Positions 1 to 64,000 of a stretch of DNA of 64,000 bases are shown here, piece by piece. Both the position numbers and the translations under genes were made by a program. Below the pieces are notes generated by a model that was not told the DNA's origin, searched no databases, and was given only the letters and a program-made list of their open reading frames with translations. Every line of letters starts with the position of its first letter. The stretch's first letter is position 1. Source of the DNA: Armatimonadota bacterium (GTDB lineage: Bacteria; Armatimonadota; Fervidibacteria; Fervidibacterales; Thermosaccharophagaceae); assembly GCA_025062195.1 (NCBI GenBank), contig JANXAS010000017.1:1-64000 (forward strand). Direction: 5' to 3'.

Positions 1-128
1 ATTCGTTTTGGGCAAGCATTTTCAGTCCAAAGTTCGGTAACGCTGAAAGGGCAGGTGAAGCATTGTTGCTTAAAAATGCCCAAAAATTGGAGAGTATGTT
101 GCCCAGCCTTTTGTTTGTTCTGCAATAA
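1..128 (+). CDS. 3' end of a gene cut by the window edge
   Basis: An open frame (frame 3) enters from the left edge and stops at TAA 126-128, giving about 41 C-terminal residues with normal composition, including the segment FGNAERAGEALLLKNAQK. The pattern (FGN.ERA followed by an amphipathic helix) is loosely like the C-terminus of creatininase-type amidohydrolases, but this is too short to assign. The other plus-strand frames in this stretch look less protein-like. It could be chance; confidence is low. Confidence 0.3.
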   Translation, partial: SFWASIFSPKFGNAERAGEALLLKNAQKLESMLPSLLFVLQ

Positions 129-351
129 GTTAGGTTGGATACTATAGGTTGCATTGTAAAGACAATTGCATAAGAGTGGCTTCAGCCACGGAATTTTTAA
201 AAGCCACAAAATTCAAACGGCAGTATGAATGACATATTTCCAAAAGGTTTCATAGATATAGATGGCTGTTTTTAAATGATATTATGAACTTTAACACATT
301 TTCGTTAACAAATTTTAGGATGGGAATATGACTTGACAAAATTTGTTTGAA

Positions 352-650
352 TTTTTCAGCAGGGCAGTAGCACTGCCCTTTGATTTTTGTCACGATTTTT
401 TCGTTACGATTTTTTCTCATTTCGTAGGGCAAGCCAACTGGCTTGCCGAATTTTTTCGTTCCATTTTTTCGTTCGGGTGGTAACCCAATCCTCCAAACCT
501 TTGTCACGATTTTGTCATTTTGGATAGCATGCCCATGGCGTGCCGATTTTTCCGTCATGTTTTTTCGGTCGGGCAGTAGCCTGACCCTCCGAATTTTTGT
601 CACGATTTCCGTCATTTTGGATGGCATGCCTACTGGCTTGCCGATTTTTG
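352..650. repeat. 97-bp tandem palindromic repeat array
   Basis: Units begin near 425, 522 and 619, a period of about 97 bp, preceded by a half unit from about 352. Each unit has a palindrome of the GGCATGCC-tACT-GGCTTGCC type, a T-rich run, a second hairpin of the GGGCAGTAGCC type followed by CCCTCC, and the linker TTTTTGTCACGATTT. The same modules recur at 845-960, 5225-5345 and, in the opposite orientation, at 56090-56400. No coding potential is apparent. Confidence 0.75.
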
Positions 651-671
651 GCTTTTTCTTTTGCAGTATGC

Positions 672-748
672 TTCGTAGTGAACCATAAAGGGGTAGATTA
701 ATGGCGTTTTCAACGGCACTCCACTTCGTTTCGTGCCTTACTACAAAC
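672..748. repeat. Decayed MITE-like palindrome (family I)
   Basis: A TTCGTAGT left end and a right arm of the CTTCGTTTCGTGCCTTACTAC type flank a short centre. The left arm is poorly preserved. It matches the better copies at 14.7, 49.3, 52.8, 55.5, 59.8, 60.0 and 62.5 kb. Confidence 0.6.
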
Positions 749-844
749 TGCCTCGTAATGAAAGTGCTTAAAGGCAAAATGTCCCTCTGGTCACTCGCAT
801 CAAATTATCTCACCTTGCCCTAAAACGGTAAACTTTTGTTCAAG

Positions 845-960
845 ATTTTTCGGCAGCAGCTTTGCCCTCCAATTTTTGCCACGAATCTTGTCATTTTTGA
901 GGGCATGCCAATTTCGGCAGGGCGATAGCCCTCCAAATTTTTCGCTAATCTGGATTTTTT
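845..960. repeat. Partial units of the 97-bp palindromic family
   Basis: Two hairpins of the CGGCAGGGC-GATAGCCCTCC type, the GGGCATGCC half palindrome, and linkers with TTTTTGCCACGAA and TTGTCATTTT match the array at 352-650 but are rearranged. Confidence 0.55.
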
Positions 961-1095
961 CGTCCCGGTTTTTGGCAAGGTAATAGAACGCCATCAAAGC
1001 ACCAACAAATTTAAGGTAAAGAGTGCTTGAAATTTAGTATACATTCACATTACGATGAAAATTTCATAACATTTTGGTTTATTGCCTTGTGCTCA

Positions 1096-4000
1096 TCATT
1101 CTTTACAATCAAACTCAAGTGCAAGGGCAGTTTTGGCAGGAAAGTTAATTGTTTTGCGGAACTCTAATGGAAAGTCTCCCACCAAATTGCTACCTTGTTC
1201 TGTTATTTCCTTAACTTGTAGCTGCTTCCCTGTCAAGCCATAGCCTTTGCCATCAAAAACGAGTGTTGCCCTCAAGTGTTGGTCGCCGACATTGATGAAT
1301 ATAAGGACAAGTTTATTTTCTCGTGGCAGCTTCCAAGCGCCCGTCAAAATTGCGTCGGTTTCAACCCACCATTCTCCTGCCCATTGCCAATCAGCACGAA
1401 CTTTTGGGATTTTGCCAACCAGTTGTGCCCCACAAGTCACTTTTAAGTGTGAGACTCCCGCCGAAACAGTGGATTTAGATTTGCTTTGAAGTTCGCCCTC
1501 ACTGACTAACTTTGGCGGTCGTGCCATTTCACCAGCGTAAAAGTAGCGCCTTAAATGCCAACGCAACCGAGCAACTTGCCTCAAAAATTCAGCATTATCT
1601 TTCTCACGCACAATGTTCGGGTCAATCCAACCTATTTGCTCCCCGAAGACGAGTTGCTGCCCCGCTTTCATCCGAAGCGCTAAATCTTTCGTTGCGCCAC
1701 CACGATATGCCCGTCCAAACATCTGAATTGCACCACCGTAAACGGCAGGGAAAGCTGGAACTTGCCCATTATGCTGCCAATGCCACGTCAAATAGCCATC
1801 AAACCAGCTCAAAAATGGCTCAGCATTGCATTCGGTAGTTAAAGCCCGTGGCATTGGCGTTTCTCCGGTAGTTTTAACCTCACGGGCATATATGCGTATG
1901 TCATCTCGTATAGCACTCAACATTTGCCAATAGCCTTCATTCCACCATGAACCGCCACCGATTGGATGACCATGAGTTTTGTCAAAGCACAAAGCTGGCG
2001 CTGCAGCAGCGACTTGGTCAATATAGACTGCATTGACACCAAATTCGTTGAACAACTTTAGCACGATTTCGCGAACTTTTTCTTGCCACAATTTTGTCGT
2101 TGGGCACATAGGAGCCAGCTTGACATCGCTACCATCTGATTCCTTGCTGCCATAACTTTCAGTGTAAGGCGTTCCATCCTCTTGCTTTGTTGCTGCTGGT
2201 AACGCAACCTTGCTGAACTGCCAATCTTCCAAGCCTTTATCACGAGTGTCCCAAAGTCGCCCGTTGATATATGGCATAACAAAAACGTTGGATTGTTGCA
2301 ATTCACGAACACCTTTATAAAAATCCTCCTTTGCTGGGAAATAGTGTGGATAATCGTTGTCAAATGGGATTTGGTGCCAATTATACCAATGGAAGCCAAC
2401 TGGCATGCCCATGAACTCAGCGAATTCCTTAACAATCGGCACACAATCCTTTGGAGCACCGCCACCAACTGCCCAAATGCAAAGCTCTTTCATCCATTGC
2501 GGTGTGTCAATGCGTATACCTTCTCTCCAGATCAAAGAAATCGGGAAAAACCGACCCCAAATAAAAATTTCGCCCTTTGGTATGACCAATTTAGGGGACC
2601 ATTTTGCTTCCTTTTGCGCCCAATCTCGGTAAATCATTGCTGCATCAAACCAATCACCACGCAAAATTTGCCATACAACTTTACCTGATTGTTTAAATTC
2701 GTTGCCACCGATGCCAATGTTCGGGACAGGATGCTCAAACGCTAAAATGACTCGCTTTACATCAGGTTCGCTTTTCACTACAGTTTCCTTTGCGCTACCG
2801 TTTGGGTCATGCACACCAACATAAATCCCTGTCATATGTCTCTTGTCCTGTGCCTCGCTATACGCTGCCACAAATTGCATCGTGCACCAACCGTTGGGAT
2901 ACAAACTGCGGTAAGTGAAAGCTCTTCGCCATAGGTTGCGTTGAACTTCACCAGGACCGCGCGGGAAAAAGACTTCAGCGTTTTCACCCAAATCGGCAAC
3001 GGCAATCTGTGGGAACGAGACGCGCAAAAGACTCCAATCATTGGGCAGTTGCGTAATATTAAGCGACCAAAGAATTTGACTGTCTGACGGATTCTCGCTT
3101 TGTGCTAAAGGCTGCCCGATGAATTTGGTGCTCAATTGCCTTATTGTCAACCGTTGGCTAAAGCCAGCAGCATGGATATTGCCAACACCCTTCCTTGAAG
3201 GATTTGTGTTTCGAGTTTCAGTCTGCAGTCGCTGATTGAATTTCTGAGCACCGACTTTAATCGGTGAAGATGACCGCTTTTGAGGCATTTCAAATGAACC
3301 TCTCAAACTCACAAGTATATTTGCTCCAACTTCTTTTGGTCGCTCCCAATAAAGCAAAATGCCATCACCAATTTTGCGCCATCCAACTTTTTGCCAACCA
3401 CTATCGGCGTGCAATTCAATTTCACGCTTAGTCGGCAAGTGACGCAAAGTCAGCGTGAACAACGGTAGCGGATTTTCTGCTAATAATTCACCCTGTTCGT
3501 GGTAACGCACGGGATGAGGTGTAGCGCCGTTTCCTTTAGGTGCTGCTTTGCTGTCGCTTCGTATCGGACTGCGAACCAACGCCAAATCAAACAAACTTTG
3601 CAATCTAATGCCGTCAGCAGTTCGTTCAAATGCAATACCTAAATCGCCAATACTTTCAAACAGCCAGTTGGTGGGAGCTTTACCCCTTGCAAATTGCAAC
3701 GCATCACTGAACCGACCTTTCGCTTCCAACTTTTCAGCGAGAATTAGATACCAAGCGGGCACATTTCCATTTGCTCTCGCAATGGCTTTGCGAATCTCTG
3801 GCAATGTCACGACAACTTTAGCATCGGTTGGCAATTGGTGAAGCATAGAACGAACTACTGCGATTGGGTCATCAAAACTGCCAAGCAGCAACCAAGCTGA
3901 AAAATTTCGCTCAGTTGTTTTCCATTCTTGCCACGCAACATCACCGTGAGCATGAAGATAAGTGCCGTAGCCGCCACGACCGTCATGGAAGAGTGCTCTT

Positions 4001-4905
4001 CCGCTGCGCAAGACGGCGATAATATTATTCCCATCAATTAGTGCGCCCCATTCGGAAAAACCAAAGCTTTTTTGCGACGCTACAAATTCACCTTTCTGAA
4101 GTGGTTCACCACCTGCCCATTGTCTAAAACTTTCATCGGGAAAGTTCAACTCCAAAAAATGTAATTCGTTCCAAGAGAATAGTTCACGCTGCCGCACATT
4201 CGCAGTCACAAAAATCAACGGCAAAATTTGCAGTGGTGCACTCAAATGCGCCCGAAAGTAAAACCACTCATAAGTTGCTTCAGGTTGCGATGTCGGTTGC
4301 TTTCCGTCGGCTTGACAATATTTGGCTTTCACTCGCACTACTGTTGCTATTTCGCCATCGGAAACAACCTGCATTTTCGGTTTCTTGTCATTGCGCAAAT
4401 GGAAACTGCCCAACTTTCGGTGGTGAACTCGGTCGTTCCATACGAAGGTGACAAAAGTTTTGCCTGTTTCCGAAAATTGAATTTGTGACGGCAAACCACC
4501 CATATGAGTCGCATCATGCTTGACAATTAACTGTGGAGTGATCACCGTGCCGTCCCATTGCTCTTGCATTGATGGCTTCGTCGGTTTGTAAATAAGTTGA
4601 ACTTGCCAGTCACCACCGTTAGGAAGCTGCATCAACAGCGTGCCCTTAAGAGGATGATATTCGTCAGGAACAAATTGAAGAGGCACAGAACGACCATTGT
4701 CAAGTAAGGCTTGCAAGTTTTTGGGGCTGAAATTTCTAATTTTTCGCATCTGCAGAATTTGGCTCAAATCAACCCTCGCCATTATAATGCCATGCTTTGG
4801 TGCATTTTGCACTAAAACTAAAGCAACGGGCTTTTGAGCTATCCCGAAAGAAGCAGTGATGCACACTGCTGCTACCAGACTGCACAAGTTCAGTGGCTTT
4901 GTCAT
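1096..4905 (-). CDS. Secreted DUF6259-type glycoside-hydrolase-like protein
   Basis: A 1269-residue exported protein. An N-terminal signal peptide (MTKPLNLCSLVAAVCITA) is followed by several hundred residues of beta-rich sequence and then a TIM-barrel-like region in the C-terminal third. Around residues 955-1000 the motif VNAVYIDQVAAA, then a histidine-rich HGHPIGGGSWW, matches what I know of DUF6259 proteins of Planctomycetes, Lentisphaerae and relatives, which are related to retaining glycoside hydrolases. The aspartate of YIDQ is a candidate nucleophile. The ATG at 4905 is chosen because GGAGGTG lies 6 bases before it; a GTG five codons upstream is part of that site. The substrate is unknown. 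The gene stands alone, 650 bp downstream of the fucosidase operon. Confidence 0.75.
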   Translation of the reverse strand: MTKPLNLCSLVAAVCITASFGIAQKPVALVLVQNAPKHGIIMARVDLSQILQMRKIRNFSPKNLQALLDNGRSVPLQFVPDEYHPLKGTLLMQLPNGGDWQVQLIYKPTKPSMQEQWDGTVITPQLIVKHDATHMGGLPSQIQFSETGKTFVTFVWNDRVHHRKLGSFHLRNDKKPKMQVVSDGEIATVVRVKAKYCQADGKQPTSQPEATYEWFYFRAHLSAPLQILPLIFVTANVRQRELFSWNELHFLELNFPDESFRQWAGGEPLQKGEFVASQKSFGFSEWGALIDGNNIIAVLRSGRALFHDGRGGYGTYLHAHGDVAWQEWKTTERNFSAWLLLGSFDDPIAVVRSMLHQLPTDAKVVVTLPEIRKAIARANGNVPAWYLILAEKLEAKGRFSDALQFARGKAPTNWLFESIGDLGIAFERTADGIRLQSLFDLALVRSPIRSDSKAAPKGNGATPHPVRYHEQGELLAENPLPLFTLTLRHLPTKREIELHADSGWQKVGWRKIGDGILLYWERPKEVGANILVSLRGSFEMPQKRSSSPIKVGAQKFNQRLQTETRNTNPSRKGVGNIHAAGFSQRLTIRQLSTKFIGQPLAQSENPSDSQILWSLNITQLPNDWSLLRVSFPQIAVADLGENAEVFFPRGPGEVQRNLWRRAFTYRSLYPNGWCTMQFVAAYSEAQDKRHMTGIYVGVHDPNGSAKETVVKSEPDVKRVILAFEHPVPNIGIGGNEFKQSGKVVWQILRGDWFDAAMIYRDWAQKEAKWSPKLVIPKGEIFIWGRFFPISLIWREGIRIDTPQWMKELCIWAVGGGAPKDCVPIVKEFAEFMGMPVGFHWYNWHQIPFDNDYPHYFPAKEDFYKGVRELQQSNVFVMPYINGRLWDTRDKGLEDWQFSKVALPAATKQEDGTPYTESYGSKESDGSDVKLAPMCPTTKLWQEKVREIVLKLFNEFGVNAVYIDQVAAAAPALCFDKTHGHPIGGGSWWNEGYWQMLSAIRDDIRIYAREVKTTGETPMPRALTTECNAEPFLSWFDGYLTWHWQHNGQVPAFPAVYGGAIQMFGRAYRGGATKDLALRMKAGQQLVFGEQIGWIDPNIVREKDNAEFLRQVARLRWHLRRYFYAGEMARPPKLVSEGELQSKSKSTVSAGVSHLKVTCGAQLVGKIPKVRADWQWAGEWWVETDAILTGAWKLPRENKLVLIFINVGDQHLRATLVFDGKGYGLTGKQLQVKEITEQGSNLVGDFPLEFRKTINFPAKTALALEFDCKE

Positions 4906-5556
4906 TGTTATCACCTCCACTTATTAAAAGTAGCGGTCAAGTTTAGGACGAATGGTTGAAGGCTAATCTGCCGATGTGCCGAATTTCAGCAGCTTATTGC
5001 AGAATAATCAGATTACTGGACAATGAATCCTTTCATTTCTATTCATAGCTCTTTATCTCAAAGTTTTTAGAAACTTACTTGGGACACAGTCTTAAAAATG
5101 AGACGGCAAATTTTGGGAAAATTGGGGGCTTTTCCCCCTCTTTGTCTCAAATGTTTTTGTTAGCTATCTTTTCCAATTCATGCTATGTCCTTTAGCCCGT
5201 AGTTGATGACGCATCCATTTGAGATTTCTTGGCAGGGCAATAGCCATGCTCTCCGATTTTTTAGTTAACTTGTAGGGCATGCCTACTGGCGTGCCGAATT
5301 TTTGTCCTAATTCTCGGCAGGGCAGTAGCCTGCTCCCTAATTGCACCAACGAACTTTTGAGCAAAGAGCAGCGAATTTTTTAAAGCCACAAGGCTATTTG
5401 GGGTAATTTTTGTGGACGGACTATTGTCCGTCTCTACAAAATAATGCCAATTGCGTAACTCATATACGATACGAGCCATTCATTTTGATTTCTAACCCGA
5501 AGCCGAAGACTTTTCGTGCATTTCGTATGCCATTATCGTCATCAATTGCAACTTGC
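4906..5556. other. Intergenic region with palindromic repeats
   Basis: No gene seen. It separates the DUF6259 gene from the fucosidase gene. Modules of the 97-bp family and the flank sequence of family I (AACTTTTGAGCAAAGAGC at about 5352) occupy about 5170-5480. Confidence 0.65.
5225..5365. repeat. 97-bp family modules joined to a family I flank
   Basis: Contains GGCAGGGCAATAGCC, the palindrome GGGCATGCCTACTGGCGTGCC split around its centre, GGCAGGGCAGTAGCC, and then CGAACTTTTGAGCAAAGAGC, which normally flanks the MITE-like element. The core of that element is missing. Confidence 0.6.
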
Positions 5557-8076
5557 TCATTTTGCTGATATTATGTAAACTTCTCCCGGCTTTGTCTCAA
5601 ATTCTATCATGTAAAATTTTGGCAATTTAACCCATTCTGGCGAATTTTTGCTCAAAGCGATGAACTTTGCCGGGCGCTGCGGTTTGAGCAGCGGGTTAGC
5701 AATTTCGTCTTTTGGCTCACGCGCTTCTGCGCCTTCAACTCTTAAAGGCACATGTGCACGAATGCGGCAAACGCCACCCAAGCGCGAGCGAATGGTTGCT
5801 CGCTCCAGCTTTCCATCACGCCAAGAAATGTCAACCTCAAAACCGCCACGAGCCTTTAAGCCCTTGACATAACCATTTTGCCACGCATTCGGCAATGCAG
5901 GCAAAAGATGCAGCGCACCGTCATGGCTTTGCAGAAGCATCTCAGCAATTGCAGCACAACCTCCAAAGTTTCCGTCAATTTGGAATGGCGGGTGGTTGTC
6001 AAATAGGTTTGGCAAAGTTGACCTGCGAAGGAGCAATAGCAAATGCTCATATGCTTTTTCGCCGTCAAGTAAACGAGCGAAAAGGTTAATAGTCCAAGCG
6101 CGACTCCAACCAGTTGCCCCACCGCCGCGGGCAAGCCGATACTCCAACGATTTGCGAACTGCCATCGCCAACTCGGGTGTCCTCAAAGGCGAAATTTGTC
6201 GTCCCGGTTGCAGCCCGAACAAATGTGAAACATGGCGATGACCCGGTTCTGGTTCGTCAAACTCTTCATGCCATTCAAGCAATCTTCCGTCACTGCCTAT
6301 CTTCAGTGGCTCAAGTTCGCTTAGGCGCCGCTCAAGTTCGGCGCACAAATCAGCATCTATGCCGAGCAACTTTGCCGCTTCAATGCAGTTACAAAACAGG
6401 TCATGGATGATTTGCAAGTCCATTGCACTGCCGATGCAAAAACTTGCCACTTGACCTTCTTTCGTGCGGAAAGCGTTTTCTGGCGAAAGCGATGGACAGG
6501 TTGTCCATCGTCCCGTCTTCGGGTCGCGAACCATCCAATCCAGCAGGAAGAGAGCCGCTTCGCGCATGATAGGGTAAGCCCATTCCAAAAACTTTCGGTC
6601 GCCCGTGAACAAAAAGTGCTCCCACAGATGCTGGCATAGCCAAGCCCCACCCATAACCCAAAAGCCCCAACGAGGTGCTGCATCAACGGGAACAGTTGCG
6701 CGGAAAATGTCCGTATTGTGGTGTAGAACCCAGCCGCGACAACCGTAATGCGCTTTCGCAATCTTGCTGCCCGGCTCAACCAATTCGGCGATCATGCGGA
6801 ACAAAGGTTCGTGACATTCGCTCAAGTTCGTTATCTCTGCAGCCCAATAATTCATCTCGGCGTTAATGTTCGTTGTCCACTTGCTTCCCCAAGGCGGATT
6901 AATTTGGTCGTTCCAAATGCCTTGCAAATTCGCAGGCTGAGTTCCCGGTCGGCTGCTGCAAATTAGCAAGTAGCGACCGAACTGGAAGTAAAGGGCAATC
7001 AAGCCCGGGTCTTCTGCACCCTTTTGCACCATTCTCAACCGCTCGTCTGTGGGAACTTGCTCCAACGCTTCATCATGCCCCAAATCAATGTCAACTCTCC
7101 TGAACAATCGCTGGTAGTCGGCAATGTGGTCGGAACGAATTTGCTCGTAAGTTTTGCCTTGAATCGCCGCAAAGATTTGAGCGCAACGCTTATGAGGGTC
7201 GCCAGATATGTCCTTTGGATTGCGGTAACTTGTGGCGGCAGTCAAGAAAATCGTCGCTGCATCGGCATTTGAAACTGTCAAGGAATTGTCAGTGACCTGA
7301 ACTTGACCACCTTCTGCATGAGCCGTCAACCAAACTTCAAAGCGAATTCCAGCCCCCGGCAAATCCGTTTGGCTACCGCGAACTTCCCCATCTCCAATCC
7401 ACTGACCTCGCAAAATGAGCGAATTTTCGCTGCCCTTAAAGGCTTCACGGTGTTTGTGCGGGGTTGTCAGTGTTGCATTGAAACTCACTTGCTTGGGCTT
7501 ATTGGCGATGATGCGGATGGCAAGGATTTGGTCAACTGCGGAGATGAACATTTCGCGGGCAAATTCCACATCACCGATTCGGTAAATTGTTCTTGCGATT
7601 GCTTCGTCCAAGTCCAACTCCCGCCGGTAATTTTCTGGCTCGGCTGTATGAGGGAATTCAAGCCACAAATCGGCGAGCGGCTGATAAGCCATCAACCTTC
7701 GGAATGGGGCATAAACTTTGTCGCTGACTTTCACAACGCCCATCATAAACCTATCGGCGATTTGTTCGGCTTCGCGATACTTGCCTTCAAAAACGAGTTG
7801 GCGAATTTTGTCAAGGTAGCGGAAAGCATCGGGGTTGGTTGGGTCGTATGGATAACCTGACCACATTGTGTCCTCGTTGAGTTGCAACCTTTCTTTCGCA
7901 ATTCCGCCGAAAACCATTGCGCCCAACCGTCCATTGCCCAATGGTAATGCTTCGTTCCAATTTCTGGCAGGTTGGCGATACCATAATTTCCAATTTCTCG
8001 GTTCGTTTAATGATGCCATTGTGACCCCGAATTTTGCAAGTAACAATGCGACTCCCAAATCCAATAATACGTTCAT
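5557..8076 (-). CDS. GH95 alpha-L-fucosidase
   Basis: An 839-residue glycoside hydrolase of family 95, which removes alpha-1,2-linked L-fucose (some members act on galactose) by inversion. The N-terminus reads [19 protein letters not shown], the family hallmark, followed by the (alpha/alpha)6 barrel. Residues equivalent to those studied in Bifidobacterium AfcA (N421, N423, E566, D766) are present: N403 and N405 in [12 protein letters not shown]533 in SLSPENAF and D701 in IDGNFGG. A weak signal-like N-terminus precedes residue 25. The ATG at 8076 sits 6 bases after GGGGGTG; the GTG at 8085 overlaps that site. The gene starts 27 bp after the upstream gene ends, so the two are probably co-transcribed. 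Confidence 0.92.
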
Positions 8077-8103
8077 CTTTGCCACCCCCTTGAATTTTTG
8101 AGT

Positions 8104-11100
8104 TCATTTCAAATTTATTACATATTTTGCTCCGTTCACAATTGTCTTAAACCACACCAAATCCAATTTTGGCTTCAACTCAACATCACCCAAAATTTTC
8201 CCATTTTTGTCGAGAACGATTGCTTGATTTACACCTTTAAAGTTTCCCTTTATCCCGAAGGTCTCAGCGACCCTATTTAATCTTAGCCCAATCTCAAATA
8301 TTTCGTCTCTCGGATGGACGATTACACTTATTGAGCCATTTTCCGGTGTGACGATGACCATTCCAGATGTTATGACCTCTCCGAAGTCAATCAGTATTTG
8401 CTTGAAATTCACTCGCCCCTTCAGACTTGGCGGTTCTTTGACAGTTATTGGCTCAAATGAGACCATTTCACCCTCAACAACTATTGTGCCAACGCGATAT
8501 CTCATACTTCCGTCATCAGCACCTTTTAATCTTACTCTCCCTAAAGTGTCATAAAGCCCAAGCCTAATTTCGTATTTCTCGTCGGGCAAATCAGTTGGAA
8601 CAACAACTTCATAAGGACCATCAACGATTGTGGAATTTTCTTGCCAATTCTTTGTGCTTTCCTTTGGCTTGTGATCGTGTTGGAATACTATGCCATCTTG
8701 ACGCTTTGAGACGGCGAAGTTGATGAAATGGACGAAAACTATCAAATCACGCCCAGTTATTTCTGCCAAGTTGCGCCTGCCAACTTTGAAGAAGTAGGTT
8801 ATCCTAAACCTTCGTCCACCGATTCGTTCAACTTTGACTGATGGCTCAACATCGCAGATTGCTTCAATTGATGGCGGGAATGAGCGTCCGTTAGCGAAGA
8901 TGAAAGGTTTTGGTTTTCCGGTCAAATCTCGGCAATAATCAACAATCATGCCAGATTTCTCATCAATCGCTGTAAATGCTTCCAAGCCCTCAGCGATTGC
9001 CCAAAAGCCAAATTGTGGCAATAGCCTCTTGCGAGCATTGAAATCAACCCCCCATAATTCCCCAGAATTTGCCCAAATTCTCAGCCCAGATTCGTATTCA
9101 ACGAAAACGCTTTCAATCGGTTCATTCATCGCTATGGCTATAGAAGATGGCACAAGTTTTTTATCTTTACCAATTCCATAAAGTATCCTTCGCACTTTGC
9201 TTGCGCAATATCTTGCCTGAATCGGTCTGACAAGATAGTATTCTTTCAAAACCCAATCAATTGCGTGCCAAAGCTCTGTTGGGACAAAACCTGCATGTCC
9301 AAAGGCAATTTCCATCGCACGATACTTGTCAAGTTTTTCTGGGGATGGCAAACCATACCAATAGCCTTCAGGGTCGTCTTGCCACCTTCCCCAATAGCCC
9401 ATGCCATGATTTACCTGTTGAACATGAATTTTGAGCAGGTCAAAGTCAAGAAGCCATGGTGCCCATTCTTTGCCGTCAACTTGCGCCTCAACTCCATCCA
9501 CCAAGCCAGCCCACCAAAAATGCTGCCATCCTTCGCCAAAAAGCGGGCCTTTATGTGCCTCGCGGCCAACTTTGAATAGCTCCAAATTCCCCTTCATTCT
9601 GCCGGCAAGCATTGCGGCGTCTGGTTCATTTGCATCACAATCAAGGTGAAGCCAAGGCGGGGCACAGGAGTTTACATCGTAAAATGCAGCGGTCGTTCCA
9701 TATCGGCGATGAATTTCGTTTGAATATATTCGTGCATATTTCGCCATCGCCCAGTTTTTGTATGCGTAACTTTGCTCACCGGTGCCCTCGTTAAACCATG
9801 CCTTTCTCATTGTCCCATCGGGATTTAGCGCAACTTCCCTCTCATTCCACTCGTGGGATTTTGGGTAAAAATCAATGTAATTTTCGTGAAGGGCGAAGAG
9901 CCAGCCAGCATCACGACACGCTTTTGAAAGGGCAATTGCACCCTCATCGCCACCAAGTTGCTCGTTTGCTGGGACAGTCGTCGGAAGATGGCTATCATAG
10001 CCGTATCTTTGCCAAACATGCTTTAACATAATTGCACGGGTTATGCCATATGTGCTGAGTTCACGAACCCATTCAGCGTCTCTAAGCAAATGTCCACCCC
10101 AAATGTCAAAAACAATCCTGTCGGAAATTTCACCAAAGTATGGTGATGGTTCCCATGGGATGTTGCGGAGGACTTCGGGAAATTCGTATGAGACAGTGAA
10201 AAGGCAAACTTCATTAACATCGTTTCGTCTTCCGTCCGTTTTGCGCTCATATATTACCGAACTGCCGTCAAGATATGAGCCATTTGACTGAGTGAAATCG
10301 GTAAAAACGGATGCGAAGGCAGATTGCGCTGGCAAGTAATACAAATGAGTTGCGAAAAGGTATGGGACAGTTATATATCTGCGCAATTCAGCTATTGGAA
10401 CGCCAAAATTGATATGGCTTATCCAACCGCCGTTTGATGTGAAATGGCAAAGTAATGTCTTTCCCTCAATCCAAAAAGTGCTTTTCCCATTAAAGTCTTT
10501 CCCATTACATCTAAATGAATAAGAAACTGTCAACTTATCTTTAGCGAATGAAAGCGCTTTGGCATCAATTACTTTTGCGACACCTTTTTCGCCCTCAACT
10601 CTTCCATTAGCGTAGGCGATGAGCTTTGGAGCATCGTCAATCCAAACCTCAACAAATGCCGGAAAAACTTCCCTTCGTGGTTTAACTATGTATCGTATTT
10701 CGCAGTCCTCACCATCGTAGACGAAACTGAAGGTTGCGTCACCGATTTGTCGCGAAAAGTTTTTGTGAGTGTATCTTGTTGATGGCTTGACGCCAAGCCT
10801 ATGGTCATTTGACAACCCTTCAAGTGTCTCTCGCCTTACTTTCGGAAAGCGCATCTTTTTGCGGACTCCTTCCACCAAAATTTTGGGATCGCCCCATAAC
10901 GAATAATCCCAGCCTGCATCGTTTTTAGGACCTGCATTAACCGCCAATGTTAAGACAAATTCTTTTCCAGATAGGGTGCTCAAGTCTATTTCGTGCCATT
11001 CCCATTTGTCAGATTTGACATGTTTTTTGAACTTTTCATCGCCGTTTATTAGGACAATGAATGTGACACCGTCACTGCCCTTCTGGACATCTTTGTCACG

Positions 11101-11451
11101 CATCATAGCAAAACCGAAGACAAATTTAGCTTTTGCACCCTTCGGCAATAATAGACGATAATCAGCAAATGTTGAGCCGCCGCCTCTTCGCCATGGGCAA
11201 TGCATGAGCAATGTGGGTATTCCATCCTGTTCACGCCATGGAACATATGAAATTCCCGCAACTGGCTCAAAATGCCCGCTCCATCCAAGCCCCATATTGA
11301 CCATTTCTTGACCAAAAATTTGGTAACGGACTTGGTAGTATCCTATCTCAATCAGTTTTGTCGTTTGCTCAACACGCACTGGCGATAGTTCTTGTCCGAA
11401 TGCTAATGGTGTAAAACCAATGGCTAATGCCATAAGTAGACTCAACTTCAT
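8104..11451 (-). CDS. Secreted GH101/DUF5696-like TIM-barrel protein
   Basis: A 1115-residue exported protein with signal peptide MKLSLLMALAIGFTPLAFGQ. Residues about 20-195 look like an NPCBM-type carbohydrate-binding beta domain. A TIM barrel follows: GYDSHLPTTVPANEQLGG, LFALHENYIDFYP, AAFYDVNS and FGEGWQHFWW. By analogy with GH101-type retaining enzymes, D592 (FYDVN) is a candidate nucleophile and E640 (GEGW) a candidate acid/base. A beta-rich C-terminus closes the protein. The family could be DUF5696 or an unclassified relative, so the substrate is not known. The start follows AAGGAGGTG by 6 bases. It is followed 27 bp later by the GH95 gene. Confidence 0.75.
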   Translation of the reverse strand: MKLSLLMALAIGFTPLAFGQELSPVRVEQTTKLIEIGYYQVRYQIFGQEMVNMGLGWSGHFEPVAGISYVPWREQDGIPTLLMHCPWRRGGGSTFADYRLLLPKGAKAKFVFGFAMMRDKDVQKGSDGVTFIVLINGDEKFKKHVKSDKWEWHEIDLSTLSGKEFVLTLAVNAGPKNDAGWDYSLWGDPKILVEGVRKKMRFPKVRRETLEGLSNDHRLGVKPSTRYTHKNFSRQIGDATFSFVYDGEDCEIRYIVKPRREVFPAFVEVWIDDAPKLIAYANGRVEGEKGVAKVIDAKALSFAKDKLTVSYSFRCNGKDFNGKSTFWIEGKTLLCHFTSNGGWISHINFGVPIAELRRYITVPYLFATHLYYLPAQSAFASVFTDFTQSNGSYLDGSSVIYERKTDGRRNDVNEVCLFTVSYEFPEVLRNIPWEPSPYFGEISDRIVFDIWGGHLLRDAEWVRELSTYGITRAIMLKHVWQRYGYDSHLPTTVPANEQLGGDEGAIALSKACRDAGWLFALHENYIDFYPKSHEWNEREVALNPDGTMRKAWFNEGTGEQSYAYKNWAMAKYARIYSNEIHRRYGTTAAFYDVNSCAPPWLHLDCDANEPDAAMLAGRMKGNLELFKVGREAHKGPLFGEGWQHFWWAGLVDGVEAQVDGKEWAPWLLDFDLLKIHVQQVNHGMGYWGRWQDDPEGYWYGLPSPEKLDKYRAMEIAFGHAGFVPTELWHAIDWVLKEYYLVRPIQARYCASKVRRILYGIGKDKKLVPSSIAIAMNEPIESVFVEYESGLRIWANSGELWGVDFNARKRLLPQFGFWAIAEGLEAFTAIDEKSGMIVDYCRDLTGKPKPFIFANGRSFPPSIEAICDVEPSVKVERIGGRRFRITYFFKVGRRNLAEITGRDLIVFVHFINFAVSKRQDGIVFQHDHKPKESTKNWQENSTIVDGPYEVVVPTDLPDEKYEIRLGLYDTLGRVRLKGADDGSMRYRVGTIVVEGEMVSFEPITVKEPPSLKGRVNFKQILIDFGEVITSGMVIVTPENGSISVIVHPRDEIFEIGLRLNRVAETFGIKGNFKGVNQAIVLDKNGKILGDVELKPKLDLVWFKTIVNGAKYVINLK

Positions 11452-11583
11452 TACATCCACCTCCTTGAAAATGTTGCCCATCACGAGCAACAGTTGCTCA
11501 AAAGTTAATACCGTAGTGTGTTTGTAATGTGCTGTCAATATATTCAACAAATTAGCGGAGCCATAGCATACAGCTTTTTGAAT

Positions 11584-12663
11584 TCATTTCTCATATTTGC
11601 CATATTTTTTCGCAAGTTCAATGACAAATATATAATTTTCAAAGCTAACTGTTGGCGGAATTGAGTGGTCAGAGTGATAGATGTATCCACCGCCTTCTTT
11701 AGCAACCGTGATTTTGCTTACTACTTCCTCTTCAATCTTGGCCTTTGAGCTGCTCATGATATCTGTGCTTATATTGCCAAAGAATGTGATTTTTGTCCCA
11801 TATATTGGCTTCAATTGGCGGACATCGTTTCCGCAGCGCGCCTCAAGCGGTTGGATGCAATCAAAGCCAGCTTCAATGAAAAGCGGCAATAGTTGGCGAA
11901 TATCGCCATCGCAATGGAGGATCAGCGCCATCCCATTTTCATGGCAGAATTTGGCAATCTCTTGGTGAAAAGGCAATATAAATCTCCTATAATAATTTGG
12001 CGAAAATAATGGACCATTCTTGTAGCACATGTCCGAAAAGAACCATAACCCGTCAAAATTCATCCCAATTCTCCGGGAAATTTTCAGCATCCCGATTACG
12101 AATTCGGTGCAATCTTTTAAAACATCAATGACAAACTCTGGTTCCTCAACCATTGCCGAAAGACCCCTCTCAAATCCGACAACATGCTCCAGAAAGAACC
12201 ACGCAGGCTCTATCGGGCTAATTACTGTGAAGATTCCCGCACTTTTTGCCTGATTATACTCTTGCCAGGATGAATCTGTTATTCTTGATTCGTCCGGGAA
12301 AAATTTCTCCCTAAATTTGTGCCAATCTGAGCGATTTTTTACCAAGTAATCAATTCGGGAGGGCGGTGAGAAGCTAATACGCCAGTCCTTGAATGCTTTT
12401 ACAGTTGCACCAAATTCGTCAACAAAAGTTTGGAATCTATCGGTTTCTTTCAAGACTTTTCTTGGCAACCTAAGTGAACAATCAAAATGCACTATGCCAA
12501 TTTTATCCATCCCCAGATAGTCGGCGGGACTTATGCCCTCCGGTAAACCCTCTTTATGCCATCTTTCAATCGTTTCTGGCCAATAAGAGATGTCAACTAT
12601 CGGGACCATATCTGGCAATCCAGTGCGCATTAGCGCCACTCTCAGTCTTTCACAAGAATCCAT
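11584..12663 (-). CDS. UroD-fold protein (uroporphyrinogen decarboxylase / methyltransferase family)
   Basis: A 359-residue protein of the URO-D superfamily, which includes haem-pathway decarboxylases and cobalamin-dependent methyltransferases such as MtaA and MtbA. Visible signatures are ALILHCDGDIRQLLPLFIEAG, IQPLEARCGNDVRQL, ITFFGNIST and the closing GGYIYHSDHSIPP. The N-terminus differs from true HemE (no RxPVWMMRQAGRY), so a haem role is unlikely. Similar proteins are common beside sugar-degradation genes in Armatimonadota, Planctomycetes and relatives; a methyl transfer role is an inference. It lies 57 bp downstream of the DUF6785 gene and 132 bp upstream of the GH101-like gene, so all four may form one operon. 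GGAGGAGG precedes the ATG. Confidence 0.85.
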   Translation of the reverse strand: MDSCERLRVALMRTGLPDMVPIVDISYWPETIERWHKEGLPEGISPADYLGMDKIGIVHFDCSLRLPRKVLKETDRFQTFVDEFGATVKAFKDWRISFSPPSRIDYLVKNRSDWHKFREKFFPDESRITDSSWQEYNQAKSAGIFTVISPIEPAWFFLEHVVGFERGLSAMVEEPEFVIDVLKDCTEFVIGMLKISRRIGMNFDGLWFFSDMCYKNGPLFSPNYYRRFILPFHQEIAKFCHENGMALILHCDGDIRQLLPLFIEAGFDCIQPLEARCGNDVRQLKPIYGTKITFFGNISTDIMSSSKAKIEEEVVSKITVAKEGGGYIYHSDHSIPPTVSFENYIFVIELAKKYGKYEK

Positions 12664-12719
12664 TTTAAGCTTGCCTCCTCCAAAGACGATGGCCGCATTA
12701 TTTGGAAATTTCGGAGATT

Positions 12720-14636
12720 CTACTCAAAAACCACACGAAAATGGTATGGCCATCTATCCTTAAATATTGGGCTTAATATTCCGCCCCAAATTACGCCAGT
12801 CATTAAATAATGCCCCAAAGAAATGCCCAGAAATAGCGGTATTAATTTCCGATATAGACCCATGCCACCATACCGCAATATTAAGCCTTTTATTGCCCAA
12901 ATAAACATTGTCGGGAACCAATACGGACAATGATGGCTATAAGCGTAAGCTAATGGAAAACCAATAGGATGCAACGGAAAGCTTGGGAAATTTCTCCTAA
13001 GCCAGGCTAAGGTTGCCGTAGCAACAAGCCCATAAACTGTGAATCCCATCCTCCACCTATCTGGCGGCATAGGATTGCCCAACATTTGGCTTAAAAGACG
13101 GTAGTCCTGAGCTGCAACATAGGTGCGATAATCTGCCGACCCAGGTGCACCTTCCAAAAAATTTGCGCCTCGCCTGTAATATGCCTTTAAGTGCGTAATA
13201 AAAGCCGCCCATAGACCGAAAATAGCCCCAGCAAATGCAAGAAACTCCATAACCCCATTGGGGAATGCAACTTCGTTTGAAATCTTGGCCGAATCAGCAG
13301 CATATGCCCCATTCAAGTTTAGCAAAAAATGCCTTGCAACCCAAAATAAACCAGATAATATGACAAGGCTTTTCAAGCCGCCAAGGCGAAGTAAGCCACC
13401 AATGCCAAGTGTGTAGTGCAAAAAATCTCGCTGTGCGCCATAAGGATAAACCCACGAATATGGCATACCTGCTTCAGCTCTAATTCTACCGTATGTGATG
13501 ACAAACATAGTCAGCACAAGGTAATATATGATTGCGATCGGGATTGCCATACCTGAGACCACCATCCAAACAATGGCAATTACACTGCCAATGGCAAACA
13601 AGCATAATGATGGCTTACTTTGCTTGAATATGCCATTTTTCCAGCCGCGATAAAGCAAAATAAAAGCTATTGCCAAATATCCACCAACGCTTTGCGAGTG
13701 CGGAAACGGAAAGGAATCACCGATTGTCATGATCGATGGTATTTCCCAGCCAAAAATCCCAATACTAATTAGCGAAAACAGCTTTAAGATAAAGTAAAAA
13801 AACCATGTTGAGAAAAGGACTTCTTGAGTCACAAGGTAACCAAACCCAACACCTTCCATAAGCGGGAAGATCATCAGCGGGCGAAGAGCGCTAAATGGGC
13901 GTTCGGCGAAGAATGGTGCCAAATCCCACCATCTTCTTACCGGACGAAATAGGGATGTGAGCATCATTAATCCGGTTGGTAATGTTCCAATTGCCATTCC
14001 AATCCATACAATGGGAATTGAGAAAAATCCCGAATTATTCGCCCCGTAAACTATCTGGATTGGCAATTGTGCAAGTGGGAAATTGAGCCTCTCTGCCCTC
14101 AGCCATTGTTGTGTAAACATCCATATTGCCCCGCATCCAATTGCCCACAGAGTTATAAAGAAAAATGTCCAAAGGATTAGCGGTAAAATCCAAGCATCCC
14201 ATGGTATATGCCCGCTCATGCCTTCAAAGAAACCACGAACTATAACGCTATCCTTTGGCGCCCACCAATTTGGAACCAATGTCCAGAATTCCTTCAACCT
14301 GTTATCAGGCATGGCGTAGTAAAATGAAGCCACCAAACTCGGGAAAAAAGAACGGACTCCGCCGTATGTCAATGGAAGGATTGAAAAACACGCAAGTATA
14401 TAAAATGCTAATATTTCTGATCCGCTAAGCTTTAGCCAACGATTCGTTAGAATAAGCAAACACAATGCCAATAGGACTGGAACTGGCGGGTTGCCGCCAG
14501 CGATATTTGAAGCGCCGGTGTAAAGTTCAGAATAAAGAACCCAAACATTTGTGAGGATGACGAAGCAAATCCAAATTATAGTGACAAAATGCCATCTAAT
14601 TATGGTTAGCGGCTCTTTTAAAAGCACAGATTGCAT
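12720..14636 (-). CDS. DUF6785/DUF6784 multi-pass membrane protein
   Basis: A 638-residue integral membrane protein with roughly 14 hydrophobic segments and a conserved look typical of the DUF6785 plus DUF6784 pair (for example LRAERLNFPLAQLPIQIVY after the early helices, IRAEAGMPYSWVYPYG near the middle, and NFLEGAPGSADYRTY before the last part). These proteins are widespread in Armatimonadota, Planctomycetes and Verrucomicrobia and have no established function; gene context suggests transport linked to sugar catabolism. The ATG at 14636 follows AGGGTG; a GTG four codons upstream is less likely. It heads a minus-strand run with the UroD-fold and glycosidase genes. Confidence 0.75.
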   Translation of the reverse strand: MQSVLLKEPLTIIRWHFVTIIWICFVILTNVWVLYSELYTGASNIAGGNPPVPVLLALCLLILTNRWLKLSGSEILAFYILACFSILPLTYGGVRSFFPSLVASFYYAMPDNRLKEFWTLVPNWWAPKDSVIVRGFFEGMSGHIPWDAWILPLILWTFFFITLWAIGCGAIWMFTQQWLRAERLNFPLAQLPIQIVYGANNSGFFSIPIVWIGMAIGTLPTGLMMLTSLFRPVRRWWDLAPFFAERPFSALRPLMIFPLMEGVGFGYLVTQEVLFSTWFFYFILKLFSLISIGIFGWEIPSIMTIGDSFPFPHSQSVGGYLAIAFILLYRGWKNGIFKQSKPSLCLFAIGSVIAIVWMVVSGMAIPIAIIYYLVLTMFVITYGRIRAEAGMPYSWVYPYGAQRDFLHYTLGIGGLLRLGGLKSLVILSGLFWVARHFLLNLNGAYAADSAKISNEVAFPNGVMEFLAFAGAIFGLWAAFITHLKAYYRRGANFLEGAPGSADYRTYVAAQDYRLLSQMLGNPMPPDRWRMGFTVYGLVATATLAWLRRNFPSFPLHPIGFPLAYAYSHHCPYWFPTMFIWAIKGLILRYGGMGLYRKLIPLFLGISLGHYLMTGVIWGGILSPIFKDRWPYHFRVVFE

Positions 14637-14732
14637 TTTTGTTGCCACACCCTGTGCAATTTTTCAAAAAGACAACAAAAATTTAGCCAATACCGTTCCC
14701 CCAAAATTGCCCTTTACCCAAAAGTTCGTTTG

Positions 14733-14844
14733 TTCGTAGTAAGGCACGAAGCGAAGCGCCGTAAAAATAGGGCACAAGACATAGGACATTGGACATTGGA
14801 CAATTTTTGACGCCACTTCGCTATCGCTTCGTGGCTAACTACGA
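14733..14844. repeat. MITE-like palindromic element (family I), inverted orientation
   Basis: Arms TTCGTAGTAAGGCACGAAGC and CGCTTCGTGGCTAACTACGA enclose a variable centre with GGACATTGGACATTGGAC. The flank CAAAAGTTCGTTTG precedes the left arm, as in other copies. It lies just past the end of the acetylesterase gene. Confidence 0.75.
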
Positions 14845-14866
14845 GCATTCCCGACAGAGAACAAAC

Positions 14867-16420
14867 TCACTCAATTGGCATATCAGTGCGGAATGGAGAT
14901 GCTGGCAATCCCTCCTTGTTATACAAATTGCAATCCGGGTTGTCAGCCCATGCATACCTAACTGCAACTGGCTTGTCAACTTTCTGGCTCCAGACAACCA
15001 CTGTATCTCCGTCAATCTCAGCCTCTGCCCAAACAAACTTTCCATCCTCGCCAGAGATTGCGAAGCCTGTCAGCTTTTCATCTTTTGCTACAAGTCCGCT
15101 GCCGACATGTTTGAAGTATATGCGTATCTTGCTGTTCTCAACAACCATCCTATCATAAATTGGTCCAGAGTAAACAATGCTTTCGCCATAAGCGATCGCC
15201 CTTGCAGCCAATGAGAGCCTTTTCCCGACATCTTGCTTATTTTTCGGGTGGATATCGTTTGCCTCACCGATGTCAATTGCCACAGCCATGCCAGTCCTCG
15301 GCACCTTAAGGAGGGTCAAAAGTTGAGCCTCTCTCAATTCAGCCCAAGCACTTTCGGATGGTTCTGGCTTGCGCTGCATGAAATTAGCAAGTTGGACGAA
15401 CAAAAATGGGAAGTCTATTCCCCATGCTTTTCGCCAATCGTTGATGAGTGCCGGAAAAAGCTTGCGATATTGTGCAGCCCTGCCCGTATTTGACTCACCC
15501 TGATACCAGATGACGCCCTTTATAGCAAACTTTGTCAATGGCGCAATCATGCCATTAAAAAGTCCACTCGGTTGCCAAGGGTGCCCCGGTCCCATAGGTG
15601 GATTTGGTCTCCTTGGAATTGGTTTGCCCTCTTCCTTTGCTTTGCGTGCTTCCTCTTCCCACTGCTTTAGCCTCTCTTCATATCGCTTTAATGCCTCAGG
15701 ATATGCTTCAACCACCTTTTTCCAGTTGTCCAAAATGACTCGCAATTCCGGCTCCAATTCAAGTGTTGGTGTGCTTGTCCAAGATTCAGCTGGCGTTCCA
15801 CCCCATGCAGCCTGTATCATGCCGATAGGCACTTTAAGATGTTGATACAGCTCTCGTGCAAAAAAGTAACCCACCGCGGAGAAATTGCGAACGGTCTCTG
15901 GCGAACAAGCTTTCCACTCACCTTTTGGATCATCAACCGGCACATCGCTCACGACCTTCCTAACCATGAACAGGCGTATGTTCGGATAGTTGGCATTTGC
16001 GATTTCCTGCTCAGCATTAGCTGAGTTGGCTACTGACCATTCCATGTTTGATTGTCCGGAGCAAATCCACACATCACCAATCATGACATCACGAACTCTC
16101 ACCGAACTCCCATCATCACTTGAGACGGTGAGTTCGTAAGGACCGCCAGATTGCATCGGTGGGAGATAAGCTTTCCATGCACCATTAGCTGAAGCTGTGC
16201 ACCTTACCTCTACTGCTTGTTTTCCTTCCGAGGCATTGTCTTGTGGAGATAGCCTTATAGTTAGGCGTTCATTCGGCGAGGCTTCACCCCACACTGCCAC
16301 ATTTGTTCCACGCTGTAGCACCATGCGGTCGGAGAAAAGCGATGGCAATTTGATGTCGGCATTTACAACGCTGCGTGCAAAAACACATATTAACAAAGCC
16401 GCTGCCCATTTTACCCTCAT
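14867..16420 (-). CDS. Sialate O-acetylesterase family protein (SGNH hydrolase)
   Basis: A 517-residue secreted carbohydrate esterase. A signal peptide (MRVKWAAALLICVFARSVVNA) is followed by a beta-sandwich start (LPSLFSDRMVLQRG) and an SGNH/SASA catalytic domain. The nucleophile is Ser124 in CSGQSNMEWS; the conserved block VIWYQGESNTG carries the oxyanion and structural residues; the Asp-His pair is in ANDIHPKNK. The family removes acetyl groups from sialic acids, xylan or other acetylated glycans. The ATG at 16420 is chosen because AAGGGGTG lies 6 bases before it. It is separated from the DUF6785 gene by 230 bp holding a repeat, so it is probably its own unit. Confidence 0.9.
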   Translation of the reverse strand: MRVKWAAALLICVFARSVVNADIKLPSLFSDRMVLQRGTNVAVWGEASPNERLTIRLSPQDNASEGKQAVEVRCTASANGAWKAYLPPMQSGGPYELTVSSDDGSSVRVRDVMIGDVWICSGQSNMEWSVANSANAEQEIANANYPNIRLFMVRKVVSDVPVDDPKGEWKACSPETVRNFSAVGYFFARELYQHLKVPIGMIQAAWGGTPAESWTSTPTLELEPELRVILDNWKKVVEAYPEALKRYEERLKQWEEEARKAKEEGKPIPRRPNPPMGPGHPWQPSGLFNGMIAPLTKFAIKGVIWYQGESNTGRAAQYRKLFPALINDWRKAWGIDFPFLFVQLANFMQRKPEPSESAWAELREAQLLTLLKVPRTGMAVAIDIGEANDIHPKNKQDVGKRLSLAARAIAYGESIVYSGPIYDRMVVENSKIRIYFKHVGSGLVAKDEKLTGFAISGEDGKFVWAEAEIDGDTVVVWSQKVDKPVAVRYAWADNPDCNLYNKEGLPASPFRTDMPIE

Positions 16421-16799
16421 ATTTTTCACCCCTTGCAAGTTTCAGCTTTGTCGGATGCTGAATATTGTAACGCGCTTGTGGGCAAAACTCAGCCCCAACA
16501 TCGTTAAGAGTTGCACAATTGATGTCATTTTGTGGGTGTGGACGGTGGTCCGCCAGAAAGTCACCACGACAGTTGTTTAACTTCCATTACGCACAAGTTA
16601 CGATGCTGCATGGCTGAGTTCTTGTCGTTTCATGATTGTAATTAGAATATGGATGGCTGTTGCCAAATGCTTTCGTAGGCGGGATGCCTGTGCTACTTTG
16701 ATTTCTTGGTGCCATAAACTTCAACCAAACCTTTGCGTCACATTGGGTGTGCAACTAAACTCAATTCATAAGCCAACCGACAGAGTGAGGTGAGAGGCG
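16421..16799. other. Divergent intergenic region with a dispersed repeat
   Basis: Lies between two divergently transcribed genes and so should hold promoters for both, but I see no clear consensus pair. The part about 16580-16720 (GATGCTGCAT, then TTGTCGTTTCATGATT, then GCTACTTTGATTTC) closely resembles 60365-60475. Confidence 0.5.
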
Positions 16800-17756
16800 A
16801 TGCTCAATTGGGTCGGTGTTATTTTGGGGGTGTTCACCCTGATGCACCTTTCAAATGCCGTTCAATTTGAGCTAAGAGACAAGCAGGGCGAGTTCACCGA
16901 TGTTATTTGCGACGGGAAAGTAATTGCCCGTTACATGTATGCTTACGATGCCTCAACGCCCGAACGGCTCAGAGAAACTTATAAGCCGTATCTGCACATC
17001 ATTGACCCCAAGGTTGGCTTACCTATCACGAAAGGTCCGGGTGGGATGCATCCACACCATCGTGCCATCTTTGTCGGTTGGAGCCGAACTATTGTTGAGG
17101 GCAAGCGATTTGATTTTTGGAGCATGCGTGGCACTCATCAGTTGCATTTAAAGTTCACAAAGCTTGAAGCCAAGGGCAACGAGGCAGTTATAAGTGCTTT
17201 AATAGCATGGAAGGATGCGAACAACAGGACAGTGATTGAAGAGGAACGCACAATGCGTTTTTTGCCGCCACCAAATGGTGCAATTGCGCTTGTTGATTTG
17301 GTGACAACAATTAAGCCGGCAGTGAGCGATGTTAGGCTTGACGGTGACCCAGAGCACGCCGGAGTTCAGTTCAGGGCTGCAAGTGACATTGTTGCTAAGG
17401 AAACGGTTTTCATCTTTCCAAAGGAGGATGCAGACCCAAAGGTTGATAGGGACTACCAATGGGTTGCAATGAGCTACACATTGCCGAGTGGGCGATATAC
17501 CGTTGTGCATATGAATCATCCAAGCAACCCTAAGGGCACAATCTATTCGGCGTATCGTGATTATGGGCGCTTCGGTGCTTTCCCAAGGCTTGATGTGAAG
17601 TTTAATGAATTTGTCACACTCAAATACCGAATAGTTGTTTTCTACGGCGATATGCCGGATGCCTCTCTCGTGCAGAAGCTGTGGGATGAATTTGCCCGAG
17701 TCAGCACACCGTCTCCTGCACCGAAGCTGACTGTTAGGAAAGGCATGCCGCAATAA
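16800..17756 (+). CDS. DUF6807 family protein (annotated 'PmoA-like' in databases)
   Basis: A 318-residue protein with a short hydrophobic N-terminus that is probably a signal peptide. It carries the DUF6807 hallmark MHPHHRAIFVGW at about residues 81-92, with the surrounding PYLHIIDPK and FDFWSMRGTHQ blocks. The database nickname methane oxygenase PmoA is misleading: this family is typical of saccharide loci of Planctomycetes, Bacteroidetes and Armatimonadota and its activity is not firmly established. The paired histidines suggest a metal or active site. GAGGTG lies 7 bases before the ATG. The Gfo/Idh gene follows about 110 bp later on the same strand, a common pairing. Confidence 0.85.
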   Translation: MLNWVGVILGVFTLMHLSNAVQFELRDKQGEFTDVICDGKVIARYMYAYDASTPERLRETYKPYLHIIDPKVGLPITKGPGGMHPHHRAIFVGWSRTIVEGKRFDFWSMRGTHQLHLKFTKLEAKGNEAVISALIAWKDANNRTVIEEERTMRFLPPPNGAIALVDLVTTIKPAVSDVRLDGDPEHAGVQFRAASDIVAKETVFIFPKEDADPKVDRDYQWVAMSYTLPSGRYTVVHMNHPSNPKGTIYSAYRDYGRFGAFPRLDVKFNEFVTLKYRIVVFYGDMPDASLVQKLWDEFARVSTPSPAPKLTVRKGMPQ

Positions 17757-17865
17757 CTGTGCAAAAGGGTTTGGTTGCTGTTTACGATGGGTGACGAAAG
17801 TGATATAGCTTTAAAGCGAATGAGACAGTTGCAGTTGGTAAGGAGTGCTGATGGGGGTGAGCAAT

Positions 17866-19278
17866 ATGCAAAAGTGCACGAGGCGTCATTTCATCAAAAC
17901 CTCAGTCGGCGCCATTGGCGGAATTTACTTCATCAACTCAAATGTGTTTGGCGCTAACGACAGGATAAGAGTGGCAGTTGCTGGCTTGAATGGGCGAGGT
18001 GGACAACACATTGACGAATTCATGCGCATCCCTGGCGTTGAAGTCGCCTACCTTGTGGACCCAGACACGAGGACATTTGCAAGGCGCCTGAAGCAGATTG
18101 AGCAAAAGGGTGCAAAGCTACCAGAGTGTGTTCAGGACATAAGGAAGGTGCTTGATGATAAGGATGTGGATGTCATAGCGATTGCAACGCCAAATCATTG
18201 GCACTCCCTGATGACAATTTGGGCGTGCCAAGCTGGTAAGGATGTTTATGTTGAGAAGCCATGCAGCCACAACGTCTTTGAGGGAAGGAAGGCAGTTGAG
18301 GCGGCACGAAAATACAATCGCATTGTTCAACACGGGACGCAAAGCAGGAGTGACGCAAGGTGGAGGCGCACGATTGAAGTAATAAGGTCAGGACAGCTTG
18401 GGAGGCTGCGTGTTGCAAGGGGGCTTTGCTACAAGCCCCGAGGGAGCATTGGTTTTAAGCCGTTTGAGTCACCGCCCAAGGAAGTGGATTTCAACATTTG
18501 GCTCGGACCGGCGCCTGAACAGCCATATCATGGTAACCTCGTCCACTACAACTGGCATTGGTTCTGGGACTTCGGGAATGGCGATATTGGAAATCAAGGT
18601 GTTCACCAAATGGACATTGCTCGCTGGGGCTTGAATAAGACTTTGCCGATAAGCGTGATAAGCCTCGGTGGCAGGTTTGGCTACGTTGATCAGGGTCAAA
18701 CACCAAACACTCAAATTGCCCTCTTTGACTTCGGCGATGCGCTGCTTATATTTGAGGTGCGCGGCTTGAAGACCGAAGATTATTACAGGCAGCGAATAGG
18801 CAACATCTTTCACATGGACGATGTCATAGTTGCGGGTCAATCTATCTATCGCAAGGATGGAGATAAACCAGAACCACTGATAACCGAGAGGCTTGAGGGG
18901 CGCCCGAATATCTTCCGCAACTTCATAGAGGCTGTGAGAAGCCGGGATCAAAAGGTGCTTGACGCCGATATACTTGAGGGACACTATTCAAGCGCTCTCT
19001 GCCACCTGGCAAACATATCCTATCGTTTGGGCGTGGATGTTGAATGCACTGGAAACGGAGATAAGCCCTTTGGGGACTGCGATGATGCGAATGAGGCATT
19101 CGGTAGGATGCTTGAGCACCTAAAAGAAAACGGTGTGCCAATCAAGGGCTTAAAGTATCGCCTCGGGAGGAAACTCCTCTTTGACCCGAAGGAGGAAAAG
19201 TTCCTCAACGATGAGGAAGCCAACAAGCTGCTCACAAGGCAATATCGCCACCCATTCGTTGTGCCTGAAAGGGTTTAA
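17866..19278 (+). CDS. Tat-exported Gfo/Idh/MocA family oxidoreductase
   Basis: A 470-residue NAD(P)-dependent oxidoreductase of the Gfo/Idh/MocA family. The N-terminus has a twin-arginine signal (TRRHFIKTS followed by a hydrophobic run ending in NVFGAND). The Rossmann motif reads VAVAGLNGRGGQH, and the family EKP motif is VYVEKPCSHN. The later GDIGNQGVHQMDIARWGL is the usual substrate-domain block. Such exported enzymes act on sugars or inositols outside the cytoplasm; some are hydrolases that use NAD transiently. The ATG at 17866 follows GGGGGTG by 6 bases, which excludes the upstream GTG and ATG in the same frame. It is the second gene after DUF6807. Confidence 0.9.
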   Translation: MQKCTRRHFIKTSVGAIGGIYFINSNVFGANDRIRVAVAGLNGRGGQHIDEFMRIPGVEVAYLVDPDTRTFARRLKQIEQKGAKLPECVQDIRKVLDDKDVDVIAIATPNHWHSLMTIWACQAGKDVYVEKPCSHNVFEGRKAVEAARKYNRIVQHGTQSRSDARWRRTIEVIRSGQLGRLRVARGLCYKPRGSIGFKPFESPPKEVDFNIWLGPAPEQPYHGNLVHYNWHWFWDFGNGDIGNQGVHQMDIARWGLNKTLPISVISLGGRFGYVDQGQTPNTQIALFDFGDALLIFEVRGLKTEDYYRQRIGNIFHMDDVIVAGQSIYRKDGDKPEPLITERLEGRPNIFRNFIEAVRSRDQKVLDADILEGHYSSALCHLANISYRLGVDVECTGNGDKPFGDCDDANEAFGRMLEHLKENGVPIKGLKYRLGRKLLFDPKEEKFLNDEEANKLLTRQYRHPFVVPERV

Positions 19279-19733
19279 TGGCAGCGCCGAGGATGCAACT
19301 TATTCCATCCGTTCTCAAATGCTCATAGTAAACCATGAAATGAAGCGGCTTCGTTGCTTTTCATCTTTGACGGCGCTAAGCTATTTCTCCATGCTTAACC
19401 ATTGTGGTGTCGTGGCTTATCCACAACGGTCGTCAAGTTTCGCCGCACAAAGGCTGCAATGATGCACGGTGAGAGTCTTTGCAGTTTTGTGGCTCAGACA
19501 GCGGTTATGTTGCTTTGGAATTCGGTAAGGATGAGACGAGGAAACATAACTTATAGACCACCGCATGCGGCGATGATTGTTCCATGAAGTAATGTCGGGA
19601 CGCTATAGCGCCGTGTTTTGGTTCTGTGTGCGGATGAAATTCACCTGTGATTTTCAGTTGGGCAACAGTCTGGCGATTCGGCACGCCAGCAAACTTTTGA
19701 GCTGCTGTGAAATAAAGGGTGTGATTTCATCTC
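19279..19733. other. Intergenic region with repeat fragments
   Basis: No gene seen. Contains a GTCGTGGCTTATCCACAACG segment (19410-19430) that recurs at about 62315 and, reversed, at about 29450, and a fragment GGCACGCCAGCAAACTTTTGAGC near 19680 that fuses pieces of two repeat families. Confidence 0.5.
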
Positions 19734-20315
19734 ATGCCAAGGGTTAAAACACTTGTATCGGTTCAAAGCAATATTGAGCCAGCCAAGTTGCAGCAGCTTG
19801 AAAAGGAAAGACCGTGCTCAAAACAGCCTGACAGGACTTACCCCACATGGTCTTCCAGAATATTAAAGGGCACAATAGACAAGTTGATCAGGCATGCCAT
19901 TGTAAAGGAGTTGCCTCACTGCCAATGCCGCTTTGAGGTGAGCTTGTTCATATGTGACGATAAACAAATCACGGAACTTAACACAGCATACCTTGAACGG
20001 GCTTACCCAACCGATGTGCTTTCCTTCCCGCAACTCCCAGAGGATGAACTTGAGCGGCTAAAGCAGCCACACAAGTGCGATGCGCACAGGGCGATACAAC
20101 TTGGCGATATCGTCGTCTCAATTGATGCCATACTGAGGCAGGCGAAGCGCTACAGGCAATCGCCGATTGACGAGCTGATGCGTTTGGTCATACATGGTTT
20201 GCTTCACCTTCTTGGATATGACGATACCACAAGCATTGGACGCAAAGCCATGACCAAAAGGGAGCTGACGCTAATTCGCAGCTGGAGATTGAGAGAGTTC
20301 GGAAAGGCAGTCTAA
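19734..20315 (+). CDS. ybeY: Endoribonuclease YbeY (16S rRNA maturation), third metal ligand altered
   Basis: A 193-residue YbeY homologue, a zinc-dependent single-strand endoribonuclease involved in 16S rRNA 3' maturation and 70S quality control. YPTDVLSFP and IQLGDIVVSID are family signatures. The metal site normally reads H-x3-H-x5-H; here it is HGLLHLLGYDD, so H154 and H158 are kept and the third ligand is Asp164. Aspartate can bind zinc, so activity may remain. The protein has about 40 extra N-terminal residues compared with typical members, and a later start is possible because the ribosome binding site (AAGGGTG) is rather far from this ATG. Confidence 0.88.
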   Translation: MPRVKTLVSVQSNIEPAKLQQLEKERPCSKQPDRTYPTWSSRILKGTIDKLIRHAIVKELPHCQCRFEVSLFICDDKQITELNTAYLERAYPTDVLSFPQLPEDELERLKQPHKCDAHRAIQLGDIVVSIDAILRQAKRYRQSPIDELMRLVIHGLLHLLGYDDTTSIGRKAMTKRELTLIRSWRLREFGKAV

Positions 20316-20487
20316 CACTGTTTTCAAAAACTGAGGTAACATCCAAGCCGGCGGGGACTCGCTATTTGCTCAAAACAGTTTCGGTCGCAAGGTGGCACAG
20401 CCTTTCAGCTCGCAAAGTCGTCTGTGGGATAACCATGCCACATCCTCTTGAATGGCGTGACATCAGTTGGTTAGACTTACACTCACC

Positions 20488-21198
20488 TCAATGTTGGCTT
20501 TCCTTCAAGGCTCTCCAGAGCCTGTGAAGCATGACGATAACTTCAGCCCTTGTGGCATGCCTGTAACCCTCTATCTTGCCGGACGGAAATCCCTTAACTA
20601 TGTTGTTCTTCAAAGCCCATTTTACTGCCTCCTCAGCCCATGATGGGACATCCGGATGAGACAATGCATCATCTGCGTCCCTTTCGCTTGCGGTTTCATT
20701 CGGCGCTTCTAACTCGCTCACCCAAGAACGCACGATTGCTTTATCAAGCTTCATGCCGGGACAACTTTTATATGGTGCATAGTCGCGGTGAAAGTTAATA
20801 TCTTCTGCCGTCAGCTTGAAGCGCTCCAGCAGCGCGTTCAAGACGATGATCAGGGATAACCGTTGGCGCTCAGTCAACTCCTCCTCGTCAAAGTTGCCGA
20901 TCAGACAAACCCCGATGCTGTGCGCATTTCGTCCCCTTGTGTGAGCCCCGGATTGCCCAACTGGTCTTCCAGCCCATATAGCTCCGTCAGGCGCTATAAG
21001 GAAATGATAACCGATGTCACCCCAACCTTGCTCCCTGACATGGTAATCGCATATAGCCTGAATCGTTTGCTTACCTTTGTATTGCGAGGCAGTTGGGCGC
21101 CATGTGTGATGCAAAATGATTTCGTTGACCTTTCTTGTGCAAGGCTGCTCTCCAAGCCAGCTTCGGAATTTCTCACCGGTTAGCTTTATCCCGAGCAC
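20488..21198 (-). CDS. N-acetylmuramoyl-L-alanine amidase (Amidase_2/PGRP) with one SLH repeat
   Basis: A 236-residue protein predicted to cleave the lactyl-amide bond of peptidoglycan. The amidase domain shows ILHHTWRP (first zinc ligand), GDIGYHFLIAPDG, SIGVCLIGNFD and INFHRDYAPYKSCPG (remaining ligands). A single S-layer homology repeat (HPDVPSWAEEAVKWALKNN to ATRAEVIVMLHRLW) forms the C-terminus and would tether it to secondary cell-wall polymer. I see no signal peptide. The GTG at 21198 is preferred because GGGGGTGAG lies before it; an open frame continues to a TTG at 21261. Confidence 0.88.
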   Translation of the reverse strand: MLGIKLTGEKFRSWLGEQPCTRKVNEIILHHTWRPTASQYKGKQTIQAICDYHVREQGWGDIGYHFLIAPDGAIWAGRPVGQSGAHTRGRNAHSIGVCLIGNFDEEELTERQRLSLIIVLNALLERFKLTAEDINFHRDYAPYKSCPGMKLDKAIVRSWVSELEAPNETASERDADDALSHPDVPSWAEEAVKWALKNNIVKGFPSGKIEGYRHATRAEVIVMLHRLWRALKESQH

Positions 21199-21402
21199 GG
21201 TCTCACCCCCGAGGGTGAATATGCCGCTGTCAAGATTGCACAGCAACCTCTGCGATGGCAAAATTGCATTGTCAATTTGTGAACGCCATGGGCTTTCGTT
21301 TACAATTTAACCGCAACGCCTTCAGCGCGAAAGGCGGGCTATAGCTATTCATGCCGTTTTAAAAGCGCCCTCACAGGCATATCAAATGGAGGTGAGCAAG
21401 AT

Positions 21403-21690
21403 ATGGAGCAGGTTGAATTGCAAGAGGTGCTCATAGGAAGAGTTGTTCACTTCTTTCCGCGCCCAAGTGCAGCTGCAATTGAGCTAACAAATGGTGAGTT
21501 GAGGCTCGGCGATAAGATACGCATCCGGGGGCACACAACTGACTTTATTCAAGTAGTCACATCAATGCAGGTTGAGAACCAGCCTGTTGAAGTTGGCGTA
21601 GTTGGACAAACCATAGGTGTGAAGGTGAATGAGCGAGTGAGGGAAGGGGACTTGGTCTACAAGCTCGTTGGGGGCGAGCCGCAGAGTTGA
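21403..21690 (+). CDS. Translation-elongation-factor-like protein (EF-Tu domain II fold)
   Basis: A 95-residue protein consisting only of a domain-II-type beta barrel: IGRVVHFFPRPSAAAIEL, then LRLGDKIRIRG and VEVGVVGQTIGVKV. Stand-alone versions, often annotated translation elongation factor-like, occur in many thermophilic bacteria and archaea, frequently near U32 peptidases or tRNA genes. No enzymatic residues are expected, and the role is unknown. GGAGGTG precedes the ATG by 8 bases. A tRNA gene follows 74 bp downstream. Confidence 0.8.
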   Translation: MEQVELQEVLIGRVVHFFPRPSAAAIELTNGELRLGDKIRIRGHTTDFIQVVTSMQVENQPVEVGVVGQTIGVKVNERVREGDLVYKLVGGEPQS

Positions 21691-21733
21691 TGGGATGCGA
21701 TTGGGCGGTGGTATGCGGCTTACAATCAATGTG

Positions 21734-21742
21734 TGCTATACT
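21734..21742 (+). promoter_or_regulatory. Extended -10 promoter of tRNA-Pro
   Basis: TGC-TATACT matches an extended -10 element 22 bases before the tRNA. No good -35 box is visible at 17 bp spacing, which is usual for extended -10 promoters. Confidence 0.5.
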
Positions 21743-21764
21743 TGCAATTGCGAGGGGTGAATTT

Positions 21765-21838
21765 CGGGGCGTAGCGCAGTTTGGCAGCGCGTGGGCATCG
21801 GGAGCCCAAGGTCGCCGGTTCGAGTCCGGCCGCCCCGA
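21765..21838 (+). tRNA. tRNA-Pro (anticodon CGG)
   Basis: A 74-base cloverleaf folds without mismatches: acceptor CGGGGCG with CGCCCCG, D stem GCGC with GCGC, anticodon stem TGGGC with GCCCA around loop ATCGGGA, and T stem GCCGG with CCGGC around TTCGAGT. Positions 34-36 are CGG, reading proline codon CCG. The discriminator is A and CCA is not encoded. Confidence 0.97.
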
Positions 21839-21857
21839 CTGAGCTGGATTAAGATCG

Positions 21858-24677
21858 TCACGGTTGTGTTAAAGTCAGCATGTAAAGCCATTTAAGCAGC
21901 TTGCCCCGCCTGATGGGCTCGTTCTGGTTGAAGTCAAGGAGGCTTCCGCAACGCTTCAGCAATTCCTCCTCGGTGCATCTGAGGCATTTTGCAAGCCACT
22001 TTATGACTTCACCCTCAGTTGGATTGGCGTTAGCGGATGCAAATGGCTCATAGTTTGTGAGCGGGAATAAATTTGAGAAGCGCTGTAAGATATTCGCCAC
22101 GCTCAAGTTATCAAGCGCTTCCTTCAAGCGTGCCTCGTATGTTTCAAAGAAGCCGCGGACGGCAAAGAACTGTGCAGCCGCAAATTCAATCCCCCACTTA
22201 GGCGGCATGTCAAAGAAGAAGCTGATGACCTGCCCCTGTTCAAGCAGTGACCGTTGAAGTTTATCAATCGGCACCTTGCGTGTTGAGCCATAAACGAGCG
22301 CCATGCCAGCTGCTGTGCCGGCAGCCTGCCCAAGCGCCATCCATACCGGCTCAAGACGCAACGTCCCAAAGCCTATGTGAGTAGCTGACACAGCGACGCA
22401 TACAAGCAGTCCCTCAAGCCCATCCTTTATTTGACCATCCTCTCCTTTCTCTTTCGGAAGCATCACGCGATACGGGATGTGCGAGGGAGCAGTTATATTA
22501 GGCAGGTAGAAAAAGCCCTCGTGAATGTATGGCGTAAATGGCTCTCTCGGAGTGCATGCGTGGCTGTCAATCGGGTATTCAGCCACAGCTATACTATCCT
22601 CATGCGTTGGTGCTCTCTTCCCGGGAGATTGTGGGCGCGCATCTCTCTCGGTGAAAATGTAATCCCCAATTATGCGCCTTGCTTCCCTGACATAAAGCTG
22701 TGGCGGGAAGTTATCGTTGTCTTCAAATTCATCCGCGGCTAATCCCCAGTGCGACGCCGCCGCACGAAACCAATCCGGCAGGCGCTCATCCGTTTGCAGG
22801 AAGTAGAGCAGTCCAAGGATATAGTTTCTGTGTGCTGCCGCTATTTCCTCTCGCTTTTCCCAATCCGCTTCCGGGTAGTCGTAGTTCATTCCGATGAAGT
22901 CGGTTGATGGAAATGGTCCTGGGGTGTTGTTTGCATCAAATTTGAGTTGTGGCAGCTTGACCAAACTGACGACCTCCATAGGATGCCATATAACTTTATC
23001 CTTCACCCTCGTTGCTATTTCGGCATATAGCTGCGGATTGTAATCCGGCGGGGCAGTCAGTGGGCGCCTGTTGTCCGGGCGCCTCGTCAAAGTCAACCTG
23101 TAGTTGTATGCTTGAACCTTTCTGTCGCCGTCCGGTCTGCCAAATGTCACTTGCCTTGTAAGCGAATCCCAAAATACTTCGCCCGCAAACTCCTCGTTGA
23201 ATTCAAATCTACCTTCCCGACCAACTCTGTATGCTGCTCCTGACAATGCAGCCAAGTCACCTTCGTAAGTGGCATCAATGAAAACTTGAGCGCGCATCCT
23301 CCAGCGCAGCCCCCTCACCCTGTCATCAAGCAGTATCTCTGTAACCCTATTGCCGTCCTTTAGGAGACCGCCAAGCCCCTGCATCAGGTAAATGTCTGGT
23401 TGTATTGGCGGCATTGATAGCATGAGCCAAAAGACCTGCTCTGCGACTTTTGGTTCGAACAAATATCCACCTTGACACTGGCGGTGCTGTAATGAACCTG
23501 CACCATATGCCTCTCTGTAGAACTTCTCAACATGAGAGACGAACTCCGCAAACAGCCCCCCGGAGGCTTGCCTATAGCGCCTATCAGTTGCCGACAGACC
23601 GGAAGTCATCATTCCGCCAATATGCTTTGTCCTCTCAACGAGCGCCACGCTCCAACCTCTTCTTGCGAGCGTTATTGCTGCAGCTATTCCGGCGGGAGTC
23701 GCTCCAACGACAACACAGTCATAATCCGCAACTAACTTTGCCGGCGCCCCTTTAAGCGATGGGCGAGGTTGCGGGAGCGTCATGGCGGCATCCGACCATG
23801 AAGGCAGGCTCTCTGACGCATCGGAAAGAGCTGTCACAAAATAGCTGTATCCTTCATTCGGGTTAACTGTTTCATCCTCCCAGTAGAGCGTGTTTGCTGG
23901 CACTTCGGCTACTTGCACTCCGCGCCTGTAAATGCGATACAGGTGGACATCGTGAGTCTCGGATGGCTGCCACTTCAAAACGAGTTTGCCTTCAGCGGGT
24001 TTTACTCGCAGCGACTTAGGTGCATTTGGTAGCGCTCCAATCTTTACAGTTGGTTCGCTGACTTGGATTTGACCTCCATCGCTCTCGCCGTTGAAAAAGA
24101 AAAAGCAACTCAGCTCATCAACTGGGCTTAAGAACGGTAGGAGCCAACTCGCCTCAATTTGCGATGTGCCAACCCTTGATAGCCAGAGCTTGTATGCGCC
24201 TATAGTTGGGTCCGCAACTATGCGCACAGATATCCATTCATCGCCCGGGAATTTAATCGTGGTCACCCAAGAGAAAGTGCTTCGCCATGTAAACCAACCG
24301 CCGATATCCCGCTGCGAAATATAACCGGATGAGCCGAAGATAAGCCTCACTGCTTCGCTCGTCCAATGAGTCGGTATGCCCTTGCTCAGCCCGAAGGTTA
24401 AGCCCCTCTCTCCATCCCTCGGTGTCTTAACAACGAACTCAACTTCAACGACTTTCCTTGTAGGCTCAAATGATGTGACCAAGTAGTGAGCATCCTTAGT
24501 GCGCGTCTGCGTCTGCCAGCCGTTTAGCTCACCGACCGGTGTGACAAGCTTCATCGGCAGCCATTGTCCAAGTGCGGCATTGCCCGCTTCGTCAAGCTCT
24601 GACCATTGAGCGAATGCCATTGATAGATGCGCCAGTGTGATCAAAAATGCTGCAGCGAAGTTGTGCTTCAACCGCAT
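21858..24677 (-). CDS. Secreted FAD-dependent oxidoreductase with fibronectin type III domain
   Basis: A 939-residue exported protein. A signal peptide (MRLKHNFAAAFLITLAHLSMAFAQ) is followed by a concanavalin-like beta region, an FN3 domain (about residues 215-300, PKSLRVKPAEGKLVLKW), and an FAD_oxidored domain from about residue 315. The dinucleotide-binding motif is CVVVGATPAGIAAAITLARR, followed by GGMMTSGLSATD and, later, FIDATYEGDLAALSGA. The C-terminal 80 residues look like degenerate SLH-type helices. Such proteins accompany glycan loci in Planctomycetes and Armatimonadota; the substrate is unknown. GGGGTGG precedes the ATG. It may be co-transcribed with the S55 gene 246 bp upstream. 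Confidence 0.85.
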   Translation of the reverse strand: MRLKHNFAAAFLITLAHLSMAFAQWSELDEAGNAALGQWLPMKLVTPVGELNGWQTQTRTKDAHYLVTSFEPTRKVVEVEFVVKTPRDGERGLTFGLSKGIPTHWTSEAVRLIFGSSGYISQRDIGGWFTWRSTFSWVTTIKFPGDEWISVRIVADPTIGAYKLWLSRVGTSQIEASWLLPFLSPVDELSCFFFFNGESDGGQIQVSEPTVKIGALPNAPKSLRVKPAEGKLVLKWQPSETHDVHLYRIYRRGVQVAEVPANTLYWEDETVNPNEGYSYFVTALSDASESLPSWSDAAMTLPQPRPSLKGAPAKLVADYDCVVVGATPAGIAAAITLARRGWSVALVERTKHIGGMMTSGLSATDRRYRQASGGLFAEFVSHVEKFYREAYGAGSLQHRQCQGGYLFEPKVAEQVFWLMLSMPPIQPDIYLMQGLGGLLKDGNRVTEILLDDRVRGLRWRMRAQVFIDATYEGDLAALSGAAYRVGREGRFEFNEEFAGEVFWDSLTRQVTFGRPDGDRKVQAYNYRLTLTRRPDNRRPLTAPPDYNPQLYAEIATRVKDKVIWHPMEVVSLVKLPQLKFDANNTPGPFPSTDFIGMNYDYPEADWEKREEIAAAHRNYILGLLYFLQTDERLPDWFRAAASHWGLAADEFEDNDNFPPQLYVREARRIIGDYIFTERDARPQSPGKRAPTHEDSIAVAEYPIDSHACTPREPFTPYIHEGFFYLPNITAPSHIPYRVMLPKEKGEDGQIKDGLEGLLVCVAVSATHIGFGTLRLEPVWMALGQAAGTAAGMALVYGSTRKVPIDKLQRSLLEQGQVISFFFDMPPKWGIEFAAAQFFAVRGFFETYEARLKEALDNLSVANILQRFSNLFPLTNYEPFASANANPTEGEVIKWLAKCLRCTEEELLKRCGSLLDFNQNEPIRRGKLLKWLYMLTLTQP

Positions 24678-24923
24678 CTACATCCACCCCATCTCAGCTT
24701 GCGCTGTGCTTCAACCATAACCTTAACCTCATAATGCCCATCCGCAATCTTGCTGCCAGTGGTTTAATTGTGGCGCTTACTATTGATTTCTCGTCACGAG
24801 GGTTGCCATCACCATGATACCACATGGAAGGAATTTAGAAAACAGCGTCATGTGAAGTGCGCTAACAAGATTGAATGGGCTACTTTCGCGCCGCTTTGGA
24901 TGCTGAACTGCATGGCAACGGCA

Positions 24924-27900
24924 TCATTTGCGCCATTCATACTCCCACTTTGTCACCCTCTCGTTTCCGGCACCGTCCCTGACTCTAAGTTCAAGCGAAT
25001 GTTTCCCTGCCGGGAGCCTTGAAATGTCAACGAGCACATCCTCAACCTTTGAATCGAAAACACCGTCGCTGCATGCCGCCGCAATCCACTCACCACCATC
25101 AACGCGATATTCGGCACTCGCAATGAATGTGGTTGCGTCGTAGCATTTCAATTTCTTTGGCGGCTCGGTGAGCTTTTCACCCGGCGCTGGATACCATATT
25201 TCCGGGGGTGTGTTGTCAACCACAATTGGGTAGACGATGCGCTCAGCTTGTTCGGCATCAACTGGATTGGATATGCGGTCGCTCACAATGACGCGCAAGT
25301 GGTAGATGCCGTCCCTGACCTTTGTTGTGTCCCAATTCATTTCGTTCTTTGTGGTGACTGTGTCCTTCTGTTCATCGGCTTGCTCTGTTTGCTTCTCCGA
25401 CCCCTTTGCGGGTTTGGGCTCCTCAACGTCCACCCACTTTATGCCATCCGAGGAATACTGGGCTTCAAATACGAGCCTGTCCTTATCTGGATCCTTGCCC
25501 TCCCACTGAAGCTTATAAGTCCCACAGATGATAGCTCCCGGTGAGGGTTGTTTGACGGTGAGCTCTGGTGGACGATTCTTAGGCATGTAAGTCAACTCAA
25601 CCCTTTTGAGCCTCACAGACTCACCATCATCGTTTGGATAGAGCCTGACACGAAATTGGATATACCTTGCCGGTGGGCTGCTAATGATTGCGCCGCTCAT
25701 CGGGTATGTCTCGCTCCAATGGCTCCACGAGTTATCCGGTGTGGCAGTATTCCCACTCCTCGTCTCAATCGCAATTGCACTTCCATCCACCATGTCTGCA
25801 TACCATCGTATTGCACCCCAGCGGGCTACTGTTCCGGCGTCCTTCACGGGGGATTCATATACCACCCATTCACGCCTCTTTGGGTGGAAAGCAACAACGC
25901 CACCGCCTGTAGCGGTTGCAAAGAGCGTCCCATCAGAACCCTTTACGATGCTCGTTAGGAATGGCTCATCACCCCTGTATAGCTGGTCAATTGAGCCGTT
26001 GGGGTCAATTCGGTATAGCTTTACCTTCGGGCACACAGCTGCAACGATGCCCCCTTCATACCCTGTCATTGCAAAGACATGCCTGCCATCAAGCTTGCTC
26101 ACTTCCTTGACGGAGCCATCTTTTCGGATTATGTAAACCCTCGCCTGTCCAGCGGTCCCGACATACAGGTTTTTGTCCTTGTCTAATGCCATGCATTGAA
26201 CCGTTGCCAATGGTGTCTCAAAGACAGAGTGCACTCTCCCCAATGAGTCAATTCTGTAAACTCTGCCCTTGGGGCTTGTCCCAACATAAATGCTTTCGCC
26301 ATCTGTCACCATTGCAATCGCGTGCCTATCGGGCAATTCGGCGAGTAGCGACAGCTCCCCTCCCCTTAATCGGTAGATGCGCCCGTTTGGTCCTGTGGCT
26401 ATGAGGATAGTTCCATCTTTTTCCGCAACCATCGCCCAAGGGTGCTCGCCCTTCAAATCGGCGGCAAGCTTCTGACCGTCACTGCCAATGCGATATATCT
26501 TTCCCGATGGCACCAACCCGCAATACAAGTCGCTGCCGATTTTCACCATGCTCACAACGCCAACTTCCTCTGACCACTCGGCAAGCATTTTTCGCTCGCC
26601 GTCAGGGCCGATTTTCCAAACCCTTGCCGGCATCCATGTGCCCGCATATACGCTGTTGGAAGCGTCAATCATGCTTGTCCATATGCAGAGTTCAGCAGGG
26701 TTGTAAACGGTCTCACCGCACAGACCAACTTTCAATTCACCCTCGTAGGTTGCACAGGTGCCCTTAAATTCGCCCTTCACAAAATCCTCAAACTTTTCCA
26801 TGACCCAAACCTGAGGTGCTCTTGCAAGGGCTTGAGTTCGTCCGGGTGGAGTTGGTGGCACTCTTGGCGCCGGCTTCGTTACCTTGCCCACCTCAAGCGA
26901 CTCAACTTCTTCCCATGATGGCATTGGCGGCGGTGTCTCCCTATCAAGTTGCTTTTTGCCTTGCCCTTGGGATTGCGACGCTTCAATGCCCTGCGGGGCT
27001 TCCTCATACGCATCGCCTGTAGCTTGATCTTGAGCCTCATCGCCTGCTGCCCTTGAACTGTCGGTGTTGTGCGCTTCTATCTTCGTTAAGTCCAAAACGA
27101 TCTCGCTGCTCTCGGGAAAGAAACTCCTTGCAGCTGCGCGCGCCCTTGCGGCTATTGCCTCAACTAAGTCAACGAAATCCATCCCATTGTTAACAGCGAA
27201 CTCGTCAAACAATTCATAGCGCAAGCCTTTGTCAGAGCGCGGCATTGTGAAGGTCGCACCCTCTGGAACTGCCTCTGATGGTGCTCCTTCAGCTGGCGGT
27301 GCACCCTCAGGTGGCGCTGGCGGTCTGAATGGCTCTTCCTTCTCCTTCTCCTTTGACTCAACCCTGATTGTGAGCACCGCCATGCCAGATATGAGCCATT
27401 CAACCTTTCTCTTGGTCTCAACAAAGTCACGCATCGGCAAAATCTTTGAAGTGCCCAAGCTAAAGAGCGCCTCTATCATGGATGTTGGGATAGGGCAAAC
27501 TTCCCTGCCATCAAGTTCAACGCCAACTCTGCCGGTGCTCATGCACACAACAAGTTGGTCGTTTTGGTAATCGGCGTTGAGCAGCTCAATCAGCTGGTTT
27601 ATGTTGTATGCCCTCGGTGGGCGTGCACCCACTCTCGCCCTCGCTTGTCTTCCGAGCATCCCGCCACTTATTGCAACCTGTATGATGCCAGGCTTCGCTG
27701 TGGGTGGTATCCTCAAGTTGAGTCTTAGTGTGTGGAACTTTTCACCGCGCTCTCTCAACCTCAATGTAACTGGGATAGCCTCACCCGGCTCCGCCTGCGC
27801 TTTTGTAGCTGTCACTTGGTCAATCCAGACAAGTCTTCTTTTCCCCTCGTATTGCATTTGTATGTTTATCCGCTCAAGAGTCACATCGCGATAGGGGTTA

Positions 27901-29201
27901 TCAATCAGCGCCGAAACGACATTCATTAATTCTCCCACAGGAGAGGATGTCGGGATGATAAAGAAGCCGAAACCACCACCCGCCTGCATGTCAAACATGT
28001 TTTCTCTTTTGATCTTTGGCAGCCCGTCCAATTCCACCTCCATGCTCATCTTCATCGTCCCTTCCTCAGCCGGCGAGATGTAGACATACATACTTCCAAG
28101 GAGTGTTGAGAGAGCAAGTAAGTCAATGAGTTGTTTTTGCCTGATCAGGTGCACATTGTATGTTCTATGGAAGCCCCTTTCAGCATCCCTTATCCTGACA
28201 TTCATTGCGAGCATTTTTGTCCGGCGACCCAAAAAGCCGCATGTGGCAAAATTCCTGTCTTGAGTGAAGGTCCCAACTGGCTTTATCGGCGTTGCCAACT
28301 TGAAAGAAATTGATTGCCTTGAAACGATATCCCAGACGTAAGCTGTCGCCATGGGCATTTCAATTTCTCCCAAGCCGAGTGCGGGATGACCGAAAGCGAG
28401 CACAAGATTGCCTTCAACCCATGTGGCGGTTCCGACAGCACTTATGTCCACATCGCCATTTGCAAGCTGTATTGCGACTGCAGCACCAGGTTCAAGCTTC
28501 GGTGATGCACGCACAGAGCTGGCAATGCCTGTTGGCGCCTCCACAACGAGCAGATTGTAATGGCGCAGCGAACGTCTCAGAAATTCAACCGCAAACCTGT
28601 TAAGTCCGCTCACCATAAGTGGTGTGATAACTGGGGTGAGCACTCCGACACCTTCTCGCCTCACCGAGAGTGCTTCCTCATAGTTGTTTACAAGCATAAC
28701 CTCACTTATGCGCTCACCCTGTATGTTCAGCAGACCACCTTTTGGGCGAAAGGTGACTGTGCGCCTCTTTGGCGGCGTAAACGCCGGGTTGAGAGATTGG
28801 AGCATTTGAGCGATCGGTTGGACACCAGCTATTGGCACTTTTGAGAAACTCCATGCGTATGCAATTGCCCCAACAAGCTTCTTGCCGACGAATATAGGGC
28901 TGCCACTCATCCCAGAAATTACACCTGTGTTCTTCTTTATGACCGTGCCGCTATCAATGCGCACAAGTATCAGGTCTTGGTCAAAGTCAACCCTATGCAA
29001 TATGCCGATTATCGTGACATCAAACTCCTCAATCTTAGTCCCCTCAAACACACTCTTGCCCTTCCCTTTCATGCCCTGTTTTAGTTGGTCAACGGTGAGG
29101 ATGTCATCAAGTGTCAATGTGCTCGCTGCGTTCAGTGGGAGGCAAATGACGAACAGAAGAATGCATTGGCGCAAAACAAACCTCCAACTTAAAATGCTCA
29201 T
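24924..29201 (-). CDS. SpoIVB-type (S55) serine peptidase fused to a seven-repeat propeller and Ig-like domains
   Basis: A 1425-residue exported protein. After a hydrophobic leader, residues 30-140 hold the S55 peptidase signature GVISGMSGSPIFVGKKLVGAIAYAW; Ser99 of GMSGSP is the expected nucleophile. In spore formers SpoIVB signals across the membrane, but here it is in a different setting. A long linker contains proline- and acid-rich stretches (about residues 620-780). Residues about 830-1150 carry seven repeats of the pattern P.G.[KR][IV][YW][RK]I..DG, a beta-propeller. Two Ig-like modules (NRPPELTVKQPSPG and NTPPEIWYPAPGE) close the protein. AGGGGTGA precedes the ATG. Whether the peptidase is active and what it cleaves are unknown. 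Confidence 0.87.
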   Translation of the reverse strand: MSILSWRFVLRQCILLFVICLPLNAASTLTLDDILTVDQLKQGMKGKGKSVFEGTKIEEFDVTIIGILHRVDFDQDLILVRIDSGTVIKKNTGVISGMSGSPIFVGKKLVGAIAYAWSFSKVPIAGVQPIAQMLQSLNPAFTPPKRRTVTFRPKGGLLNIQGERISEVMLVNNYEEALSVRREGVGVLTPVITPLMVSGLNRFAVEFLRRSLRHYNLLVVEAPTGIASSVRASPKLEPGAAVAIQLANGDVDISAVGTATWVEGNLVLAFGHPALGLGEIEMPMATAYVWDIVSRQSISFKLATPIKPVGTFTQDRNFATCGFLGRRTKMLAMNVRIRDAERGFHRTYNVHLIRQKQLIDLLALSTLLGSMYVYISPAEEGTMKMSMEVELDGLPKIKRENMFDMQAGGGFGFFIIPTSSPVGELMNVVSALIDNPYRDVTLERINIQMQYEGKRRLVWIDQVTATKAQAEPGEAIPVTLRLRERGEKFHTLRLNLRIPPTAKPGIIQVAISGGMLGRQARARVGARPPRAYNINQLIELLNADYQNDQLVVCMSTGRVGVELDGREVCPIPTSMIEALFSLGTSKILPMRDFVETKRKVEWLISGMAVLTIRVESKEKEKEEPFRPPAPPEGAPPAEGAPSEAVPEGATFTMPRSDKGLRYELFDEFAVNNGMDFVDLVEAIAARARAAARSFFPESSEIVLDLTKIEAHNTDSSRAAGDEAQDQATGDAYEEAPQGIEASQSQGQGKKQLDRETPPPMPSWEEVESLEVGKVTKPAPRVPPTPPGRTQALARAPQVWVMEKFEDFVKGEFKGTCATYEGELKVGLCGETVYNPAELCIWTSMIDASNSVYAGTWMPARVWKIGPDGERKMLAEWSEEVGVVSMVKIGSDLYCGLVPSGKIYRIGSDGQKLAADLKGEHPWAMVAEKDGTILIATGPNGRIYRLRGGELSLLAELPDRHAIAMVTDGESIYVGTSPKGRVYRIDSLGRVHSVFETPLATVQCMALDKDKNLYVGTAGQARVYIIRKDGSVKEVSKLDGRHVFAMTGYEGGIVAAVCPKVKLYRIDPNGSIDQLYRGDEPFLTSIVKGSDGTLFATATGGGVVAFHPKRREWVVYESPVKDAGTVARWGAIRWYADMVDGSAIAIETRSGNTATPDNSWSHWSETYPMSGAIISSPPARYIQFRVRLYPNDDGESVRLKRVELTYMPKNRPPELTVKQPSPGAIICGTYKLQWEGKDPDKDRLVFEAQYSSDGIKWVDVEEPKPAKGSEKQTEQADEQKDTVTTKNEMNWDTTKVRDGIYHLRVIVSDRISNPVDAEQAERIVYPIVVDNTPPEIWYPAPGEKLTEPPKKLKCYDATTFIASAEYRVDGGEWIAAACSDGVFDSKVEDVLVDISRLPAGKHSLELRVRDGAGNERVTKWEYEWRK

Positions 29202-29725
29202 TCTTAATCACCCCTTGGTTCAGTTGGCTTTGTCATTCACGGGCTTGAAGGATTTTTCACCTTGCATCGGCAATTATATCGCTTTCACATGTAAATGTCG
29301 TTTAGGAGCAGGGCTTCGTATTAGAGTGTTTCATCCGCAGCGAAGCTAAATTGCCCCTCTATCGCAGATTGATGACAACTGCCGCCCTGCAAGCCACCAA
29401 TTGCTGACGGCGGTTTTTAGAGCCACAAGGCTATGGCAACGGGAATTTAAACCGTCGTGGATAAACCGCAACGCCACATGGGTCATTTGAGAATGGCATG
29501 GACATCTCAATCACGAAAACTTTAGCGTGATGCAAATCTCCGTTGTGCTTCGCATCGCGAACAAAAATAAAACCCCATCCCATCGTGCGGTGCCATACAT
29601 TATTGGTGGCATAGGTTTGAGCTACTGTTGTGAGCAAGCCAGCGCTGCATTTGCAATAAGCGAATTGCAAGAGTGGTATGGGTGCGTGAATACGCATCTC
29701 CGAAGTCGGATGGTCTGCTATCAGC
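29202..29725. other. Intergenic region with repeat fragments
   Basis: No credible gene. Around 29405-29475 it has GACGGCGGTTTTTAGAGCC and AAACCGTCGTGGATAAACCG, shared in reverse with about 19410 and 62315. The remaining sequence shows nothing I can identify. Confidence 0.5.
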
Positions 29726-32176
29726 TCACACCTTTTGAGTTTGCTTGTGAGACCGGATGAAACGCCAAAGCCATATGCTCATCATTGCTGCAATGGCGAG
29801 CAATAACTCCATTGGTGCGTTACTTCCTTTGGCAACGCTGCTTTTGAACTTGCCTTCCAGAGGCAACAGCGCCGTTTGCTTGAGCGCCCGCAACTCGTCC
29901 TCGCTCAATTCGCCTTTGCCCTCTGACCCAATCTGAATAGCGACTTCGCTGTTGACGACAAATATGACTTCGTCCCCGAGCGAGACAAACTTGGATAAGT
30001 CCGGGCGAAGTTGCAACAGCTGTATGATGGCTTTGCTGAATTGCCTTATGCGAATGAGCTTATGGCGCTGCGGGTCATAGCGCAAGTCAACCCATTGTTT
30101 GCCTTGCTGCGCAAATGCTCTATCAGCAACTGCTTGCATGTTGGTTATGACTTGCACCCTGCCATCTGGGGCAAGCAGCACCTGACCACCAAATCCACCA
30201 AGCCCGCCGAATCCGCCGAGCCCACCAAACCCACTACCTGCTTGACTTCCTAAGGCGGGGGCTGCTGCAGCGTAATTTGCTACCCTGGATGCATCCACTC
30301 GCAGCGGTGCTTGATTCCCGATGGCAAGGTCAAAGTTGCTCGCCGCCCTCTGCAATATCTGCCGGTTTGTGGCTTGCGCCACTGCCCATGAGCCAACTTC
30401 AGCCTGAGTCAAAGCTCTGCGAAGTTCATTCTCGGCTCTATCACGCAGCGACGCAGCTGGCGCAGTTGGCTCGGTAACGAGGAAAGCTGTGAATTCGGTA
30501 AGCACCCCGAAATCCTTTGAGAGGCGCACAATCTCGTCAATCAATTCTTTGCTCTTCCCCCTAACAATCATCTCCTCAAGCAGGTAGCCGATTTTCCTTG
30601 CAGCCCATATCCTTGGGACGAAATCGTTTTGAGTATCACTCTCCGGAAAGTCAACCACAAAGCTGTAGCTTTGTTCACGCTCCATGAGCTTGCCAGAAAT
30701 GCGAATTGTTGCCCTACCACCACTTGCGTATGCCCCAGAGAGCACAACTTCGGTTCCCTTGAACAGGTCTGGGATACGCTGTGGATAAATATCCCTTACT
30801 CTGACGCCATCAACTGTCACGCTCACATCCGATAGCACAGGTTCGCTCACCATAGCAAACAGGTCACTCACCTTACCCTCTATGCTCTCTTCGGGACGAA
30901 CATATACGCTTGCACCGCTGTTTTCGCCCGCAAGTTTATCCAGGAAGAGGGCGTTAACATCGTATCCGACACCAAAGACAAACAACCTCACATTTGCCTC
31001 ATTGGCTCGCTTCACATTTGCAAGGATGCCTTCCACATTCGTCTCACCAACTGTAGGTAAGCCATCCGTGAGGAAGATGACAAACCTTTGCCGCAGGCGC
31101 TCCGAGAGCATCGGCAAAGTGCTAAGGAGAGCCTCATTGATGTTTGTGCCACCGTTTGCGCTCAACCCGTTAACGAAATTGATTGCCTCACGCTTGTTTG
31201 CCTCATTTGCCTGTCGCAACTCGCGCCAGAGCAAATCCGGACTTTCGTTAAACGAGATTACATTGAACCTATCTTCATCGCTTAAGCGCTCAATGCAGAA
31301 CTTTAGCGCCTCCTTTGCCTGCTCAATCTTCTTTCCGCTCATGCTCCCTGAACGATCTATAACGAAGGCGATATCTTTAGGTATAACCTTCGCCCTCTCC
31401 CATGTTACTTTCGGAGAGATGAACATCAGGAAGTAGCCATCCTTATCTGGGTGAGAGCGATATGGCAGCAGTGTCACTCCAAACTCACCTTCGTAGATGC
31501 TGTAATAGAGCACAAAGTCATCCGGCTCTTTTATATTTGCAGCCTCGTATGTGACGATGGCTGTGTGCTCATCTGGTCTGCGGATTGATATTGGGTGCGT
31601 TGGCGAGTAAACGGTCTTGATTGATTGGCGGCTGCTTATGCGCACAGTTATCCTCGCATCTCTAACTGGCTTTGCTGATAGGCGTTCCACCTTAAGCGGG
31701 TATACGAACCTATATGTGTTGCCCTGTTTGCGAAGCAGTTGGTCGTAGCGGACGATGACTTTTCTCTCCCCATTTGGTGGGAATGGGAATATGCGCAGCC
31801 TGAATGTCCGTCGGTTAATAAACTCAAGCAATGCTGGGTCACGGCGTATTCCCACTATGCGTTCGTAGGTGCGCAATGCCTCTTCATGGCTGAGCAATTC
31901 AGCTTCATAGGATTTGTCGTCAATGACGAGCGTGAGCCTGTTTACGGCAGCACCCTCCGGTGCGGGAAAGATGTAAACACCCTCCAAAGTCCTCGGCGTC
32001 TCATTCACAAATGTTTGCTCGGCAACAACCTGCACAACGCCATCTTTTATAGTTGCCTCCATATGCCTGTAGCGTATTGAGAACTGACCTTCCGGTGTGG
32101 GCGGAATGATTATGCCGCATGCGATGGCGAGGTTGAAATGGATGGCAACTGCAAAGAGCGCTATTGCGTGGCGCAT
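29726..32176 (-). CDS. VIT and von Willebrand factor A domain protein, membrane-anchored
   Basis: An 816-residue exported protein resembling inter-alpha-trypsin inhibitor heavy chains. A signal peptide (MRHAIALFAVAIHFNLAIA) precedes a VIT domain (about residues 25-155; VNETPRTLEGVYIFPAPEG). A vWA domain follows with an intact metal-ion adhesion motif D274-R-S276-G-S278. A glycine-rich repeat (GGLGGFGGLGGFGG) sits near residue 660, and a final hydrophobic helix plus basic tail (LLLAIAAMMSIWLWRF) forms a C-terminal anchor. Function is probably protein-protein interaction at the envelope. The ATG at 32176 follows AGGGGTG by 6 bases. Confidence 0.9.
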   Translation of the reverse strand: MRHAIALFAVAIHFNLAIACGIIIPPTPEGQFSIRYRHMEATIKDGVVQVVAEQTFVNETPRTLEGVYIFPAPEGAAVNRLTLVIDDKSYEAELLSHEEALRTYERIVGIRRDPALLEFINRRTFRLRIFPFPPNGERKVIVRYDQLLRKQGNTYRFVYPLKVERLSAKPVRDARITVRISSRQSIKTVYSPTHPISIRRPDEHTAIVTYEAANIKEPDDFVLYYSIYEGEFGVTLLPYRSHPDKDGYFLMFISPKVTWERAKVIPKDIAFVIDRSGSMSGKKIEQAKEALKFCIERLSDEDRFNVISFNESPDLLWRELRQANEANKREAINFVNGLSANGGTNINEALLSTLPMLSERLRQRFVIFLTDGLPTVGETNVEGILANVKRANEANVRLFVFGVGYDVNALFLDKLAGENSGASVYVRPEESIEGKVSDLFAMVSEPVLSDVSVTVDGVRVRDIYPQRIPDLFKGTEVVLSGAYASGGRATIRISGKLMEREQSYSFVVDFPESDTQNDFVPRIWAARKIGYLLEEMIVRGKSKELIDEIVRLSKDFGVLTEFTAFLVTEPTAPAASLRDRAENELRRALTQAEVGSWAVAQATNRQILQRAASNFDLAIGNQAPLRVDASRVANYAAAAPALGSQAGSGFGGLGGFGGLGGFGGQVLLAPDGRVQVITNMQAVADRAFAQQGKQWVDLRYDPQRHKLIRIRQFSKAIIQLLQLRPDLSKFVSLGDEVIFVVNSEVAIQIGSEGKGELSEDELRALKQTALLPLEGKFKSSVAKGSNAPMELLLAIAAMMSIWLWRFIRSHKQTQKV

Positions 32177-32335
32177 TTTAAACACCCCTGACCATATTAG
32201 TCAGCCGAAGCATTTGAACACAATTAGTGCCCGTTGGTAACAGTCGTTGTTTTGACGGGCGGTGTGAAGACGATGTTCCACAGGGTGGTTAAAGAGTTAT
32301 TCCAAGATGGTATGTGAGCGAATGCGATGATTGTC

Positions 32336-33031
32336 TCAGTCCCGTTTTGAGAGTGGTTCAATGATGACAATCGGTGTCAGCTGATCACCCTGCCCTGCTG
32401 GGTTGTCCTTCAAAACTGCTTCAATCGTCCTTCTCAGCATCGGGGTGATGTTTGAAGACGCTCCGACAACCCAAGAGCCACCAACATCGTTGACATCAAC
32501 AATAGCCACCGGCAATCCGTTGAGTGCCCTTGAGATGCATTCGGCAACCCTATCTGGCTCCTTGGGTCCAAGAACAACTTTGTCCGGATAAAGCGGGCTT
32601 GTTCCGGCTGCATCTATCATTGCAGCTTGCTTGCCGGCGATGCGATAGAACACACCCCTTATTCCGAGCAGGCGCAGCGGACCGCCTATTATGGCTGCAA
32701 TTAGCACCCTAATAGCGCCGCACTCTCGTATTGCCATCTCCATTGAGTATGGGCTGCGCAAGCCAATTCCGTATGGCACTTTGCGGACGAAGCGCCAAAG
32801 CATTCTTGCGAGGATGCTCGGCTTTATCTCCGAGACAGGTATGGCACGACCCTGTGATGATGCAACGGCGCTTTCGCTTATTGTGATGATCATGCCCTCC
32901 TGTAAAAGCTCGGAGGCATACTGGCGTATTATTTCAGCCCAATCCTCTCCGGCTTGAACAAAATGCGTCCTAATCATGTGGCGGCGATATTGCACATCGT
33001 TAACTATAACCACGCTTTCTTTAAGCCCCAT
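32336..33031 (-). CDS. CofE-like (coenzyme F420-0:gamma-glutamyl ligase family) protein
   Basis: A 231-residue protein of the F420_ligase family. Signatures include ITISESAVASSQGRAIPVSEI, a block near the middle with GIRGVFYRIAGKQAAMIDAAG, and VAIVDVNDVGGSWVVGAS. True CofE adds gamma-linked glutamates to coenzyme F420. No other F420 biosynthesis gene is visible in this window, and bacterial paralogues without F420 are known, so the ligase substrate is open. AGGGG lies 8 bases before the ATG at 33031; an ATG three codons upstream would sit directly on that site. It follows the deacetylase gene by about 160 bp. Confidence 0.8.
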   Translation of the reverse strand: MGLKESVVIVNDVQYRRHMIRTHFVQAGEDWAEIIRQYASELLQEGMIITISESAVASSQGRAIPVSEIKPSILARMLWRFVRKVPYGIGLRSPYSMEMAIRECGAIRVLIAAIIGGPLRLLGIRGVFYRIAGKQAAMIDAAGTSPLYPDKVVLGPKEPDRVAECISRALNGLPVAIVDVNDVGGSWVVGASSNITPMLRRTIEAVLKDNPAGQGDQLTPIVIIEPLSKRD

Positions 33032-33193
33032 CTTTTCCATCCCCTGCAGGACTCAATTCGTTAACATCTCGTGCAGTGTGTCCTATTGTGTTGGGAGAGC
33101 TACCGTTCAAGAGTGAGGCGGACTATCATCCGACAGTTTGGTCTGGCTGCGTTCCAGCCCTAATTTGAATTTTAAAATGCTCACGCTGCCGCT

Positions 33194-34315
33194 CTATAGC
33201 CCGTGTGTTGGAAATACGAGCTTCTTAATTCGCTCGCATGTTGCTCTGGTTGCTTCTATGATGGCTTTCTCCGAGGTTGATGGACGCTCATCTCGCAGCG
33301 ATGCCAGCTTGATGCCATAGCGTTTAGCAAGCTCGCCCCACTTTGGTGGTATCTCATCCCCAACATTTGCGCCTATCATGGTTGCCCATGCGAGCGTCCA
33401 AGCCCTGCATACATTCCCCACATCGTATCCGCCACCGCCAAGAGCCACCCACGGTTTGCGCAACTCCTTGAAGCGCTCAACAGCTGCACAGAAACCGTGC
33501 GTTGTAAGTCTCCAGTGTGTTATTGGGTCACCGTGAAGTGTGTCAGCGCCAAGCTGAGTGACGAGCACATCTGGGTTGTAGGCTTTAAGCAGCGGCACGA
33601 CAACTTCATCCAACGCCATGATGAATGCGTCGTCGCCGGAGAACGGCAGGAACGGTATGTTGACGGAATAGCCCTTCCCCTCACCTTCGCCTATCTCATC
33701 AACGAAGCCCGTGCCCGGAAAGAGAAATCTTCCATCCTCGTGAGTTGAAATTGTCAGCACCTTTGATGTGCGGTAGAAGGCGAATTGAACGCCGTCACCA
33801 TGATGCGCATCAATGTCAACATATGCTACCCTGTCAACATGCTTGAGCAGAAAATTGATCGCCACTACGGGGTCGTTTAGGTAACAGAATCCTGAAGCCC
33901 TATTTGGCATTGCGTGGTGCAGTCCGCCGGCTATGTTGAGGGCAACACTTGCACCGTTAAGTATACACTTTGCTGCAGCAATTGATGCACCACACGCAAG
34001 CATTGAGCCTTCGTAGACGCCAGCAAATATCGGGTTGTCGCCCGGTCCAAGACCGTAGCGGTAAGCGCTGGGGAAGAACAAACCCAGGTCGGCGCTCTTT
34101 AAGACCTCAAGGTATTCGGGCGTGTGGAATGTGAGCACATCTTCCTCTTCGGCTGGCTCCGGCTCAATCAACTTCACTCCATCGGTCAACCCAAGGTGGC
34201 GAATGAGGGCGAATGTCAGTTCAAGGCGATACATCTTCATTGGGTGAGTTGGACCGTAATCGTATTTGCGGAATTTATCAACGCGGATGAGGGCTGCCTC
34301 ACTGCTACCACACAT
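33194..34315 (-). CDS. AcuC-type histone-deacetylase-family amidohydrolase
   Basis: A 373-residue zinc-dependent deacetylase of the arginase/deacetylase fold, similar to class I histone deacetylases and bacterial AcuC. Catalytic histidines are H133 and H134 in AGGLHHA; zinc ligands are D169 and H171 in DIDAHHGDG and D258 in GADTLHGDP. GGGGYDVGNVCRAW provides the final active-site tyrosine loop. AcuC controls acetyl-CoA synthetase acetylation in Bacillus, but no acs gene is nearby. GGAGG precedes the ATG by 9 bases. It begins 39 bp after the HAD gene and probably shares a transcript. Confidence 0.93.
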   Translation of the reverse strand: MCGSSEAALIRVDKFRKYDYGPTHPMKMYRLELTFALIRHLGLTDGVKLIEPEPAEEEDVLTFHTPEYLEVLKSADLGLFFPSAYRYGLGPGDNPIFAGVYEGSMLACGASIAAAKCILNGASVALNIAGGLHHAMPNRASGFCYLNDPVVAINFLLKHVDRVAYVDIDAHHGDGVQFAFYRTSKVLTISTHEDGRFLFPGTGFVDEIGEGEGKGYSVNIPFLPFSGDDAFIMALDEVVVPLLKAYNPDVLVTQLGADTLHGDPITHWRLTTHGFCAAVERFKELRKPWVALGGGGYDVGNVCRAWTLAWATMIGANVGDEIPPKWGELAKRYGIKLASLRDERPSTSEKAIIEATRATCERIKKLVFPTHGL

Positions 34316-34354
34316 GCCGTCTCGCCTCCGCCAAACCGAGAAATGGACAGCACA

Positions 34355-35026
34355 TCACTTATCACACTCAATCAGACAGTCAATCATTTCAACAGTGACA
34401 TCAGCAATGCTATCAACGACTATATCCGCATGGCTTAATCTCTCCTTTGGATGCGTAGTTGCGACAGCGATCGCCCTCATTCCCGCCCTCTTTGCTGCCT
34501 CAACTCCGGCAACGGCATCTTCAATTACGGCGCATCTGTTTGGTGGCACTCCAATTCCTGCTGATGCCTTGAGGAAGACATCGGGCTCAGGCTTGCCCTT
34601 CGTCACATCCTCTGCAGCTATGCGCACCTTAAATGCATCATCAAGTCCGATTGACTCAAGCACGGCTTCAATGTTCTTTCGCGGCGTTGATGAGCCGATG
34701 GCGAGCCTATAGCCGGCATCCTGAAGCGCCCTAACAAGCTCAACTGCGCCCTTGAGCGGTTTTATCCTTCCCCTCGCAACTTCGCGAAATATTGCCTCCT
34801 TCTCGTCCGAGAGGGCTTTTAGCTCTTCTTTTGTGAGCTCGCGCGGTATTAGGTGTGGGATGATGTTGTCGTTCACCATCCCGAAAGTCTCTCTGAAGAA
34901 CTCATAGGTCATTGTTGTGCCGTGCCTTTTCGCCCATATCTGCCACGCTTGGAAATGGAACTCTGATGAATCAACAAGCACACCATCAAGGTCAAATATG
35001 ACGCCCTTGAGCGTTTGCTGCCCCAA
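34355..35026 (-). CDS. HAD superfamily hydrolase, beta-phosphoglucomutase-like
   Basis: A 223-residue HAD hydrolase with a helical cap of the beta-phosphoglucomutase/phosphatase type. Motif I is FDLDGVLVDS (both catalytic aspartates), motif II is AIGSSTPRKN, the lysine is in VTKGKPEPDVF and motif IV is CAVIEDAVAGVEAAKRAG. The substrate is probably a sugar phosphate. I place the start at TTG 35026, preceded by GGGGGTGA, because an N-terminus of about eight residues before motif I is normal; an upstream in-frame ATG at 35092 lacks a ribosome binding site. It sits between GT4 and the deacetylase. Confidence 0.88.
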   Translation of the reverse strand: MGQQTLKGVIFDLDGVLVDSSEFHFQAWQIWAKRHGTTMTYEFFRETFGMVNDNIIPHLIPRELTKEELKALSDEKEAIFREVARGRIKPLKGAVELVRALQDAGYRLAIGSSTPRKNIEAVLESIGLDDAFKVRIAAEDVTKGKPEPDVFLKASAGIGVPPNRCAVIEDAVAGVEAAKRAGMRAIAVATTHPKERLSHADIVVDSIADVTVEMIDCLIECDK

Positions 35027-35188
35027 AGCGATTTCACCCCCTAAACCACAAAGGCTTGAGCGAGCGATGCCAAGCCCGTTTGAAATGCCCATATCAAATG
35101 CCTAACAGATGCCGGCTTTACGGCGAGCTGCTCGGCAGCAGTCCCAATAGGCATATCAAAGTGCATTGTGGCGCGCGTTGCATTCTGC

Positions 35189-36322
35189 TCAACCAAGTTG
35201 GCGCATTGCACGCTCGTAAATTTTCATAACCCTCCTTGCCACCTCATCCCATGTGAACTTTGATGCGTGTGCCGTTGCTCGCTCAGCCAACGCGCTATAA
35301 AGTGCTTCGTCAGAAAGGATGCTCACGATTGCCTCAACGAGTCCATCAACATCATTTGGCTCAACAAGCAGCGCTGCGTTGCCAAGGACTTCAGGCAGTG
35401 CTCCGGCAGTAGACGCAACAACCGGAGTCCCAAGAGCCATTGCCTCAAGGGGCGGCAAGCCAAAACCCTCATAGAGCGATGGGAACACCAAAACTGATGC
35501 GAGCCTGTAAACGGCACGCAACTCCTCATCGCTAACATAGCCCAAATATTGTGCTCCAATTGCTTTTGCCCTATCAATCAACTTGCCATTGCCCCATGCT
35601 ATGGCGCCGACGATGACAAGCCCCACATCACTCATCCGTTTTTTCAATCGCTCATACGCTTTGAGCAATGTTGGCAGGTTCTTTTTTGGCTCTATGTTCC
35701 CAACGAAGAGTATGAACCGCCCAGGCAAGCGAAGCCTTTGACGCAAGTTAGAAACAACGCTCTCATTAATCGGCTCAAAGAAGCGTTGGTCAATTCCGAG
35801 CGGCACAACATCAACCTTGTCCTCATCAACCGATAAGGTGCTGACAAGTTCCCGTTTGACAGTTTCCGATGGGACGATTATTCTTCTTGCCCGCCTGATG
35901 GATATTGGCAGCATAAGGCGGTAGTAAAGGCGGTTGGCGGTGCGGCACCACTCCGGATGAGTTATAGCCAGTATGTCATAGACAGTTAGAATGACTGGCA
36001 CAGGGCTTGCGATGACGGAGATGTAGCCGGGACAGTGGAGAAGGTGTAGCTTATCCCCTATGATGCGCAATGGCAAGTAGAGTTGCTCGCATAAAATTCG
36101 CAGTAGGCGAAAACGAGTTGCGACTTTCAGGCGCACAAGCTTTGTCATTTCAGTTTGTCTGGCTATAGGATTAAGCAGCGATGTGTTGAACTCAACTGGC
36201 AAGTAAACGAGCAGTTCGTGCGGTGCGTTCAATTGCATTAGTGCTTTTACCAAGTTGAGTATTGAATGCTCAACGCCTGTGAATCTGCCCCAAAGTAGAA
36301 GCGCATTTATGCCGATTCGCAT
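35189..36322 (-). CDS. GT4 family glycosyltransferase
   Basis: A 377-residue GT-B fold glycosyltransferase of family 4. The N-terminal acceptor domain begins MRIGINALLLWGRFTGVE; the C-terminal donor domain has ILFVGNIEPKKNLPTLLKAY and the nucleotide-sugar motif SLYEGFGLPPLEAMALGTPVV with the E-x7-E pair. Predicted to transfer a sugar from an NDP-sugar to a cell-surface glycan or lipid. The acceptor cannot be told. GGAGG precedes the ATG. It is the first gene of a minus-strand run that continues into the HAD and deacetylase genes. Confidence 0.9.
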   Translation of the reverse strand: MRIGINALLLWGRFTGVEHSILNLVKALMQLNAPHELLVYLPVEFNTSLLNPIARQTEMTKLVRLKVATRFRLLRILCEQLYLPLRIIGDKLHLLHCPGYISVIASPVPVILTVYDILAITHPEWCRTANRLYYRLMLPISIRRARRIIVPSETVKRELVSTLSVDEDKVDVVPLGIDQRFFEPINESVVSNLRQRLRLPGRFILFVGNIEPKKNLPTLLKAYERLKKRMSDVGLVIVGAIAWGNGKLIDRAKAIGAQYLGYVSDEELRAVYRLASVLVFPSLYEGFGLPPLEAMALGTPVVASTAGALPEVLGNAALLVEPNDVDGLVEAIVSILSDEALYSALAERATAHASKFTWDEVARRVMKIYERAMRQLG

Positions 36323-36624
36323 CCTGATTGAGCCTCCGTTTGCGTTTCGTCACTTTTGCGCTATCATTTCATGCAGGATTGTTGCACAAACCTGTGCGCA
36401 ATGCCACGGGCATATCTTTACGTGCAATTGCGGCTTCAAAAATCAATGAGCATAGGCATCCGCTAAGTTATAGTTTTCAACTGCCGAAAAGAAATGGTGT
36501 AGCTGCGTAAAAGTGAGGGTTATGCGGCTAACGCTGCCTTGTGAGGGCGGACAACAGTTTGCCCGCTAAATACTGACAAAAACTAATAATGCGGGAAGCT
36601 GCCCATGCATTCAATTGCGTAAAT

Positions 36625-36680
36625 CGCTCTTTACTCAAAAATTTGTTGGTTCGTAGTAAGGCGCGGAAGGGGAGTGCTGT
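36625..36680. repeat. Half copy of the MITE-like family I element
   Basis: GCTCTTTACTCAAAAATTTG followed by TTGGTTCGTAGTAAGG gives the clearest view of the extended outer end of family I. The opposite arm is missing or decayed. Confidence 0.6.
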
Positions 36681-36807
36681 ATTGAGGGGCTGTTCTATCT
36701 TCCATTTAGCGCTTTGCTGGGAAGGTTTTGACTTTTGTTCAATTCGCATTCGGATCGTCACAGGGGTGTGTCAGGCTTAGCCATAGTTTAGCATATTGTG
36801 CGCAACA

Positions 36808-36840
36808 AAAATTTTCGGAAAATATCCGGAAAATTTTCGG
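36808..36840 (+). repeat. Three 11-bp tandem repeats upstream of dnaK
   Basis: AAAATTTTCGG, AAAATATCCGG and AAAATTTTCGG follow one another without a gap. The period is close to one helical turn, so bound proteins would lie on one face. It lies about 165 bp before the dnaK start. Confidence 0.7.
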
Positions 36841-36904
36841 ATTATTTTGAAAGTTTAGTGCAATGATGTAATGGGTATAAGTGAATTGGCACTTTCTCGC
36901 TACG

Positions 36905-36949
36905 ATTCCAATTTGCCTTTTAAATCGCTTCAGTTTGACAATTTGGAAT
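36905..36949. promoter_or_regulatory. Inverted repeat upstream of dnaK, possible operator
   Basis: ATTCCAATTTG (36905-36915) and CAATTTGGAAT (36939-36949) pair with one mismatch across 23 bases, ending 55 bp before the dnaK start. Its position fits a repressor site, but it does not match the published HspR (HAIR) or HrcA (CIRCE) consensus. Confidence 0.35.
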
Positions 36950-37004
36950 ATGGTGAAAACACCACCAAAAATAGCACACGAAATCCAACGGAGGGGTGAT
37001 TAGA

Positions 37005-38882
37005 ATGCCAAAGGCAGTCGGAATTGACCTTGGAACAACAAACTCAGTCATAGCTGTAGTTGAGGCTGGCGAACCAAGGGTTATTCCAAACTCCGAAGGG
37101 TCAAATCTCACACCATCCGTAGTGGCATTCGCAAAAGATGGCACTCGCTTAGTTGGCATTCACGCCAAGCGACAGTCCATACTCAATCCGGAAAAGACTG
37201 TGTTCTCAATCAAGCGCTTCATCGGGAGACATTACGATGAAGTGGCAAAGGAAAGAGAGATGGTGCCATACAAGGTTGTAAGAGGACCGCATAACTTGGC
37301 AGTCGTTGAAATTGATGGCAAACAATTTACCCCCGAAGAAATCTCAGCAATGGTTTTGCAAAAGCTGAAGCAGGATGCGGAGGCTTATCTTGGTGAGGAG
37401 ATAAAGCAAGCTGTCATAACTGTCCCGGCATACTTCAACAATGCGCAGCGCTCCGCCACAAAGAATGCCGGAGAGATTGCCGGGCTTGAGGTTTTGCGAA
37501 TAATAAATGAACCAACTGCAGCAGCGCTTGCATACGGTTTGGACAAGCGCAAGGAGGGCATAATACTGGTCTGGGATCTCGGTGGCGGGACATTTGATGT
37601 CTCAATTCTTGAGATTGGCGAAGGTGTCTTTGAAGTTAAGGCTACCTCTGGCGACACGCATCTTGGTGGTGATGATTGGGATCAGCGCCTCATTGAGTAT
37701 TGCATTGAGCAGTTCCGAAAGGAGACAGGTATTGATCTCTCAAACGACAGGGAAGCATTGCAGCGCCTTAAAGAAGCATGTGAGCGAGCAAAGATTGAAC
37801 TTTCAACACTCATGGAGACGGAAATAAACTTGCCATACATTGCCCCAGGACCAAAGCACCTCAACATACGGATAACAAGGAGCACATTTGAGGCTTTAAC
37901 GAAGGACTTGCTTGAGCGCTGTATACCGCCGTTCAATCAGGCTATCTCTGATGCTGGCTTGCGCCCACAAGATATTGACGAAGTTATACTCGTAGGTGGC
38001 GCAACGAGGATGCCTATGGTCCAAAGGCTCGTTCGTGAGCTGACCGGAAAGGAGCCTCATAAGGGGGTCAACCCGGACGAGGTTGTTGCCGTTGGGGCTG
38101 CGATACAGGCAGCGATATTGACGGGCAAGATGGAAGATGTTGTCTTGCTTGATGTGACACCACTATCACTTGGTGTTGAGACGCTCGGCGGGATAATGAC
38201 GGTGCTTATAGCGCGCAATACAACGATACCGACAAGGAAGAGCGAGATATTCACAACGGCTGCTGACTACCAGGACACGGTTGAAATCAAAGTCTACCAA
38301 GGTGAACGACCTATGGCAGCCGACAATAAGCTCCTTGGGCGCTTCCATTTGACTGGCATACCGCCAGCTCCAAGGGGTGTCCCAAGAATTGAAGTTACAT
38401 TTGACATTGACGCAAATGGCATACTTCATGTCTCAGCGAAAGACTTAGCTACAGGGCGTGAGCAGTCAATTACGATAACCGAGTCAAGTAGCCTGACTCG
38501 TGAAGAAGTTGACAGGATGATTCGAGAAGCGGAGCAGTATGCCGAGCAGGACAGGAGACGCCGAGAGCTCGCTGAGGCGAGAAATGAGGCGGATAATCTC
38601 ATCTACCAGACTGAAAGATTGCTGCGGGAGCACGGCGATAAGGTATCGCAATCTGACAGGGCTGCAGTTGAGGCTGCAATAAATGACCTTCGTTCGGTGA
38701 TGAGCAGTGATGATGTCGGGCGAATAAGAAGCGCCATGGAAAGACTCAAGGATGCCATGGCGCGCCTTTCAGAGGCACTCTATCGCGCTGCAGCTGGCGG
38801 TGAGAGAAGGGCTGCAGCCGGTGATGGCAGAGGCGATGTGGGCGGCGATGTGATTGACGCCGACTTTAAGCCGTCCAGTTGA
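37005..38882 (+). CDS. dnaK: Molecular chaperone DnaK (Hsp70)
   Basis: A 625-residue Hsp70, the ATP-driven chaperone that binds exposed hydrophobic segments. The nucleotide-binding domain starts [14 protein letters not shown] and contains [14 protein letters not shown] and the adenosine motif [14 protein letters not shown]. The substrate-binding domain begins near [16 protein letters not shown] and is followed by a helical lid rich in charged residues. The C-terminus reads [10 protein letters not shown], typical for bacteria. The ATG at 37005 is preferred: GGAGGGGTG precedes it, and the GTG three codons upstream is inside that site. It is the first gene of the heat-shock cluster. Confidence 0.98.
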
Positions 38883-38990
38883 CCTTTGGCTTTCACCGAT
38901 AAACATCAGCGACGGCATGGGCATCTAAAATTATCGGCAACGGCAGCAACTTTTAAGAATCACTTCCAACTCTAAAGCGGGGTGAGTCCG

Positions 38991-40580
38991 ATGCGTTCGC
39001 TGTTTGCCTTTGCAAGCCATTACAGGAGATTGTTCGCTGCAAGCTTTGTGCTGGTCATTCTGATCGGTGTGACAGCTGCAGTTACACTGCTCGTTTTCAC
39101 CAAGGGCGCAAACAGAGCACAGGCTCAGCAGGTTGAAAGCGGCGTGATCCAACAGCCGACAGGTGGTCGCCGGATTTCGGGTGACCCGATTGTGATTGCT
39201 GAGGCGATTGAGCAGGCATTCGTTCAGGTTGCCGATCAAGTTCGCCCAAGTGTTGTCAGCCTCGCAAGGAAGGTGAAGATGCGCATTGGCGGTGGCATTG
39301 AGCAGTTTGAATTTGGACCATTTGAAGACCCGTTTGATTTCTTCAGGCGCTTCTTTGAGGAGTTTGGAAAACGAGCGCCACAGGAAAGGGGTAAAGGTGG
39401 CACCGTAGAGGAGCTTGTCCCAGTTGGCTCTGGCGTAATCGTGAGCAAGGATGGCTATGTGCTTACCAATAGGCATGTCGTCAGGGGTGAAGCCGAGATA
39501 TTCGTTGAGCTATGGGATCGCACCCGCTTTAGGGCTAAGCTCGTTGGCGCCGATGAGTTGAGCGACATAGCTCTCCTCAAGCTTGAGCTGGGCAAGGACG
39601 AAAAGAGGATTGAACTTCATCCGGCAAAGCTTGGTGATTCTGACAGGGTCAAAGTTGGGCAGTGGGTCATTGCGGTTGGCTGTCCATTTGGGCTATCACA
39701 AACTGTTACAATCGGCGTCGTGAGCGCTGTTGGTAGAAGCCCAGCTGAGGCTGGCGCACCGCTTGAGTATTCTGACCTCATACAGACTGATGCGGCGATC
39801 AACCCGGGCAACAGCGGTGGACCGCTGTGCAACCTTCGTGGAGAAGTCATCGGCATTAATACGGCGATAAGGAGCACAACAGGGGGCAGCGTGGGCATCG
39901 GATTCGCGGTCCCAATAAACACCGCAAAGTTTGTCATGCAGCAATTGATTGAGAAGGGCAAAGTTGTGAGGGGTTGGCTTGGAGTGCTCATCAAAGATGT
40001 TGACGCTGAGATGGCTCGCCAGAAGGGCTTGGAGAAAGTTTATGGTGCGGTGGTTGAAGAGGTGACCCCGAATTCGCCTGCGGAAAAGGCTGGCTTGAAG
40101 CCGGGAGACATCATCATTGAGTATGATGGCACTCCAGTTAGGGATGTCAGTCACTTGCAACAGATGGTCGGGCGGACACCAATTGATAAGGTCGCCACCT
40201 TGAAAGTGTGGCGTGATGGTAAAGCTGTTGAATTGAGAGCTCAAATTGCCGAGCGTCCTGAGAGGGTTGAAATTGCACGCCATGTGGGGCGCTCATGGCG
40301 CGGCATGAATGTGGTTGATTTAACGCCGCAGCTAAGGAGGCAGTTCAGGATACCGCCAAACATAGCTGGAGTTCTTGTCATGCGTGTTGAGGACGGCTCG
40401 CCGGCAGCGAGGGCAAGAATTGAACCTGGAAATGTGATAATGCAGGTTGGGCAGCACCAGATTAACGATACCCGTTCGTTTGCCTCAGCTATATCCGAAT
40501 TGCCTGACGACCAAGAAGTCCCAGTGAAGGTATGGCGTGCTGGCGGCAGTGAGATTGTCATCATGCCTCCGGGTAAGTAA
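38991..40580 (+). CDS. htrA: Membrane-anchored HtrA/DegP-type serine protease with two PDZ domains
   Basis: A 529-residue periplasmic quality-control protease. An N-terminal transmembrane segment (about residues 16-36) anchors it. The trypsin-like triad is H162 (LTNRHVV), D192 (LSDIALLK) and S275 (NPGNSGGP). PDZ1 begins near GWLGVLIKDVDAEMARQ and PDZ2 near WRGMNVVDLTPQLRRQF; both carry the usual carboxylate-binding loops. It stands 109 bp after dnaK, in the position where grpE is often found. The ATG at 38991 follows GGGGTG by 6 bases. Its placement suggests expression with the heat-shock genes. Confidence 0.95.
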   Translation: MRSLFAFASHYRRLFAASFVLVILIGVTAAVTLLVFTKGANRAQAQQVESGVIQQPTGGRRISGDPIVIAEAIEQAFVQVADQVRPSVVSLARKVKMRIGGGIEQFEFGPFEDPFDFFRRFFEEFGKRAPQERGKGGTVEELVPVGSGVIVSKDGYVLTNRHVVRGEAEIFVELWDRTRFRAKLVGADELSDIALLKLELGKDEKRIELHPAKLGDSDRVKVGQWVIAVGCPFGLSQTVTIGVVSAVGRSPAEAGAPLEYSDLIQTDAAINPGNSGGPLCNLRGEVIGINTAIRSTTGGSVGIGFAVPINTAKFVMQQLIEKGKVVRGWLGVLIKDVDAEMARQKGLEKVYGAVVEEVTPNSPAEKAGLKPGDIIIEYDGTPVRDVSHLQQMVGRTPIDKVATLKVWRDGKAVELRAQIAERPERVEIARHVGRSWRGMNVVDLTPQLRRQFRIPPNIAGVLVMRVEDGSPAARARIEPGNVIMQVGQHQINDTRSFASAISELPDDQEVPVKVWRAGGSEIVIMPPGK

Positions 40581-40614
40581 TCGTGCGACGCTTTTGGAGT
40601 GGGGCAGCAAATAA

Positions 40615-41784
<1,170 letters not shown>

Positions 41785-41987
41785 CAAGCGTTGTCTTAAT
41801 AAGGCGACCCTTTTCATGGTTGGATTAAGCCGCCCGAAAAGAAATGCTGTGTTGAGGCTCGTTCCAGATGGAAGTTTGCGAATGTCTTCCGCAGGTGGCG
41901 AAGCCGCAATTAGGTGGTTCAGCTGCGTGACTCTTTTTCAGTTCCGCAGAGGGCATTTTGGCACACCAGCATAAGAGGTGAAGTTGA

Positions 41988-42536
41988 GTGTCAAACGGAG
42001 AGGGGCATCCGAGCACTGACAGGCGAGGCAAGCAAGCTCGCAGTGAGCATAGTGGGCGAAAGCGCTTTTATGCCATAAGCGTTGTGGCGAGGATGCTTAA
42101 CTTACATCCACAAACAATCAGACTGTATGAGCGTCTTGGTCTGATAAAGCCGAGCCGTGACAGGCACGGTAAGCGAATGTATGATGACGAAGACATTGAG
42201 CGCATACGCAAGATACAACACCTAACTCAACAGATGGGCGTCAACTTAGCCGGTGTTGAAATCATACTGAGGCTAAGGGAACGCATAAGCGAACTTGAAG
42301 GTGAGCTTAAGCAACTCAAAGGGAACTTTGAAGAGCAAGTTGAACAGCGCGCGAAAGTGCTCGCATTGCAACTGCTTGACTGGCTGCGCTATCAGGAGAA
42401 CATCAAGGCCAGCGTGTCTTTAAAAATGCTCGCCGAAAGCCCTTTGATAAGGGCTGGCGATTGGGAAGCTCTCTCAGAGTTGTTTGAGCAGTTCATCACG
42501 CGCAAGCGCCTTGAGAATGAAGTGCCAGAAGCTTAG
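41988..42536 (+). CDS. hspR: HspR heat-shock repressor (MerR family)
   Basis: A 182-residue MerR-family regulator of the HspR group, which represses dnaK, clpB and related operons in actinobacteria and others, with DnaK as co-repressor. The winged helix-turn-helix reads YAISVVARMLNLHPQTIRLYERLGLIKPSR and is followed by the HspR-specific IQHLTQQMGVNLAGVEIILRL. A coiled coil (about residues 100-125) and an acidic, helix-forming tail follow. It begins with GTG, with GAGGTG 8 bases upstream. It lies between dnaJ and the second htrA, so it probably regulates its own cluster. Confidence 0.93.
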   Translation: MSNGEGHPSTDRRGKQARSEHSGRKRFYAISVVARMLNLHPQTIRLYERLGLIKPSRDRHGKRMYDDEDIERIRKIQHLTQQMGVNLAGVEIILRLRERISELEGELKQLKGNFEEQVEQRAKVLALQLLDWLRYQENIKASVSLKMLAESPLIRAGDWEALSELFEQFITRKRLENEVPEA

Positions 42537-42787
42537 AGCCTGAGCCATGTATATTGCTTTAATTTCTCCCATACTCTTACGCCCCTTTGATGAATCGCAC
42601 ATGATGTGTCACCCAAGAAAACATGGTATTGAGCGAATCGCGATGCAGGTGCGGATAAGATGAGTCCGAATAAAATCGGATGCGCATTGCCGTCCTTAAA
42701 GGGAGGCGCATAGAATGCGCCCAAGATGGGAGGGAGAGGCTTCTGCTGGGTAACTTTAGGCATGCAACATAAGCCGAGGTGAGCGAT

Positions 42788-43999
42788 GTGGACGAACGCA
42801 AAGAGCAAAGCATAAATGTGGGCAGCGGGAGCTATTTTAGCAGCATAGGCGTAAAGGGCGCTTTAGCCTTTTGGTTGTGCGGCGTTATATGTGGGGCGCT
42901 GTTTGTGCTTTTCGGCGCCTGGCTTAATGAGCGCCTTCAGCTGTTGCATCGCAAGGGGCATACCGAAGTGAAGGGAACGCAGGCTGTAGAGAAGCAAGTT
43001 ATCTATGTTCCATCATACGATCCGAAAATGCATTCGGCTAACTTTTTGGTTGAGGCTGTAAAGCGAATCGTGCCAGCAGTCGTTTGCATCCGCGGGTATG
43101 CGAGCTTGCGCCCGTTTGGCATTTTCCGCGAGTTGGAAGGCACACTGACCGAACTCGCCTCCGGCGTCATATTTGACAACAAGAATGGTTACATCGTTAC
43201 GAACCAACATGTCCTTGAGGGTAGTTCAAGATGGAGCGCACAGCTTATTGATGGCAGGCAGTTTAAGCTGCAGAAGGTGGCTGAAGATAAGCGCGCTGAT
43301 ATCGCTGTGCTCAAGTTGGTTGGCGCAAGCTCACTCCCAAAAGCCACATTTAGAAGCTCAAAAGATGTTGAGGTCGGCTCATGGGTGATCGCGGTAGGTA
43401 ATCCATACGGTAAAACTCACACAGTCACAGTCGGTGTAGTTAGTGCTAAGGGGCGAGATATAAGGGATGGAGTCAGATTTATTCCCGATGTCATTCAAAC
43501 TGATGCGCCAATCAATCCCGGAAATAGTGGCGGACCACTGTGCGATGTTGCCGGCAGGGTCATCGGGATAAACACCGCTATCAACCCTCAGGAGTGGGGT
43601 ATAGGCTATGCAATAGCCTCTGACTTTGTCCTTCAAGCCATTGAGAGCATGCTCCGCAGGGGTGGCGTTAGCCGCCCATGGATCGGAGTTGAGTATGTTA
43701 TGCTCAGCGAGGATGAGAGGCGCCAGCTCGGGATTAAGCATGAGAGGGCACTGCTCGTTAAAAGGGTGCAGGTCAACAGCAGCGCTCACAAGGCTGGAAT
43801 AATGAGCGGCGACATCATTGTTGCAATTGATGGCAAGGAAGTTGAGGACTTGCAACATCTGAGGCGCTCTGTCTCAAGCGCTGGTGTTGGTGGCGAAATC
43901 AAATTGCGCATATTTCGCGGCGGACGCTACTTGGACATAACGGTGAAGATTAGAGCAATGCCGTTGGAGCGCATCTCCGATGAGAGCAGTTGGAGGTGA
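42788..43999 (+). CDS. htrA: Second membrane-anchored HtrA-type serine protease (one PDZ domain)
   Basis: A 403-residue HtrA/DegS-like protease with an N-terminal membrane helix (about residues 24-46, ALAFWLCGVICGALFVLFGAW). The triad is H141 (VTNQHVLEG), D171 (RADIAVLKL) and S247 (NPGNSGGP). A single PDZ domain (about residues 295-395) ends the protein, with RPWIGVEYVMLSEDERRQ at its start. It begins with GTG at 42788, with GAGGTG 6 bases before. Its stop codon is 6 bases from the clpB start, so the two are translationally coupled. It is shorter than the first HtrA and lacks PDZ2. Confidence 0.94.
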   Translation: MDERKEQSINVGSGSYFSSIGVKGALAFWLCGVICGALFVLFGAWLNERLQLLHRKGHTEVKGTQAVEKQVIYVPSYDPKMHSANFLVEAVKRIVPAVVCIRGYASLRPFGIFRELEGTLTELASGVIFDNKNGYIVTNQHVLEGSSRWSAQLIDGRQFKLQKVAEDKRADIAVLKLVGASSLPKATFRSSKDVEVGSWVIAVGNPYGKTHTVTVGVVSAKGRDIRDGVRFIPDVIQTDAPINPGNSGGPLCDVAGRVIGINTAINPQEWGIGYAIASDFVLQAIESMLRRGGVSRPWIGVEYVMLSEDERRQLGIKHERALLVKRVQVNSSAHKAGIMSGDIIVAIDGKEVEDLQHLRRSVSSAGVGGEIKLRIFRGGRYLDITVKIRAMPLERISDESSWR

Positions 44000-44005
44000 C
44001 AGCTG

Positions 44006-46606
44006 ATGGAGCTAAACATGAGCAGGTTCACGGTGAAGGCGCAGGAAGCGTTGCAGAGCGCATATCAACTCGCTCAATCATATAGGCATGCTGAGATTGA
44101 GCCCGAACACCTTCTCCTCGCGATGTTGCAGGCGAGAGATTCAACCCCAGTTAAAGTGCTTGAGAAAGTTGGTGTCCCAATTGAGCGCCTTGAGAGCACA
44201 CTCAGAAGCGAGCTTTCACGCCGACCGAGGGTGAGCGACACAACTTCAATCTATATCAGCCAGAGGCTGCTAAGCGTTCTCAGGAACGCCGAGATTGAAA
44301 TGCGTGACATGCAAGACCATTACATTTCAACGGAGCACTTGCTGTTGGCTCTCTCAGCGGATTCAAGCGCAGCTGGCAGACTCCTAAATCAGTTTGGTGC
44401 AACGCATGCCGCACTCGTTCAAGCTGTGAAGGCAATACGAGGTCCGCACCGTGTCCTTGATCAACATGCCGAAGAGCAATATCAAGCTTTGGAGCGCTTC
44501 GGGCGCAACCTGACGGACTTGGCAAGGAGGGGAAAGCTTGACCCGGTCATCGGGCGCGACGAGGAGATAAGGCGTGTCATGCATGTCCTATCAAGGCGGA
44601 CGAAAAATAACCCCGTGCTGATTGGCGAGCCCGGGGTTGGCAAGACGGCGATAGTTGAAGGGCTTGCGCAGAGGATAGCAAATGGCGATGTCCCAGAGCC
44701 GCTCAAAGACAAGGAGATAATCCAAATTGACATTGCCGGCATGCTTGCCGGGACGAAGTTTCGCGGCGAGTTTGAAGAGCGCCTAAAAGCCGTCCTAAAC
44801 GAGATAGTGAGCAGTGAAGGGCGCATAATCGTATTCATTGATGAGTTGCACACGATAGTGGGAGCTGGTGCTGCAGAGGGCGCAATAGCAGCCGGAGATA
44901 TGCTCAAGCCGCCTCTGGCTCGCGGCGAATTAAGGTGCATTGGTGCAACAACAGTTGATGAGTATAGAAAGCACATTGAGAAGGACCCGGCGCTTGAAAG
45001 GCGCTTCCAACCGATATATGTTGGTGAACCATCGGTTGAAGACACCATAGCCATACTTCGTGGTCTTAAGGAGCGTTACGAAGTTCACCACGGTGTTCGT
45101 ATCAAGGATGGTGCACTTGTGGCTGCCGCAGTCTTATCACACCGTTACATCACAGACCGCTACCTGCCCGATAAGGCTATTGACCTCGTTGATGAAGCTG
45201 CAGCGAAGCTCAGGATGGAAATAGACTCAATGCCGACGGAGATTGATGAAGTTGAGCGCCGCATCAGGCAGCTTGAGATTGAGAGGGCTGCGTTGCTCAA
45301 GGAGACGGATGAGGATTCAATTGAACGCCTTCAAAGGATTGAGATCCAGATTGCCGAGTTGCGTGAGCAAGCCGATAAGCTGAAGGCGCAATGGATGCGT
45401 GAGAAGGAGATCATCGGGCGCATAAGAGAGATAAAGGAGCGAATTGAGCAGACGAGGTTTGAGATTGAGAAGGCTGAAAGGGAATACGACCTGAACAGGG
45501 CTGCCGAGTTGCGCTATGGCAGGTTAGTTGAGCTTCAACGCCAGCTTGAGAATGCTGAGAGTGAGATATCGGCGTTGCAGAGTGATGGCAGGTTGCTGAA
45601 GGAGGAAGTTGATGAGGAAGATATTGCCGAAGTTGTGAGCAAGTGGACTGGCATACCGGTGACGAAGCTTATGGAGAGCGAGACCCAAAAGCTTCTGAAG
45701 ATGGAAGAGCGATTGAGGTTAAGGGTTGTGGGGCAGGACCACGCAATTGAGGCAGTTGCAAATGCTGTCAGGAGGGCAAGGGCTGGTTTGCAGGACCCAA
45801 GCAGACCGCTTGCCTCGTTCATCTTCATCGGACCCACTGGCGTTGGAAAGACAGAGCTTGCAAAAGCGCTTGCTGAATTCCTATTTGACGATGAGCGAGC
45901 GATATTGCGCATTGATATGAGTGAATACCAAGAGAGACACACAGTCTCAAGGTTGATTGGTGCTCCTCCAGGCTATGTTGGATATGAAGAAGGTGGGCAG
46001 CTGACTGAGGCAGTTAGGAGGCGCCCATACTCGGTCATACTGTTTGACGAGATTGAGAAGGCGCATCCTGAAGTCTTCAATGTCCTTCTTCAAGTGCTTG
46101 ATGACGGCAGGTTGACGGATGGGCATGGGCGCACAGTTGACTTCAGGAACACCATCATCATCATGACGAGCAACCTCGGCACTGAGGCAATTTACCGGAC
46201 AAGGGATAAGAATATGCTTGAGCGTGAGATAAGGGTTTCACTTCAAGCTCACTTTCGCCCGGAGTTCCTTAACCGGATTGATGAGGTCATCATATTCAAC
46301 CCGCTCACGAAGGAAGTGATTGAGCAAATCGTGGATATGCAAATTGAAAGGCTACAGCAGAGGCTCTCTGATAAGAAGATAAAGCTTCAGTTGACGGATA
46401 GGGCACGCTCACAACTCGCTGAAGAGGGTTATGATCCGACATTTGGAGCAAGACCGCTAAGGCGAACTATTGAGAGGCGAATAGCAAACCCACTCGCAAA
46501 GAAAATCATAGCTGGGGAGGTGAAGGAGGGCAGCCAAGTGATTGTTGATTACGACGAGTCTTCAGGTGAATTTGCGTTTACTGCCTTTGAAACCGCTTCT
46601 CACTGA
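44006..46606 (+). CDS. clpB: Disaggregase ClpB (Hsp100)
   Basis: An 866-residue AAA+ disaggregase that works with DnaK to rescue aggregated proteins. The N domain (residues 1-150) holds two Clp_N repeats. Walker A of AAA1 is GEPGVGKT at residues 207-214; Walker A of AAA2 is GPTGVGKT near residue 610. Between them is the long coiled-coil middle domain (about residues 405-530), which marks ClpB rather than ClpC. The family block [19 protein letters not shown] and the second-domain motifs [19 protein letters not shown] and [16 protein letters not shown] are intact. GGAGGTG lies 7 bases before the ATG. It is the last gene of the cluster. Confidence 0.98.
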
Positions 46607-46856
46607 AAGGCGCATTTCAGATTTGAATTGGGAGACATCTTGAGGATGTGAATATTTCTTCATAAGGTGTGAACACTGTTTTTGCGCATGAGCGTGCAAA
46701 ACTTTTGAGAGCAGTGAAGCGTTGGGTGAGTTCACATTCGCTGTGGTTGAAGCAGCTCCCCAACGGGTGTAAAGCTTGACAGTAAATCGTTATCATGCTA
46801 TAATGGTTAGCGAGATTTTATACGCTCAAACTTTATGACACAGGGGTGATGAAAAT
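46607..46856. other. Intergenic region before the pseudopilin gene
   Basis: Holds the consensus promoter at 46776-46804. A fragment of the family I flank (CAAAACTTTTGAGAGC near 46700) is also seen. No terminator hairpin after clpB stands out. Confidence 0.5.
46776..46804 (+). promoter_or_regulatory. Perfect sigma-70 consensus promoter of the pseudopilin gene
   Basis: TTGACA (46776-46781) and TATAAT (46799-46804) are separated by exactly 17 bases, with TGC just before the -10. This ends 52 bp before the start codon and is the strongest promoter match in the window. Confidence 0.85.
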
Positions 46857-47585
46857 ATGAAGCAACGGATAGTTGCAGCAAGAGGTTTCACACTGATTGA
46901 GCTGCTTGTCGTGATAGCGATAATTGCGATCCTGGCAGCAGTGCTGTTCCCTGTGTTCGCCAGAGCACGGGAAAAGGCAAGGACAGCAGCTTGTCAAAGC
47001 AATTTAAGACAACTCGCAACTGCTGTGCTTCAATATGTTCAAGATTACGATGAGAGGTTTCCGTGCACACCTTACTGGAAATGCGGGCGTCCAAATAATT
47101 CAACGACTTCAAGATGGTATGCGTTGATATTTCCATATGTTAAAAATCAGCAACTTTACCGTTGTCCGAACTCGCAGTCAGCGGGTGGCTGGCCAATGCC
47201 TGGACCACCTTATAACGCGGGTGTGACATGGACTGCCGACATGATTAGCTATGGGATGGGCAGATGGGCGGAATGCAATAACAGAGACCCTTACGAAGAG
47301 CCAGGGTTCCCACTCTCACGCTATGCTTATCCATCACATACTATCATCCTATGCGATGCTGCTCACAGAGATGATGGTGCATCAAGGTGGGAGAAAGTTG
47401 CCTATCCCAATGTTTGTGGTGCCGGTTGCAATCCAGATAGGAGAACCTATGCTAACACACGGCATAATGGTGGCTCTAACATTGCCTTTGTGGATGGACA
47501 TGTGAAGTGGTATAGTTCTGAGACAATCGCTGCATTGTGGAGAACGCAAATTCGCCCCGGACCATGTTGCACTACCCCACCATAG
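46857..47585 (+). CDS. DUF1559 (H-X9-DG) type IV pseudopilin-like protein
   Basis: A 242-residue prepilin-like protein. The prepilin cleavage motif is RG-FTLIELLVVIAIIAILAA, with cleavage after Gly10 and the conserved Glu at mature position 5. The C-terminal part ends with the H-X9-DG signature (HNGGSNIAFVDGHVKWY), typical of DUF1559 proteins of Planctomycetes and Armatimonadota. FPVFARAREKARTAACQSNLRQL after the helix is characteristic of the Armatimonadota version. It is likely a surface-exposed minor pilin or secretion pseudopilin. An unusually strong promoter (46776-46804) suggests high expression. GGGGTG lies 10 bases before the ATG. Confidence 0.9.
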   Translation: MKQRIVAARGFTLIELLVVIAIIAILAAVLFPVFARAREKARTAACQSNLRQLATAVLQYVQDYDERFPCTPYWKCGRPNNSTTSRWYALIFPYVKNQQLYRCPNSQSAGGWPMPGPPYNAGVTWTADMISYGMGRWAECNNRDPYEEPGFPLSRYAYPSHTIILCDAAHRDDGASRWEKVAYPNVCGAGCNPDRRTYANTRHNGGSNIAFVDGHVKWYSSETIAALWRTQIRPGPCCTTPP

Positions 47586-47765
47586 GTTTCAAATCTCAGT
47601 AATCTTTGGAAGAGCCATCACCGTTGCTTAACAAAGAGAGATGTTTCCTGGATGGGTGGGGAGGTTGTGTTGTTAACTCGCATTGTAAGAGGGAATTTGT
47701 CCAAGAGCTGCCTCAGCGTTATCGTTTGGACTGCAGTTGCAGGCGAAGTGGGGGCAGGTTGAAAG

Positions 47766-48863
47766 CTATCCTGTTTTCACTCCAACACCGTCAACGCGTA
47801 TTGTGGCTTGCTCTCCAATGTTGCCCTTAACTTCAAACTTGACCTCAAGGAAGTGTTCAATCACCCACATGTTCGTGTGTGCATGCATTGTGAGCCTTTC
47901 TGTCCGAATGCATGAGCGCCCGTTTGCCAAAGCCATGTATAGCACAATTTGGTCGCACAGCCTTCCATCAACTGGGGCATTGCTTTTCAAATACGATGCG
48001 AATTCCTCTGCAGCTTCATCAGCGACCTTCTCAGCTGGCTTTCCAATCTCGCCGAGTGATGAGAAGCCGGAAATGACATTCTCAAATTCGGCGAGAAGGA
48101 ACAGCATTGTCCCTTGCCCAACTGACGGCAGTTCAGCGAGCTCAACATTGATTGAGCCTTTTGGTATGCCCAACTCGGTTAGCCTCCTGAGTGCTTGACT
48201 GGCTTGTCTCTCTGCGATTGAGCGCTTGAGGTTTGATATGGCGCTCACAATTGTGATTTGTCTTATGCTCCCTCTCTCAACAACCTCAATTGGTGAAAGC
48301 GATTTTACCGGCGTCACTTTGCAGAGCGCCTCACCACCGCCCTTTGGATACCAACCAGCGCGCTTAACTTCAAAAGATGCCGATGCGCCCATGCGCTCAA
48401 GCATTGGCAAAAATACGCTTTGGATATAGTCCGCAGGCGGACTCATCGGGACATGTGTTCCGCCGCGAATTATGCGCAGCGTTGATTCACGCTCGGCAAA
48501 CATTAGCGCCGGAAGGACTGTCTGGAAGATGAGCGTTATTGAGCCCGCACTTGGTCTATCCTCGGAGACATCAAATGTGAAGTTGCCGCTGCGCAATCCT
48601 TTAGGTATGAAAGAGAGTGACGTGCTCTCAACATGAGCGCCTTCAACTTCGGCATTGGCAATCATTTGAACTGCCTTAACACCGGTCAAGTGTTGTGGAC
48701 GAAGCCCGGGACGGCTTCTTCCAGCTCTTATGTGTTCAATTCGCAATGGCTTCTGTGTAAGTGCTGATAGCGCTAAGCTTGTGCGGAGTATTTGACCGCC
48801 ACCCTCGCCATAAGAGCCATCAATGAGAACGAAACCATCGGTTGCATTTGAGCCTTTGCCCAT
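47766..48863 (-). CDS. rtcA: RNA 3'-terminal phosphate cyclase
   Basis: A 365-residue RtcA-type cyclase that converts RNA 3'-phosphate ends to 2',3'-cyclic phosphates using ATP via a covalent histidine adenylate. The N-terminus IDGSYGEGGGQILRTSLALS is the family hallmark; IRGGTHVPMSPPADYI and AGWYPKGGGE are conserved blocks, and the nucleophilic histidine is expected in MHAHTNMWVIEHFL near the C-terminus. No rtcB is visible nearby. The ATG at 48863 is chosen from GGTGAGAG before it; the frame is open for 14 further codons. It converges on the pseudopilin gene, with 180 bp between them. Confidence 0.94.
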   Translation of the reverse strand: MGKGSNATDGFVLIDGSYGEGGGQILRTSLALSALTQKPLRIEHIRAGRSRPGLRPQHLTGVKAVQMIANAEVEGAHVESTSLSFIPKGLRSGNFTFDVSEDRPSAGSITLIFQTVLPALMFAERESTLRIIRGGTHVPMSPPADYIQSVFLPMLERMGASASFEVKRAGWYPKGGGEALCKVTPVKSLSPIEVVERGSIRQITIVSAISNLKRSIAERQASQALRRLTELGIPKGSINVELAELPSVGQGTMLFLLAEFENVISGFSSLGEIGKPAEKVADEAAEEFASYLKSNAPVDGRLCDQIVLYMALANGRSCIRTERLTMHAHTNMWVIEHFLEVKFEVKGNIGEQATIRVDGVGVKTG

Positions 48864-48964
48864 CACTCTCACCACGCTTTGATGTGCGTTTGTAAGCGCA
48901 CACAATTGATGTCAAAGGGGGCGCTCTTCACCACAGCCTTTGATAGTGGACATCCCTTCAAATT

Positions 48965-49140
48965 GTGCTACAGGCTTTAGCCCATAGTCGCTGAAGAGTT
49001 TTTGAGCGCCATCTTTTACGGCGGAAGAAATTTTGGACACATTCAATCATTCCATGCACCCCCTTGCTGTTTTCCACCGAATAAATTCGGCGCCAATTTT
49101 ATTCGTCATCAATGGTTGACTGAAGCTGGCGGCATGAAAA
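48965..49140. repeat. Inverted copy of the GGGCTAAAGCCC element (family IV)
   Basis: GCTTTAGCCCATAGTCG, TTTTTGAGCGCC, TACGGCGG, AATAAATTCGGCGCC and TCGTCATCAATGG appear in the reverse order and orientation of 55875-56000 and 56456-56576. Confidence 0.6.
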
Positions 49141-49268
49141 TTTCGCGCCAACAAGCTTTTATTAAAAAAGAGAAAGGCTCTTTACTACAGACTCTGTTTT
49201 TAGGTTCGTAGTTAACCACAAAACTTGGAGGGCGAGGCTACCGCCAAGCCAAAACTTTGTTTGTAAGG

Positions 49269-49364
49269 TTCGTAGTTAGCCACGAAGCGTTAGCGAAGTG
49301 GCGTCCAAATTGTCCCTTGTCCCATTTTTTACGGCACTCCGCTTCGCTTCGTGCCTTACTACGA
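49269..49364. repeat. MITE-like palindromic element (family I)
   Basis: 96 bp from TTCGTAGTTAGCCACGAAGC to CTTCGTGCCTTACTACGA. The arms pair over about 35 bases; the centre reads CCAAATTGTCCCTTGTCCCA. The left arm, read through, encodes FVVSHEA, which explains open frames here. Confidence 0.8.
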
Positions 49365-49675
49365 GCCAAATTGAACAAGCAAACTTTCGTCTTCGCTTCG
49401 TGCCCTACTACGAACAAACAAACTTTGAGTAAAGACCGAAGGGAGCAAAGGCATATCTTGGCAAGGTTGCTGGCTACGCGCCGCTAAACTAAATGATGAC
49501 TCACTAAGCAGCGTATGCAGCGCTCATCAAGAGCACTCCGCTTTCACTTCATGCCTCGCTTAACATCCGCATTTTCAGCGGCTTGGGAAAAACAGCCTTA
49601 CAATATTGTTAGCTACGGTTAGTCTTGTGTGATATCATTTGGGATAGCAAAGCCAAAAACTTGGGGTGATTAAAG

Positions 49676-52639
49676 ATGCGAAGTGGCAAAGTGATGGTAG
49701 CTTCGCTGCTTATCCTCTTCTCAAGCCTCGTGACTTTCACGCTACACTTCGTGCAAAAACAGCGCCCAAGGGAAGGGGTTATTGGTGCACGAAAGCTTCT
49801 TCAAGAGAGAGCACAGGGCATAAGGCAGTATGCGCCGTTGAGCAATGTCAAGATGAAGTTGTATGCACAAGCTGTGCGCATATTGCTTGGGCTGCGTGAT
49901 GAAAAACCATCTACATGGGCTGGCTCATTCAAGCTTTCTGAGGGAGAACTAATAAGTGTAGAGCCGTGGCGCACTGGTTCGGGCGATGTTGTGAATCCTG
50001 ATGGGACATTTAAATTGAACACAAGACAAGTTACAGCGGGTGTTCGTGGCGATGTTACTCTTGTGGAGAATGGCATTGTGCTCGTGTTGGATGCACCACC
50101 TGCTGCACGAATTGATGTGAGCACTGATAGAGGTGACTTCTCTTTCACACTTGGCGATTTGGCATACGGAAAGCCAGTTGAGTTCCTAAACGGGCAAGCT
50201 CAAGTTGAGCTTGTCCCATGCCCGACTAAAATTGCCGATACGGGGAGGGAGGAAGATTACCCTGCAGCTGCATCCTCAAAGTATGGCACAGTGCTTGTCT
50301 ATGTTGAGCATGACCACCTTGGTCCACCAACGCCTATTGACATAAAGAGCCTTCCAATGGATGAGCAGGGTATACCGAAGGACTACTCGGCATTCTACCC
50401 AACCGATGGTGGCGATAGAGTTATGTTGAGTTGGTTTGATGGAAATGAATGGGCACAGCCAGAACCAGTTACTGGCGAGGGTTTGGATGTTTGGCGTCCA
50501 ACTGTGACTATTGATGGGAGAGGAGTTGCATGGGTTGTATGGAGCGAGAACATTAAGGGCAATTGGGAGCTCATGTGCAGGCGCTTTGATTTGAGGAAGC
50601 GCACATGGTCAAAGGTTGAGAGGCTAACCAGTGCCCCCGGAGCTGACATAAATGCGTGCGCCATTACATCACCGGTATCAGGCGATGTGTGGGTTGCATG
50701 GCAGGGTTGGCGGAACGACGATTTTCAAATTTTGGCGATGCGTTTAAGTGAGGGAGCAAAGGGCACACCAGTGCAAGTTGGCGCAAAGAATGCAAATGAG
50801 TGGTCACCGGCAATTGCAGCTGATGGAAGAGGCAACATATATGTTGCCTTTGACACATATGAGCGCGGCGACCACGATATTAGGCTTTGGATGTTCAAAG
50901 AGAGTGCGCCAGATAACGGGCGAGTTGTGGCTGTGACTGACTCGCCAGCTTTTGAAGCAAGCCCTTCCATTGCATGTGATACAAAAGGGCGAGTTTGGAT
51001 TGCTTGGGAGATGCGCTCTGCAAACTGGGGTAAAGACCAAGGCGCATACTACGGCAAGCGCTCACCAGGAACACAGCTTTATGCTGGTCCACCAATGGTG
51101 CGAGTCGCCTGCTACGCTGATGGGCAGCTTCAATGGACTGCAACAGACCCAGCTGAAGCAATGCCAAAGGGCATGCGCAACTTCCTGAGCTATCCACGCG
51201 TTTGCGTTGATAACAATGGCAGAGTTTGGCTATCATTCAGGCGTAGGATGGGATGGAGAGGTCCTGTTGGGACATATTGGCAGTCGTTCCTTACAAGTTA
51301 TGATGGTGGCAGGTGGACGGAGGCGACTCCGATAATCTTTTCCGATAACCTCCTTGATAACCGCCCATCGCTGATAGTTCTTCCATCGGGTGAATTAGTT
51401 GTAGCGTATAGTGGCGATGGGCGATACAAGTATCATGGACCTCCAGCGCTCGTGAATAACGCGCTTTATGTCAGCGTGATCAAACTGCCAGCGCCGAATG
51501 AACCGCAGTTGGTTGCAACACCGCCGTTTGCATTCCCGAAAGATGTCAAGCCAGTTCATCCCGAAGAGAAACAAGACATTGCCCGCTTAAGAACCTTCAA
51601 ACTCACTATTGGTGGTAGGACTTACACACTCATGCGTGGCGAGTTCCACAGGCATACGGAAATATCGGCTGATGGTGGTGGTGATGGTGCGCTTGAAGAT
51701 ATGTGGCGATACGCCTTGGATGCAGCTGACTTGGACTGGATTGGCTGTGGTGACCATGATAATGGTGGCGGAAGAGAATATCCTTGGTGGATAACGCAAA
51801 AGACAACGGACATATTCCACCATCAGCCGACATTTGTCCCTATGTTCACATATGAGCGAAGTGTTGCTTACCCAAGCGGGCATCGTAATGTTATGTTCGC
51901 ACAGCGTGGCGTGAGGACATTGCCTCGTCATTCGGATACCAAGGGGACGCCGGAAGCTGGTGCGCCCGATACCAAGATGCTTTATCGTTACTTGAAGGCG
52001 TTTGATGGCATATGTGCAATGCACACCTCGGCAACGGATATGGGCACTGATTGGCGTGATAACGACCCTGTGCTTGAGCCAGTCGTTGAACTATACCAAG
52101 GCTGTAGGCAAAACTATGAATATTCTGGTGCTCCAAGGAGTGCAACAAAACCCGAAGACTCAATTGGCGGTTGGCAGCCTGCTGGATTTGTCTGGGAGGC
52201 GTTCAAAAAGGGCATCAAGTTTGGTTACCAGGCTTCATCCGACCATATAAGCACACACATAAGTTATGGTGTTGCATTTGTTGAGGAACGCTCAAGAAAA
52301 GGGCTACTTGAGGCATTCAAGAAGCGCCATTGCTATGCTGCAACGGACAACATATTGCTCGTCGTCACAAGCGGTAACCATTTTATGGGCGATGAATTCA
52401 AGACAGGGCAGCCACCAAGATTGAGCATTTATGTTGTCGGGACTGCTCCAATAGCCAGAGTGCACATTATCAAGGATTTCAAGTATGTATTCACAGCTGA
52501 GCCAAAAACAAAGGAAATCAAGCTTGATTGGGTGGATAAAGAGGCAAAGCCTGGAGCAAGTTGGTATTATGTGCGGGTTGAGCAAGAGGACGGGCAGCTT
52601 GCATGGTCAAGCCCAATGTGGATTAAATATGAGCCATGA
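49676..52639 (+). CDS. Exported beta-propeller protein with C-terminal PHP-type metal-dependent domain
   Basis: A 987-residue protein with an N-terminal signal or anchor (VMVASLLILFSSLVTFTLHF). Residues about 230-620 contain repeated blades (for example VWRPTVTIDGRGVAWVVW, VWVAWQGWRNDDFQILAMR and SPSIACDTKGRVWIAWEM), indicating a beta-propeller. From about residue 645 a PHP-like domain follows: MRGEFHRHTEISADGGG and WIGCGDHDNGGG give candidate metal-binding His and Asp residues, with HISTHISYGVAFVE later. PHP domains hydrolyse phosphoesters, but an exported version fused to a propeller has no clear assigned substrate. GGGGTGA precedes the ATG. It is flanked by repeats on both sides. Confidence 0.75.
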   Translation: MRSGKVMVASLLILFSSLVTFTLHFVQKQRPREGVIGARKLLQERAQGIRQYAPLSNVKMKLYAQAVRILLGLRDEKPSTWAGSFKLSEGELISVEPWRTGSGDVVNPDGTFKLNTRQVTAGVRGDVTLVENGIVLVLDAPPAARIDVSTDRGDFSFTLGDLAYGKPVEFLNGQAQVELVPCPTKIADTGREEDYPAAASSKYGTVLVYVEHDHLGPPTPIDIKSLPMDEQGIPKDYSAFYPTDGGDRVMLSWFDGNEWAQPEPVTGEGLDVWRPTVTIDGRGVAWVVWSENIKGNWELMCRRFDLRKRTWSKVERLTSAPGADINACAITSPVSGDVWVAWQGWRNDDFQILAMRLSEGAKGTPVQVGAKNANEWSPAIAADGRGNIYVAFDTYERGDHDIRLWMFKESAPDNGRVVAVTDSPAFEASPSIACDTKGRVWIAWEMRSANWGKDQGAYYGKRSPGTQLYAGPPMVRVACYADGQLQWTATDPAEAMPKGMRNFLSYPRVCVDNNGRVWLSFRRRMGWRGPVGTYWQSFLTSYDGGRWTEATPIIFSDNLLDNRPSLIVLPSGELVVAYSGDGRYKYHGPPALVNNALYVSVIKLPAPNEPQLVATPPFAFPKDVKPVHPEEKQDIARLRTFKLTIGGRTYTLMRGEFHRHTEISADGGGDGALEDMWRYALDAADLDWIGCGDHDNGGGREYPWWITQKTTDIFHHQPTFVPMFTYERSVAYPSGHRNVMFAQRGVRTLPRHSDTKGTPEAGAPDTKMLYRYLKAFDGICAMHTSATDMGTDWRDNDPVLEPVVELYQGCRQNYEYSGAPRSATKPEDSIGGWQPAGFVWEAFKKGIKFGYQASSDHISTHISYGVAFVEERSRKGLLEAFKKRHCYAATDNILLVVTSGNHFMGDEFKTGQPPRLSIYVVGTAPIARVHIIKDFKYVFTAEPKTKEIKLDWVDKEAKPGASWYYVRVEQEDGQLAWSSPMWIKYEP

Positions 52640-52848
52640 GTGGCTCAAGGATGGGCACAATTGCTTCGGGCATAATTTGTAGCGAGCCAAAAGTGATGAC
52701 ACATGAAAATGTGACAAAGGACAAATTTGGACGTCACTTCGCTAACGCTCCGTGGCTAACTACGAACCTTAACAAACAGAGTTTTGGCTCGGCAATAGCC
52801 TCGCCTTTCCAGTTTTGTGGCTAACTACGAGCATTGTCGTAAAGGTGG

Positions 52849-52945
52849 TTCGTAGTAAGGCACGAAGCAAAGTGGAGTGCCGTAAAAAATGTGACAAAGG
52901 ACAAATTTAACGCCACTTCGCTAACGCTTCGTGGCTAACTACGAA
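52849..52945. repeat. MITE-like palindromic element (family I), inverted orientation
   Basis: 97 bp from TTCGTAGTAAGGCACGAAGC to GCTTCGTGGCTAACTACGAA, with centre TGTGACAAAGGACAAATTT. The outer flank AACAAAAAGTTTGTGATAAA follows. Confidence 0.8.
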
Positions 52946-52959
52946 CCTTAACAAAAAGT

Positions 52960-52988
52960 TTGTGATAAAGAGCGAATAATCCTATAAT
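52960..52988 (+). promoter_or_regulatory. Sigma-70-type promoter overlapping a repeat end
   Basis: TTGTGA (52960-52965) and a perfect TATAAT (52983-52988) at 17 bp spacing, 47 bp before the lipoprotein start. The -35 box lies in the conserved outer flank of the family I repeat. Confidence 0.6.
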
Positions 52989-53035
52989 GTAGGCTTGAAT
53001 TTGCTTTGGCAATTTGAATAAACTCTGATTGGAAA

Positions 53036-53404
53036 GTGAAAACTAAGCGACGAATAATTGTATGGTTGGGATTGATGTCCTTAATAATGCTAAACGGTTG
53101 TGGTGGCAACCTCAACCAGCAAATTAGTATTGGTGTGCTGACAGTGATTTTTCACTTCCCGCCCAAAGGGTATATTACACCTGAAACTGATAGAGTGCGA
53201 GTTCAAGTTAGCGTAGAAGGTTTGACACAACCTTTGGAACAGGTAGCGGAAAGACCATCTCAAGATGGTGGAGAAGTGCGCGTCACTTTTAGTGATGTTC
53301 CAATTGGGAATAAAACTGTCAAGGCGATAGCTGAGAACAGATATGGAACTCAGGGCGCTATTGGCTCAAAAGAGGCAATTGTTTTGGCGGGAAAAAGACC
53401 GTAG
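53036..53404 (+). CDS. Small lipoprotein, first frame of a two-frame gene
   Basis: A 122-residue product starting at GTG with a lipoprotein signal (MKTKRRIIVWLGLMSLIMLNGC; lipobox ending in Cys22). The rest is a beta-rich Ig-like domain (residues about 30-115). The frame ends at TAG 53402-53404, just after GGGAAAA (53389-53395). Continuing in the -1 frame gives an uninterrupted protein through the next entry, so the two are probably one gene joined by frameshifting, by a mutation or by a sequencing error. The ribosome binding site is weak. Function unknown. Confidence 0.6.
   Translation: MKTKRRIIVWLGLMSLIMLNGCGGNLNQQISIGVLTVIFHFPPKGYITPETDRVRVQVSVEGLTQPLEQVAERPSQDGGEVRVTFSDVPIGNKTVKAIAENRYGTQGAIGSKEAIVLAGKRP
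53371..53395 (+). promoter_or_regulatory. Candidate -1 ribosomal frameshift signal
   Basis: The heptamer G-GGA-AAA (53389-53395) sits in the zero frame as X-XXY-YYZ. An SD-like AGAGG (53371-53375) lies 13 bases upstream, the arrangement that stimulates -1 slippage in bacterial dnaX. A stop in the zero frame follows at 53402. No obvious downstream hairpin was seen. Confidence 0.4.
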
Positions 53405-53406
53405 TA

Positions 53407-53703
53407 GTGATTGAACTCAACTTGACAAACCTTGCAAGCGTTATTGGTCGCATAGTCAATATCCAAACTGGTCAACTTGCAGTAGGAGTAACTGTCCAAA
53501 TTGGTGACCGAAAGGCAATTTCAGCCACCAACGGTTCTTTTGTTATAACCGATGTGACAGAAGGTGAGCACACGATAACTTTCTCCTCGCCCGAATATCG
53601 TGGCTACAGCCGCACTATCAAGGTGGCAATTCCACTATCAGATCTTGGCGAATTCTTAATCCTGCCAAGGCAACTAATAGAGCTACCAAAGCCTCCATTT
53701 TAG
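53407..53703 (+). CDS. Carboxypeptidase-regulatory-like domain, second frame of the lipoprotein gene
   Basis: 98 residues from a GTG, which read as a carboxypeptidase-regulatory-like (CarboxypepD_reg) fold: VIGRIVNIQTGQLAVGVTV, then ISATNGSFVITDVTEGEHTI and YRGYSRTIKV. The frame is open upstream to the slippery site, giving a fused junction of the kind LAGKKTVVVIELNLT. There is no independent ribosome binding site before this GTG, which supports a single two-frame gene. The domain usually forms a surface-exposed beta sandwich. It is followed by repeats. Confidence 0.55.
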   Translation: MIELNLTNLASVIGRIVNIQTGQLAVGVTVQIGDRKAISATNGSFVITDVTEGEHTITFSSPEYRGYSRTIKVAIPLSDLGEFLILPRQLIELPKPPF

Positions 53704-54118
53704 GATTCCAAGAATCAGCTTTGCTATTTATTCAAAAGCTTGTTTGAGCAAAATTGACCATGATACTTGCTTAAGCCAGCTATTTATGGCGAAGTTAATA
53801 ATGCCGAACTTATTCGGCAAGGATTTTTCTGATGAAGAATTGAATTTGTTAGGAGTTAGGCATTTGAACTCGGGGGCAGATGAAATCTGCCAGAAAATAT
53901 CGTGCAGGTCTCACATGCACCTACATCTTGCTCTGTGTTCGGATGGAATCCGACCGAACTGATGATTTTGAGGCAATATTCGGGCAGACTTTTGTCTGCT
54001 ACAAAAATTTCAAATGTGTAAGTCCTATCTCAAATGCGCAAGTCCAATTTGTATCGTAAGATTTGGCGTGAAAGATTTGTAGCGACACAAAACTTGAGCG
54101 CTTAATAGGGTGTGCGAG
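53704..54118. other. Intergenic region with family II hairpins
   Basis: No gene. About 53890-54053 holds hairpins GTGCAGGTCTCACATGCAC, TCGGATGGAATCCGA and GGGCAGACTTTTGTCTGC, then two end motifs of the TGTGTAAGTCC and TGCGCAAGTCC kind. Confidence 0.55.
53890..54053. repeat. Family II composite element
   Basis: Contains the same two hairpins (CGGAT-type and GGGCAGAC-type) and AAGTCC ends as 62646-62770, in the opposite orientation, so it is a second, diverged copy. Confidence 0.55.
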
Positions 54119-55321
54119 ATGAAGCGCCGAGCGTTTCTGAAAGGAACAATGGGTTGCCTTACACTCGGAGTCCTAAGTCATAAGGGAGTTTTAGGTCAAA
54201 AGGCGGAAGAGCGAAAATTTGGACGCAAAGTCAATCGTTCAAACTTGTGGGAACAACGAAGTGCTAACATCCTTTCTGGCTTCCGAAACATGTATCAGTT
54301 CCATGTCCTTCATGACCCTGATGATGAAGCCTATCCCTTCAAAGCATGGTTTTTTGGTTGGGCAGTGGAAGATAGCAACAGGCACATACCTAACTTTGAA
54401 GGCAGCGATGCCATCTTTGCTGCAAGAAGCAAACAACTTGAAAGCGGTTGGGAAGTTTACGCTGGCGATGGGCAATGGGATACAACTATGAACCCGAAAT
54501 TGTGGCGTCCCATTTTTGCGCCTCAGAATCTCTACTTTGACGAATGGCACAATGGCGACCCCTCTGTCGTGAAAGTTGGCAAACGCTTCTTCATGGCTTA
54601 CAGTTCAACAGGACACAATAAGGACAGAGAACCTTATGGCTCTCCTGACGACAGAGATGGAAGTTTCCTTTGCATTATGGGTGCTGTTTCCGAAGATGGA
54701 GTTAATTGGCAACGTTCCAAAGAGCCCATTTTGGCAAACCCAAAAGACTACGGCGCCCCTACCGTCCCTCAAGGTGATAGTCATCCCTACGGCTCCTATC
54801 ACAGACCCTCACTGCTTTACGAAGATGGCAAATTCAAAATGTGGTTTGATTATTGGCATCCAAAGTTTGGAGTTTGCATGGGCTATGCTGAAAACAGTTA
54901 TGACTTTTTGAACCCGAAAGATTGGCAGATAATCAGGGCTTTTGAAAACCCTTGCATTCGTGATTTTCCCAACCCTGATGTCGTCAGGATTGAAGATGTC
55001 TACTTTGCCTTTGCAGACCCGAGCGGATATGCTCCTCATCCTTGGACAGGGCGAAAAATAGCGGAAGCGATTTCTCTTGATGGTTTGGATTGGGTTGTCT
55101 TAGGCTATTTTGACCCAGACCATGATACTCCTGCCATTCATGTTCCTGAAGCCTTTGTTTGGCGTGAAGGAAAGAGCAGATGGCTTTATGTTTTTTATGC
55201 TTGCCAGATTGGTGGAGAGCCCTATAATTATCGATACAACCGAATCCGTTTCATGAAGCGAAAAATCACTGATGATGAGCTGAATTTGTATCGGAAAATT
55301 TGGCGTGAAAGATTTGGTTAG
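54119..55321 (+). CDS. Tat-exported five-bladed beta-propeller protein (GH43/GH130-like)
   Basis: A 400-residue protein with a twin-arginine signal (MKRRAFLKGTMGCLTLGVLS). The body resembles five-bladed propellers of the GH32/43/68/130 type: WHNGDPSVVKVGKRFFMAYS, EDGVNWQRSKEPIL, SYHRPSLLYEDGKFKMWFDYW and FPNPDVVRIEDVYFAFADPSG. Candidate acidic residues are the Asp of HNGDPSV and of FPNPDV, but the exact family and activity are not clear. The ATG at 54119 follows AGGGTGTGCGAG. It stands between two repeat-rich gaps. Confidence 0.72.
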   Translation: MKRRAFLKGTMGCLTLGVLSHKGVLGQKAEERKFGRKVNRSNLWEQRSANILSGFRNMYQFHVLHDPDDEAYPFKAWFFGWAVEDSNRHIPNFEGSDAIFAARSKQLESGWEVYAGDGQWDTTMNPKLWRPIFAPQNLYFDEWHNGDPSVVKVGKRFFMAYSSTGHNKDREPYGSPDDRDGSFLCIMGAVSEDGVNWQRSKEPILANPKDYGAPTVPQGDSHPYGSYHRPSLLYEDGKFKMWFDYWHPKFGVCMGYAENSYDFLNPKDWQIIRAFENPCIRDFPNPDVVRIEDVYFAFADPSGYAPHPWTGRKIAEAISLDGLDWVVLGYFDPDHDTPAIHVPEAFVWREGKSRWLYVFYACQIGGEPYNYRYNRIRFMKRKITDDELNLYRKIWRERFG

Positions 55322-55337
55322 AGGTTTCGCAGTTAAG

Positions 55338-55453
55338 TGTAGGGGCAAGCAAAGTCTGCCCGAAAATTTTGGTCGGATTTCATCCGAATGAGGCGGGAAT
55401 TACGCAGCTGAAATTGTCTTGCAGGGGCAGACTAAAGTTTGCCCGAAAAATTG
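55338..55453. repeat. Family II composite hairpins
   Basis: Has GGGGCAAGCAAAGTCTGCCC, TCGGATTTCATCCGA, AATTACGCAGCTGAAATTG and GGGGCAGACTAAAGTTTGCCC; the same modules as 62646-62770 in another order. Confidence 0.55.
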
Positions 55454-55490
55454 TCGCAAACGCTCATTACCACAAACTTTGTTGGTTAGG

Positions 55491-55631
55491 TTCGTAGTTA
55501 GCCACGAAGCGTCAGCGGAGTGGCGTAAAATCTGTGCGGAGTGCGATGTGCAGGGTGCAATGTTGTCGTCTTACTTTGCGCCTTGCACTCCCAATTACAG
55601 CACTTCGCTTTGCTCCGTGCCTTACTGCGAA
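55491..55631. repeat. MITE-like palindromic element (family I), longest copy
   Basis: 141 bp from TTCGTAGTTAGCCACGAAGC to CCTTACTGCGAA. Its centre is longer and unrelated to the other centres, while the flanks AACTTTGTTGGTTAGG and CAAAATTTTGAGTAAA are kept. Confidence 0.75.
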
Positions 55632-55874
55632 CCAACAAAATTTTGAGTAAAAAATTATAAGTTCGGACGAATTTTATCTGCCCTACATTCAACTTGCGTA
55701 ACCCCCTATTGGCAAATTGAAAAATGTAGCGTCGGCTTTCAGCCGACAAAAGGGAAAAGCGTCAGTGCGTAAATCTCACGAAAAGAAATTTGGCGTAAGG
55801 ATAGCACCCCTCAAAAAGGGGTTGAAAAGAAATTGGCGAAAGAAGACGAAATTTCGTCAGCGAAAAATTTCTGT

Positions 55875-56000
55875 CTTTAGCCAGTGTTTGATGACGAAAC
55901 AAATGAGCGCCGAATTTATTCAGCGAAAATTTTAACCGCCGTCTAAAGAGGGCGCTCAAGGATTCGTCATCAACTATGGGCTAAAGCCCATAGCATGGTT
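55875..56000. repeat. Family IV repeat, copy 1
   Basis: 126 bp from CTTTAGCCAGTG to GGGCTAAAGCCCATAGCATGG, including GAGCGCCGAATTTATTCAGC and ACCGCCGTCTAAAG. It is a near-identical direct copy of 56456-56576, apart from a short gap. Confidence 0.75.
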
Positions 56001-56089
56001 TTTAAAAAGATGTCAAACAGAATGAGTTCCAAATTCATTGTGGGAAAAATTTTCCACCTTGCCAAGGAAATCAAGGCGAAAAAAACTGG

Positions 56090-56400
56090 AGGGCAGGGCT
56101 ATTGCCCTGCTGAAAAATTAGACGGAAAAATTCGGCACGCCAGTAGGTGTGCCCTCTGAAATGATGGAAAATTTGTGATGAAAAAATCGTAGGGCGAGGC
56201 TAATGCTGAGCCGCAGATTTGAATGTAAAAAATCGGGCAGGTTTCATCCGTCCTTATGAAAAAATTCTGAATGTTGTGCTATTGCCCAACTAAAAATGGG
56301 GCGAAAAATAGGCACGCCAGTAGGCGTGCCCTCCAAAATGGTGGAAAATTTGTGACGAAAAAATTCGTGGGGCGAGGCTAATGCTGAGCCGAAAAACTGT
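56090..56400. repeat. Inverted 97-bp-family modules, two copies 179 bp apart
   Basis: GGCACGCCAGTAGG-GTGCCCTC, GGAAAATTTGTGA-GAAAAAA and GGGCGAGGCTAATGCTGAGCC occur twice, starting at about 56132 and 56311. This is the reverse orientation of the array at 352-650. Confidence 0.65.
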
Positions 56401-56455
56401 GGGCTAAAGCCCATAGCGTGGTTGGGAAAATGGTGCTTTTTATCCACGCCACTGG

Positions 56456-56576
56456 CTTTAGCCAGTGGTTGATGATTAAACAAATGAGCGCCGAATTCAT
56501 TCGGCGAAAATTTTAACCGCCGTCTAAAGACAATGCTCAAAGATTCGTCATATGGGCTAAAGCCCATAGCATGGTT
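56456..56576. repeat. Family IV repeat, copy 2
   Basis: 121 bp from CTTTAGCCAGTGG to GGGCTAAAGCCCATAGCATGG, a direct repeat of 55875-56000 with scattered changes. Confidence 0.75.
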
Positions 56577-56753
56577 ATCATTTACCAGCAAAATTTCAAG
56601 TAAAGAGGGTCAAATGCTTGCAAACTCAAATATATAGCACACTCAAACACTTGCGCGCTTGCGCACTTGAGCGCAAAAATAGTTGTGGACAAAACATTTA
56701 ATCCTCTCACAACGCTCAATACTGAACGCATAACAAAGTTGAGGTGATTGACA

Positions 56754-57698
56754 ATGTGGTGGCTTCTTGCGCTCTTGCTCTTTGAACCACTTTCGCAAAG
56801 CAAATTGAGCATTCATCTAATCGGTCACTATACTGGAGGGGCAAAGAAAATCATTGCCGCAGGTCCGAGAGTCATAAAAGTCCTTGACCCACAAGCGAAC
56901 AGCCAGATGGTTGAAGCAATCCGTGACTACAAAAGCCGTTACCCAAATGGCATTGTCGTCATGAGGGTTTGGGAACGAACACCGCAAGTTCGCTACCAAA
57001 TCACAGATGACCCAATCTCTTGCGCCGACGATTTTTGGCACAAAATTTTAGAGCCAGCAGTCAACAGGCTTTCGCCTTCCGACCGAAAATTGGTTGACTT
57101 CCTTGAAGGACCAAACGAGGGCGAAAACACTCCAACTTGGGAAAGCGTTGAAGCAGCCAGATGGTTTGGAAGATTTTGGGAAAGGCTGGCAGTGTTGATT
57201 GCAAAGGCAGGATTTCGTCCATGCGTAGGCAGCATCGCTGTCGGCAATCCGCCCGGAAGCATTGAAGAAATTCACGCAAAACTTGATGCTTTTGTTCCAG
57301 CTCTTAGGGCAGCAAAACAGTTCAAAGGTGCATGGAGTTATCACGCTTATTCCCTTGAATACACTACCGACATGAAGGTTGAAATTTGGTATTCGCTGCG
57401 ATACAGGCTTTTTTACGAGTTTTTGAGGAAGCGCCATCCTGAACTTGCCGATTTGCCCATCATCTTGACGGAAGGCGGTATTGACAAAGGTGGCAACCCG
57501 AAAACTGATGGCTGGAGGGCAAGGGGCGATGCCAAAAAGTTTCAGGCGTGGCTTGAGTGGTTTGACCTTGAGTTGCGCAAGGACAAAGAAGTTATTGGCG
57601 TAACGCTCTTTCAAATCGGCGACCCGCAAGGTTGGTGGTCTTTTGAAATTGAGCCAGTCTCAGATTGGCTTGCAAGTTATTTGGCGAGCGCAAAATGA
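56754..57698 (+). CDS. Secreted TIM-barrel glycoside hydrolase-like protein, clan GH-A type
   Basis: A 314-residue exported protein with an N-terminal hydrophobic leader (MWWLLALLLFEPLS). The two catalytic glutamates of retaining clan GH-A enzymes can be recognised: E122 in FLEGPNEGE at the end of strand 4, and E240 in PIILTEGGID at strand 7. WSYHAYS and FQIGDPQGWWSFEIE support the fold. I cannot match it to a named GH family, and it is shorter than GH39 or GH5. GAGGTG precedes the ATG by 7 bases; a TTG two codons upstream is less likely. No partner genes adjoin it. Confidence 0.7.
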   Translation: MWWLLALLLFEPLSQSKLSIHLIGHYTGGAKKIIAAGPRVIKVLDPQANSQMVEAIRDYKSRYPNGIVVMRVWERTPQVRYQITDDPISCADDFWHKILEPAVNRLSPSDRKLVDFLEGPNEGENTPTWESVEAARWFGRFWERLAVLIAKAGFRPCVGSIAVGNPPGSIEEIHAKLDAFVPALRAAKQFKGAWSYHAYSLEYTTDMKVEIWYSLRYRLFYEFLRKRHPELADLPIILTEGGIDKGGNPKTDGWRARGDAKKFQAWLEWFDLELRKDKEVIGVTLFQIGDPQGWWSFEIEPVSDWLASYLASAK

Positions 57699-58155
57699 AC
57701 CCGAAAACACACAAGTAGAGAGTGGTATTATTCACAGTCTACTATAAGGAAATAGTGAGTTGGCATCTTTAAGAGATTTTACTTTGTTTATGCCTTACTG
57801 CAAGCGTCTTTGACTTCACTACAAAAGGTGAGGTTTATCTTGTGCCAAGCTCGCAGGAACTTGGGAAGGTAATAAACCCGAAGTCTTGCCACTTCGGTGG
57901 GTGGAAAATTTAGCTGTGAATGGAAAGAGGAAGTGGTTGGATTCTCAGGAATTTGTGGGGCTGGATGGGCATAAATGGTTGGACTACTATACAGGGGTGA
58001 ATTGTTTAATGAAGCTGTGTATCTGTCGTCAAACCATGTTTTGATGACCTTTTTGAACTAAGCTAATACTTGAACTATCACTTGCAGATAAATTTCAGGC
58101 AGGCTGTGTTTCATCTTTACTAAGCCGCGTTAAAATAAACTGCGGGTGATAAAAA
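57699..58155. other. Intergenic region with a possible gene remnant
   Basis: Upstream of the sulfatase-like gene. An open stretch in one frame (about 57770-57911, with FDFTTKGEVYLVPSSQELG) passes into another (about 57833-58044, with PEVLPLRWVENLAVNGK and a run to LDYYTG). These look like decayed coding sequence, but I recognise no family. No repeat families are found here. Confidence 0.3.
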
Positions 58156-59724
58156 ATGAATAGGCGCGAGTTTTTGAGTTTAACTGGCATGGCTTTGTTG
58201 AGTGCGCTGAACACAGGACAAACTCAACCTGGCACTCATACTATAATCGGTGAGGTGAAAAGTGGTGGGGTGAAAAAGCGTGTTGACAATGTTATTCTCA
58301 TCGTATCTGATACGCTTCGGCGAGATTTCCTTGGCTGTTACGGAAATAATTGGATTTACACACCTAACTTGAACAGGTTCGCAAAGATGTCGTTCATATT
58401 TGACCAGGCTTGGATTTGCTCCTTTCCGACTGTTCCATGTCGGCATGACATACTCACGGGGCGATACACATTCACATACAAGCCTTGGTCACCGCTTGAT
58501 CCGGAGACTGTGACATTGCAAGAGAGTATAAACAAAGCGAACATAATCACGGCTTTATTTGCTGATACGCCACATCCATTTACACCCGGCTACAATTATC
58601 AGCGCGGTTTCAAAGTATGGGAGATCATTCGCGGGCAAGAGCATGATAATTGGAAAAGTGCCCCTGCCGAAGTAAAGTTGCCATGCTCACCGGAGAAATT
58701 GCGCAATCCTTGGACAACCGTTGTCCAATACCTTCGCAATGTCTCAGAGCGTCAATTTGAGGAAGATTATTTTGTGGCGAGGACGATGCGAGAGGCTGCA
58801 AAATGGCTTGAGCGAAATTACGATAGGCGTTTCTTCCTCTATGTTGACACATTTGATCCACACGAACCTTGGGATCCGCCAAAATACTATGTGGATTTGT
58901 ATGATCCAAACTACAAAGGCGAGAAAGTGATTTATCCTCGCTATGACTTGTGTGATTACTTGACGAAAGAGGAATTGAACCATTGCCGTGCGCTTTATGC
59001 TGGTGAAGTTACGCTTGTTGACCATTGGTTTGGCTATTTTCTTAACAGGGTTGAATCGCTTGGGTTGCTAAAAAATGCAGCCATAATTTTTACGACCGAT
59101 CATGGCTTTTACTTTGGAGAACATGGTTATATTGGAAAGTCTCTCGTTACCGAAAAATATCAACAGGCAGTCCCACTTTACCCAGAAGTTGCACATATAC
59201 CGTTGCTAATTTACATTCCTGGTTTTGAGGGCGGAAAAAGAATTTCGGCACTTGTTTCGCTCGTTGATTTAATGCCAACAATACTTGAATTGTTAGGTTT
59301 GCCTATACCTGAAACTGTCCAAAGCCATTCAATCCTCCCATTAATTGATGGGAAAGTGGAAAGGATCAGGGATTTTGTTGTGGCATCGCCGACAATATCC
59401 CACAAGGGGATAAAAGTGCCACATCCAACAAATAGAAGCAGTATAACCGACGGAGAATGGCTTTTGATTTATGGAAGTCAGGTTGACAGAGTCACAGAGC
59501 CGCATTTGACTGCGATGGTTGATAGCATACTTCGCACGATAAAAACCTTAGAGAAAGGGCCGATAAAGCCAAGATTGTTCCATTTGCCAACTGACAGGGA
59601 GTGCAAGAAAGATGTCTTAGAGAAGCACAGGGATGTAGCTGAAAAATTGCATAGTAAGTATGTTGAACTCCTTGAGGCATGTAATGTGCCAAAAGAACAT
59701 TTGCAGTTTTTTAGGTATTTGTAG
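58156..59724 (+). CDS. Tat-exported sulfatase-fold (alkaline phosphatase superfamily) hydrolase without the formylglycine cysteine
   Basis: A 522-residue protein with a twin-arginine-like signal (MNRREFLSLTGMALLSALN). The sulfatase fold is clear: VILIVSDTLRRDFLGCYG, the ILTGRYTF block, FLYVDTFDPHEPWDPP and TTDHGFYFGEHGYIGK. The activation motif, C/S-x-P-x-R in sulfatases, reads T92-V-P-C-R96, so threonine replaces the residue that becomes formylglycine. It may be a phosphatase, phosphodiesterase or non-canonical sulfatase using Thr. GGGTGA precedes the ATG. Confidence 0.85.
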   Translation: MNRREFLSLTGMALLSALNTGQTQPGTHTIIGEVKSGGVKKRVDNVILIVSDTLRRDFLGCYGNNWIYTPNLNRFAKMSFIFDQAWICSFPTVPCRHDILTGRYTFTYKPWSPLDPETVTLQESINKANIITALFADTPHPFTPGYNYQRGFKVWEIIRGQEHDNWKSAPAEVKLPCSPEKLRNPWTTVVQYLRNVSERQFEEDYFVARTMREAAKWLERNYDRRFFLYVDTFDPHEPWDPPKYYVDLYDPNYKGEKVIYPRYDLCDYLTKEELNHCRALYAGEVTLVDHWFGYFLNRVESLGLLKNAAIIFTTDHGFYFGEHGYIGKSLVTEKYQQAVPLYPEVAHIPLLIYIPGFEGGKRISALVSLVDLMPTILELLGLPIPETVQSHSILPLIDGKVERIRDFVVASPTISHKGIKVPHPTNRSSITDGEWLLIYGSQVDRVTEPHLTAMVDSILRTIKTLEKGPIKPRLFHLPTDRECKKDVLEKHRDVAEKLHSKYVELLEACNVPKEHLQFFRYL

Positions 59725-59771
59725 CCTGTGATTTGGCTCATTGCGATAATGCTCTTTCTTTGTTGTTAAGG

Positions 59772-59870
59772 TTCGTAGTTAGCCACGAAGCGAATTGGCG
59801 TCCCAAATTGTCCCATGTTCCGTTTCCCATTTTTGACGGCACTGCGCTTTGCTTCGTGTCTGACTACGAA
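59772..59870. repeat. MITE-like palindromic element (family I)
   Basis: 99 bp from TTCGTAGTTAGCCACGAAGC to CGTGTCTGACTACGAA, with centre CCAAATTGTCCCATGTTCCG, close to the 62.5 kb copy. Confidence 0.8.
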
Positions 59871-59950
59871 CTACCTTGACGGGAATGCTCGCAGTTAGCC
59901 ACAAAGCCGGGAGGGGGAGGCTCTGCCGAGCCAAAAATTTGTTTGTTAGA

Positions 59951-60063
59951 TTCGTAGTTAGCCACGAAGCGATAGCGAATTGGCGCCACAAATTATTCCA
60001 TGTCCATGTCCCGTGACCCTTATTCCGTTTTTGACGGCACTGTGCTTCGTGCCTAACTACGAA
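59951..60063. repeat. MITE-like palindromic element (family I)
   Basis: 113 bp from TTCGTAGTTAGCCACGAAGC to CGTGCCTAACTACGAA. The centre is longer and carries CATGTCCATGTCCCGTGACC. The flank AAACTTTTGAGTAAAGAGCG follows. Confidence 0.8.
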
Positions 60064-60138
60064 CCAATAAACTTTTGAGTAAAGAGCGTTAACAAGGATT
60101 ATGCAGTTGTCGTTTTTGCAAGAATTGAATATGCCCGA

Positions 60139-60275
60139 AAATTTCGGGCAGGTTTCACCTGTTCCTATACCCTGTTCTGTGTGCAGGTGAATCTGACATA
60201 ACTGATGATTTGAGACATTTTTGGCAAGCTTTTGTCTGCCCCTGAGAAACAATTTCAACTGCGCAAGTCATGCAT
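60139..60275. repeat. Family II composite element, diverged
   Basis: Contains CGGGCAGGTTTCACCTG, CTTTTGTCTGCCCC and CAACTGCGCAAGTC, matching the modules at 53890-54053 and 62646-62770. Confidence 0.5.
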
Positions 60276-60535
60276 AAAAATGTGAGGCTCCCTTGTCCAT
60301 TAATTTGGTTGTCCTGCGACAAGTTAGGTTGCGCACTATAACTTTCATCGCCCACAATAGGTGATGCTGCATTGTGAGGTTGTTGTCGTTTCGTGATTCA
60401 AATGGCGAGGTTGCGTTTTTTCCGAAAAGTTTTCACGAATGTATACCCACGCTACTTTAATTTCCCGAGATGGTAATAGTGCAAAGCGCGCTATAATGGG
60501 TTTTTGAAGTGATAATCAAACTAAGGGGGTTGAAC

Positions 60536-61978
60536 ATGATGGAGTTTGAACCGGTCATCGGGCTTGAAGTTCATGCTGAGCTTTTAACGAAGAGCAAGAT
60601 GTTTTGTGGTTGCCCAACAAAGTTTGGTGCTCCGCCAAATACACAAACATGCCCAGTGTGTCTTGGTTTCCCTGGCGTTTTGCCGGTGGTTAACAAAAAG
60701 GCTATTGAATATGTCCTGAAGGTAGCTATTGCGTTAAATTGCCGAATAAATCGCCACACAATTTTTGAGCGCAAAAATTACTACTACCCAGACCTTCCAA
60801 AAGCCTACCAAATCTCGCAAAAAAGGTTGCCACTTGGGTATGATGGCTGGCTTGAAATTGAAGTTGATGGTGAAATAAGGCATATTGGCATAGCAGATGT
60901 GCACATAGAAGAGGACACAGGAAAGCTCATTCATGGTGAGGAAGGCGGCTTTGAATTTAGCTTGATTGATTACAACCGAAGCGGAATACCACTCGTTGAA
61001 ATTGTCACAAAACCGGAGATAAGGTCGCTAAAAGAGCTTGAGGAGTTCATGGTGGCATTGCGCCAGTTGCTGTTATACCTTGAAGTGAGCGACTGTAAAA
61101 TGGAGCAAGGTTCTCTCAGGTTTGAAGCAAGTGTCTCACTTCGCCCGAAGGGCAGCAGTGAGCTTGGGACTCGTGTTGAAATCAAAAATCTCAATTCATT
61201 CAAAGCTGTCCTTGGCGCAGTTGAAGCCGAAATAAAGCGTCAGCAACAACTGCTGATGCGCGGTGAAAAGATACAGCAACAAACGATGCTATGGAACGAA
61301 AAGTTGCGAATAACCGAACCAATGCGGACGAAAGAGACTGCTCACGATTATCGCTATTTTCCAGAGCCGGACATACCTCCGATTGTGATCACTGATGAAT
61401 GGCTTGAAAATGTGGGGAAAAATTTGCCAGAATTCCCAAAACAACGCATGCAGAGGTTCGTTGAGCAATATGGTTTGCCAATTCAGGATGCCAAGCTGCT
61501 GACTGCCTCAAAGGCGAGTGCCGATTTCTTTGAAAGATGTGTTTCCATGCTTCAGCAGCCGAAAACTGTGGCAAATTGGATGTTAACAGAGATACAGAGC
61601 TTGCTACACGATGACCAAATTGGCTGGGAAGATTGCCCATTGAAGCCGGAGCAGTTGGCTGGAATGCTAAAATTGCTCAATGACGGGGTAATTAGTGGCA
61701 GGATTGCCAAGTCAGTCCTTGAAGAAATGTATCGGACTGGAAAGGATGCACAAACCATCGTCAATGAAATGGGCTTAGTGCAAATTACGGATGAAGCACA
61801 GCTACGCCCAATTGTTGATAGGGTCATCGCTGAAAACCCGGACGCCGTTGAAAAATTCAGGAAAGGTGACGAAAAAGTTCTCGGATTTTTCGTTGGTCAA
61901 GTCATGCGCGCAACAAAAGGGCGAGCCAACCCACAAATCGTAAACAAACTTGTAAGGGAGTTACTTAAGGGAAGGTGA
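60536..61978 (+). CDS. gatB: Aspartyl/glutamyl-tRNA(Asn/Gln) amidotransferase subunit B
   Basis: A 480-residue GatB, the kinase/amidotransferase subunit of GatCAB that turns Glu-tRNA(Gln) or Asp-tRNA(Asn) into the amide form. The N-terminus EPVIGLEVHAELLTKSKMFC and the zinc-type cysteines (FCGCP and CPVCLGFPG) are conserved, as are YYYPDLPKAYQISQ and TKPEIRSLKELEEF. The YqeY-like tail (about residues 330-480) is complete. The start follows AAGGGGG at 7 bases; a second ATG adjoins it and could also be used. gatA and gatC are not adjacent, as is common in some phyla. Confidence 0.98.
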   Translation: MMEFEPVIGLEVHAELLTKSKMFCGCPTKFGAPPNTQTCPVCLGFPGVLPVVNKKAIEYVLKVAIALNCRINRHTIFERKNYYYPDLPKAYQISQKRLPLGYDGWLEIEVDGEIRHIGIADVHIEEDTGKLIHGEEGGFEFSLIDYNRSGIPLVEIVTKPEIRSLKELEEFMVALRQLLLYLEVSDCKMEQGSLRFEASVSLRPKGSSELGTRVEIKNLNSFKAVLGAVEAEIKRQQQLLMRGEKIQQQTMLWNEKLRITEPMRTKETAHDYRYFPEPDIPPIVITDEWLENVGKNLPEFPKQRMQRFVEQYGLPIQDAKLLTASKASADFFERCVSMLQQPKTVANWMLTEIQSLLHDDQIGWEDCPLKPEQLAGMLKLLNDGVISGRIAKSVLEEMYRTGKDAQTIVNEMGLVQITDEAQLRPIVDRVIAENPDAVEKFRKGDEKVLGFFVGQVMRATKGRANPQIVNKLVRELLKGR

Positions 61979-62759
61979 AACAACTACAGTGGAAGCCATG
62001 CAATTGCCCCCAAAAATTCCAATGTTTGTGATGAATGTATCGTCCAATTTTGATTTTGGGCTATTGGAGTTAAGACTAACTCAACCATGTATGGATAACG
62101 AATGCCTCTTGATGGCGCAATTCTTGCCTAAACATCTTGCAGGTGCGGATGAAATACACCCGCAATTCTGCTGTAATGTGGACGAAATTAGCCCACTTTC
62201 TGTTGCAGGGTGTGGAGGAAGTTCTCCTAATTGTTTTTGGCAGACTCTGCCTGAACCTGCATCCAATCGCATAGCTCTTATTGTCCTCAAAATTGAGGTA
62301 ATATTCAATCTATGTAGCGTCGTTGCTTATCCATGGAGTCTTTTGAATTTTGTCGCCAAAAAGAAATTTGTTTTGAATTCTTTTGGCGGGATGGCAGTCC
62401 TGCCATCCGATTTCTTTTCGGTTCTTCAGGAACCTAAAATTTCGGTAATGAACCTTACAGGCAGTGATAAATCTCAACGCTATTTACCGCAAACATTGTT
62501 GTTTAGGTTCGTAGTTAGCCACGAAGCAAAAGCGAAGTGGCGTCCCAAATTGTCCCATGTTCCGTTTCCCATTTTTGACGGCGCTGCGCTTCGTGCCTTA
62601 CTACGAACCAACAAACTTTTGAGTAAAGAGCAAAAACTATTACCCTTAGGACTTACGCAATTGGCTTCGTTTCGCAAGGGCAGACAATAGTCTGACCGAA
62701 AAATTGCCGTAAAAAATCAGTGGTGTGGTCGGATTTCATCCGACCCGCAATTCAACTGA
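61979..62759. other. Repeat-rich intergenic region
   Basis: A long open frame here (61989-62690) is not believed, because its end is the family I element. Contains a shared GTCGTTGCTTATCCA segment (about 62315), a hairpin GGATGGCAGTCCTGCCATCC (about 62399-62418), a family I copy and a family II copy. Confidence 0.6.
62508..62607. repeat. MITE-like palindromic element (family I)
   Basis: 100 bp from TTCGTAGTTAGCCACGAAGC to CGTGCCTTACTACGAA, with centre CCAAATTGTCCCATGTTCCG. Flank AAACTTTTGAGTAAAGAGCA follows. Confidence 0.8.
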
Positions 62760-62770
62760 GTAACTCCTAA
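62646..62770. repeat. Family II composite element with inverted ends
   Basis: 125 bp. The left end TTAGGACTTACGCA and the reverse complement of the right end, TTAGGAGTTACTCA, agree at 12 of 14 positions. Inside lie two hairpins, GGGCAGAC-aata-GTCTGACC (62678-62697) and the perfect GGTCGGAT-ttc-ATCCGACC (62727-62745). The element ends inside the region that runs into the FHA pseudogene. Confidence 0.7.
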
Positions 62771-63124
62771 CCCTTTAGCGTTGCTTTGGGCACTTGGGTG
62801 CACTTTTATTGGAATTTCCATTGTTGGCTTAGAGGAGTTAATTTGGGGCAAAAAGGGAAGGGCAATTCGTGCCGCAATAATCGCTGGAATTTTTGGTTTT
62901 TTCGGCGGAAAGTGGCTCAAATCGTTGGTTCACTTGTGTGGTTTAAAATTTTTGGACCAATTGTGCTGAGCTATTCTGGAAATGAATTAATGCAAAGATT
63001 TTGGCTAACTGTTGCCAGGAGTTTCACATGGGCATTAATGGGTGGTATACTTGGGTTATCGTTAGGAATTGTCAGGAAATCTTTTAAGGAGTCGATAAAT
63101 TCGGCGATTGGCGGATTTTTGGGG
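62760..63124 (+). pseudogene. Broken membrane part of an FHA-domain gene (two frameshifts)
   Basis: Frame 0 reads LALLWALGCTFIGISIVG and on through FFGGKWLK; near 62922 the reading passes to frame 2 (IVGSLVWFKIFG, then LMGGILGLSLGIVRKSF), and near 63124 back to frame 0 (ILFDTVAPILGILL). One missing A in AAA and one extra G in GGGGG would restore a single frame. The result is a glycine-rich multi-helix membrane region preceding the FHA domain. The 5' end abuts a family II repeat and no ribosome binding site is visible. It may be a real pseudogene or an assembly homopolymer error. Confidence 0.65.
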
Positions 63125-63680
63125 GATACTATTTGACACAGTTGCGCCAATTCTAGGAATACTACTGACATTCGGCTTAGTTGAAGTTGGTTGGGCAAGC
63201 CATTCAATTGAGCTCATGCTCTTAGGGGCACTTATTGGGCTGTTTAGCACAATTGCTGAGCAATTTCTTTCACCTGCGACTTTGAAGGTCATATCATCCG
63301 GGCGAATGGAAAGGCGTGAATTTGCGATTGATAAGCCAATTGTCACAATCGGGTGCGACGAAAGACGCGATGTTTCACTCTATTACGATGGTGAAATTGC
63401 TATGAAGCATGCTTTCTTGCGATGGGAAGAGGATGGATATGTGATAGTTCCCGAAAGTAATGCCAAAGTTTTCGTCAATAATATGCCGATTGCCTCAAAG
63501 AAACTTGAGAGCGGAGATGTGATTACCGTTGGCAAAACACGGCTTTTATTCCGTGGGCGTAAAGCGACATCAATTGGAGAAGTCTCTCCAAAGAAAGTAT
63601 GTAGCGTTTGTGGCACACTTAACCGTGAAAACGCAAAATATTGCCGAAGTTGTGGGGGTGCTCTCAAGCGTCATAGTTAA
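63108..63680 (+). CDS. FHA domain protein with C-terminal zinc ribbon (downstream piece of a broken gene)
   Basis: 190 residues from a TTG or ATG-like start to TAA. Two membrane helices (about residues 13-47) lead to an FHA-type phosphothreonine-binding domain: FAIDKPIVTIGCDERRDVSLY, KHAFLRWEEDGYVIVPE, KVFVNNMPI and LESGDVITVGKTRLLF. The closing zinc ribbon is VCSVCGTLNRENAKYCRSCGG. The usual FHA GR and S..H residues are only partly kept (IGCDERRDVSL, KHAFL). The frame is probably the end of a longer gene that begins at about 62760. Role unknown; usually signalling. Confidence 0.7.
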   Translation: MADFWGILFDTVAPILGILLTFGLVEVGWASHSIELMLLGALIGLFSTIAEQFLSPATLKVISSGRMERREFAIDKPIVTIGCDERRDVSLYYDGEIAMKHAFLRWEEDGYVIVPESNAKVFVNNMPIASKKLESGDVITVGKTRLLFRGRKATSIGEVSPKKVCSVCGTLNRENAKYCRSCGGALKRHS

Positions 63681-63743
63681 GTAATTAGGCTTACCTTAAC
63701 ATAAGTAGGTGATGACACAAATGTGCCCGCAGAGGTGGCAAAC

Positions 63744-64000
63744 ATGGGGCAATTGTGGGCTGAAAACAAAGGGATCAGTGGAAGGCTCACCTTCATTGTG
63801 GTGGTTACGTTTATTCTTACCGGCGGGGTGAAGGCGATGGGGCAGGTTGTTGCGGATTTTGAGCCGAACGAAAATGTCGGCAAGCGCCCGTATGAGATGG
63901 TTTGGGCGAACCGAAAAGAGCCACGACTGCCAACGGTCACCTTCAGCGATTTGAAAGGTTGGCGGATGGAAGTTGAAGGTGGTGCTGTTGCAGTTTTCCG
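63744..64000 (+). CDS. Start of a secreted protein cut by the window edge
   Basis: An ATG at 63744 with GAGGTG 6 bases upstream opens a frame that runs off the right edge without a stop. It starts MGQLWAENKGISGRLTF and continues into a hydrophobic signal (IVVVTFILTGGVKAMGQ), then VVADFEPNENVGKRPYEM and TVTFSDLKGWRMEVEGG, the look of a beta-sandwich of a large exported protein. About 85 residues are visible. No family can be assigned. A short gap of about 60 bp separates it from the FHA gene. Confidence 0.65.
   Translation, partial: MGQLWAENKGISGRLTFIVVVTFILTGGVKAMGQVVADFEPNENVGKRPYEMVWANRKEPRLPTVTFSDLKGWRMEVEGGAVAVF

Follow-up and report, generated by a model that had tools for sequence, protein, structure and literature searches.

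Corrinoid-dependent O-demethylation, as outlined in a section of PMC8630106, combines four parts: a substrate-side methyltransferase (MT1), a corrinoid protein, an activase, and a second methyltransferase. An excerpt of PMC13222342 assigns the corrinoid O-demethylases (MT1) MtvB, OdmB, VdmB, and MtoB to the UroD superfamily and reports, for the chloromethane MT1 CdmB, that an MT1 of this superfamily need not bind zinc. An excerpt of PMC10418091 associates a His-Cys-Cys site with the S-methyltransferases of the superfamily, and carboxylate or non-coordinating substitutions with the O-methyltransferases.

We analyzed a window of 64,000 nucleotides from an Armatimonadota bacterium (contig JANXAS010000017.1). 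Four genes in a row, all with open frames on the minus strand, encode a DUF6785/DUF6784 membrane protein (P0002), a UroD-fold protein (P0001), a GH129/GH101-like protein (P0003), and a GH95 enzyme (Table 1). With the starts chosen by the best ribosome-binding sites, the intergenic gaps are 56, 132, and 27 bp; therefore, the four genes likely form an operon. The open frames and the profile matches for these families agree with an earlier sequence-only reading, which had given this order, strand, and short gaps. Its interval, 8104-14636, holds the DUF6785, UroD, and DUF5696-like genes, whereas the GH95 gene (5557-8076) lies outside. The nearby acetylesterase that it mentioned is present as a SASA gene 230 bp ahead of the operon, although this gene possibly stands outside the four-gene unit. 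The N-terminus of the acetylesterase is signal-peptide-like by inspection. The DUF6259 gene may be a separate transcription unit, and its product had no PDB match. Promoter and terminator scans were not used, with promoter-like sites occurring at about the shuffled rate. Genes for a corrinoid protein, the corrinoid activase RACE, the methanol methyltransferase MtaB, or a second methyltransferase were not found in the window operon, where a criterion for MT1 would place a corrinoid protein and an activase alongside.

Table 1. Features of the window, with positions counted from its first nucleotide.
Feature	Position	Strand	Details
SASA carbohydrate acetylesterase (PF03629)	14867..16420	-	E 8.3e-22; start 16420 after AAGGGG
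P0002, DUF6785 + DUF6784 membrane protein, putative transporter	12720..14636	-	DUF6785 E 5.1e-92; DUF6784 E 4.5e-23
P0001, UroD superfamily, proposed corrinoid-dependent methyltransferase	11584..12663	-	URO-D (PF01208) 77.0 bits, cut-off 23.9
P0001 H250-C251-D252	11908..11916	-	end of strand 246-250; aligned with MtaA zinc ligands H-x-C
P0001 H330-S331-D332-H333	11665..11676	-	H333 aligned with the third MtaA zinc ligand (Cys)
P0003, secreted DUF5696-like / GH129-GH101-like glycosidase	8104..11451	-	start 11451 after AAGGAGG
GH95 enzyme (alpha-L-fucosidase / alpha-L-galactosidase family)	5557..8076	-	complete; catalytic domain E 2.5e-185
DUF6259 protein	1096..4905	-	651 bp downstream of the operon

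P0001 comprises 359 aa with no hydrophobic segments, and its gene is preceded by the ribosome site GGAGGAGG. It belongs to the UroD superfamily; its AlphaFold model has a pLDDT of 95.9, and the Foldseek and VIA-align matches span the whole model. The methylcobalamin:coenzyme M methyltransferase 4ay7 was the sole PDB sequence match (E 1.3e-3, with E up to 0.01) and also the top Foldseek match of the model (2.8e-14). By VIA-align, haem UroD chains reached Z 25-27 and MtaA Z 24. P0001 shares with MtaA and MtbA the fold, a His ligand at the barrel end, and, through its relatives, links to MtaB and corrinoid proteins; however, it carries Asp and His for the Cys pair, no MtaB was found in the genome of its organism, and its presumed partners lie outside the operon. 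Classification as a strict MtaA/CmuA was rejected (TIGR01463, 49.8 versus a cut-off of 235.4 bits), as was an MtaA/MtbA S-methyltransferase, with H250-x-D252 ... H333 standing instead of the His-x-Cys ... Cys zinc site. In the alignment, H250, D252, and H333 occupy the MtaA ligand columns. D252 and H333 match the ligand pattern that the PMC10418091 excerpt gives for O-demethylases (MT1), although this pattern is not specific, as many paralogs also lack the Cys pair. In a midpoint-rooted FastTree phylogeny, P0001 falls in a clade of 33 members (support 98), which all keep the two His residues (33/33), with Asp (24) or Cys (9) in the middle.

Judging from the published descriptions, MtvB, OdmB, VdmB, and MtoB resemble P0001 in their superfamily, in the four-part scheme as proposed for P0001, and in not keeping the S-type His-Cys-Cys site. 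They differ in acting on aromatic methoxy substrates, and the MtoB partners are encoded in its operon, whereas P0001 is found in a glycan operon with its partners presumably in trans. CdmB and CmuA are UroD-superfamily MT1 enzymes, as proposed for P0001, but their substrates are haloalkanes, and the CdmB site consists mainly of aromatic residues in the source excerpt. Our preferred reading, held with somewhat better than even confidence, is that P0001 is a UroD-superfamily methyltransferase that works in the cytoplasm, depends on a corrinoid, and acts on the substrate side (MT1), where it would transfer an O-methyl group to a corrinoid protein in trans. P0001 is probably an O-demethylase with its partners encoded elsewhere.

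A non-corrinoid function, in which P0001 would be a TIM-barrel enzyme (hydrolase, lyase, or isomerase) with a sugar substrate and a His/Asp/His metal site in the UroD scaffold, is a minority possibility that we take seriously. The absence of corrinoid partners from the operon would fit it, as would the GH-like proteins near relatives (GH123 in L126 and GH42 in L031 within the clade, GH42 in L056 in another clade). The ligand sets of the aligned own-genome UroD proteins (23 of 24; a C128 UroD in a 1013-aa frame was left out) vary among H-D-H, D-D-H, H-C-H, H-D-N, Y-L-D, and others, and this diversity suggests changed chemistry. Against such a sugar enzyme, the clade adjoins methyl-transfer genes in several lineages, and at least three PF01208 matches were found in none of the 48 sampled genomes without RACE.

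The clade neighborhoods were counted in 27 loci that had been fetched solely for their UroD similarity, a set that omits L142 and L143, fetched for corrinoid or RACE hits. Six of the 27 adjoin MtaB, a stand-alone corrinoid protein, a homocysteine S-methyltransferase, or RACE, against 0.52 expected (P of six or more 1e-5) when 6.3 corrinoid-system genes are assumed for every 4 Mb. As G007, G021, and G034 belong to one genus, the six loci represent four independent lineages (P of four or more 0.0017). In these three genomes, MtaB directly adjoins the P0001 relative (48-50% identity). G002 harbors MtaB, a corrinoid protein, and a homocysteine S-methyltransferase near a relative with 43% identity; L065 harbors a corrinoid protein, a homocysteine methyltransferase (PF02574), and RACE, and L033 a corrinoid protein. 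The remaining 21 loci have no corrinoid-system neighbor within 5 kb. Together with the His-Asp/Cys-His site, these neighborhoods argue, at the level of the family, for the sequence-only idea that the UroD-fold enzyme moves a methyl group.

Among 151 genomes of the phylum, at least three PF01208 matches were found in 102 of the 103 with RACE and in 0 of the 48 without it (counts above about 12 per genome are lower bounds). The pattern holds in the four taxonomic families of mixed state, except for one RACE-containing genome with a single match. Many genomes of the phylum carry a dozen or more UroD-like copies, and 2 of the 151 have over 100 first-look candidates. This co-occurrence is a result for the whole family that depends partly on shared ancestry, and corrinoid use by just a subset of the paralogs would produce it too. 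We consider it clearly unlikely that the RACE and corrinoid signal reflects methionine synthesis or MTTB only, with the UroD expansion as a bystander of a shared lifestyle. Such an origin would explain why all 55 MTTB-containing genomes have RACE, and why one own-genome cluster joins RACE, pterin-binding, and homocysteine methyltransferase genes. However, at least three PF01208 matches were also found in 47 of the 48 RACE-containing genomes without MTTB, MetH-sized B12-domain proteins occur in some RACE-containing genomes (G007, G021, G034, and G029), and UroD genes are physically linked with corrinoid genes.

Clade members in the MtaB operons may be acceptor-side enzymes, as the substrate-side MtaB lies directly beside them in G007, G021, G034, and G002, where MtaA would be expected, and a UroD-corrinoid fusion takes that place in G017 and G030 (with H-C-C read in G017). 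It is quite improbable that P0001 itself is such an enzyme (MT2, MtaA-like), passing a corrinoid-bound methyl group to a non-thiol acceptor or acting in the stead of MtaA, given that it lacks the third Cys ligand, that G002 and L065 already have the PF02574 enzyme as acceptor, and that MtaB is missing from its own genome. The probability that P0001 is the uroporphyrinogen decarboxylase of haem synthesis is practically nil: VIA-align gave Z 27.1 to 4zr8_B (rmsd 3.0, 311 aligned), but the HemE model TIGR01464 scored 22.5 against an equivalog cut-off of 302.95 bits, four MtaA-type models scored higher, and P0001 is one of 24 paralogs, placed in a glycan operon.

Besides these 24 UroD-like genes, the genome of the window contains two RACE genes and one clear stand-alone corrinoid protein (C170). 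The corrinoid protein scored above the TIGR02370 cut-off (219.4 versus 215.3 bits) and has DLHDIG at residue 100, fitting DxHxxG, which we take to be the motif of corrinoid proteins cognate to methyltransferases. A cluster on C83 combines pterin-binding, RACE, and PF02574 homocysteine methyltransferase genes; both sites are away from the operon. The corrinoid gene that the earlier reading would look for is therefore present in the genome, with two activases, and absent from the locus. As no full-length MetH was found in this genome, the C170 protein and the C83 cluster could constitute a split methionine synthase. A point against the proposal is that the 24 UroD-like proteins and the MTTB enzymes would all depend on a single clear stand-alone corrinoid protein. 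As a group, the own-genome UroD genes were rejected as members of glycan loci on account of mixed neighbor families, with no strong glycan bias among the 25 of 135 Pfam families listed for 70 UroD neighbors (of 74; four DUF6785 proteins were left out).

In the O-demethylase mechanism that we propose, the secreted GH129/101-like and GH95 enzymes would free an O-methylated sugar, which the DUF6785 protein would import. P0001 would take the methyl group from an oxygen of this small substrate, with a His-Asp-His metal or acid/base site replacing the His-Cys-Cys of MtaA, and would hand it to Co(I) of the C170 corrinoid protein. The C83 PF02574 and pterin-binding methyltransferases, encoded beside RACE, would then pass it to homocysteine or tetrahydrofolate.

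For the glycosidases, GH95 membership is given by a full-length catalytic domain above the cut-off. The DUF5696 match of P0003 is barely above its cut-off (26.9 versus 25.6 bits, 90 of 612 profile positions), and a GH101 profile check listed DUF5696 alone at E up to 0.001. The best structure match was the alpha-N-acetylgalactosaminidase 5wzn (E 2.3e-8), presumably a GH129 enzyme related to GH101. The alignment covers 135 residues and keeps the Asp, with D625 (in the numbering of the longest frame, 11550) opposite 5wzn D435; however, the likeness is remote, and P0003 is much longer. The label "GH101-like" is based on these two matches. P0002 has nine hydrophobic segments; a PDB profile search yielded no credible relative, its AlphaFold model from two sequences was unusable (pLDDT 35.7), and the PubMed Central open-licence subset returned 0 papers on DUF6785.

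The sequence-only reading had named the same gene order in relatives as a check. The order DUF6785, UroD, DUF5696-like, GH95 was rejected as a conserved unit, as none of the 14 loci that hold a close relative of P0001 has it (profiles built from the window proteins, E 1e-5); five of these loci (L027, L028, L119, L126, and L129) are on short contigs, so genes past their ends are unseen. By that reading's own measure, this counts against its glycan-operon part; an O-methylated glycan, fucosylated in that reading, is a plausible candidate substrate. Of the 17 DUF6785 genes in the own genome, 4 lie within 500 bp of a UroD gene, where a simple Poisson estimate predicts 0.49 (p 0.0012); one UroD gene on C146 is counted for two of them. 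No UroD gene was found within the stretches examined near the three closest fetched DUF6785 relatives, a set that leaves out a fourth, partial one (G001:C13, 50%). The pair occurs in 1 of 40 fetched loci (L056), where the UroD protein has D-D-H and belongs to another clade. DUF6785-UroD adjacency recurs to a mild degree but does not amount to a conserved unit.

In the PubMed Central open-licence subset, judged from listings, neither a study of sugar demethylation by corrinoid enzymes nor one of the H-D/C-H UroD clade turned up; such proteins would be annotated just as "uroporphyrinogen decarboxylase family". Speculatively, and on the doubtful side, the large UroD-like sets of the phylum would mostly be corrinoid demethylases whose substrates are aliphatic O-methyl compounds, methylated sugars among them, and which feed one or a few shared corrinoid hubs maintained by RACE, and the P0001 operon would be a polysaccharide-utilization locus with its own glycan O-demethylase. 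The near-perfect RACE co-occurrence and the position of the clade beside MtaB and corrinoid proteins provide a testable hypothesis for the family, B12-dependent methyl removal, perhaps from glycans that are methylated in nature; rhamnogalacturonan II, with its 2-O-methyl sugars, is one example of these.

The operon and its flanking genes are listed in the table. From the SASA gene through the DUF6259 gene, with starts placed at good ribosome sites, the intergenic gaps are 230, 56, 132, 27 and 651 bp, and the four middle genes (DUF6785/6784, UroD-like, DUF5696-like and GH95) are therefore likely one operon. The sequence-only reading had described this minus-strand unit, and its four genes are present with gaps of 56, 132 and 27 bp. 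By inspection, P0003, GH95, DUF6259 and SASA carry signal-peptide-like N-termini; P0002 has nine hydrophobic segments and P0001 none. The closest solved structure to P0003 is the alpha-N-acetylgalactosaminidase 5wzn (E 2.3e-8), which we take to be a GH129 enzyme, and D625 aligns with D435, presumably catalytic in 5wzn. The top solved relatives of the GH95 protein are 7kmq, 4ufc and 2rdy. The gene had been called a fucosidase; the family assignment holds, but that specificity is not certain, because alpha-L-galactosidases also belong to GH95.

Genes of the glycan operon and its flanks in the window
Feature	Coordinates	Strand
SASA acetylesterase	14867-16420	minus
DUF6785+DUF6784 membrane protein (P0002)	12720-14636	minus
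UroD-like protein (P0001)	11584-12663	minus
DUF5696-like protein (P0003)	8104-11451	minus
GH95 protein	5557-8076	minus
DUF6259 protein	1096-4905	minus

Most of window 1-16000 and 52000-64000 has a G+C of about 43-46%, and most of the stretch between them about 48-54%; the operon lies in a low-G+C part, GH95 (51%) excepted. Elsewhere, two open frames, 403 and 316 aa long (54110-55318 and 56748-57695) and with no Pfam hit at E 0.001, precede a sulfatase gene at 58156, and a 1425-aa protein (24924-29201) combines a SpoIVB-type S55 peptidase domain match with beta-propeller-like matches.

P0001 matched PF01208 in the profile search; HemE and MtaA/CmuA were rejected, both scoring far under their curated cut-offs. 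Its sole PDB sequence match at E <= 0.01 was the methylcobalamin:coenzyme M methyltransferase 4ay7 (E 1.3e-3), also the top Foldseek match (E 2.8e-14) of a confident AlphaFold model (pLDDT 95.9, pTM 0.92). As VIA-align scored UroD chains at Z 25-27 and 4ay7 at Z 24.0 (rmsd 3.5, 309 aligned), the fold alone does not decide between decarboxylase and methyltransferase. In the PDB sequence alignment, H-I-C and C of 4ay7, which we take to be the zinc ligands of MtaA, fell on H250-C-D252 and H333 of P0001.

We aligned 135 UroD-like proteins, and the FastTree tree of 132 of them placed P0001 in a 33-member clade (support 98). On the ligand columns, 24 members have H-D-H and nine H-C-H, and HSDHS at 330-334 is kept in 27 of the 33 (hand count on the alignment). 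The clade extends beyond the phylum, to records titled Kiritimatiellaeota, Omnitrophota, Planctomycetes, Verrucomicrobia, Methylacidiphilales, Phycisphaeraceae and Clostridiales. None of 23 aligned own-genome paralogs has H-C-C. According to PMC10418091, His-Cys-Cys marks the S-methyltransferases of the superfamily, whereas in O-methyltransferases carboxylates or non-coordinating residues replace one or both Cys. PMC13222342 describes zinc in some O-demethylases and a superfamily substrate-side methyltransferase (MT1), CdmB, that functions without it, so metal need not be present at the P0001 site.

A corrinoid-system gene (corrinoid protein, methanol methyltransferase MtaB, PF02574 or the activase RACE) lay within 5 kb in 8 of 29 loci with clade members. 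Setting aside L142 and L143, fetched for such genes, leaves 6 of 27, against about 0.5 expected by chance if 6.3 corrinoid-system genes per 4 Mb are assumed; the other 21 had none within 5 kb. In G007, G021 and G034, genomes of a single genus, MtaB (PF12176) adjoins proteins 48-50% identical to P0001. In G002, of the same order as the window, one run (L133) holds MtaB, three UroD-like proteins, a corrinoid protein and a homocysteine S-methyltransferase of family PF02574; one of the three UroD-like proteins is 43% identical to P0001. A Verrucomicrobia locus (L065) holds a corrinoid protein, a PF02574 protein, a clade member and RACE, and in L033 86 bp separate a corrinoid protein gene from a clade member. 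At L142 (G029:C41, 6385-13374), RACE, a DUF1638 protein and a corrinoid protein accompany three UroD-like genes with differing ligand sets (H-D-H, H-C-N, S-D-H). At L145 (G017:C2, 7550-10689), MtaB precedes a 583-aa fusion of UroD and corrinoid domains that keeps H-C-C intact and looks like MtaA joined to MtaC; match coordinates indicate the same arrangement in G030.

The exact gene order, whose conservation had been proposed as a check, is not conserved: in the 14 loci that carry a close relative of P0001 (L026, L027 and L028, and 11 taken from relatives' genomes), profiles built in this analysis found neither DUF5696-like nor GH95 genes. A DUF6785 gene occurred in two, on the opposite strand, 3.5 kb (L122) and 6.3 kb (L125) from the relative, and DUF6259 in one, L120. 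There (G024:C156, 5388-15079), a same-strand run of eight UroD-like genes in tandem adjoins it, with ligand sets D-D-H, H-H-L, H-C-H, H-D-H, H-H-S, H-D-S, H-D-H and H-D-D. The stretches fetched around the three closest DUF6785 relatives (50-64% identical, alignment A3) had no UroD. Within the own genome, DUF6785 stands beside UroD in 4 of 17 cases, commoner than expected. A pair also stands side by side at a further locus, L056, together with GH42- and GH65-type genes.

The window's genome has 24 UroD-like genes (25 matches) and 17 DUF6785 genes (18 matches), one frame holding two matches in each case; a 1013-aa open frame with a UroD-like domain (L103, C128:3040-6081) is a possible fusion. 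The corrinoid protein gene sought as a partner exists as one clear stand-alone copy on C170 (L084 1462-2109; 215 aa, over the TIGR02370 cut-off), but none lies within the operon; a second PF02310 match falls under its cut-off. RACE genes lie on C83 and C159, and C83 (L139 7228-11066) carries a pterin-binding methyltransferase, RACE and a homocysteine S-methyltransferase in a row. Three MTTB matches include places listed on C170 and C155; the profile search found no MtaB, and no full-length MetH was found in this genome. On a rival reading, the C83 and C170 genes may make up a split methionine synthase that RACE keeps active, and one corrinoid protein could serve methionine synthase and methyltransferase roles alike.

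RACE (PF14574) is present in 103 of 151 genomes of the phylum, samples that are not phylogenetically independent. At least three PF01208 matches occur in 102 of the 103 (G119 has one) and in none of the 48 RACE-less genomes, where 36 have no match and 12 one or two. The four taxonomic families with both states (f2, f9, f13, f22) repeat the pattern, except G119. MTTB, another corrinoid methyltransferase family, occurs in 55 genomes, all with RACE, and 47 of the 48 RACE genomes without it still have at least three PF01208 matches. In a 41-genome set, a PF02607 match in a frame as long as that of a stand-alone corrinoid protein (205-300 aa) occurs in 23 of 30 RACE genomes (hand count); in the 11 others such matches lie in frames of at least 320 aa or are absent. 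This co-occurrence bears on the UroD family, not on P0001 alone.

We rank highest, with modest confidence, an O-demethylating MT1, because the site lacks Cys-Cys, MtaB and homocysteine methyltransferase already fill the other roles in G002, and partners are available in trans. That P0001 is instead a sugar enzyme independent of corrinoid seems less likely; the operon without a corrinoid partner and the differing ligand sites among paralogs speak for it. For an O-demethylating MT1 the substrate may be an O-methylated glycan, a suggestion drawn solely from the operon. One candidate that would fit the enzymes is rhamnogalacturonan II, which contains 2-O-methyl sugars and acetyl groups as well as a side chain containing L-galactose. 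The locus is a glycan operon of ordinary look; its UroD-like protein belongs to a little-studied clade that has links to corrinoid systems and a changed set of ligands.
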